A stretch of DNA of 34,405 nt from a virus, in IMG/VR virus record IMGVR_UViG_3300027708_000198, positions 1 to 34,405 of that record, one strand, 5' to 3'. The notes under the pieces were generated by a model. That model was not told where the DNA came from and ran no database searches. It was given only the letters and a program-made list of their open reading frames with translations. Positions 1 to 34,405 of the stretch are shown here, one piece after another. Made by a program: the position numbers and the translations under genes. Position 1 is the first letter of the stretch, and every line of letters starts with the position of its first letter.

Positions 1-335
1 ATAATGAACAGCTTTTAACCTGTGAAGGAGCTCCAGAAATAGTATATGGAACATTTAGTATTAACGATTGTAAGAATCTTACTAGCTTAGAAGGTTCTCC
101 GAAAAAAATTATTGGAGGTAATTACGATCTTAGCAATTGCCCTAAATTAAAATCATTAAACGGTCTTACTATTGATATTGTAAATACAAAAGGTTACCCA
201 AAATACACTTTAGGTTATAAAGATGGAAACTTCACACAAGAAGATATTGAGGAGTACGTTAAAATACAAAAACTAAAGCAACAGATAAATCCGGAAACAA
301 CTAGTACTCTAGACGATCTTATAAATGATCTTTAA
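1..335 (+). CDS. Leucine-rich-repeat-like protein, C-terminal part
   Basis: The reading frame is open from base 3 to the TAA at 333-335 and has no start inside the window, so this is the 3' end of a longer gene (about 110 residues visible). It shows two imperfect repeats of the type 'C.nLtSLeGsPkkI.G.yd.s.CpkLkSLnG', resembling the short LRR-like repeats often seen in proteins of T4-like aquatic phages. A charged helical tail (QEDIEEYVKIQKLKQQ) and an acidic end (LDDLINDL) follow. Such proteins are usually annotated as hypothetical; a binding role is only inferred from the repeat. It converges on the next gene with a 4-nt overlap of stop regions and no visible terminator between them. Confidence 0.7.
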   Translation, partial: NEQLLTCEGAPEIVYGTFSINDCKNLTSLEGSPKKIIGGNYDLSNCPKLKSLNGLTIDIVNTKGYPKYTLGYKDGNFTQEDIEEYVKIQKLKQQINPETTSTLDDLINDL

Positions 336-802
336 AGCTGACCGACAAGATAGAGATCGGACATGATGTCGTAAACATCATAGTTAGGATTGTTGGCAAC
401 ACCAAGTAAGTACTCGGCAGTATCACCTGTTAACATTTCCTCTTCAACCTCTCGTCTAATAAAGTTCTTTAACTTAAAGAGATCTGTCTTTGAATACTTC
501 TTTGTAGAGGTATTACTAATACCAAGATGAAAGAAATGTTCAATCTCATTAACTAAATGATTGACGATATCACGATTAGGGCCAACATGGAACTTATGAT
601 GATCAGGCTTCTTTATAGGTGTAAGCTTAATAGGGGATTGAAAAGCAGGATTGGCTTCTTCAAACAAACAATCAAACTTTTGTTTCTTATTTACTAAATG
701 TTTATACTCTGATTCTGTAAGAATGTTATATTCTTCATCAGTTAATGGTCTACCACCAAAGTAATGATCTTCAGCTAAGCATTTTAATTGTGTCTTATTC
801 AT
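332..802 (-). CDS. Hypothetical protein, 156 aa
   Basis: A 156-residue soluble protein whose family I do not recognise. It begins MNKTQLKCLAEDHYFGG, has a basic His-rich middle (KKPDHHKFHVGPN), and ends in a predicted helical acidic region (FIRREVEEEMLTGDTAEYLL). No signal peptide or membrane segment is visible. It lies 5 nt downstream of the MoxR-like ATPase stop codon, in the same direction, so it is probably the last gene of the ATPase/VWA/metallopeptidase operon and could be a partner of that module. There is no SD sequence before the ATG. Confidence 0.7.
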   Translation of the reverse strand: MNKTQLKCLAEDHYFGGRPLTDEEYNILTESEYKHLVNKKQKFDCLFEEANPAFQSPIKLTPIKKPDHHKFHVGPNRDIVNHLVNEIEHFFHLGISNTSTKKYSKTDLFKLKNFIRREVEEEMLTGDTAEYLLGVANNPNYDVYDIMSDLYLVGQL

Positions 803-807
803 ATTGT

Positions 808-2427
808 TTATACAGGGTTACCGCTCTTATCGAAGGTTTGTTTCTTATCTAAAGAGCCCTTACTGATGAGAGCTTTTAGTACGGGGTATGCTTCCTTTAA
901 AAACTTTTCCTTTACACCAGGATCATAATCACCCTTAACTACATAGTCCAATACCTTACCATAACCACCATTAGGGAGATGTTTAATCCTCTTCCACATA
1001 GCTGTTAACCAAGGTTTAATTTCAGGTGTCTGTATGAAGGAGATTGAAAGAAGAGGTATAGCAAGCATTACTTCTTTATCCTCTTCGCTAACTGGCTTAT
1101 CAGTATTCCAAGCACCATTAAGTTGAAGATTGCCTAAAGCGTTTTCAAGCTTACCAAAGTACCACTCCATAATAGCATGCTTTTCATTAGAAGTCTTTTT
1201 AACAATACCATGAGTTTTAGCATCTTCCATGAGCTTTTTGACTTCATACTCCCACATGTAGTTGACAAAGTTAATAAAGTCTTTAGCCCATTGAGTACCA
1301 CAACATACACCGGCGGCCTGAGCCATGGCGTCAATCATTGGCACTTCATCAAAGTAAGCTAATTCACCAACAGTTTCAACGTGATAGTAATCAGCGTATA
1401 TTTTCTTTAATTGTATGGATAACTTTTCCATACTTCTTGGTGTAGGCATCTTATCGGACTTGCTACCTGTTGTAGGCTTTACATTAAAATTCTTACTAGG
1501 ATTTGATTTGACGAAAGCAATAATGAAAGGATCAAGAGGATGACCGCTGTATTCATATTTGCCCTGGGGGGCGCCCTTACCAGCTGGTAAATCTAATTCA
1601 CCACCGCTACCACCTTCTGCCCAATCCAACCATCCTTCGGCATCTGTAACAAGGTATCCAGCTCCAAAACGATCTGTTAAAGCAGGAGGAATATCCTTAT
1701 TGCCATGCTTGGCTCCTAGGTTAGCAGCTGCAACAATTGACAACCCATCACTGAGGGGTACACCATTGAAGTTACGATCGAGGACAATTTGATAAAGAGC
1801 TTTTAATACTCTTGGTTCACCTTGATTCAACTCATCAAGGAAGAGTATACCTTCGGCATCAGGCTGGGAACACATTCTAACAAAAGGAGGCTGTTTATAA
1901 ACAATGTGCTGTTCTTTAGAACGGATATCAGGTATACCAACAATATCAACAGGCTCAAGCATTGCTGTACGAACGTCAACGAGTACAAAGTACTTACCAG
2001 GATTTGTATATAATTCTTGTCTTTCTTCAGCACTTGCTGTATTAAAATTTACATATATTCTACCATTATCATTGGCGAGTCTCTTACCAACAGATTTAAT
2101 AGAATCACTCTTACCGATACCAGGCTCACCATATATAAGAAGATTCTGTTTAGGTTCGGTATAATAAGCCCGCATAACATCCATCTCCATTCTCTTAACA
2201 CTATTCCATGCAGCAATGTTATAAGTTCCAACATCAGTTGGAGGATTTGTAAGAGGGTAGGTTAATTTACCTCCAGCACCTGTCTTTACGTCCTTATAAG
2301 TAGGAGGTTGTTCTAAAACTTTCTTATTAACTTTTTGAGCAAGACTAATAGCACCAGCTCTAATTTTAGCTTCTTCAGGGTTTACAGCCTTAGCTTCTAC
2401 TATTCTCTTCTTCTTTAAATTACTCAT
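808..2427 (-). CDS. MoxR-type AAA+ ATPase
   Basis: A 539-residue AAA+ ATPase. Walker A is GEPGIGKS at about residues 100-107, Walker B is ILFLDE at about 194-199, a sensor-1 Asn lies in 'IVAAANLG' (about 236), and a likely arginine finger is in 'LTDRFG' (about 253). The order and the 'P.AL.DRF' signature match the MoxR clade, whose members work as chaperones with VWA-domain partners (RavA-ViaA, CbbQ-CbbO and NorQ-NorD are characterised pairs). The C-terminal about 250 residues are helical and specific to this protein. The next upstream gene encodes a VWA protein and the one before it an HExxH metalloprotein, 14 nt and 1 nt apart, so a co-translated MoxR-VWA module is well supported by context. 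The substrate in this phage is unknown. Confidence 0.9.
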   Translation of the reverse strand: MSNLKKKRIVEAKAVNPEEAKIRAGAISLAQKVNKKVLEQPPTYKDVKTGAGGKLTYPLTNPPTDVGTYNIAAWNSVKRMEMDVMRAYYTEPKQNLLIYGEPGIGKSDSIKSVGKRLANDNGRIYVNFNTASAEERQELYTNPGKYFVLVDVRTAMLEPVDIVGIPDIRSKEQHIVYKQPPFVRMCSQPDAEGILFLDELNQGEPRVLKALYQIVLDRNFNGVPLSDGLSIVAAANLGAKHGNKDIPPALTDRFGAGYLVTDAEGWLDWAEGGSGGELDLPAGKGAPQGKYEYSGHPLDPFIIAFVKSNPSKNFNVKPTTGSKSDKMPTPRSMEKLSIQLKKIYADYYHVETVGELAYFDEVPMIDAMAQAAGVCCGTQWAKDFINFVNYMWEYEVKKLMEDAKTHGIVKKTSNEKHAIMEWYFGKLENALGNLQLNGAWNTDKPVSEEDKEVMLAIPLLSISFIQTPEIKPWLTAMWKRIKHLPNGGYGKVLDYVVKGDYDPGVKEKFLKEAYPVLKALISKGSLDKKQTFDKSGNPV

Positions 2428-2434
2428 GTTAATA

Positions 2435-2442
2435 TATTTATT
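2435..2442 (-). promoter_or_regulatory. Late-promoter-like octamer AATAAATA
   Basis: AATAAATA on the minus strand, 7 nt before the ATG of the MoxR-like gene and overlapping the stop of the VWA gene. It is one member of the window-wide NNTAAATA set resembling the T4 late promoter TATAAATA. Confidence 0.4.
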
Positions 2443-3506
2443 TAACTTTGCTTTAGATCTATAAAATGAATGTCGGTATAGTGCCTATTATTAGCTTTTA
2501 TATGTTCATCAGTAGCCTTCTTACCGTTAAGCATCCATATAGGTTGTACGTGGGTATGAGGTAAAGTGAAGTTCGAATCAAAATACCCATCTGTCATAAT
2601 AAGAAGATGTATTTCTTCAACATCCATATCTAATTTATCTTTATTAGCCATAACCCAGGTGTTAATACAACTTGGATCTGTACCACCCCCACCTATAACT
2701 CTACCACTTGTTGTAATACCTTGAAGGGTTTGACTAGCACTTGTCTTACTTCCTTCTTCACTTGTATCAATAGTTACAGCCTTCTCTACCTTTCCATCCC
2801 AGAATAGTAATTCCATTTTTACTTCTGCAAATCCAGGCTCTTCAATAATTTCATGTATCTTTGTAACAAACAACGTTAGATCATTTTGATCTATAGATCC
2901 TGATACGTCGATAGCAATCATACATTTAATGTCTTGCTTTACGTATTCTGAACCTGCAGCCCAGGATCCAGTACCGGCAATCTCTCTCATATTTGGTCTC
3001 ATGTCGTTAATAACTCTTTGAGACTCATCATCAAGGAAGTTCTGTAGTATTGTCTTCCAATCCTCTCTAGGTAAAAGATGCTTACGGTCAAAGCCTCTAG
3101 GTATACCGCCCTCTCCAGCACCCCATTTTCTTTCAGTTTCATCTAAAGCATTTGTAAGAAGGTCTTTCATCATCGCTTCCTTTTGCTGTTCAGATAAATT
3201 ACCCCAATCATTAGGTTCAAGATCTTGTACATTATTAGGGTTAAGAACTTTAGGCTTATTACCTTGACCACCTGTAAGATGCTTATCCATAGTATTACCT
3301 CCCTTGGTAATCTTATGACTTCGACCTCCAGGAGATCCTGGACTAGGTTGTCCTGGCAATCCTTTACCAGCTTGTCCTTGCTGTTGTTGTTTACCTTGTC
3401 CAGGCTTACCAAAGATCTTTACGTTAGAAGGAGTACCACCACCTCCACCTCCTCCTCCGCTAGAAGGTTTTACAACTTTGCTTACATTGGATAAATTTGA
3501 TTCCAT
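2442..3506 (-). CDS. VWA-domain protein (C-terminal half of a DUF2201-type protein)
   Basis: A 354-residue protein. Residues 16-24 form a poly-Gly run, followed by a Gln/Gly/Pro-rich low-complexity linker (about 35-65). A helical segment (about 95-170) precedes a VWA-like fold at about 190-354. The MIDAS metal site is intact by eye: DVSGS at 200-204, the Thr in GGGGTDPS at about 276, and the Asp in MTDGYFD at about 306. In cellular DUF2201 proteins a putative metallopeptidase domain precedes a VWA-like domain in one chain; here the metallopeptidase is the separate gene immediately upstream (1 nt away). With the downstream MoxR-type ATPase this gives a three-component module. The protein is presumed cytoplasmic. 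Confidence 0.85.
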   Translation of the reverse strand: MESNLSNVSKVVKPSSGGGGGGGGTPSNVKIFGKPGQGKQQQQGQAGKGLPGQPSPGSPGGRSHKITKGGNTMDKHLTGGQGNKPKVLNPNNVQDLEPNDWGNLSEQQKEAMMKDLLTNALDETERKWGAGEGGIPRGFDRKHLLPREDWKTILQNFLDDESQRVINDMRPNMREIAGTGSWAAGSEYVKQDIKCMIAIDVSGSIDQNDLTLFVTKIHEIIEEPGFAEVKMELLFWDGKVEKAVTIDTSEEGSKTSASQTLQGITTSGRVIGGGGTDPSCINTWVMANKDKLDMDVEEIHLLIMTDGYFDSNFTLPHTHVQPIWMLNGKKATDEHIKANNRHYTDIHFIDLKQS

Positions 3507-3507
3507 A

Positions 3508-4491
3508 TTATTTTAAATGCTTTTGAACTTGAGACTCAGGTATTTCATCTGAATATACCTTACCGGTCTTCTTATCAACCTTTGTAACTTTACCGTACTT
3601 ACCGTTATCGTTATCGTAAATAATGTCCCCTGCTTTAATCTCTACAGGTTGATTTCCTTGACCGTTTTGATCTTTATCTTCCGCTATCTTTTCTAGTACT
3701 TGATAAAGATCCTCTTCATCAAATTCTGTTATATCTAAATCTTTAATATCCTTCTTACCCTTAAGCTCATAAATCAACCAACGACCGTTCTTCTCGTAAG
3801 GTAGACAACCTAGCTTTGGTAAATGAAATTTATCTTTTAGTAACTCCTTATTCATAATATAATCAGTAGCTATATTCCACAGCTCATGATCTCTATGCTC
3901 TCTTCTTAAGAAGGTTAAATTAACAATGTGGAATACTTCGTGAGCTAATACACCGGTAACTTCCTCTTCAGTTAAATCCTCTAAGGCAAACTCAGGATTA
4001 ATATAAATGTTACCGTAATTATCAACAGCCATTGTATCAACTCCATCTCTAGTATAAACAACCTTCAATTTTGCTAGCATAGCTTCAAAGAAAGGAGCCT
4101 TATCAAATAGTTTAACACGTGCTCGGGTAACCTTATCTAAAAGATTAGACCATACTTCTGGAGCAATAATATCAGCCTCTAAAGTAAACTCTCGCTTTGT
4201 TTTCTTATACCAGTAATCAGCTTCATCTTGAGACATTCCTTGTTCTAAAGCTTTTTTCATTAACGGTCCCTTAACAATTCTATCATAATCATCTGCAGAG
4301 GCATTAGGAGGAATATCAATACCTATTGACTTTAAATTATCAATTACCGCTTGCTTCTTAGGATTGATTACAACCTTTGGAGGCTGAATAACCTTAGACA
4401 TAGGTTCAGACTCAAGTACAATCTTTCTTTTACCCGTCTTTACTTGCTGATAAACATCAAATAAACCTTTGTCCTCTCTCCTTAAATACAT
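3508..4491 (-). CDS. Putative HExxH metallopeptidase (DUF2201 N-terminal type)
   Basis: A 327-residue protein with a zinc-binding HExxH motif, HEVFH at 184-188, in the context VLAHEVFHIVN. A candidate third ligand lies in the following 'ELWNIATDYIMN' helix (Asp about 210). This matches the putative metallopeptidase domain that precedes VWA in DUF2201 proteins. The N-terminal about 100 residues are charged, and the C-terminus has a small beta-rich part (AGDIIYDNDNGKYGKVTKVD), possibly SH3/KOW-like. It is the first gene of the module, 1 nt from the VWA gene, and has an exact TATAAATA 6 nt before its ATG. The start at 4491 is preferred because of that motif; Met31 (MSKVIQPP) is a possible alternative. 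Confidence 0.85.
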   Translation of the reverse strand: MYLRREDKGLFDVYQQVKTGKRKIVLESEPMSKVIQPPKVVINPKKQAVIDNLKSIGIDIPPNASADDYDRIVKGPLMKKALEQGMSQDEADYWYKKTKREFTLEADIIAPEVWSNLLDKVTRARVKLFDKAPFFEAMLAKLKVVYTRDGVDTMAVDNYGNIYINPEFALEDLTEEEVTGVLAHEVFHIVNLTFLRREHRDHELWNIATDYIMNKELLKDKFHLPKLGCLPYEKNGRWLIYELKGKKDIKDLDITEFDEEDLYQVLEKIAEDKDQNGQGNQPVEIKAGDIIYDNDNGKYGKVTKVDKKTGKVYSDEIPESQVQKHLK

Positions 4492-4497
4492 GTATAT

Positions 4498-4505
4498 TAT
4501 TTATA
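4498..4505 (-). promoter_or_regulatory. T4-type late promoter TATAAATA
   Basis: An exact TATAAATA on the minus strand, 6 nt before the ATG of the metallopeptidase gene. It is identical to the T4 late promoter consensus. If used as in T4, transcription would start almost at the start codon. Confidence 0.55.
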
Positions 4506-4514
4506 CGATATATA

Positions 4515-4649
4515 TTAGTACTTCTTTGTCTGCTTACCCTTTTTAGTTACAAAACCTTCTATCTTTCCAGAAGACTTTGGAAAGTTATTAATATACTTCT
4601 TCATGTCTGTTGGACGTGGTTTGGAGCCCTTACCTGCATTGTGTTTCAT
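4515..4649 (-). CDS. Small basic protein, 44 aa
   Basis: An ATG at 4647-4649 opens a 44-codon frame ending in TAA at 4515. The product is very basic (MKHNAGKGSKPRPTD, then KSSGKIEGFVTKKGKQTKKY), Gly/Lys-rich, with no hydrophobic segment. It fills the otherwise empty gap between the RadA-like gene and the metallopeptidase gene and runs the same way. The 'GKGSKPRP.D..KY..NF' opening is like the short Lys-rich proteins common in T4-like phages. A nucleic-acid-binding role is only a guess from charge. The leader is AT-rich (AATAAATTAAC before the ATG) with no SD. Confidence 0.6.
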   Translation of the reverse strand: MKHNAGKGSKPRPTDMKKYINNFPKSSGKIEGFVTKKGKQTKKY

Positions 4650-4675
4650 AATGAGTTAATTTATTATTGTATTCT

Positions 4676-5587
4676 TTAAGCTGCAACCCACTTTGCCTCT
4701 TTTCCACGACCCTCTTTCTGAATCATTCCCTGAAGCGTTAGATCCCTGAGAGTGCTCTGAGCCTTAATAGAGCACTCAAGAATACGGGTAATAGTAGGAA
4801 GATCAGCTGATCCCTGCTCTTTGATAACCTGAAGTACCATTTCACGGTACTGGGCGATCTTGCCCTTCTTCTTTGGAGCTTCGTTAGGATTGACCTCCAT
4901 CTCAACCTTCTCAAAGTCAAATCCGGTATCAGTCATCATGAAAGCGTTAAAACCGCTAACACCGAAACGGTTCTTCGTTACCTCAATCTCACGGATGATC
5001 GGGTTATCCTTAGACTTATTCATCACAATATTACAATCAACACTATGAGGAAGAAGAGTAGAGCCTTTATAGGTACCAGTCTTGGTAAAATGAAGAATAA
5101 TACCAACAACACACTCAAGCTCTTTAGCCTTAGTCGTAATATAGTTAGAAAGATACTCCTCAAGCTGACGACCGCGAAGCTTCTTACGAGTAGTAAGAGC
5201 AGGAAGAGAATCAAGAATGATCATATCAAACTTATTCTTCTTAACGGCATCGAAGATATCCTCGATAACGGACATATTCGCAACATTAACGCTACGAACT
5301 CCCAAACGCTTACAAGTAAAAGCAAGCTGCTGAATAGACTCTTCAGCAGAAACATAAGCTGTATTCTTACCGTTACGCTCAAGCAACTCAAGCATCTGAA
5401 TAAGCATCGTCGTCTTACCCGTACCAGGACCGGCAGCGAGGGTAAAAGACATACCAGGAAGAAAGCCCATTCCGCCGAACATGGCGTCGAGGTCCTCCTT
5501 ACCAGTCTTGAAACGGCGATTATAGATCTCAGGGATCTCGACGTTGCAGGCTTTAACGAAACCACTTTGGGTATTAATAATTTTCAT
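4676..5587 (-). CDS. RadA/Sms-like RecA-fold ATPase
   Basis: A 303-residue RecA-fold ATPase. 'TGKEDLDAMFGG.GFLPG' is followed by Walker A GPGTGKTT (53-60), the Sms-type 'YVSAEES..Q' (78-86), Walker B MIILDS (122-127) and KNRFG (205-209), the signature of RadA/Sms. RadA drives branch migration during recombination. Compared with cellular RadA (about 450 aa) it lacks the N-terminal zinc finger and the Lon-like C-terminal domain. Instead it ends in a Lys-rich linker (about 234) and a winged-helix-like segment (about 245-303). Codons are clearly richer in G/C third positions (AAC, GAG, CTC, GCC) than in neighbouring genes, suggesting a different expression class or a separate origin. A DnaB-like phage helicase is less likely because of KNRFG. 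Confidence 0.85.
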   Translation of the reverse strand: MKIINTQSGFVKACNVEIPEIYNRRFKTGKEDLDAMFGGMGFLPGMSFTLAAGPGTGKTTMLIQMLELLERNGKNTAYVSAEESIQQLAFTCKRLGVRSVNVANMSVIEDIFDAVKKNKFDMIILDSLPALTTRKKLRGRQLEEYLSNYITTKAKELECVVGIILHFTKTGTYKGSTLLPHSVDCNIVMNKSKDNPIIREIEVTKNRFGVSGFNAFMMTDTGFDFEKVEMEVNPNEAPKKKGKIAQYREMVLQVIKEQGSADLPTITRILECSIKAQSTLRDLTLQGMIQKEGRGKEAKWVAA

Positions 5588-5641
5588 ACTATTATTATGG
5601 CTGGTTGATGGTGGAACTACAAGAAGAAAAGGCTGAAGAAT

Positions 5642-5707
5642 TTATTTTCTAGACTCTTTTTTTCTCTTAATCATTCCCACAAGTATGAAGGCTGGAGCAA
5701 GGAACAT
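5642..5707 (-). CDS. Possible 21-aa membrane peptide (low confidence)
   Basis: The ATG at 5705-5707 opens MFLAPAFILVGMIKRKKESRK followed by TAA: a hydrophobic helix ending in a basic cluster, as in an inner-membrane miniprotein. The same frame is open upstream through the terminator hairpin and reads plausibly (NTLFGAALNGVIFFW), so a TTG or other start could lengthen it, but no good start codon or SD is present. It could equally be chance in the 3' region after the terminator. Confidence 0.25.
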   Translation of the reverse strand: MFLAPAFILVGMIKRKKESRK

Positions 5708-5711
5708 CCAG

Positions 5712-5760
5712 AAAAAAATAACCCCGTTCAAGGCTGCTCCGAACAGCGTGTTGAACGGGG
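5712..5760 (-). terminator. Intrinsic terminator, minus strand
   Basis: A perfect 10-bp inverted repeat, CCCCGTTCAA at 5722-5731 and TTGAACGGGG at 5751-5760, with a 19-nt loop that contains its own GCTG/CAGC stem. On the minus strand it is followed by a T-rich tract (TTATTTTTTT). It lies just after the stop of the acidic 134-aa gene, so it ends that transcript before the RadA-like gene. It is conspicuously GC-rich against the local background. Confidence 0.85.
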
Positions 5761-5778
5761 ACGAACTCAGAGAAAAAC

Positions 5779-6183
5779 TTAACCGATTACACCTTCTCTA
5801 GCGGCATGATACTCAGCTACTTTAGCTACATCAGATAACTTATCTGCTACAACGGCAATCTTTTGAAACATCCAAGTATCTAATTCGACGTTATTTTCTA
5901 GCATGTCGTGAAGCATTTGAGCATGTCTAAAGATAGAGAAAAGATTTGTTTTTGCCATAGAGACTTCTTCATGTTCATGCTCTTCAGGTGTTTCAACTTC
6001 TTCAGTATCGTTTGTTAAGCTAACGACAACAGGCTTCTCAACGGGCTCTTCAGCGTGCATCTGAACAGCACCTTCTGTATCAGGAGCGTTATCGGTAACA
6101 TCTTCCATAGGAGGAAGCTCAGGAACCTTCTTTACAGCAGAAATATAAGCTTCCTGAATTAATAAATTGTCTTTGCTTAACAT
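5779..6183 (-). CDS. Hypothetical acidic protein, 134 aa
   Basis: A 134-residue protein with a strongly acidic, low-complexity middle (about residues 25-75: repeated Glu/Asp/Val, EEVETPEEHEHEEV) between an N-terminal helix (LIQEAYISAVKKVPELPP) and a C-terminal helical part (NLFSIFRHAQMLHDMLENN, then KIAVVADKLSDVAKVAEYH). No domain is recognised. A similar C-terminal helix occurs in small T4-like phage proteins of unknown role. It is a single-gene transcription unit: an NNTAAATA octamer 6 nt before the ATG and a strong terminator directly after the stop. It diverges from the plus-strand block starting at 6239. Confidence 0.75.
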   Translation of the reverse strand: MLSKDNLLIQEAYISAVKKVPELPPMEDVTDNAPDTEGAVQMHAEEPVEKPVVVSLTNDTEEVETPEEHEHEEVSMAKTNLFSIFRHAQMLHDMLENNVELDTWMFQKIAVVADKLSDVAKVAEYHAAREGVIG

Positions 6184-6189
6184 ATAATA

Positions 6190-6197
6190 TATTTAAT
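6190..6197 (-). promoter_or_regulatory. Late-promoter-like octamer ATTAAATA
   Basis: ATTAAATA on the minus strand, 6 nt before the ATG of the 134-aa gene; the identical octamer precedes the genes starting at 21047 and 22966. Confidence 0.4.
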
Positions 6198-6203
6198 CAA
6201 AAC

Positions 6204-6230
6204 TTGAATTATTCTTAGTTTTATTATAAA
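6204..6230 (+). promoter_or_regulatory. Possible sigma70-type promoter for the plus-strand block
   Basis: TTGAAT (6204-6209) and TATAAA (6225-6230) with a short 15-nt spacer, upstream of the GTG at 6239 in the divergent gap. The spacing is suboptimal, so the call is tentative. Confidence 0.3.
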
Positions 6231-6238
6231 CTATAGAG

Positions 6239-6526
6239 GTGTTTAAAAAGAAATTAAAAGTACCAAAAGAGAGAGGCGTCTATGCTTTTACTAAACATAG
6301 AAGAGGAGACTTTATTTTATTTCTAGAGAAAAACGGTGAAGGGGTATTTAACTTCATGCAATTGCCTGATCGTTATCCTTTATCACTTACCCAGGAAGAG
6401 TTTACAGAAGGAGTTTTAACTAAGGTACTCGATTTTGTCGAACAGGTACCTGTAGAAGTTTTTGAAGTATCAAAGGCTAATATCAATAACTTAGAGAAAA
6501 CTCTTGACCTGCCGGCTAAGAACTAG
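6239..6526 (+). CDS. Hypothetical protein, 95 aa
   Basis: A 95-residue protein starting at GTG (GTG TTT AAA AAG), the first gene of the plus-strand block. It reads as a small alpha/beta fold (GVYAFTKHRRGDFILFLEKN, then FNFMQLPDRYPLSLTQEEF) with an acidic helical end. No family is recognised. The GTG start is chosen because no in-frame ATG lies near it and the preceding 55 nt hold promoter-like sequence. Confidence 0.7.
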   Translation: MFKKKLKVPKERGVYAFTKHRRGDFILFLEKNGEGVFNFMQLPDRYPLSLTQEEFTEGVLTKVLDFVEQVPVEVFEVSKANINNLEKTLDLPAKN

Positions 6527-6544
6527 TATATTGTAATTCTAATT

Positions 6545-6772
6545 ATGAAATACACCAACAAACTACCGAAAGTATCTGATGTAGATATCACCAAGCTATC
6601 AACCTATGAACTGTGCCGATGGTCAGCTCTAGAAGAAGCAATTAATGTCATTGGAGATAAATGCGATGACAGAAATGTTGATTTCGATAAGGTTGAACTA
6701 AAACCACTCGACATTCTCAAGTACATTGACATTGCTACAGATAAGATTTATGAGAAAGTTTCTACAACCTAA
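6545..6772 (+). CDS. Hypothetical protein, 75 aa
   Basis: A small acidic, mostly helical protein of 75 residues (YELCRWSALEEAINVIGDKCDD, then KPLDILKYIDIATDKIYEKV). No family is recognised. It is 18 nt after the preceding gene, and its TAA is separated by one base from the ATG of the next gene (6774), which suggests coupled translation. Confidence 0.7.
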   Translation: MKYTNKLPKVSDVDITKLSTYELCRWSALEEAINVIGDKCDDRNVDFDKVELKPLDILKYIDIATDKIYEKVSTT

Positions 6773-6773
6773 T

Positions 6774-7238
6774 ATGAATAAAATAAAAGAATATATATCT
6801 AAACCAGAAGTTCTAGTACTTCTTATCTCTCTAGGTTTTACAGCTCTTATTAGTACAGCTGTAGGAACAGGCGGGTATTTGATTACAGGTAAGTTCTGGG
6901 GATATTTTATTATCTCCCTTTGTATACAATTCATTATCTTTGCTATTGTTAATACGTTTCTTCTTCGGAAGGATACTATTGAAGGAGCCAATATTGTAAA
7001 TAAACAACTGGAAGAACTATCTAAGTTTGCTGTTCGTCTTACTTGCTCCTATTGTCAGCAAAGTAATAATGTACCTATTCTATTAAATCAGGAGAACAGA
7101 TTCAAATGCGATTCTTGTAATCAGATTAATGGAGTTAAGATGCAGTTCTTTTCTACCCAGATTACTACACCTCTGGCGAAGGTTCTTCTTCCAGCAGGAG
7201 ATGAAACAGTAGAGATAAAAACCAGCCTTACTAGTTAA
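6774..7238 (+). CDS. Membrane protein with C-terminal zinc ribbon
   Basis: A 154-residue protein starting at ATG 6774, one base after the previous stop; an in-frame ATG at 6726 lies inside the previous gene and is less likely. Two hydrophobic helices at about residues 12-38 and 41-64 are followed by a linker helix and a four-cysteine zinc ribbon (CSYC at 91-94, CDSC at 112-115). The predicted topology is two membrane passes with a cytoplasmic zinc-ribbon domain. The function is unknown. Its stop overlaps the end of the convergent 98-aa gene by 8 nt. Confidence 0.75.
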   Translation: MNKIKEYISKPEVLVLLISLGFTALISTAVGTGGYLITGKFWGYFIISLCIQFIIFAIVNTFLLRKDTIEGANIVNKQLEELSKFAVRLTCSYCQQSNNVPILLNQENRFKCDSCNQINGVKMQFFSTQITTPLAKVLLPAGDETVEIKTSLTS

Positions 7239-7527
7239 TCCAAAAACTATCTAAGTCTTGGGTTAAGTGCTTGATAATAACCATAGCAGTATTAATCTTA
7301 TACTGCATTCGTCTTAAATGCTTTAACCTAGCTACTGTAAGATTAGTAACATTATTACGTCTTGTTATCTCTATTCTCTTTCTAATCTTATCCATATCAA
7401 AGTAAAGATCAGCTAATTGCTCTTCGACATTCTCTAAAGGGAAGGGCAATCTCTTCTTCATTTCTGGGGTAAACCCCCCAATACCTAAGTTACTATTGGT
7501 ATCTAATGATTCATCTATGATATCCAT
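7231..7527 (-). CDS. Hypothetical helical protein, 98 aa
   Basis: The only minus-strand gene within the plus block. The ATG at 7527 (MDIIDESLDTN) is preferred to a GTG 24 nt upstream. The C-terminal two-thirds is a Lys/Arg-rich helical region (VEEQLADLYFDMDKIRKRIE, then LKHLRRMQYKINTAMVIIK) likely to form a coiled-coil hairpin. No family is recognised. It converges with the zinc-ribbon gene, overlapping by 8 nt, with no terminator hairpin seen. Confidence 0.65.
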   Translation of the reverse strand: MDIIDESLDTNSNLGIGGFTPEMKKRLPFPLENVEEQLADLYFDMDKIRKRIEITRRNNVTNLTVARLKHLRRMQYKINTAMVIIKHLTQDLDSFWIN

Positions 7528-7551
7528 ATGTATACTTATGGGTTTTACCAC

Positions 7552-7579
7552 TTGAAATAAAGATTTTTATTATTAGAAT
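7552..7579 (+). promoter_or_regulatory. Possible sigma70-type promoter
   Basis: TTGAAA (7552-7557), a 16-nt spacer and TAGAAT (7574-7579) in the short gap before the HExxH gene at 7591. The two hexamers each match consensus at five of six positions. The predicted leader is only about 5 nt, in line with the short leaders elsewhere in the window. Confidence 0.4.
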
Positions 7580-7590
7580 AAGTACTATAT

Positions 7591-7992
7591 ATGGCTACCT
7601 TCAAGCTTACAAAAAACGATGTTAAGCACATATATCGCCGTTGTTTGCACCTGGTTAGGACAAAACCACCAGATTTTTTTAATTTACGTAAGATGAGAGG
7701 TGTTCATGGGTATTGTAATTGGACGGATATAGAGATTAATACAAAGGGAGAAGTACTAGCAACAGCATATCATGAATGTATTCATTACATATATCCAGAT
7801 TGGTCAGAGACTATGGTATTGTACGCTGAGTCTAGAGTTATAAACAATGCTACCGTTTTTGATAACGCACGATTTTTAAAATGTATAATTGATAAAATTT
7901 ATAAGACTGCTCTATACGACAATCTTTCACAAAAACGAAAAAAAGCTAAAAGAAAAAAGAAACCTAATGCATCTAGAAATACACGACGTTAA
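7591..7992 (+). CDS. SprT-like putative zinc metalloprotein
   Basis: A 133-residue protein with an HExxH motif, HECIH at 61-65, in 'ATAYHECIHYIYPDWSETMV'; a Glu/Ser-rich helix that may supply the third ligand follows (LYAESRV). The tail is very basic (KRKKAKRKKKPNASRNTRR). The motif and size fit the small SprT/WSS1-like or minimal gluzincin-type phage proteins; a proteolytic role, perhaps on DNA-bound substrates given the basic tail, is inferred. Overlaps the next gene by 26 nt. Confidence 0.65.
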   Translation: MATFKLTKNDVKHIYRRCLHLVRTKPPDFFNLRKMRGVHGYCNWTDIEINTKGEVLATAYHECIHYIYPDWSETMVLYAESRVINNATVFDNARFLKCIIDKIYKTALYDNLSQKRKKAKRKKKPNASRNTRR

Positions 7993-8155
7993 AGATCACG
8001 GCACCAAGCTAGTTTTTAAATTAGAGTATGACGAGGAGTTTAAGGTAGCTATTGCAAAGATTCTTGGTGTTACAACTCCTACTAAAAAAGACATACAAAC
8101 ATTTATAATGAAGTCTTTAGAAAAAACTATTAATTTTAGCGATTTTAGCTCTTGA
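7967..8155 (+). CDS. Hypothetical protein, 62 aa
   Basis: Start taken at ATG 7967 (MHLEIHDVKDHGTKLVFKLE), which overlaps the end of the HExxH gene by 26 nt. An upstream in-frame ATG at 7889 would add residues that are merely the out-of-frame reading of the previous gene. The product is a small beta-strand pair followed by a helix (VAIAKILGVTTPTKKDIQTF). No family is recognised; the overlap suggests coupled expression with the HExxH protein. Confidence 0.6.
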   Translation: MHLEIHDVKDHGTKLVFKLEYDEEFKVAIAKILGVTTPTKKDIQTFIMKSLEKTINFSDFSS

Positions 8156-8185
8156 TATTATCAAAAATCTCTTTAATATCTAAGT

Positions 8186-8437
8186 ATGGTCACAAAAGAA
8201 GAATTAAAAAAGCTTTTAAAGAGTACTGTATTAACAGTTAATTTTAAAAAGAAGGACAATACCTTACGTAAAATTGTATGCACCCTCAATGAAGAATATT
8301 TACCTGAAATGGATTCAAAAGAGGAAAAGAAAGCAAGAAGTGAAAGCAGTGATGCAATAGCTGTTTGGGATCTTGAAAAGCAAGACTGGCGTTCATTTAG
8401 AATTGACTCTGTAATTAATTACGAATCTAACCAATAA
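8186..8437 (+). CDS. WYL_2 / Sm-like SH3 beta-barrel protein
   Basis: An 83-residue protein with the pattern 'LTVNFKKKDNTLRKIVCTLN..YLP' followed by 'AVWDLEKQDWRSFRIDSVI', which matches the small WYL_2 (Sm-like SH3 barrel) proteins widespread in T4-like phages. They are typically encoded among small early genes; their exact role is not settled, though nucleic-acid or nucleoprotein binding is likely from the fold. A Lys/Glu/Ser loop (about 45-56) separates the two strand blocks. The length is normal for the family. Confidence 0.7.
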   Translation: MVTKEELKKLLKSTVLTVNFKKKDNTLRKIVCTLNEEYLPEMDSKEEKKARSESSDAIAVWDLEKQDWRSFRIDSVINYESNQ

Positions 8438-8442
8438 AAATT

Positions 8443-8628
8443 ATGCACATCTGGATATCAAAAAAACTGTTAAAAACAAATAAGTTCTGGCACCCAACCT
8501 TTCCAAAAGGATTAAATGCAAAAGAGCTAGAAGAGTATAAGAGTGAAGCACGTAACAATAAACATATTAGATTAGGTATTGTTAAGAAGGAACAAAAGTT
8601 TACTGGCAAAAGAAACTCTGCCGAATAA
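8443..8628 (+). CDS. Hypothetical basic protein, 61 aa
   Basis: A 61-residue, Lys-rich protein (MHIWISKKLLKTNKFWHPTF, then LEEYKSEARNNKHIRLGIVK), starting 5 nt after the preceding stop. No domain recognised. The position in a tightly packed series of small genes supports it being real; the function is unknown. Confidence 0.6.
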   Translation: MHIWISKKLLKTNKFWHPTFPKGLNAKELEEYKSEARNNKHIRLGIVKKEQKFTGKRNSAE

Positions 8629-8636
8629 TTAGTTGT

Positions 8637-8912
8637 ATGAAAGAAGCACCCAACATTTTTATTGTAAAAGCAGAACAAGTAGGAACAAATGATGTTAATC
8701 AGTTCATCTATAGTGCTCTTGCAAAACAATTTGGAGAAAACTTTGAAGTTGTAAGTGAATCTACAATAGATAAAATTGTTCCTTACGCTACCGGTTTAAG
8801 GAAGATTAAAGCTTACGCTGTTAACGCAGGCGGTGTAGCTCATTCTTTATACTTTGATATTACAGAAACATCAGTTAATAACACTATTAACTGGCTAGGT
8901 GGTCACAAGTAA
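8637..8912 (+). CDS. Hypothetical protein, 91 aa
   Basis: A 91-residue soluble alpha/beta protein (MKEAPNIFIVKAEQVGTND, then FIYSALAKQFGENFEVV, then SLYFDITETSVNNTINWLGG). No family recognised. It is 8 nt after the preceding gene, and its TAA is one base from the ATG of the next gene, so the two are probably coupled. Confidence 0.65.
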   Translation: MKEAPNIFIVKAEQVGTNDVNQFIYSALAKQFGENFEVVSESTIDKIVPYATGLRKIKAYAVNAGGVAHSLYFDITETSVNNTINWLGGHK

Positions 8913-8913
8913 A

Positions 8914-9210
8914 ATGGCTAACGAGTTTATTTCCTCGGCAACAAATACCTTAAAGGAGGTTGCTAAGACGATGCAGGAACGAGGAGATCAGTACGCTGAT
9001 ACCTGGGGTAAGGATGGTGTGTGGCATTTAACCAAGGCAATTGTAAAGCAATACACAAAGGTCGATGTAGATGATGAAACGTGCAAAGCAATTGCTCTAG
9101 CTACATTTATTGATCAGAAGTATTCACGCTTTGCTGGAGGGTATAAAAAGGATACAGCAATTGATTTAGTAAATTATATTGCCGCGCTTGCAGATAAGGT
9201 AGGACACTAA
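8914..9210 (+). CDS. DUF6378-like phage protein
   Basis: Start at ATG 8914 (MANEFISSATNTLKEVAKTM), one base after the previous stop; a GTG upstream overlaps that gene and is not preferred. A 98-residue all-helical protein with 'RGDQYADTW' (23-31), then a helix with 'AIALATFIDQKYSRF' and the closing 'KKDTAIDLVNYIAALADKV'. This order resembles the short phage DUF6378 proteins, whose helices and acidic residues recall all-alpha NTP pyrophosphatases of the MazG type. Nucleotide-pool activity is an inference, not shown. Confidence 0.5.
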   Translation: MANEFISSATNTLKEVAKTMQERGDQYADTWGKDGVWHLTKAIVKQYTKVDVDDETCKAIALATFIDQKYSRFAGGYKKDTAIDLVNYIAALADKVGH

Positions 9211-9221
9211 TAAATTAAAGC

Positions 9222-10160
9222 ATGGACAAGTATGTAATCTTTCACGTTGATGGAGGGTGTGGTAAGAATATTGTTGCTACAGCTGTAGTTAAATCAATTA
9301 AGGCAAAGTACCCGGAGCATAAACTCATTGTGGTGTGTGCCTGGCCGGAAGTATTTCTTCATAACCCTTTAGTGCATAGAGTATATAGATTTGGTAATAT
9401 ACCTTATTTTTACGATGATTATATTAATAATAAGGATTCTATTATCTTACGAATGGAACCTTATCATTCCGGAGATCTTCTTTATAGAAAGAAATCATTA
9501 GCTGAAATTTGGTGTGATGTTTTTAATATACCTTGTGTTAGTATACAGCCTGATATCTATTTAACTGAAAGAGAGCTTATTTTTGTACAAAAAAATCTTA
9601 ATAAAGAAGGACCTATACTTCTAATACAAACAAGTGGTGGTGCTGACAATCAAGGTCATCCTTATTCATGGTCAAGAGATTTACCACCCACTCTAGCAGT
9701 AGAAATTGTATCGTCTGTTAAATCTCACTTTAGTAAAATTGTTCATATAGGTAGAGAAAACCAACCTAGTATTCCTGATACATTTAAGATAACCGATAAC
9801 TTTAGAAACCTATTTTGTAGTATTTATCTTTCAGATAAGTTCCTTGGTATTGATTCTTTTATGCAGCATGCTGCAGCTGCTTTTAATAAGAAAGCTACTG
9901 TTGGATGGATTTCTAACTCACCTGTTGTATTCGGTCATCCTATTCATGATAATATTGTTGCATCCGGGGCAGAGTCTTTTAGACATCGAATTGATTCGTA
10001 TCTTGAATCCGAAGATTGGACAGGTGGTAGGTTCCACGAATGCCCTTACGATGATATTTCTAAAATGTTTGATAAGGATCAGTTTGTTGAATCTATTCTT
10101 GGTTCAAAGAACGATTTAACATTCGACATTCCTCAGCAACCTATTATTAATTTTAGTTAA
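9222..10160 (+). CDS. GT9-like glycosyltransferase
   Basis: A 312-residue protein with the outline of a GT-B, heptosyltransferase-like (GT9) enzyme. The N-terminal Rossmann half opens 'YVIFHVDGGCGKNIVATAVV' and 'SIKAKYPEHKLIVVC', with 'NPLVHRVYRFG'. The C-terminal half has 'GPILLIQTSGG' and the donor-site-like 'LSDKFLGIDSFMQHAAAAF', followed by 'ATVGWISNSPVVFGHP'. The family transfers sugar from a nucleotide-activated donor. Here the acceptor could be host surface glycan or a virion protein. The stop TAA is directly followed by the ATG of the sulfotransferase gene, so the two are co-translated and may act in sequence on one substrate. Confidence 0.75.
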   Translation: MDKYVIFHVDGGCGKNIVATAVVKSIKAKYPEHKLIVVCAWPEVFLHNPLVHRVYRFGNIPYFYDDYINNKDSIILRMEPYHSGDLLYRKKSLAEIWCDVFNIPCVSIQPDIYLTERELIFVQKNLNKEGPILLIQTSGGADNQGHPYSWSRDLPPTLAVEIVSSVKSHFSKIVHIGRENQPSIPDTFKITDNFRNLFCSIYLSDKFLGIDSFMQHAAAAFNKKATVGWISNSPVVFGHPIHDNIVASGAESFRHRIDSYLESEDWTGGRFHECPYDDISKMFDKDQFVESILGSKNDLTFDIPQQPIINFS

Positions 10161-10985
10161 ATGAAGAATATATTTTTTAATTCTTCAATGCCTCGTAGTA
10201 TGAGTACATTGTTTCAATGTATTCTTAATCAGCATCCAGAAATTCAGGCAACACCTACCGACCCTGTTCTAGAATACCTTTATGGTGCTCGAATGAATTA
10301 TACAAATACCCCGGAGGTTAAAGCTATTGATAAAGATATAGCTTTAAAGACTTGGAGAGGCTTTTGTCTAGGTGGTTTAAACGGGTATGCTGAGGCCTAT
10401 ACAGACAAGCCCAACCTTTGTATTAAAACTCGTGGAGGTACTATACATTACAGATGGTTTAAGTCTTTTATGCCATATAAACCAAAGATGATTTGTATGG
10501 TTAGAAACCTTAAAAGTATTATTGCTTCTATGGAAAAGCTCTATAGAGCAAATCAAGAAGAGCATCAAGGTATTCAGAATCATTCTGAAATGAAAGGTAC
10601 TACAACACCGAAGAGAGTAGACATTTGGATGGCATCTCCTCCTGTTGGAATGGCTTTAGAAAGATTAAATCAAACGTTCTTAGAAGGAATTAATAAAGAA
10701 GTTCTTTACGTAAGAGCAGAAGATCTAACTAGTTATCCAGATAGAGAAATGGCTAAGGTGTATGATTATCTCGGTATCGAGCCATTTAAGCACGACTTTA
10801 ATAATGTAGAACAGTCTATTAAAGAAGATGATTCTGTATACGGATTAACATCAACTCTTCATACTATTAAGAGTAAAGTTCAACCTCTTACACCTGATTA
10901 TAATAATGTATTAGGTAAGCAGGTTTGTGATTGGATTGATAATACCTATGGCTGGTATCAGCAAGGGTTTGGCTATACTAAATAA
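10161..10985 (+). CDS. PAPS-dependent sulfotransferase family protein
   Basis: A 274-residue protein with the two PAPS-binding motifs of the family: the 5'-phosphosulfate loop 'NSSMPRSMSTLF' (7-18) and the 3'-phosphate motif 'MVRNLKSIIASM' (113-124, Arg115 and Ser119). The rest is alpha/beta, ending 'GKQVCDWIDNTYGWY'. Sulfotransferases of this kind move sulfate from PAPS to hydroxyl or amino groups, and homologues occur in aquatic T4-like phages. It starts directly after the stop of the glycosyltransferase gene, pointing to a sulfated glycan product. It converges on the 1053-aa fibre gene with a 1-nt gap and no terminator seen. Confidence 0.8.
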   Translation: MKNIFFNSSMPRSMSTLFQCILNQHPEIQATPTDPVLEYLYGARMNYTNTPEVKAIDKDIALKTWRGFCLGGLNGYAEAYTDKPNLCIKTRGGTIHYRWFKSFMPYKPKMICMVRNLKSIIASMEKLYRANQEEHQGIQNHSEMKGTTTPKRVDIWMASPPVGMALERLNQTFLEGINKEVLYVRAEDLTSYPDREMAKVYDYLGIEPFKHDFNNVEQSIKEDDSVYGLTSTLHTIKSKVQPLTPDYNNVLGKQVCDWIDNTYGWYQQGFGYTK

Positions 10986-10986
10986 C

Positions 10987-13900
10987 TTAAGCAGTACCGT
11001 AGTTAGTAAAGCTGCCGGTTGTATCGACGCCTACCTTCCATTTAACTCCATCGGTGTCAGTTAAGATAAAATAACTAGCACTACCGTTTAACCCAGTACA
11101 TACATGTCCTCCACCTGTTGTGTCGATGTTGCCTCCACCATTTGATGTATTAATAGACCCGCCAGAAAGAATACCAGCGAATGTATTAATTGAACCGCCA
11201 TCCCAAGCACCAAAACCACTTGTAACAATATTTCCAGCATTACCATGCCTGTTCAAATCATCTATACCACCACTACCACCTATCATACAAATACTACCGC
11301 CATTTCCTGCTGGAGAATCGTTTGCATCAATATCTGGTGTACCTCCACTTATATTAATAGATCCCGCATTACCTCCAGTGCTGCCTGGTCCACCATTAGA
11401 TCCACCTATAGCAATAAAGGAACCACCAGAACCCGAATTATCTATACCACTACCCTCAATTCTTTCTGGCACTAGTGATCCACCTCTTACAATAAGACAT
11501 CCACCTCTACCAGCTTGATTAGTTAAACCATTAATACAACTACCAGCACTAGTATCAATATAGCCTCCACTTACAGTGTAACAACCTTTTGTAAAAATAT
11601 TACCCCCCCCATCTGACGTATTAATTGAACCACCAGGTCCATGAGAATTTGCATAGGTATAGATATAACCACCTGACCCTGTAGATGATGCACAAGTAAC
11701 AATGTTACCTCCCACTAGACCATCATCGTAACCTCTAGTGTCAATTGAACCGCCATTTCCAGCATAACCACCTGAGGATGTATTAATGTAACCGGCATTA
11801 CCGTTTTCAACACCGTTCATTATAATACACCCGCCGTTACCTCCAATATTACCTCCACCACTACCACTACCTCTCATTATAATACAGCCTCCGGTTCCAC
11901 CAGAGAAGCCATCTCCACCAGGTCCTCCTTGAAGATCAATATAACCTCCTGAACCACCTAATGTATTATAAACAGAACTAAATGTTCCAGCACTTGTATT
12001 AACACAACCACCAATAACACCACAACAACCTCTTGTAATAATATCTCCTCCGCCGTTTGTTGTATTAATAGATCCACCAGAAAGAGTATTAGCAGACGTA
12101 TCAATTGTACCGCCGGCAAAGTAACCACAACCTCTTGTTATAATTGAACCACCAATACCGCCACCAATAGCAACACCGGTACTACCACCTGATGTATCAA
12201 TAAAACCGGCTGGTGTATCATAATTGGCGTTCATCTTGAGATATCCAGCGCTTCCGCCGTGAAATGCTCCATTAGCTTGAATAAATCCAGCACCTCCAGC
12301 GGTTCCATCACCGGCACCGGCACCATTCATTTCTATAAAGCCGCCTCCTGCACCAGGGGCATCGGCACCACCACCACCTCCAACAAGACTGATATAACCT
12401 CCACCACCACCACTATTAACGTCTCCATTACCACCTCGAAGATCTATAGTACCACCAGGTCCACCGAATGTATTATAGTACGAGGAATATGTACCGTTGG
12501 GAAATATTAAACGATTATCAGAACTTAGAATAACTTGGGAGGTTCCATTATCAAGTCTATCAAGTTGACCGAATATTGTACCTTGGGAGGAAAGGTTATT
12601 TACATATGTATAGTTTGCACTGACTGCTGTAATATCAGATCCAAGAATAAAAGTGTTATCAAAATTGTTAGTATCATTAGCAGAACCGGCCGCGATAAAC
12701 GAATAAGCTCCTGATGTTATATTTCTTTCACCACCTCCAATTACAGAATAAGGAGCATGGTTAGAATTTAATTTACCTCCTCCGATGAATGAACCAATAC
12801 CGGAGTACATTGAATACATTTCATTAGAAAGCCCACCAACAATTGTTGAATAAGGACTATCCCCGCCATTATCTATACCGCCTAAGACTGCTGAATATTC
12901 TCCGCCTTCTGCATTATTACCTAGTATCGGTTGAATAGAACCAATGTTACTACCTGTTGTATAAGGATTGTATGTACTTGTACTACCTCCTTGACTAAAG
13001 AGAGTAGCTATATCAACACCACCTGATAAAATAGGACCAAGAGCACTAATTGTACCGCCTATAGTTAATACGCTGTTAGGACCAGTTAATATTCCGTCAT
13101 TACCAAACGTCCAAGGATTAGCAGATAGTGTTTCAAGTACAATATTATTGTCTGTATTATTAAAGTAAATACTATTACCGGTATTATCATATGCGTAGAA
13201 GGCATAAGGAGATAAGGCAATACCGGAATAATAAACATCGTTAGAACTTTCTGATATTATAGTAATTGGATTATCATACTCTGATCTAATAGTGTTATCA
13301 GGAAATGTTACCGAACCATCATCATTAAGAGTTAAAAGGTAGCCGTTAGCTGATAGTGAGTTTGTTGGTGTCCCGCCGCCTCCTCCTGTAAACAAAGTAG
13401 CTATATCTCTTCCTCCGGAAAGATATTTACCAGTAACATTTAAGTTACCATCCATTGTACCTCCCTTAGCGTATTGAACGGCTACCGAACCGCCTCCTCC
13501 TGCTGTCATGCTAACTTGAGCAAAATGTTGACTGAATTTTTCTATCTCCTCTCTAACCTTCTTTTCAATTATTGACTTAATGTCTGTAGGCTTAGAAGGA
13601 GCAGGAGCTCTTCTTGTTTTATTATCTGATGTCTTAAGCTCTTTTACGTAAGCGTTTCTTACTGTTGGTTCTTTAACTTCTTCTACAACTGGCTCTTCTT
13701 TTTTCTCTACCTCAGCTTCAATAACAGGTAACTTACTAGGCTTTTTCTTTGGATAATTTTTTATAAGTTTAGCTGGAACGTAAGATGATCTCCTCTTTTT
13801 AACCTCAACAGGTTTTAAATCTTCATCCTTAATCTTATTAATAAAATCTATAGTAGCTTCCTTTATTTGCTCATCTGTCTGTATCTTTTCATCCTGTTTA

Positions 13901-14148
13901 ATGATATTAGCAACATTACCTAAGAACTTAGCAAATGGAGCATCAGTTGTTTCTTCATCCGGCTTATTAAAATCAGAAGCCTTTGTTTTTTGAAGATTTT
14001 CAACTAATGTTTGAAATACAGCTTGTAATGGATCATCTTCTGATATCTCTATTGGTTCAGATTTAACTTCAACAGGTGTAACTTCTTCAGATATTATAGG
14101 TTCTTCTTCAGAAGCACTTTTATAGAAATTAATAACATCATCGGACAT
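10987..14148 (-). CDS. Large Gly-rich fibre-like virion protein, 1053 aa
   Basis: A 1053-residue protein. Residues 1-215 are charged and mostly helical: acidic repeats, a basic patch (KKRRSSYVPAKL), then Glu/Lys/Pro-rich sequence ending in a helix (IIEKKVREEIEKFSQHFAQV). 'MTAGGGGSVAVQYAKGG.MDG' starts the beta part, with the fibre motif 'YLSGG.DIATLF'. A short run of 'GGGE.N.TSGAYSFI' repeats and the shared module 'SANYTYVNNLSSQG' follow. From about 545 to 1020 come dozens of Gly/Ser/Asn turns of the type 'GGSINTSGGGGNI.TRG'. It ends in the C-terminal module 'DGVKWKVGVDTTG', also seen at the end of the 1618-aa fibre. An adhesin or fibre role is inferred from composition and repeats. Confidence 0.7.
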   Translation of the reverse strand: MSDDVINFYKSASEEEPIISEEVTPVEVKSEPIEISEDDPLQAVFQTLVENLQKTKASDFNKPDEETTDAPFAKFLGNVANIIKQDEKIQTDEQIKEATIDFINKIKDEDLKPVEVKKRRSSYVPAKLIKNYPKKKPSKLPVIEAEVEKKEEPVVEEVKEPTVRNAYVKELKTSDNKTRRAPAPSKPTDIKSIIEKKVREEIEKFSQHFAQVSMTAGGGGSVAVQYAKGGTMDGNLNVTGKYLSGGRDIATLFTGGGGGTPTNSLSANGYLLTLNDDGSVTFPDNTIRSEYDNPITIISESSNDVYYSGIALSPYAFYAYDNTGNSIYFNNTDNNIVLETLSANPWTFGNDGILTGPNSVLTIGGTISALGPILSGGVDIATLFSQGGSTSTYNPYTTGSNIGSIQPILGNNAEGGEYSAVLGGIDNGGDSPYSTIVGGLSNEMYSMYSGIGSFIGGGKLNSNHAPYSVIGGGERNITSGAYSFIAAGSANDTNNFDNTFILGSDITAVSANYTYVNNLSSQGTIFGQLDRLDNGTSQVILSSDNRLIFPNGTYSSYYNTFGGPGGTIDLRGGNGDVNSGGGGGYISLVGGGGGADAPGAGGGFIEMNGAGAGDGTAGGAGFIQANGAFHGGSAGYLKMNANYDTPAGFIDTSGGSTGVAIGGGIGGSIITRGCGYFAGGTIDTSANTLSGGSINTTNGGGDIITRGCCGVIGGCVNTSAGTFSSVYNTLGGSGGYIDLQGGPGGDGFSGGTGGCIIMRGSGSGGGNIGGNGGCIIMNGVENGNAGYINTSSGGYAGNGGSIDTRGYDDGLVGGNIVTCASSTGSGGYIYTYANSHGPGGSINTSDGGGNIFTKGCYTVSGGYIDTSAGSCINGLTNQAGRGGCLIVRGGSLVPERIEGSGIDNSGSGGSFIAIGGSNGGPGSTGGNAGSINISGGTPDIDANDSPAGNGGSICMIGGSGGIDDLNRHGNAGNIVTSGFGAWDGGSINTFAGILSGGSINTSNGGGNIDTTGGGHVCTGLNGSASYFILTDTDGVKWKVGVDTTGSFTNYGTA

Positions 14149-14160
14149 AATTACCTAAAG

Positions 14161-14168
14161 TATTTATA
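14161..14168 (-). promoter_or_regulatory. T4-type late promoter TATAAATA
   Basis: An exact TATAAATA on the minus strand, 12 nt before the ATG of the 1053-aa fibre gene, in the 38-nt gap after the 986-aa fibre gene. Confidence 0.6.
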
Positions 14169-14186
14169 GCATTACAGATAAATACG

Positions 14187-17147
14187 CTAGTTAATTTTAA
14201 AGACTTCTACCTTCGTCCAGTTACCATCAGATGTCCCTGTAACAACTTGAGCTGCATTACTTGAATAACCTTGAAAGTAAAGATAATCAGTGGAACCATT
14301 CATATAAGTTATAGCCGATGTATTTTGCGTTGTATTAACAGATGTATTTATAATAGGTTGCTGTACAATAGATATTGTACTTGCAGTACCGCCTGTAACT
14401 TTCATTACTTGAATATTATTCTGCGCACCAGTTGCTGATACACCTGATTGCCAACTAACTTGATAATATATATGATAATAACCTGGAACCGTAGGAGTAA
14501 TTCTACGAGCGGTTAATCCTGTACCTGCAGTTCTACTGAACCAACTTTTAGGATCGTTTAAAGGATCAAGTGTTAATACAGTATCAGCACTACTAGGCAT
14601 TGTTTGATTAGCCGTTAAAGCTGCCGTTACAACATAATTTGTATTTGATTCAATATTACCAGCTACTGAAAGGTTATTAACATAAGTATAGTTTGCTTTA
14701 GATGCGCTTAACCCGGTACCTAAGATAAAAGTATTAGCAAAACCTTTTGTATCATTAGCAGAACCACCAGCAACAAAAGTATAAGCTGCATCTGCTCTAT
14801 TACATCTACCACCTACAATACTCGAACAGTCTCCAGCCACTGTAATTGTGTTACTCTGCCCTCCAACAATATTTGTTGTAACACCACAAGCAATATTAGT
14901 ATTACCACCACCAATAAAAGAAGTAGATCCAGTACCTGTATTATTAGATATACCACCACCGATAAAAGAGCAGTTGCCGTTAGTACAGTTTGAAGCTCCA
15001 CCAACAGTGGTAGCATTACGACCGACAGCTATATTACTTTGACCACCACCAACAAAAGAACTATAACCGGATGCAGTATTTCCTTGTCCGCCAGCTATAG
15101 TGCCCTTGCAAGATGCGTTGTTTCCCAGACCGCCGGCGATTGTTGCAAAATAGGCTGAAGCTGTATTACCACATCCACCACCAATAATAGAGAATGATGC
15201 AACTGTACCATTTACACTAGTTGTAATACGATTATTAAATCCACCAGCTACAACAGAATAACAACCAGAAGCTGTATTAAGTTTTCCACCACCTATAAAG
15301 TTATCGTAGCCTGTATTATTGATTGCTCTATCATAGACATAGATACTTGTAGCACTGAGACTTGTTCCAGTGCACGTACTATAATCACCATTAATGATAA
15401 TATAGTTTGTACCAGTTGCAGCAATTGTAGCTGTACTAAATGTACCAGCACTTAAAGGACTGGCAGCTGTAGCATAATAAACAGAAACATTGTTAGATGT
15501 AAAAGGATAAGAGAAGCAGTTCTGAATACCTGTACCTATTAAGCAGGTTTGTGAACCATTACCAGAAATTGAAGCAGCTGCAGTAATGTTAAAAGGAGTT
15601 AAACCACCAGTATGGTTTGCAACACCTCCACCGATGATTGAATCTCTTAATGGATTAAAGTTACCAAGACCACCAACGATGATTGAGTATGCACCTGATG
15701 TAGTATTTTTAAACCCTGCTATTGTTGTAGAATATGTACCAGATGCAGTATTAGACTGTCCACCAAGAACAGCTGTTCGATTACCAGAAGCAAGATTTAT
15801 TCCACCACCTGCTATAGCAGCATAAGTGCCTGATGGGGTATTATTATATCCACCACCAACAAACGAATAGTTACCTGAAGCTGTGTGTTGATCACCTCCA
15901 GCAATAGTTGCCCTTGTACCAGATGCACAGTTATTTTTACCACCAGCAACAGTTGTAAAAGGCTGTGTTGCTCTATTTAAACATCCACCAGCAACTACAG
16001 CATAACAACCAGAAGCTGTATTACACTGACCACCAACAGCTACAGCATAAGAACCTGTAGCACAAACTCCAGATCCAGCTCCTACAAATGTTGCATAACC
16101 TGTAGCACATCCACTAAACCCCGCTACAACCGTTGAGTATTTTCCAGACGCTAAATTACATACACCTCCTGCTATATTAGAATAAATACCTGATGCTGTA
16201 TTAATACCTCTTATAGGTTTAATAGAGCTTGTTGTATCTACTAATGTGTAAGGCTGAGAAGATACAGACTGGTATGCTGTATTCCAATTACCGGTTAAAG
16301 TATTAATAGCAGTATTAAGTACTAATTGACTAGTTAGAGTGTTGGTAGTTGTTAAAGGAGTAAGAAGAGCTGTAGCAGCTGCTACGTTAGTTTGATAACT
16401 ATTGAATGTTGTATTTGCTACTAACTGACCTGTAAGAGTATTAGCATCTGTTCTTGTTAGGAGGGATGATGTTAAAGTATTGGTAAGAGTTAAGGGTGTT
16501 AGTAAAGCAGAAGTAGATTGTAAAAGAGTATTGGTAGCATAGGAACTTAAATTATTAAGAAAAGCTGTTGTTTGTGTAGATCCATCTGGGAATGTTATCT
16601 GCCCACTAGATGCTAAAATTAATCTATCAACATTGATGTGCTGGAAATAATCAACAGAACTAGTTGAACCACCACTAGGGGACAGTGCAACCAATGTTGA
16701 GTTTGGTTTATCATATACGCAATTAAATATTGAATAAAAACCACTTAACGAAACTCTAGCTACGTTATTAAATGTTGGAACTATAATTTGGCTGTTTGCT
16801 AAGGTAACAATCGTTCCCGGAGCTGTAGTAATAGCGTTACTTGTAGCATTGGCAGCAATTACTATACTATCTACGAAGTTTGCATTTCCAGCACTTAGAA
16901 CTGGTGCAACAGTAACAACATTCTTAGCAACTACTCTTGCACCAGCGTTATTGATGGTAATAAAGTTGGGGTTACCACCAAATATGGCAACTAGCCCTGC
17001 ACTTCCAGTAATGTTTGTACTAGTAATATCACAGAAACGAATAAGAGTGTAGTCAGCAGTACCACTCTGGGTAAGATTGCCAATATCACAATTAAGAATG
17101 CTTACATTTCCAGCACCAGTAGGTGCAGTACTGGTTAGGTTTGACAT
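14187..17147 (-). CDS. Fibre protein, C-terminal part with C1q/TNF-like tip
   Basis: A 986-residue frame from ATG 17147, but coding continues upstream of that ATG for 53 codons (see 17148-17306), so this is probably the C-terminal half of the 17302-20706 fibre. It starts with a beta-helix-like stretch (SILNCDIGNLTQSGTADYTL), then linker repeats of 'LLTPLTLTNTLTS' type (about 210-285), then about 30 'GGGxxNTASGxYSxVAGG' repeats and the shared 'KANYTYVNNLSVAG' module. Residues 845-986 look like a C1q/TNF-type jelly-roll (TARRITPTVPGYYHIYYQVSW, with a strand-rich end 'GNWTKVEVFKIN'), suitable as a trimeric receptor-binding tip. The fold is inferred, not proven. Confidence 0.7.
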   Translation of the reverse strand: MSNLTSTAPTGAGNVSILNCDIGNLTQSGTADYTLIRFCDITSTNITGSAGLVAIFGGNPNFITINNAGARVVAKNVVTVAPVLSAGNANFVDSIVIAANATSNAITTAPGTIVTLANSQIIVPTFNNVARVSLSGFYSIFNCVYDKPNSTLVALSPSGGSTSSVDYFQHINVDRLILASSGQITFPDGSTQTTAFLNNLSSYATNTLLQSTSALLTPLTLTNTLTSSLLTRTDANTLTGQLVANTTFNSYQTNVAAATALLTPLTTTNTLTSQLVLNTAINTLTGNWNTAYQSVSSQPYTLVDTTSSIKPIRGINTASGIYSNIAGGVCNLASGKYSTVVAGFSGCATGYATFVGAGSGVCATGSYAVAVGGQCNTASGCYAVVAGGCLNRATQPFTTVAGGKNNCASGTRATIAGGDQHTASGNYSFVGGGYNNTPSGTYAAIAGGGINLASGNRTAVLGGQSNTASGTYSTTIAGFKNTTSGAYSIIVGGLGNFNPLRDSIIGGGVANHTGGLTPFNITAAASISGNGSQTCLIGTGIQNCFSYPFTSNNVSVYYATAASPLSAGTFSTATIAATGTNYIIINGDYSTCTGTSLSATSIYVYDRAINNTGYDNFIGGGKLNTASGCYSVVAGGFNNRITTSVNGTVASFSIIGGGCGNTASAYFATIAGGLGNNASCKGTIAGGQGNTASGYSSFVGGGQSNIAVGRNATTVGGASNCTNGNCSFIGGGISNNTGTGSTSFIGGGNTNIACGVTTNIVGGQSNTITVAGDCSSIVGGRCNRADAAYTFVAGGSANDTKGFANTFILGTGLSASKANYTYVNNLSVAGNIESNTNYVVTAALTANQTMPSSADTVLTLDPLNDPKSWFSRTAGTGLTARRITPTVPGYYHIYYQVSWQSGVSATGAQNNIQVMKVTGGTASTISIVQQPIINTSVNTTQNTSAITYMNGSTDYLYFQGYSSNAAQVVTGTSDGNWTKVEVFKIN
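16276..16460. repeat. 185-nt duplicated fibre-linker segment, copy 1
   Basis: This stretch aligns without gaps to 17438-17622 over 185 nt, with clearly high identity by eye. Both encode 'LLTRTDANTLTGQLV.NTTF' and 'INTLTGNWNTAY' linker repeats. The two copies lie in the two halves of the split fibre. Confidence 0.8.
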
Positions 17148-17306
17148 TTTTAACCCTTCTATAGTACAACCAGTACTTGTGCTTACAGTTCCTGAAATTA
17201 ATACGTCTCCACCAATAAGTCCGGGGCCAACTAATACTGTATATTGAGTTGTTATTGATGGATTTTCAGTATAAACTCCTGGGTGGATAATTACTACTTT
17301 TCTAAG
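17148..17306 (-). other. Coding stretch bridging two fibre frames (frame change)
   Basis: On the minus strand, 53 sense codons in the frame of the downstream fibre gene precede its ATG, beginning LRKVVIIHPGVYTENPSI and continuing 'YTVLVGPGLIGGDVLISG'. The 'IHPGVYTENP' motif is typical of right-handed beta-helix modules. It continues the end of the upstream fibre ('PVASITKALT', stop TAG at 17302-17304). The frame is closed upstream by TGA at 17307-17309, so a frame change must fall within a few bases around the ACT codon at 17305-17307. Confidence 0.7.
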
Positions 17307-20300
17307 TCAACGCTTTAGTAATAGAAGCAACTGGTTTAAGCAAGTCACCATTACCAGTGGTGTCGTTTCCATCTATTTGGCTAACGTGTATTTCACTGTC
17401 ATAACCAGCAAGATTTAATGCTGATGTAGAAGCATAAGCTGTATTCCAATTACCGGTTAAGGTATTAATAGCTGTATTGAGAACTAACTGACTAGTAAGA
17501 GTTCTAGTTAAAGTTAAAGGTGTCAGAAGTGCTGTAGCAGCTGCAACATTTGTTTGATAACTATTAAACGTAGTATTAGTTACTAATTGCCCAGTTAAAG
17601 TATTAGCATCTGTTCTTGTTAGTAAAGTAGCAGATATGGTATTAAGATCTGTAGTCTTAACTAAAAGACCAGTTAAAGTATTTGTAGTTGTTGTAAGTGT
17701 TAATAAACTACTAAGAGTATTAGTCGTAGTTAAAGGTGTTAAAAGACCAGTTAAAGTATTTGTAGTTGTATTAGTAGTAAACTTTGTTCCAGTTATTTTC
17801 GTATCTGCTAACGAAGCAATCCATGAAGGGTCAGAGTAGGATTGATTTGTATATACACCATTAGTAACTGTATCTGCATTACCTGTTACATTACCAATTA
17901 AATTAGCACTTAGAGAATCAATACGTATATTTTTATCTGTCCAATCAATATTAGCTGCCGATAAAGGTTCGGTAGTAAGACCGGAGAATAATGTCCAAAT
18001 ACCTGGTACCTGTCCTCCAGCTCTTCTCACTAATCCGGTATGGTTATAGCCAAGAGGAGCTTGAGAAAAATGAGCCACTAAACCTATATCTAAAACATTA
18101 GCTCCGTAATTATTATCATTAAAGTAAATAAGGTTATCACCAACAACTAAATTTTTAGCATCAATATAAGTAGCTGAACCTGCTATAGTTAAATTACCAA
18201 TAATAGAAACATCTCCTGGAAATATAGCACTGTTAGGTAAGCTTAATGTAACCGTTGAACCAGATTTAGAAGCATCAATCTGATTAGGTGTACCACTAAC
18301 TGCAGTTATAAAAGAACTTAAATCATTAGTTAATACAAGAGTTCCGCTAGCGTCAGGTAAATTAATATTTCTATTTTCCGTAGCAGTTCCACTTAAGGTT
18401 GTTCTTTGAGTATCATAACCAAATTGAATGTAACCTGAACCTGTTGTATTTATTGAACCACCACCGGCTGATGTATTGATATAACCGCCAGCTGCTCCTC
18501 CACCAACACCTAATATAGCTGCTCCTCCTGATGTGTTAATATAGCCGCCTGGTGAAGCGTCATAATTATTACTTCCAGTACCAGCTGATGTATTAATGTA
18601 TCCACCCGAAGCACTATAATTTCCATCTGAAACTGCACCACTTGTGTTTATATAACCACCATTTGAAGCCCCACTTGCACCAGAAGGAGATTCATTTTCA
18701 ATCACTTTCCCGCCACTTGTATTAATATAACCACCATCTCCACCATTAAGAGTATTACTAGCTGATGTATTAATATTTCCACCACAATTATAAAGACAAG
18801 CCGATGTATTAATAGAACCAGGTTGGGTCCAACCGTTACTCCCTCTCATTATAATACAACCACCATTACCACCACCATCTGGCCAACCTCTTAAATCTAT
18901 ACAACCACCAGAACCACCGTTATCATCAGTTGCGTAACCACCGCTGATATTAATCCAACCAGCAGAACCACCCGAAGCATGTCCTTCTGTATGGCCTCCT
19001 ATAGCAATAAAACACCCACCGTTACCGACTGGATAACCATCTGCAGAATAAGATCCTGAACTTGTATCAATATAACCGCCAATTGCACCATTATAACCTC
19101 TTGTAATAATATTACCACCTCCATTTGATGTATCAATAGATCCGCCAGAAAGCCCGGGCACACCAAACATATCACCAGCACCAGATGTATTAATATTTCC
19201 TGCACTTCCTCCGTTAGTGTTGTGACCACAACCACCTGTCATATATATACATCCACCATTGCCACCGATACCCGGGTCACCGCCAGGTCCACCGATTAGA
19301 TTAATAAAACCACCGGGCCCCCCTAGTGCATAATTTGAATTTGTCCCGTTAGGGAAATGTAATAGATTATCAGAGCTTAAAATTACTTGAACCGTTCCGT
19401 TGTCGAGTCTGTCACTAGGTGGAATATTTACACCTGTAAAAGCTGTAGTTTGTGTCGAACCATTACCGAAAGTAACACTAACAGTATTAATAGTACCTTG
19501 GGAGGAGAGATTATTAACGTACGTATAGTTTGCACTGACTGCAGTTATATTAGAACCTATGATAAATGAATCGTTAGCTGATACATCTACTATATTATTG
19601 TACCCTCCTAAAATACCAGAATTGTTAGCTTTAACAATATTACTACAACCACCACCAATTGTTGTATTTGATGCACAAGAGTTGTTAAAAATACCACCAC
19701 CAATTGCTCCATATGCATTAGAGCAAGTAGAATTAGCATTAATATGATTCTCCCAGCCTCCAGCAATTACAGAACTACCACAATCTGAAATAAGATTGTC
19801 CCCGCCACCACCGATAACTGATGCCCAAGATACGTGACAGATACAATTACTATACCCTCCAGATATAGTTGAACCACACCCTTCAGTTCCTGATAATTGT
19901 GTAATATAATTTTGACAACCGCCAGCTACTATAGAATAATCGCCTGCAGATATATTATGATAACCTCCACCAATTACAGCATAACTACCAGAAGCAGTAT
20001 TATTACCCAATACAGGTCGAATATTAGTACCACTTAAAATATATGCTTGGGTTGAAAGTTTTGAAAAATTAGTATCAAGACTTGTTGTAGTTTGATAAGC
20101 TGTATTCCAATCAGCACTTGTATTATGTACTAAACTATTAACACTATTGTCCCCGCTTTGACCGAACAATGTAATTATATCAACACCACTAGATAGATAT
20201 TGCCCGAATGTGTTTATACTACCATTTGTATAAAGATCGTTTGGTACGTATAAATTATTATCTGTACTTAAAATAACTTGAACAGTACCATTATCAAGTC

Positions 20301-20706
20301 TATCAGTAGCACCTTGTGTAATACCAATATAGTTGGCTGCAGATATTGTTTGTACAGTTAAAAATCCGTTTAAAGCACTTAACGAAGTTGTATTAGCATT
20401 AAGATATAAATTATCGGAAGATGTATTTTGATACGCAGTATTCCAATTACCGCTATTAGCAGCTAGAAACGCATTTGTTATATCTAAACCTGCAGATAAT
20501 ACTGTTATAGAAACATTTGAAGAAGCTGTACTTACACTTAACGCAGTTAAAAAAGAATAGAGATCAGTTTGTGCACTAAGATAGCCGTATATAGTTCCCC
20601 AAATGTTACCTGTAGCAACAACATTAATATTATAGTGATCAGTTGTTGTATCAACTGATAATACAATATTTTCACTAGTTGTATTAACTATAATATTCTC
20701 GCTCAT
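17302..20706 (-). CDS. Large fibre-like virion protein, 1134 aa (N-terminal part)
   Basis: A 1134-residue protein starting MSENIIVNTTSENIVLSV, with a strand-rich N-terminus (GNIWGTIYGYLSAQTDLYSF), two 'DRLDNGTVQVILS.DN' modules, Gly/Asn repeats (GGGYHNISAGDYSIVAGG type, about 235-370), the shared 'SANYTYVNNLSSQG', and a long 'GGYINTSGG' region (about 440-760). It then has a beta-strand part with 'DASGTLVLTNDLSSFI' and 'FNDNNYGANVLDIGLVAHF', followed by 'LLTPLTTTNTL' linker repeats. It ends 'DGNDTTGNGDLLKPVASITK' ALT, the usual lead into a beta-helix, and then stops at a frame change into the next fibre gene. Its ATG overlaps the stop of the 113-aa gene (TAATG), so translation is coupled. Confidence 0.75.
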   Translation of the reverse strand: MSENIIVNTTSENIVLSVDTTTDHYNINVVATGNIWGTIYGYLSAQTDLYSFLTALSVSTASSNVSITVLSAGLDITNAFLAANSGNWNTAYQNTSSDNLYLNANTTSLSALNGFLTVQTISAANYIGITQGATDRLDNGTVQVILSTDNNLYVPNDLYTNGSINTFGQYLSSGVDIITLFGQSGDNSVNSLVHNTSADWNTAYQTTTSLDTNFSKLSTQAYILSGTNIRPVLGNNTASGSYAVIGGGYHNISAGDYSIVAGGCQNYITQLSGTEGCGSTISGGYSNCICHVSWASVIGGGGDNLISDCGSSVIAGGWENHINANSTCSNAYGAIGGGIFNNSCASNTTIGGGCSNIVKANNSGILGGYNNIVDVSANDSFIIGSNITAVSANYTYVNNLSSQGTINTVSVTFGNGSTQTTAFTGVNIPPSDRLDNGTVQVILSSDNLLHFPNGTNSNYALGGPGGFINLIGGPGGDPGIGGNGGCIYMTGGCGHNTNGGSAGNINTSGAGDMFGVPGLSGGSIDTSNGGGNIITRGYNGAIGGYIDTSSGSYSADGYPVGNGGCFIAIGGHTEGHASGGSAGWINISGGYATDDNGGSGGCIDLRGWPDGGGNGGCIIMRGSNGWTQPGSINTSACLYNCGGNINTSASNTLNGGDGGYINTSGGKVIENESPSGASGASNGGYINTSGAVSDGNYSASGGYINTSAGTGSNNYDASPGGYINTSGGAAILGVGGGAAGGYINTSAGGGSINTTGSGYIQFGYDTQRTTLSGTATENRNINLPDASGTLVLTNDLSSFITAVSGTPNQIDASKSGSTVTLSLPNSAIFPGDVSIIGNLTIAGSATYIDAKNLVVGDNLIYFNDNNYGANVLDIGLVAHFSQAPLGYNHTGLVRRAGGQVPGIWTLFSGLTTEPLSAANIDWTDKNIRIDSLSANLIGNVTGNADTVTNGVYTNQSYSDPSWIASLADTKITGTKFTTNTTTNTLTGLLTPLTTTNTLSSLLTLTTTTNTLTGLLVKTTDLNTISATLLTRTDANTLTGQLVTNTTFNSYQTNVAAATALLTPLTLTRTLTSQLVLNTAINTLTGNWNTAYASTSALNLAGYDSEIHVSQIDGNDTTGNGDLLKPVASITKALT
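17438..17622. repeat. 185-nt duplicated fibre-linker segment, copy 2
   Basis: Gap-free match to 16276-16460 (see there). It lies about 1.2 kb away in direct orientation and could support recombination between fibre halves. Confidence 0.8.
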
Positions 20707-21047
20707 TATTGGGTAATATCTGGTACAATTTGCCAGGTACCTGTTATATAGGTTTTATTAATACCATTAGGAAATGTTATTTGTATATCGTATTTGTATG
20801 TACCAAAAGGAATTGTAATAAGAATAGGAGGTATTTGAAATACTCCGTTAGTTCCATCACTTATAACAATATGTCCGTTATTTGTAGAGAGTTCTAAAGC
20901 AACCGGAGAATCAACATCCTCTCTTAATTGCATTCTTATAGTAGAATCTGTTATATTTACTGGTACTCCACTTAAAGTAATAGTAACAGAATCAATACCA
21001 TTCCAGGTATCACCACGTAAATGTGCAGGTATAGTATACGAAAGCAT
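20706..21047 (-). CDS. Small beta-sandwich virion protein (BppU-like)
   Basis: A 113-residue protein that is almost entirely beta strands: 'YTIPAHLRGDTWNGIDSVTI', 'GVPVNITDSTIRMQLRED', 'SPVALELSTNNGHIVISDG', 'NGVFQIPPILITIPFGTYKY' and 'TYITGTWQIVPDITQ'. This pattern matches the small Ig-like phage proteins, related to the N-terminal domain of BppU-type upper baseplate proteins, that occur next to fibre genes. It probably attaches or organises the fibre encoded just downstream, to which it is joined by a TAATG stop/start overlap. It has an NNTAAATA octamer 5 nt before its ATG. Confidence 0.6.
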   Translation of the reverse strand: MLSYTIPAHLRGDTWNGIDSVTITLSGVPVNITDSTIRMQLREDVDSPVALELSTNNGHIVISDGTNGVFQIPPILITIPFGTYKYDIQITFPNGINKTYITGTWQIVPDITQ

Positions 21048-21052
21048 ACTAT

Positions 21053-21060
21053 TATTTAAT
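21053..21060 (-). promoter_or_regulatory. Late-promoter-like octamer ATTAAATA
   Basis: ATTAAATA on the minus strand, 5 nt before the ATG of the 113-aa gene; same octamer as at 22973-22980 and 6190-6197. Confidence 0.45.
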
Positions 21061-21067
21061 CAAATTA

Positions 21068-22966
21068 TTAAGCTGGAGCTTCACCACCACCTGTTGTACC
21101 TGCGTTAGTAATAGGTGGTCCGCCTGCTGGAGCTCCTCCTGCTTCTACACCTGGAGTAGCTGCACCAACTGGAGCTGTACCTCCAAAGGCTGGAACCTCG
21201 CCTTCTGCACCAATAGGTGGTAATTCTCCTCCTGTTGGAACTCCCCCACCGCCTACCGCTCCTCCAGTTGCTCCTCCTCCCTCTATACCTAAAGCAGCAG
21301 CCTGTTGCTCTCTGAAGTTCGGTCCCATTTGTTCAATCTGACTAATTTCCCATCTAAAGGCAGCATCCTTTCTAAGCCAATCTCTATTCTCCTTCATGAG
21401 CTCATCAGACAAACCGAGATAATACTTTTGAGCATAAGAAGGAGCTACAGATTGATTTGCTGTAATCTTACTAAAGTTATCAAACTTAATATCAAGTAAC
21501 TGCTGATCCCTCATTGCCATGAAGGTAGAAGGTACGTTAAACTCTGCGTGAATAGAACGCTCTTTAAGTTTATATTGCTTCCAAAGACCTTTTAATTTAA
21601 GGTGAGCTATAAAAGTATCTCTAATTGAAGTAGCAAATTGACGTTGAATACGAATAATGAAACGAGCAAAACGAAGTTCATCTCTTGTTATTTCAACACC
21701 ATCTTTAAAGGTTTGTGCATCACCAATAAACCTTGAAGAGGGTATCTTTAATGAGTTATAAAGCTTCTTAAGGAAGTAATTTAAGTCATCAAGCTGACCG
21801 AGGTTTTGACCAGCGGGTAAAGAAGATACATCAGAACCATTTCCCTGGGCGTCCTTTGTAAACCAATAAGCATCAAGCATGGATTGAGGATCATATACAT
21901 TAGTTGTTCCTCCCTTTCCACCGCCGCCAGCAGATGTATCAAAGTTCTTTTTAGACCAATACTGCTGCATTAATCGACGAAGATAAGCTTCAGCTTTAGG
22001 AGCTGGCATATTACCGGTATAGATAGAGAACTTTAAACGTTCTGGAGCTCTTACTAAACGGTAAATAACAATAGAGTCTTCAATGAGAGATAGCTGACGA
22101 TAGGCCCTCTTTGCATTCTCAATATAAGGTAAACGAATAGATTTATATTCATTCCAGATACCGGAATGAACGTACGTGACCTGTGCCTTTTGCATGAAGA
22201 ATAACTCTTCTTGATCCTTTTGATTAACTGAAGTTGATGGACCGAGAACAGGCTTACGTATTAAGAAACCTTTGACCATTTCATTCTGCACGTTTTGATA
22301 TACAGGGTTAATAAGCTCGGCAGGTATTGATATCATACCGATAATACCGAGATGAGGACGCTCATCATCAATAATATTTTCGTAATATAACTCTCCGTCA
22401 ATTAAAAATTGACGAAAATACTCCCAACCAGAATCTTCCAAATCAAAGATCTGAACAAACTTTTTAAATTCTTTTTCTATTACGTCTTTTACTTCTTTTG
22501 TATATTCCCCTCTTAAGCTAAAATTAATGATAATATCGTTTTCATCCTTTACTACACATTCATCAGCTATTTCATCTAAACAATCGGCTACCTCAGCATA
22601 GGCCGCCATACGACGGTAATCTGTTAGTCTTCTATTCTTATCCTTATCAACGTTAGCATATATAAAAGCCTGATAATCCTTATTAATCATTATACTGCTG
22701 GGGGTACCAGCAGGTGCTTGTTGAAAGGAAGGTTCGTTTAAGAAGACAGATTCATCTTGAATCATCTCTTCTCTCTTCGGTGCAGCTCCTTTAAATAGAG
22801 GGAACTTTGGATTCCTTTGCATCATGCTATCAAGAATTTGATAAGCATAAGGAAGCCTAGAAACGAAAGCACCTAATAAAGTCGTAGACGGAAAAGCCTG
22901 ATCATTAACAGGACCGGTAGAATTTCCTGGAATAGCATTATTATATGTATACGAGGTATTAATCAC
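21068..22966 (-). CDS. Portal vertex protein (T4 gp20-like)
   Basis: A 632-residue portal protein (T4 gp20 is 524 aa), forming the dodecameric DNA gate at the capsid vertex. Family-typical stretches include 'YRRMAAYAEVADCLDEIADE' (about 118-137) with following beta-strands 'DENDIIINFSLRGEY', the wing/stem region 'ENAKRAYRQLSLIEDSIVIY', 'RAPERLKFSIYTGNMPAPKA', 'LYNSLKIPSSRFIGDA' and 'RDELRFARFIIRIQRQFATS'. Translation probably starts at GTG 22964-22966 (GTG ATT AAT ACC). The C-terminal about 75 residues are an unusual Gly/Ala/Pro-rich tail (GGGATGGAVGGGGVPTGG) not found in T4 gp20. It is the clearest sign that this is a T4-type virion locus. Confidence 0.9.
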   Translation of the reverse strand: MINTSYTYNNAIPGNSTGPVNDQAFPSTTLLGAFVSRLPYAYQILDSMMQRNPKFPLFKGAAPKREEMIQDESVFLNEPSFQQAPAGTPSSIMINKDYQAFIYANVDKDKNRRLTDYRRMAAYAEVADCLDEIADECVVKDENDIIINFSLRGEYTKEVKDVIEKEFKKFVQIFDLEDSGWEYFRQFLIDGELYYENIIDDERPHLGIIGMISIPAELINPVYQNVQNEMVKGFLIRKPVLGPSTSVNQKDQEELFFMQKAQVTYVHSGIWNEYKSIRLPYIENAKRAYRQLSLIEDSIVIYRLVRAPERLKFSIYTGNMPAPKAEAYLRRLMQQYWSKKNFDTSAGGGGKGGTTNVYDPQSMLDAYWFTKDAQGNGSDVSSLPAGQNLGQLDDLNYFLKKLYNSLKIPSSRFIGDAQTFKDGVEITRDELRFARFIIRIQRQFATSIRDTFIAHLKLKGLWKQYKLKERSIHAEFNVPSTFMAMRDQQLLDIKFDNFSKITANQSVAPSYAQKYYLGLSDELMKENRDWLRKDAAFRWEISQIEQMGPNFREQQAAALGIEGGGATGGAVGGGGVPTGGELPPIGAEGEVPAFGGTAPVGAATPGVEAGGAPAGGPPITNAGTTGGGEAPA

Positions 22967-22972
22967 TAGTAT

Positions 22973-22980
22973 TATTTAAT
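22973..22980 (-). promoter_or_regulatory. Late-promoter-like octamer ATTAAATA
   Basis: ATTAAATA on the minus strand, 6 nt before the GTG start of the portal gene and about 28 nt after the terminator of the preceding unit, so it would restart transcription. Confidence 0.5.
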
Positions 22981-23007
22981 AAAGAAAGGGGTAAACATCA
23001 ATACTAT

Positions 23008-23034
23008 AAAAAGAAAAAAGAGCCATAGGGCTCT
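23008..23034 (-). terminator. Intrinsic terminator, minus strand
   Basis: AGAGCC (23019-23024) and GGCTCT (23029-23034) form a 6-bp stem with a 4-nt loop. On the minus strand a run of TTTTTTCTTTTT follows. It lies between the 78-aa gene and the portal gene. Confidence 0.85.
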
Positions 23035-23064
23035 CTTTTCAGTAACTCATTTATTTAGTTAGAA

Positions 23065-23301
23065 TTAAAACGCCCAATTAACAGCAGATCCGGCAAGAAC
23101 TTCTGTAGCTCTGGCTAAGGCTGTTTCATTAGTCCAGTTACCTGCTGCTGTATACTCAGCATCTCCGCTCCAAAGTACAATACCTTTAGGTAATCCCTTA
23201 ACTCTAGCAATAATCTTCTTCTCGTGAAAAATATCTCTAACGGCTTGAACCTCGACGCTATCGATAGTAATTGATTGTTCGGCTTGTAAAACGATTTTCA
23301 T
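23065..23301 (-). CDS. Hypothetical protein, 78 aa
   Basis: A 78-residue protein, MKIVLQAEQSITIDSVEVQA then 'KGLPKGIVLWSGDAEYTAAG' and 'TNETALARATEVLAGS'. Compact alpha/beta, no membrane segment, no recognised family. Similar short 'Ts..V..D......V.ar..g.p..i.LW.g..Y..i..Wtd' proteins sit among structural genes in aquatic T4-like phages, suggesting a minor virion or assembly role. It is followed by an intrinsic terminator and preceded by an AATAAATA octamer 11 nt before the ATG, so it forms its own unit. Confidence 0.7.
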   Translation of the reverse strand: MKIVLQAEQSITIDSVEVQAVRDIFHEKKIIARVKGLPKGIVLWSGDAEYTAAGNWTNETALARATEVLAGSAVNWAF

Positions 23302-23312
23302 ATATGTGTATA

Positions 23313-23320
23313 TATTTATT
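23313..23320 (-). promoter_or_regulatory. Late-promoter-like octamer AATAAATA
   Basis: AATAAATA on the minus strand, 11 nt before the ATG of the 78-aa gene, in the 42-nt gap after the ASST-like gene. Confidence 0.45.
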
Positions 23321-23343
23321 CTAAATAGTTGCTTTTTTCTATC

Positions 23344-25668
23344 TTATATTTTTTTTGTTATAAATTTGACATTTGATGTTTGCCCTAATATTTTTCGTGA
23401 TATAATTTTCGTATTTGGAATTGATAACGCAGAAGGAGGTAAATAGCGATCCTTATAATGGGAAAAATTTTGTTTAATTTCGCCTTCAGTTAAAGGTCTA
23501 TCGTAGATGTTTATAACAGGTATAGCACCATCAATTAATTCTTCATCACTATCCCAACGAGCCCCTATACGAATTGCGTCCCCAACACTAAATGCTAACC
23601 CTCCTGCTGCACCTTGTGCAGAAAGGGCACCGTTAACATATGTAAATACATCTGTACCGCTTACCACCATAGTAAGGTTATACCACGTATCAGTTTGATA
23701 ACCTGTTGAATAAAGACCATCCCAGTAACCTGGATAATAACCGCAAAAAATAACACCAGGGTTTCTTACTTCTATTGCATAGTTAATAACCCCATGTGCA
23801 AACGTTTCACAAACAATACACGGTATTCCTGCTACAAAGTTATTAATCTTAAACCATGTATTAATAGTATAAGATGATAGTGATACACCTAAGTTTGGAC
23901 CAAACGCCCATGAGTTATTAGCACTAGCTCCAAATTTAAATATCCCTCCATTTTCTGCACTCCAAACTGTGTCGTTTTCAAAATAAAATTCTAAACCGGA
24001 TACAGAATCGACCCAATTTCCAGACCCTGAGTACGTAGCTGCATCGAGATTTAAAAGAAGACCATTTGTAACCAAGGTAGTCGGTACGTAGTTTGTTATT
24101 AATTTTGTTTTATTTTCAGGAGGTAAAATATTATAAACAGGTCCTACTGATAGTGGGGTTATTAAAGTGTTTAAAGGTTGCCCTGCTGTATGTCTTAAAA
24201 ATTCTATATCTAAAAACGATTTAGGAAATTTTATAATTCTGTAATTTCTGTTATTAGTTCCATCATGTCTTGTATCAAACGATAATACTTTTCTTACATG
24301 ATTATTAACACCGTCCACTGATCCCCTATATTCAACCATCTCCGGGTTACTAGTTGGAAAATTTATAGCATGAGAATATGTATTATCTTCTTCTTTTATT
24401 ATTGTATAGCTTCCAATGTATGGTGAAGTAGGGTTAGACGGTGTAACCCGATCATCTGAAAATATAGAAGAACGGTGATATGCAACTCCATTTACCGGAT
24501 CGATTTCATAAATTACCCCTCTTGCATTCGGTCCTGCATACGGAGGATCAGCAGGAGAGTAATCCCCGTGAGATTGATTATCATATATTGATATAACAAC
24601 ATTACCTGCTGTTAAAGGGTCTATATCTGTATGCCATCTTGCATCATGCTGTCCGTTTGCACCACTATACTGATATCCGTTATAATACGGTTCACCAATT
24701 ATTGTTCCGTAATCTCTGTCTAACCATTTTGTATTAACAGTTGATAGAGAGTTGGCAACAGTTTGTAATTTTCTTGGATTAGATGCATAAGGAATAGTTC
24801 CCATAGGAACATTACCTTGTAAATTCCATTTTAATTCTTTAGTAGTGTAATCAATACAAAATACTGATGAAGTGTCTCTAGCACTTATTAATATATCCCT
24901 ACTTATAGGATGAACATCGATAGAATTAAGATGATATACTTCAGCTACTGTATCAGTAAAATAATCATTACTAAACCAATCCCAAACTACATTACTATCC
25001 TTATCTTGTTCTTGTATATAAAAACCGTTAGTAGTTCCATCTGTATAACTAAACGAAATTATATTACCGCTTATACTAAGTGGTAATGATATTTCTTGAA
25101 CATCGTGTTGATCAAAATGCCAAGCATAATTTGCTAAGTTGTAATCTTTTGCATCTAAGTAGTCGTTACTAATTTGTATTACAGTTTTTGTAGGAGTTGG
25201 ATTATCACTATTTAAAACTACCCTATTTGAGGAAAGACCTCTATGTAAAGAGGTTGGCATAGTACTATTACTAATATACCAAACCGGTACGCCGTTGTGA
25301 TCAAATACATTGTAATAATTTCCATCACCTCCAAACCCAGCTATATTAGCATCGGTGTAATAACCTTCAACATAATTAACAGTTGGAGAATAGGAAACAG
25401 CAATTGGTTCTACCCCTTGAGGTAAAAATCTTATATAATAAGATTTGACACCATCTGTTATTAATAAATAGTCATTAGCATTTAATTCAGGTGCAGTTAA
25501 GCTTACATTATTAACAGCTATTGTATAACTAAGAGAGCTATCAATAGCTTGTCCGGTTTCAATACAATAATCAGTTATAGACGGATCAAAAGAAGGATAT
25601 AACGAATTACTGTTACAGCTAACTGTTAAACCGGTTATAGTTGAACCTGATGAAATTATTTTAAACAT
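23344..25668 (-). CDS. ASST-like beta-propeller fused to LamG domain
   Basis: A 774-residue protein. Residues 1-90 resemble the cadherin-like beta-sandwich found before arylsulfotransferase (ASST) propellers ('LYPSFDPSITDY'). Residues about 100-500 match the ASST propeller pattern: 'GVPVWYISNS', 'FDQHDVQEIS' (His188), 'VYHLNSIDVHPISRDILISA' (His246) with 'TTKELKWNLQG', 'GQHDARWHTD' (His341) with 'GNVVISIYDN', and 'YSHAINFP' (His433). Bacterial ASST transfers sulfate between phenolic compounds through a histidine intermediate. The spacing of these histidines is broadly similar, but activity is unproven. Residues about 535-740 form a LamG-type lectin domain ('YTINTWFKI', 'DTWYNLTMVVSG', 'VNGALSAQGA', 'IYDRPLTEGEI'). 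It sits among fibre genes and has no signal peptide, so a virion role is inferred. Confidence 0.7.
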   Translation of the reverse strand: MFKIISSGSTITGLTVSCNSNSLYPSFDPSITDYCIETGQAIDSSLSYTIAVNNVSLTAPELNANDYLLITDGVKSYYIRFLPQGVEPIAVSYSPTVNYVEGYYTDANIAGFGGDGNYYNVFDHNGVPVWYISNSTMPTSLHRGLSSNRVVLNSDNPTPTKTVIQISNDYLDAKDYNLANYAWHFDQHDVQEISLPLSISGNIISFSYTDGTTNGFYIQEQDKDSNVVWDWFSNDYFTDTVAEVYHLNSIDVHPISRDILISARDTSSVFCIDYTTKELKWNLQGNVPMGTIPYASNPRKLQTVANSLSTVNTKWLDRDYGTIIGEPYYNGYQYSGANGQHDARWHTDIDPLTAGNVVISIYDNQSHGDYSPADPPYAGPNARGVIYEIDPVNGVAYHRSSIFSDDRVTPSNPTSPYIGSYTIIKEEDNTYSHAINFPTSNPEMVEYRGSVDGVNNHVRKVLSFDTRHDGTNNRNYRIIKFPKSFLDIEFLRHTAGQPLNTLITPLSVGPVYNILPPENKTKLITNYVPTTLVTNGLLLNLDAATYSGSGNWVDSVSGLEFYFENDTVWSAENGGIFKFGASANNSWAFGPNLGVSLSSYTINTWFKINNFVAGIPCIVCETFAHGVINYAIEVRNPGVIFCGYYPGYWDGLYSTGYQTDTWYNLTMVVSGTDVFTYVNGALSAQGAAGGLAFSVGDAIRIGARWDSDEELIDGAIPVINIYDRPLTEGEIKQNFSHYKDRYLPPSALSIPNTKIISRKILGQTSNVKFITKKI

Positions 25669-25704
25669 GGTTTTAAGCTAAAGCTGTTTTAAGCTTATCA
25701 GTTA

Positions 25705-25712
25705 TATTTATT
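25705..25712 (-). promoter_or_regulatory. Late-promoter-like octamer AATAAATA
   Basis: AATAAATA on the minus strand, 36 nt before the ATG of the ASST-like gene. It is the only member with a leader of ordinary length. Confidence 0.35.
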
Positions 25713-25739
25713 GTTAGCTCTATGAGTAACATAGCTTAT

Positions 25740-27647
25740 TTATCGTACTGTCGACGTTGGTGTGATAGTAGGAGTTGGTGTTAAAGTTTTGGTAGGAGTT
25801 CTAGTTGTACGAGGGGTTCTAGTAGGGGTTTTTGTCGGTGTCGGTGTTTTTGTTTGTGTCGGTGTTTTTGTTTGCTCCGGTGTAATAGTGGGAGTTAGTG
25901 TTGACGTGTTTGTAGGTGTTCTAGTTGTACGGGGTGTTCTAGTAGGGGTTTTTGTAGGCGTCGATGTTTTTGTTTGTGTCGGTGTTGAAGTATGTGTTGG
26001 TGTAGTAGTTTTTGTTTGTGTTGGAGTCGGTGTATTAGTTCTAGTAGAGGTTTTAGTTACGTAAGGGGTTTTAGTAGGAGTCTTTGTTGGTGTCGGTGTT
26101 TTTGTTTGTGTCGGTGTTGAAGTATGTGTCGGTGTATTAGTTCTAGTAGAGGTTTTAGTTACGTAAGGAGTTTTAGTAGGGGTGGTAGTAGGAGTTAAAG
26201 TACTAGTATTTGTTGGAGTTAAAGTATTTGTAAGGGTCGGGGTTCTTGTTATACGAGGTGTTTCAGTAGGAGTCGGTGTACTAGTTTGCTCTGGGGTGGT
26301 AGTAGGAGTTAAAGTACTAGTATTTGTTGGAGTTAAAGTATTTGTTGGAGTTAAAGTGTTTGTAAGGGTCGGAGTTCTTGTTATACGAGGTGTTCCAGTA
26401 GGAGTCGGTGTTGAGGAGTTTGTGGGGGTCGGAGTCTTTGTGGGTGTCGGAGTCTTTGTGGGTGTCGGAGTAGGAGTTGCTGGTGGTAAAGAAGGAACAA
26501 AGATATTAACTTTAGGGCTTCCTAAACCGGTTACAAGATCGTACCCTGTTCCAGCAGGAAGTCCGTTATTACCAGATGTTATATCGTTAAAAACATTTGC
26601 CCAGTTTTTATTTGCTACATCGTATATATATTCATTTATTGTTTTAACATTTTTAGTACTATAGCCTGCACTAAATAACCTTGCAACAATACCAGCCCAT
26701 ACAGGACAACCAAGACTAGTTCCATAGATAGATTGCCACCCCGCTGCATTTGTAATTGGGTTTGTAAAATATATCCAAACACCAGTACCTCCAATAATAG
26801 AGACATCAGGTACACATCTCATAGTTTCATTAGTCCATCCTGTTTGATATGCTGGTAAGCTATTTATAGTACTTACTCCTCCCCCACTACCTGACCAGGC
26901 TGTTTCACTATACGGTCCTGGATCCCCGGCAAAATAAGTATCATCACCGCCATATAAATTTGTACCACCTACGCTCAACACATACGGTGATGAGGCCGGG
27001 TAAAATACTTCTGTACCCCAGTCTCCGGAACCACCAATATAAGCTGCTTTTAAATTATGAAATACATCATCAAAACCACCAGAATAAAAATAATCTACCT
27101 CTTCAGCACCAAGGCTCATAGAAACAACATCCGCACTTAATGTTTCAACAGCATACTGTATACAATCTTTTATTTTATCAAAACCATTATAAGGAGGTAC
27201 CACTAATACAATATTGGCTGATGGTGCTATAGAGTGTGTGTATTGTACGTCTAAAGTAGTTTCCATTGCCCACCCTGCAGCTGTATTTGCTACTTCACCT
27301 GTTAAGTTATTAAAACTAGGTTGACCAAAAGGATAATAAACTGAAACATGGGTTGTAGGTATATCCATATGGGAACAAAAATAATCTAAGTCACTTTGTA
27401 CATTTGGATTACCCCAAGCAGCAATAACTGCTATTGTCTGACCTTTTCCTTTACTTTTTACTTGATTAATTCCGTAATAATCGTAAAGATTCCAAGGTGT
27501 TAAGGCCCCGTAGGGTGCCTGTATTGTTGGAATTGGTGCCGGAAGCGGGTCATTATCCCTTGCAGAACCCATACTACCATCTTCTTGAGGATCATCTGGA
27601 CCGTATACCCATTTAATAAGCGGTTTTGGAATTGGTACCTGTTCCAT
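25740..27647 (-). CDS. Sedolisin-type (S53) peptidase with Thr/Pro repeat tail
   Basis: A 635-residue protein. The mature-type start '[13 protein letters not shown]' (49-61) opens a sedolisin (S53) serine-carboxyl peptidase domain up to about 385. The catalytic set is visible: Glu129 and Asp133 in 'METTLDVQY' (E-x3-D spacing as in sedolisin), Asp209 in 'GGSGDWG' (oxyanion), and Ser311 in '[12 protein letters not shown]'. The calcium site is seen in '[10 protein letters not shown]' (Asp355) and '[14 protein letters not shown]' (Asp370). The usual about 170-200-residue inhibitory prodomain is absent; only about 48 Pro/Asp-rich residues precede. Residues 390-635 are a Thr/Pro tandem repeat. It starts 6 nt after the 1618-aa fibre gene stop, so it is in the fibre operon. 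Virion location and substrate are inferred. Confidence 0.85.
25743..26477 (-). repeat. Thr/Pro-coding tandem repeat (minisatellite)
   Basis: About 735 nt encoding 'TPTPTKTPT' type repeats with longer units that recur in the DNA. For example, the segments around 25800 and 25920 share the unit reading [13 protein letters not shown], and those near 26040 and 26140 share [17 protein letters not shown]. The tail is rigid and hydroxyl-rich, and copy number may vary by slippage. Confidence 0.85.
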
Positions 27648-27653
27648 GGCTTA

Positions 27654-30600
27654 TTAAGCTAGAGCTGTTTCAACACCACCAGTTACATTTACTGTTAATG
27701 TCCAACGAATACCAGTAGGGTCTTGAAGCACTATGCTTGAAGCAGGTTTTGTTAATTCTAGATTACTTCCAACATAAACTCCGCTTAAGAAATTTAATGA
27801 TAATGTACTAGCACCATTTCCGTTATCATCATTACCATCTGATATAACTAATTCATTACCAGTACCAATAATTTCAGATGATTGAACAGAACCGTAAATT
27901 GATCCAGTTGCCGATAAGTCATTAACAAAAGTAGTATTAGGTCTATCAGATACAATATTTGATCCTAAGGCAAAACTATTAGAACCACTTAATGAATTAT
28001 ACACCCCACCAAGTATGCTAGAACAGTTACCAACAGCATGATTATTAATACCGTTAAGTACAGTAGAATAGCGTCCTGAAACTGAATTATTAACACCATT
28101 AACTACAGTAGAGTTATAAGCAGAAGCAGTATTATTATAACCGTTAATTACTACAGTGTAACTACTAGAAGCTGTATTAACAGTACCACCAACAATCGAA
28201 CTATAACAAGAGGCAATATTACAATAACCACCTAATATTATAGAATAATTACCTGAAGCAGTATTACCGTAACCACCGCTAATTGTTGAAGCGTATCCGC
28301 TTGCTTTATTACCACCATCATTAGGATAATTTATATTATAAAAACCGCCGCCGGCAACTACAGAACGATCTCCAGAAGCACAATTATTATAACCTCCACT
28401 TATTGTTGAGTAGTAGCCTGAAGCTGTATTACATCTACCTCCTGCTATTGTAACTGCATAATAACCAGATGAGGTGTTACAATACCCACCGCCAATAGTA
28501 TTGTTATAGGCGTATGCATTCGAAATAGTATTACAATATCCACCAGAGATTGTATTATTAGCACTTTCTCCAGGTGTTGAATTTGTACAATTACAAAAAC
28601 CACCGGCAATCGTATCACAACGTCCACTAGCTTTATTGCATCTACCACCGCCAATTGTTGAATGTCTTCCAAGGGCAGCGTGATGTCCACCTCCGGCGAT
28701 TACAGAATACTGACCGATGGCACAGTTATGACCTCCACCACCGACAGTAGCCTTACAAGCTATTGCACAGTTTGATTCACCACCTACTACTGTTGTATAA
28801 ATTTCAGTAGCACAATTACTATTACCACCACCAATAAATGAAAGAGGACCACATGTACAATTATACTGACCACCTACAACTGATGAATTGTAACAGAGAG
28901 CTCTATTATTAGTACCGCTACCTACAAAAGAGCAGTCACCTTCGGCAGTGTTATTATAACCTCCTGTTGTTGAAGAATATTCTCCAGTAGCAAAATTGTT
29001 TCCAGAAACTGTTACAACACTTGTACCACCACCATTACCATATCTAAACGGCATGCCATCAATTGTACCAATAGATATAACATTGGTTAAATTAGTTAAA
29101 CCGGCACCACTGCCGTAATAGATTCCGGTAGTACAAACATCACCAAATGTCTTTGTATTATTAAAGAAAGTAAAACCATCAGCATCTGCTGTAATTTCAG
29201 ATCCAATAATATGAGAATTGTTTCTACTGTTAATTGTATTACCAGAGCCTCCAAGAATAGAACTGCAGAAAGAATCTCCAATAATACAATTATAAGCTCC
29301 TCCGGTAATTACCGATGCTTTTCCATCAATTACGTTCTCACAACCGGCACCAATAAAGGAAAATCCACAAGCTGTTGTTATAATATTTTCATTAACAACG
29401 TTACAGTAACCACCGGCAACGGTATCGTACTGATTACCTACACAGTTACAACTACCACCACCTATGGTAGAATAGTATCCAGAAGCCGTACCACTTAAAC
29501 CACCGGAAATTGTTGAACCGTATCCATAAGCAAAATTACAAAAACCACCAGCGATAGTTACGTTCGTATCGTAAGCGCCATTGCAGCAACCACCACCGAT
29601 GACAGCGTTAATACCAGAAACAAAATTACAACTACCGCCTGCTATTACTCCAGCATTACTAGTAACTGTATTATGAAAACCACCGGAAACAGTACCAGCA
29701 CAATTAATAACATTACAGTTACGATAACCACCGCTGACAGTGTTTAAAGCGCCAACATTTAAATTACCTGCACCGCCGGCAACTGTATTAGCTCCAATTG
29801 GACCACCATCGTAATAACCTGATGTTGTATTTCCGGAACCGCCACTAACTGTGTCAGCATATTCTAAAGCAACGTTACAACTACCACCACCTACTGTAGT
29901 ATATTCAGTACGATAGGTACTAAAAGTATTAAACGGTTTATAATGTATACTGCTATTATTAACACAGCTATGCCAGGCATCAGGTTCTAAATTATTTGTA
30001 TTGTAATATGTTATACGTCCTTCATAATCATCATAAAGATTCCAGCACTTTTTATTATCAGCAGGAATAATACAGGCCTGATTGTCAGAATTACAAAAAC
30101 ACCAACCGGTACAAGTATCATTCCATTGCCCGTAAAAGCATCCATTTGATGATTCTATTCCACCGCTTAAAGTAATTGTTTGAATAACTCCAGATACGTT
30201 ACAACGTCCACCTGCTACTATTGAATACCATCCTGTTGCTGTATTACATGTACCACCGGCTACATTAGAATGGTAACCAAGAGCTCTATTACAATAACCA
30301 CCGGAGACAGTCGAGTTACTACCAGAGGCAATATTCTTTGAACCACCTCCTACTGTTGGGTTCCAACAGCCGGTAGCTTCATTACAGTGACCGCCAGCAA
30401 TTGTAGCACGACCATATCGGGCGTTAGTATAATTGCATCTACCACCGCCAATTACCGACAAACAACTATCAGCACAATTACGATAACCACCACCGATAAA
30501 AGAGGCATTTCCACCCGGGGTATATGTATCGTTAGTATAACTACCAATAAAATTAGCCGGTTCATCAGAGCTAACTTTATACCATCTAGTACTATTTAAA

Positions 30601-32510
30601 TTAACTAGATCAGTATTAAAATAAAGATCATCTTCTGTATCTTTACCAGTTAATAACCAGCGACTACCATTCCAGTAAATAACAGGAAGGTCTCCGTTAT
30701 TTGTAAAAGTAGTATAACCGCCTTCTTCTCTTGTCATTACTGCGCTTAATTCAGCAACATAAACTTCATTTATAAAATATTCTTCTTGTTTAGTACAATT
30801 ACGGCAACCACCACTAATTACAGAAGCACTACCACGGGCACAATTTTCATATCCGCCACCTATAGTTGAACAGTAACCGGAAGCTGAATTACATACACCT
30901 CCACCGACAGTAGAATAACAACGCCCAGCACAGTTACCATAACCACCGCTTACTGTTGATCCATAATACCCTGACGTTGTATTACATGCACCTCCGCTGA
31001 TAGTATCGAATCCATAGTAGCCTGAAGCCGTATTATCACAACCACCTCCAATTGTTGCAACACGTCCAGAAGCAATATTATAATAACCACCACTGACCGT
31101 ACTATGTGCCCCGATATAAGTATTTACTGGTGTACAAACATTATTAGCTGACGTAATTGGTACGTGAGTATTAGAGAAAAGAGAGTACCAATTATCAGGG
31201 TATAAGTTATTGTCGTTAGCATATGTAACATCGTTGTCAATATTGGAACAATAACGCCATTGATTAGTTGGTTCACAAGTTGTAGCATCACTGTACCGAA
31301 AGATATATCCGTCAGATCCGTTAAACGGGGAATAATCACCTGCCTCAGGGTACGGCCTAACATATGTACCAGATATATTTGTACCACCGGTAATATTAAT
31401 TTCACAAATAAAGGATTCTCTACCAGCAGTATTATTACTTCCTCCCCCTATTGTAGTATTACAGCCATAAGCTTTATTATAATAGCCACCGGCTATACTG
31501 GAATAAGCTCCAGAAGCAGAATTATTGTAACCACCACCAACAGTAGAACCATAACAAGTAGCAGTGTTACAATAGCCACCGGAAATAGTAGAAATATACT
31601 CAGAAGCTGTATTACAGTAACCACCAGCTACATTGGAATAACAATTAGAAGCTGTATTACATTTACCACCAGCTACATTGGAATAACAATTAGAAGCGGT
31701 ATTGCTACCTGATAAAGGTCGAATAGAACCAGCACTAAGACCTTGAACATATAATCCTCCGGAACCACCGCTTGTTGCTACACCTGTTAAATTAGAACCA
31801 TCTCCGTAATATGTTCCGTGTATAGAACCTTGAGAGCTTAAATTGTTAACGTAAGTATAATTTGCACTTAATGCAGTGATATTAGATCCTAAGATATAAG
31901 TGTTGTCTTGATTATTAGTATCATTAGCAGATCCGCTTGCTATAAAAGAAAACATTCCGGAAGCTGTATTACTAGTACCGTTAAGAATTACTGAAAAATT
32001 ACCGGTTGCAACATTAGGGTTACCAATATTATTAAACTGGGTACATTGCTGATATATATTACTGTTAGTATTATTAATAAGACAACTTGTATTAATAATA
32101 ACAGAAACATCGCTGTAACCACTACCAATTAAACTATAATCTCCTGCTGCATTATTAGAAAATCCGGTATTTAAATCTTCAATAATATAGCAATAAAAAA
32201 CACCGTTTTGGTAAGATGGTTGTTCACATTGCCCGATATCTGAATTATTAGTACCTGCGTAATTACAACTACTGAGAATATTAGTACAACTAGTAGGTGA
32301 TCCGTTTCCGTTTATAACAGTAGCATAACAACCTGAAGCAGTATTATATGTACCTCCCAGTACAGTTGAAAACTTACCATATGCATTATTATTTCCTAGT
32401 AAAGGTTGTATAGAAGATACAGATTCTACATTTGTATAAGATTCATGTAATGCTGCACGAATTCCTGATAGGGTAGTAAGAGAAGCTGTTGTTAGTTCAA
32501 TAGAAGGCAT
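27654..32510 (-). CDS. Giant repetitive fibre/adhesin protein, 1618 aa
   Basis: A 1618-residue protein, largely repeats of about 16-18 residues of the form 'GGGYCNTASGYYSTISGG', resembling left-handed beta-roll head repeats of trimeric adhesins (YadA-type). The N-terminus 'MPSIELTTASLTTLSGIRAAL' is followed by 'IQPLLGNNNAYGKFSTVLGG'. At about 195-260 is the shared 'SANYTYVNNLSSQG' module. Three related insert domains interrupt the repeats (about 364-467, 575-665, 775-868), plus a shorter Cys-containing loop at about 72-118. The end resembles that of the 1053-aa fibre ('PTGIRWTLTVNVTGG'). It is followed 6 nt later by the S53 peptidase gene. A tail fibre or adhesin role is inferred. Confidence 0.75.
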   Translation of the reverse strand: MPSIELTTASLTTLSGIRAALHESYTNVESVSSIQPLLGNNNAYGKFSTVLGGTYNTASGCYATVINGNGSPTSCTNILSSCNYAGTNNSDIGQCEQPSYQNGVFYCYIIEDLNTGFSNNAAGDYSLIGSGYSDVSVIINTSCLINNTNSNIYQQCTQFNNIGNPNVATGNFSVILNGTSNTASGMFSFIASGSANDTNNQDNTYILGSNITALSANYTYVNNLSSQGSIHGTYYGDGSNLTGVATSGGSGGLYVQGLSAGSIRPLSGSNTASNCYSNVAGGKCNTASNCYSNVAGGYCNTASEYISTISGGYCNTATCYGSTVGGGYNNSASGAYSSIAGGYYNKAYGCNTTIGGGSNNTAGRESFICEINITGGTNISGTYVRPYPEAGDYSPFNGSDGYIFRYSDATTCEPTNQWRYCSNIDNDVTYANDNNLYPDNWYSLFSNTHVPITSANNVCTPVNTYIGAHSTVSGGYYNIASGRVATIGGGCDNTASGYYGFDTISGGACNTTSGYYGSTVSGGYGNCAGRCYSTVGGGVCNSASGYCSTIGGGYENCARGSASVISGGCRNCTKQEEYFINEVYVAELSAVMTREEGGYTTFTNNGDLPVIYWNGSRWLLTGKDTEDDLYFNTDLVNLNSTRWYKVSSDEPANFIGSYTNDTYTPGGNASFIGGGYRNCADSCLSVIGGGRCNYTNARYGRATIAGGHCNEATGCWNPTVGGGSKNIASGSNSTVSGGYCNRALGYHSNVAGGTCNTATGWYSIVAGGRCNVSGVIQTITLSGGIESSNGCFYGQWNDTCTGWCFCNSDNQACIIPADNKKCWNLYDDYEGRITYYNTNNLEPDAWHSCVNNSSIHYKPFNTFSTYRTEYTTVGGGSCNVALEYADTVSGGSGNTTSGYYDGGPIGANTVAGGAGNLNVGALNTVSGGYRNCNVINCAGTVSGGFHNTVTSNAGVIAGGSCNFVSGINAVIGGGCCNGAYDTNVTIAGGFCNFAYGYGSTISGGLSGTASGYYSTIGGGSCNCVGNQYDTVAGGYCNVVNENIITTACGFSFIGAGCENVIDGKASVITGGAYNCIIGDSFCSSILGGSGNTINSRNNSHIIGSEITADADGFTFFNNTKTFGDVCTTGIYYGSGAGLTNLTNVISIGTIDGMPFRYGNGGGTSVVTVSGNNFATGEYSSTTGGYNNTAEGDCSFVGSGTNNRALCYNSSVVGGQYNCTCGPLSFIGGGNSNCATEIYTTVVGGESNCAIACKATVGGGGHNCAIGQYSVIAGGGHHAALGRHSTIGGGRCNKASGRCDTIAGGFCNCTNSTPGESANNTISGGYCNTISNAYAYNNTIGGGYCNTSSGYYAVTIAGGRCNTASGYYSTISGGYNNCASGDRSVVAGGGFYNINYPNDGGNKASGYASTISGGYGNTASGNYSIILGGYCNIASCYSSIVGGTVNTASSSYTVVINGYNNTASAYNSTVVNGVNNSVSGRYSTVLNGINNHAVGNCSSILGGVYNSLSGSNSFALGSNIVSDRPNTTFVNDLSATGSIYGSVQSSEIIGTGNELVISDGNDDNGNGASTLSLNFLSGVYVGSNLELTKPASSIVLQDPTGIRWTLTVNVTGGVETALA

Positions 32511-32518
32511 ATACGTAT

Positions 32519-32526
32519 TATTTATG
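32519..32526 (-). promoter_or_regulatory. Late-promoter-like octamer CATAAATA
   Basis: CATAAATA on the minus strand, 8 nt before the ATG of the 1618-aa fibre gene and overlapping the stop of the gp15-like gene. Confidence 0.45.
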
Positions 32527-33751
32527 GATTATAGGTTAGATCTTGACCGAAGAACATAATATCATCTCCATAATATAAGATAGCTCCCTTCGGTATACGC
32601 GATACACCAGTATATATATCAACACCTGAAAGGAATGGTAATGTATAAGGTTTCCATGTTTTATACTCCGGCATAGAAGGAAGGTAAGGATTATATGTTT
32701 CTTTAATTGAGTATTGTTTTAACGATCCATAACCGGCGTGATTTTGAAGTATAATATCAAACTTACCACCGTTTAAAGCCGGTGGCATTGTAAATGTTAA
32801 CAGGTTATTATTATTAGAAAGGTACGTATCAGCAGGTAATTCAAAACCAGAAAAACCAGGATAGAGAGCCGATAGACGAGGTACGCTGGAAAACGGATTA
32901 AAGAACGTTGTATTAAAATTAGTATCCCCAGATAGATAAACATTAGTTATATTAAAGAACGATTTACCGTAAACTTTAAATGTATTACTTGCCGATGTAA
33001 GTGTATAGAACGGATTAACGTAATTAGGTTGCGGTTGACCGGAAAGAGTGATACGTTCTGTTGTGTTCGGGTAATTATTAGCTAACTCATCTAAAGAGTA
33101 TTGAGTAGTAATATCTGGTAGTACTGAATAATCTGTAACAATAGTAAAGATTTCTCCATCTGCTTTTGGAAAGGCTTTAAACAACCAGCCTTGAAATGTA
33201 AATGTTGTATCTCCTTGAACCCGGGCAACCTGGGTGGCCTGAAGATCAGTTGGATACACTGTTGTAACACTACCGGACCAAATTACTTTACTTCTGATTT
33301 CGTAATCAGGTACTTCAGGTATACGCCAAGATATTTCAATATACGGATCAAAATAAGGAAGAAAATTAGTTATGATTTGATCGTAATCACTCTGGTATCT
33401 TGCCAATATCGACATATTGATAGTTAAATCAATAGGTATAGGTTGACGTAAAACGTTTGAGAATCTAGGATCAGTACTAGCGTAATGGGATCCAAGAATT
33501 TTATTAAAAACTCTATTTACATCTCTTGTTATACCACCATTAGATACTGTTATAACAGGTAGTTGTATGTTTTGAGCTTTATCTAATAGGTCTAAAAGTA
33601 CACGCTGTTTAGGGGCGTATACAAATCTTGCCTTAATACGGTCTTGGACTTCTTTATTTTTATTATAACGCTTAACAATTACATCGTCCATCGCTGCGAT
33701 GAACATAGTAAACATGTTTTGTAGCTCAAATTGAAAAGTATAGTTACGCAT
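32522..33751 (-). CDS. Tail sheath stabiliser and completion protein (T4 gp15-like)
   Basis: A 409-residue protein whose first about 215 residues match T4 gp15, the tail terminator that caps and stabilises the sheath and joins tail to head. Shared features are 'MFTMFIAAMDDVIVKRYN' near the start, 'RFVYAPKQRVLLDLLDKAQN' followed by 'LPVITV', then 'IDLTINMSILARYQSDYDQI' with 'ITNFLPYFDPYIEISWRIPE', and 'DTTFTFQGWLFK'. T4 gp15 is 272 aa; here a C-terminal extension of about 180 residues forms a beta-rich, Ig-like part ('YGKSFFNITNVYLSGD', 'TFTMPPALNGGKFDIILQNH'). It lies directly upstream of the giant fibre gene. Confidence 0.8.
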   Translation of the reverse strand: MRNYTFQFELQNMFTMFIAAMDDVIVKRYNKNKEVQDRIKARFVYAPKQRVLLDLLDKAQNIQLPVITVSNGGITRDVNRVFNKILGSHYASTDPRFSNVLRQPIPIDLTINMSILARYQSDYDQIITNFLPYFDPYIEISWRIPEVPDYEIRSKVIWSGSVTTVYPTDLQATQVARVQGDTTFTFQGWLFKAFPKADGEIFTIVTDYSVLPDITTQYSLDELANNYPNTTERITLSGQPQPNYVNPFYTLTSASNTFKVYGKSFFNITNVYLSGDTNFNTTFFNPFSSVPRLSALYPGFSGFELPADTYLSNNNNLLTFTMPPALNGGKFDIILQNHAGYGSLKQYSIKETYNPYLPSMPEYKTWKPYTLPFLSGVDIYTGVSRIPKGAILYYGDDIMFFGQDLTYNP

Positions 33752-33760
33752 CTACTACTA

Positions 33761-34135
33761 TTATTTAAGTTTAGTTTCAGGATCTGCTTCTACTTCTCCG
33801 GCAATTAATATATATTTTAATACCTCCATAGATACTTCTGCTGTTTCTTTATCCATAATACCCTCATCTACAGCATCAGCTATTACATCAAAATTCTTAT
33901 TAACATAATCTTTAATGAACCTTAAAAGCTCTTGAGGTCTTGTATTCATAAAAGCCTCAGCCTCTGCTAATGCTATTTTTCTATAGTTAGGATCCGTTAC
34001 GTTTATTTCTCCATTAAGAAGCTTTGCTTCAAACTCTTCAAAATAACGTTCCTGTCGTTCGTCATAAAAAGCTCTCACGTCTACTTTAAAAGCATCAAAC
34101 ATCCGTTCCCGGATTATTTCAGATGAGAGTTTCAT
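33761..34135 (-). CDS. Hypothetical helical protein, 124 aa
   Basis: Start at ATG 34135 (MKLSSEIIRERMFDAFKVDV). An in-frame upstream start at 34186 would run over the tmRNA promoter and adds an unrelated hydrophobic stretch, so it is rejected. The product is acidic and all-helical ('YDERQERYFEEFEAKLLNGE', 'KIALAEAEAFMNTRPQELLR', 'DKETAEVSMEVLKYILIAGE'). No family is recognised. It lies 9 nt upstream of the gp15-like gene and diverges from the tmRNA gene; a minor structural or assembly role is possible. Confidence 0.7.
   Translation of the reverse strand: MKLSSEIIRERMFDAFKVDVRAFYDERQERYFEEFEAKLLNGEINVTDPNYRKIALAEAEAFMNTRPQELLRFIKDYVNKNFDVIADAVDEGIMDKETAEVSMEVLKYILIAGEVEADPETKLK
33762..33769 (-). 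promoter_or_regulatory. Late-promoter-like octamer CTTAAATA
   Basis: CTTAAATA on the minus strand, 10 nt before the ATG of the gp15-like gene, overlapping the stop codon of the gene before it. Confidence 0.4.
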
Positions 34136-34145
34136 AACATATAAG

Positions 34146-34153
34146 TATTTAAG
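34146..34153 (-). promoter_or_regulatory. Late-promoter-like octamer CTTAAATA
   Basis: CTTAAATA on the minus strand, 10 nt before ATG 34135; identical to the octamer at 33762-33769. Confidence 0.4.
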
Positions 34154-34160
34154 AAAAAAG

Positions 34161-34189
34161 TTGACAAATACTACTAAAGGTGCCATAAT
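34161..34189 (+). promoter_or_regulatory. Sigma70-type promoter of the tmRNA gene
   Basis: TTGACA (34161-34166, perfect -35), a 17-nt spacer, and CATAAT (34184-34189). The predicted transcript start is about 34196, leaving a leader of about 32 nt with a small GAGC/GCTC hairpin (34197-34209), to be removed by RNase P at 34228. It is unlike the NNTAAATA sites of virion genes, so host sigma70 RNA polymerase is likely to transcribe the tmRNA. Confidence 0.75.
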
Positions 34190-34227
34190 TAAAAGAGAGC
34201 AATAAGCTCAATGATCTTTGACAATTT

Positions 34228-34405
34228 GGGGGTGTACTGGTTTCGACTTATAATCGAACTCTGTACTGCACGCAGTAGTTAATCTGTGGCTACTTTAAAA
34301 CGGATTAAAAAACTAAACGCAGAAGATAATACTGATGCGCTCTTAGCTGAAGCTGAATACATCTTCAACAATGCTGCCGAGTTTCTCGGTGGTGTTGAGG
34401 AAGAG
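34228..34405 (+). ncRNA. ssrA: tmRNA (ssrA), 5' half, one-piece type, truncated by window end
   Basis: tmRNA rescues stalled ribosomes by acting first as tRNA-Ala and then as a short mRNA that tags the protein for degradation. The 5' end GGGGGUGUACUGGUUUCGAC (34228-34247) matches the conserved tRNA-like 5' end of one-piece tmRNAs. An H-type pseudoknot (PK1, 34274-34307) lies at nt 47-80, followed 11 nt later by a GCA resume codon (34319-34321, nt 92). In E. coli PK1 is nt 49-79 and the resume codon nt 90. The tag starts AEDNTDALLAEA and, unlike ordinary tags (about 8-35 codons), is still open after 29 codons at the window edge with no ALAA-type end visible. PK2-PK4 and the 3' tRNA-like half lie beyond the window. 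Confidence 0.9.
34274..34307 (+). other. tmRNA pseudoknot PK1
   Basis: Two interleaved stems: AGTAG (34274-34278) pairs with CTACT (34290-34294), and TAATCTG (34280-34286) pairs with CGGATTA (34301-34307, one U-G pair). The interleaving is a true H-type pseudoknot, positioned as PK1 upstream of the resume codon. Confidence 0.85.

Follow-up and report, generated by a model that had tools for sequence, protein, structure and literature searches.

The window, the whole stretch of DNA analysed here, is the complete 34,405-base virus record IMGVR_UViG_3300027708_000198 from IMG/VR. It belongs to a phage, with genes for a gp3-like tail sheath stabilizer and a portal. At its right-hand end, cmscan against Rfam identified a tmRNA (RF00023) with a score of 48.5 bits, for a cut-off of 47 bits, and an E-value of 2.3e-16; the alignment covers model positions 1-186 of 374 and carries a 3' cut-off flag. 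The record stops inside the gene, and since the 34,405 bases end there, we attribute the missing 3' half to the contig end and not to the gene itself. ARAGORN made no tmRNA call on the window, as expected for a tmRNA that lacks its 3' half. We also considered the contig break as the mark of an insertion; this was not supported, and an assembly fork at sequence common to a co-occurring strain would suffice. A conserved 5' tRNA-like strand and the pseudoknot PK1 lie ahead of the resume codon, as in one-piece tmRNAs. The gene is not circularly permuted: its 5' acceptor strand precedes both PK1 and the tag. Relatives of the gene match the standard RF00023 model end to end. The features are collected in Table 1.

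Table 1. Positions of the tmRNA features and neighbouring genes in the window, and of the interruptions of the tmRNA gene in related loci.
Feature	Locus	Position	Strand	Basis or remark
5' part of tmRNA gene, ended by contig edge	Window	34228..34405	+	RF00023, 48.5 bits
Acceptor stem, 5' strand (GGGGGUG)	Window	34228..34234	+	RF00023 alignment; 5' end kept in 19 homologues
Sigma-70-like promoter for tmRNA, TTGACA-17-CATAAT	Window	34161..34189	+	11/12 consensus matches
PK1 stem 1, 5' strand (partner 34290-34294)	Window	34274..34278	+	Covariation
PK1 stem 2, 5' strand (partner 34301-34308)	Window	34279..34286	+	Covariation
PK1 stem 1, 3' strand	Window	34290..34294	+	Covariation
PK1 stem 2, 3' strand	Window	34301..34308	+	Covariation
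Tag frame: 29 codons starting with the GCA resume codon, no stop before contig end	Window	34319..34405	+	Translation
Conserved 141-aa protein, divergent neighbour of tmRNA	Window	33761..34186	-	tblastn: L002, L003, L004, L005, L023, beside gp3
gp3-like tail sheath stabilizer	Window	32522..33751	-	PHROG 227; same order in relatives
HNH ORF insert, PK1 loop 3	L004	4832-5459	-	tmRNA interrupted there
HNH ORF insert, PK1 loop 3	L034	about 5140-5731		tmRNA interrupted there
tmRNA gene with PK1 insert and T-loop group I intron	L034	5071-6318		1248 nt
T-loop group I intron	L022	3301-3525		RF00028
T-loop group I intron	L029	2277-2501		RF00028
T-loop group I intron	L037	3896-4100		RF00028
T-loop group I intron	L034	about 6096-6301		Sequence likeness to the same insert

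Upstream of the gene, consensus hits like the sigma-70-like promoter are about equally frequent in shuffled sequence; its CATAAT element and the leader are conserved in two related phage loci, L002 and L003. In these loci and in the nearest relative, L023, a complete tmRNA occupies the equivalent position and is divergent from the genes for the 141-aa protein and gp3. L023 belongs to the same lineage as the window, with the same neighbours and identities of 70% for gp3 and 78% for the portal. A peptide-pattern search with the 141-aa protein gave no relatives, whereas tblastn did locate it in the same loci. At the nucleotide level, viral contigs contained no match to a 32-base pattern based on the window 5' end, and none was obtained with blastn of the window and L003 tmRNAs against annotated phages or with megablast using 20 kb of the window.

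PK1 (34274-34308) is supported by covariation. Across 19 phage homologues, 98.4% of alignment cells are paired, and 8 of the 13 pairs show changes on both sides. None of 500 shuffles did as well on either measure, and the signal is lost when the pairing partners are shifted. The sequence-only reading had recognized a tmRNA at the window end from interleaved PK1 stems and a GCA resume codon, and had proposed a fold with an ssrA covariance model. That model matched, with its 3' end flagged as cut off as described above, and since the PK1 pairs covary in the homologues, the direct reading of both elements was right.

The tag frame opened by this codon reads AEDNTDALLAEAEYIFNNAAEFLGGVEEE and runs through 87 bases to position 34405 with no stop codon, just as the sequence-only reading had it. 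It had further called the tag unusually long and suggested that a degron might be missing. A scan of viral contigs for the conserved tmRNA 5' end yielded 27 stretches, among them L023, which holds a complete tmRNA including the 3' tRNA-like half (RF00023, 109.7 bits); its 3' end reads CTCCAGT and so does not fully encode CCA. Such a 3' half (T-arm and acceptor strand) is also present in L002, L003 and other relatives. Over the 87 nt of the window tag, L023 is identical at 86 positions and in all 29 residues, and it then continues with YLLAA and TAA to a total of 34 aa. By homology, the window tag would thus lack its stop and the last 5 or so codons. Every tag in 21 related phage loci is 31-35 aa long, with -AA at the end of almost all of them, mostly as LAA, LMAA, LLAA, AIAA or similar; L026 ends in CLA. 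Published tags range from 8 to 35 aa (PMC8012679), with 10 residues the commonest length (PMC11915505). The window tag is long, as claimed, yet by comparison with its relatives it is ordinary in kind: 34 aa falls within the known range, and the ending in the near relative is degron-like.

These observations favour a one-piece tmRNA encoded by the phage, about 440-450 nt long and represented in the contig by its first 178 nt, which would perform ordinary rescue with a tag of ~34 residues; we give this reading a probability of about 0.93. The missing CCA end would be charged with alanine, and host SmpB would carry the tmRNA into stalled ribosomes. Translation would resume at GCA 34319 and add ~34 residues, namely AEDNTDALLAEAEYIFNNAAEFLGGVEEE and then probably YLLAA, before the stop codon releases the ribosome. 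The -LAA end would then direct the tagged protein to proteolysis by the host, for example by ClpXP. We infer the last codons and 3' half of the window copy, the host SmpB, the host phylum and the proteolysis. As to the role, our guess is that, in infected cells, the molecule recycles ribosomes stalled on broken mRNA.

The length of the tag might instead be a mere by-product of RNA structure in an otherwise normal tmRNA, the extra residues having no function. Such a view fits with a tag region that must also fold within the tmRNA, and with tag groups that differ much in sequence. We consider it unlikely on account of the substitution pattern. Among five close homologues, the variable columns at codon phases 1/2/3 number 9/6/17 in the tag, compared to 32/37/31 for the RNA that follows the stop codon, where the three-base periodicity is lost. 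Median dN is also lower than dS in three tag groups (0.14 against 0.63, 0.21 against 1.29 and 0.09 against 0.42), in comparisons whose sequence pairs are not independent. Together, the low dN and the contrast in codon phases with the post-stop RNA indicate that the tag is maintained as a peptide; on this comparative evidence, its codons are evolving as protein across the phage family. Selection at the protein level suggests that the extra ~24 residues have some role.

The 3' half of the window tmRNA would lie past the edge of the contig; it might be broken, or carry an intron in the T-loop like those of L022, L029, L034 and L037, whereas the L023 tmRNA has no T-loop intron. A truly endless tag, with neither stop nor degron, would give rescued proteins another fate or prevent release. 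The 87 bases seen without a stop are in keeping with it, but L023, with 29 of 29 residues the same, stops five codons on after YLLAA, and all 21 loci stop at 31-35 aa, making this very improbable. A stop shortly past the edge with an ALAA-like ending, the case that the sequence-only reading had said would leave merely a long ordinary tag, is therefore found by homology in this relative, and the suspected lack of a degron is not supported. We conclude that the endless tag was a false alarm: it is an effect of truncation, because the contig stops and L023 shows the stop. Decay into a remnant with no working 3' half would equally explain a contig without that half; with the 5' end, PK1 and tag codons conserved, the contig ending here and close relatives complete, we regard it as highly improbable. 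The proposed fusion to a protein gene running from the GTG at 34286 through the tag is practically untenable: no stop interrupts this frame in the window, but the GTG sits inside the covarying PK1, and its reading is not conserved because relatives such as L002 and L003, which have a complete tRNA-like 3' half, carry a stop codon in frame immediately ahead of the resume codon.

Within the one-piece tmRNA of the window, the segments differ in their affinities. PK1 is 94% identical to that of L002 and 68% to that of L023, while for the tag the identity is 99% with L023 and 53% with L002. The window tmRNA is thus mosaic over 34274-34405, with a PK1 like L002 and L003 and a tag like L023. From these identities, tmRNA segments appear to recombine among related phages, and since the molecule is mosaic, the last codons of the window need not equal those of L023.

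A search of the genomes of 84,980 species of bacteria and archaea with a 22-base 5' pattern gave 101 stretches. The genomes bearing it are mostly titled Verrucomicrobia, Spartobacteria or Chlamydiae, with a few others. Because the pattern was derived from phage sequence, it points to the host phylum but does not prove it; the host phylum would most likely be Verrucomicrobiota. The phage copies have this 22-nt 5' end in common with the one-piece tmRNA (RF00023) of Verrucomicrobiota and Chlamydiota, and in many related phage copies the T-arm and acceptor strand GGGTTCGACTCCCCTCGCCTCC equal those of several Spartobacteria. The genes differ in size: the phage genes are about 430-450 nt with tags of 31-35 aa, whereas the verrucomicrobial genes are ~350 nt with tags of mostly 9-10 aa (ADYEDLALAA, ANEELALAA). 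The comparison of tags with related phages and candidate hosts that had been proposed from the sequence thus sets the phage tags apart. They would be about three times longer than the tag of the probable host, and the wider family consists of phage tmRNAs, probably from verrucomicrobial phages, whose long tags are under selection at the protein level. A search of ten related phage contigs turned up no SmpB, and for this reason we assume that the host provides it. In one verrucomicrobial contig (L108, 6512-6649), the tmRNA 5' end occurs twice, 116 bases apart, apparently through a partial tandem duplication preceding an intact gene. Phage-borne ssrA is also known from the mycobacteriophage Bxz1 group, Bacillus phage G and methylophage Melnitz (PMC4131195, PMC9004378); the Melnitz tmRNA differs in being permuted and two-piece, with a riboswitch. 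Among the titles and abstracts listed, we found no description of a verrucomicrobial phage tmRNA, or of ssrA homing endonucleases outside introns.

The family holds two unrelated kinds of tmRNA interruption. Four relatives carry group I introns in the T-loop. This is the site known from a 2025 survey of 97,179 tmRNA sequences, which reported introns in the T-loop only and itself noted that it could have missed others (PMC11915505); the present copies sit in uncultivated phage contigs. The second kind, in loop 3 of PK1, is a form of the tmRNA gene that is absent from that survey. In L004 and L034, inserts of ~600 bp carry an HNH ORF of the Endonuclease VII type (PF02945), the two proteins being 64% identical, and both loci keep an intact 35-codon tag. 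An Rfam search of the L004 insert at E up to 1 gave no match and no intron family. The insert ends pair over 21-22 bp at -31.9 and -36.0 kcal/mol, whereas among over 1,700 control pairs drawn from inside each insert the best reaches -16.1 kcal/mol. Base by base, the arms of L004 and L034 share 20 pairs, of which five are changed on both sides and none is broken. A hairpin just before the HNH ORF contains TATAAATA, identical in both loci, which we take to resemble the late promoters found at homing endonuclease genes in T4.

An assembly error is unlikely, because two contigs share the architecture and the covarying ends. With both its PK1 insert and its intron, the L034 gene exceeds the maximum of 1152 bp in the 2025 survey (PMC11915505). 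The L004 gene has unusual letters in the D-loop and T-loop, and for this reason its function is less sure than that of L034. Eleven more distant copies of the HNH gene occur elsewhere, and ARAGORN called no tRNA or tmRNA beside them. We tentatively suggest, as one possibility among others, that the insert behaves as intervening sequences in rRNA do: the tmRNA would tolerate this mobile element because its terminal helix allows PK1 to form, and RNase III might perhaps cut that helix to give a two-piece tmRNA of a new kind, split at PK1. Like the intervening sequences of Coxiella 23S rRNA (PMC4990558), it would be a selfish element with an ORF, lodged in a structured RNA, with the difference that here the interrupted RNA is a tmRNA and the ORF encodes an HNH endonuclease.

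Elsewhere in the window, 10987-20706 and 27654-32510 (minus strand) encode very large repetitive proteins of 986-1618 aa with many GGxxNxASGxYS-type repeats, and 25740-27647 encodes a 635-aa protein with a long repetitive Pro/Thr-rich tail.
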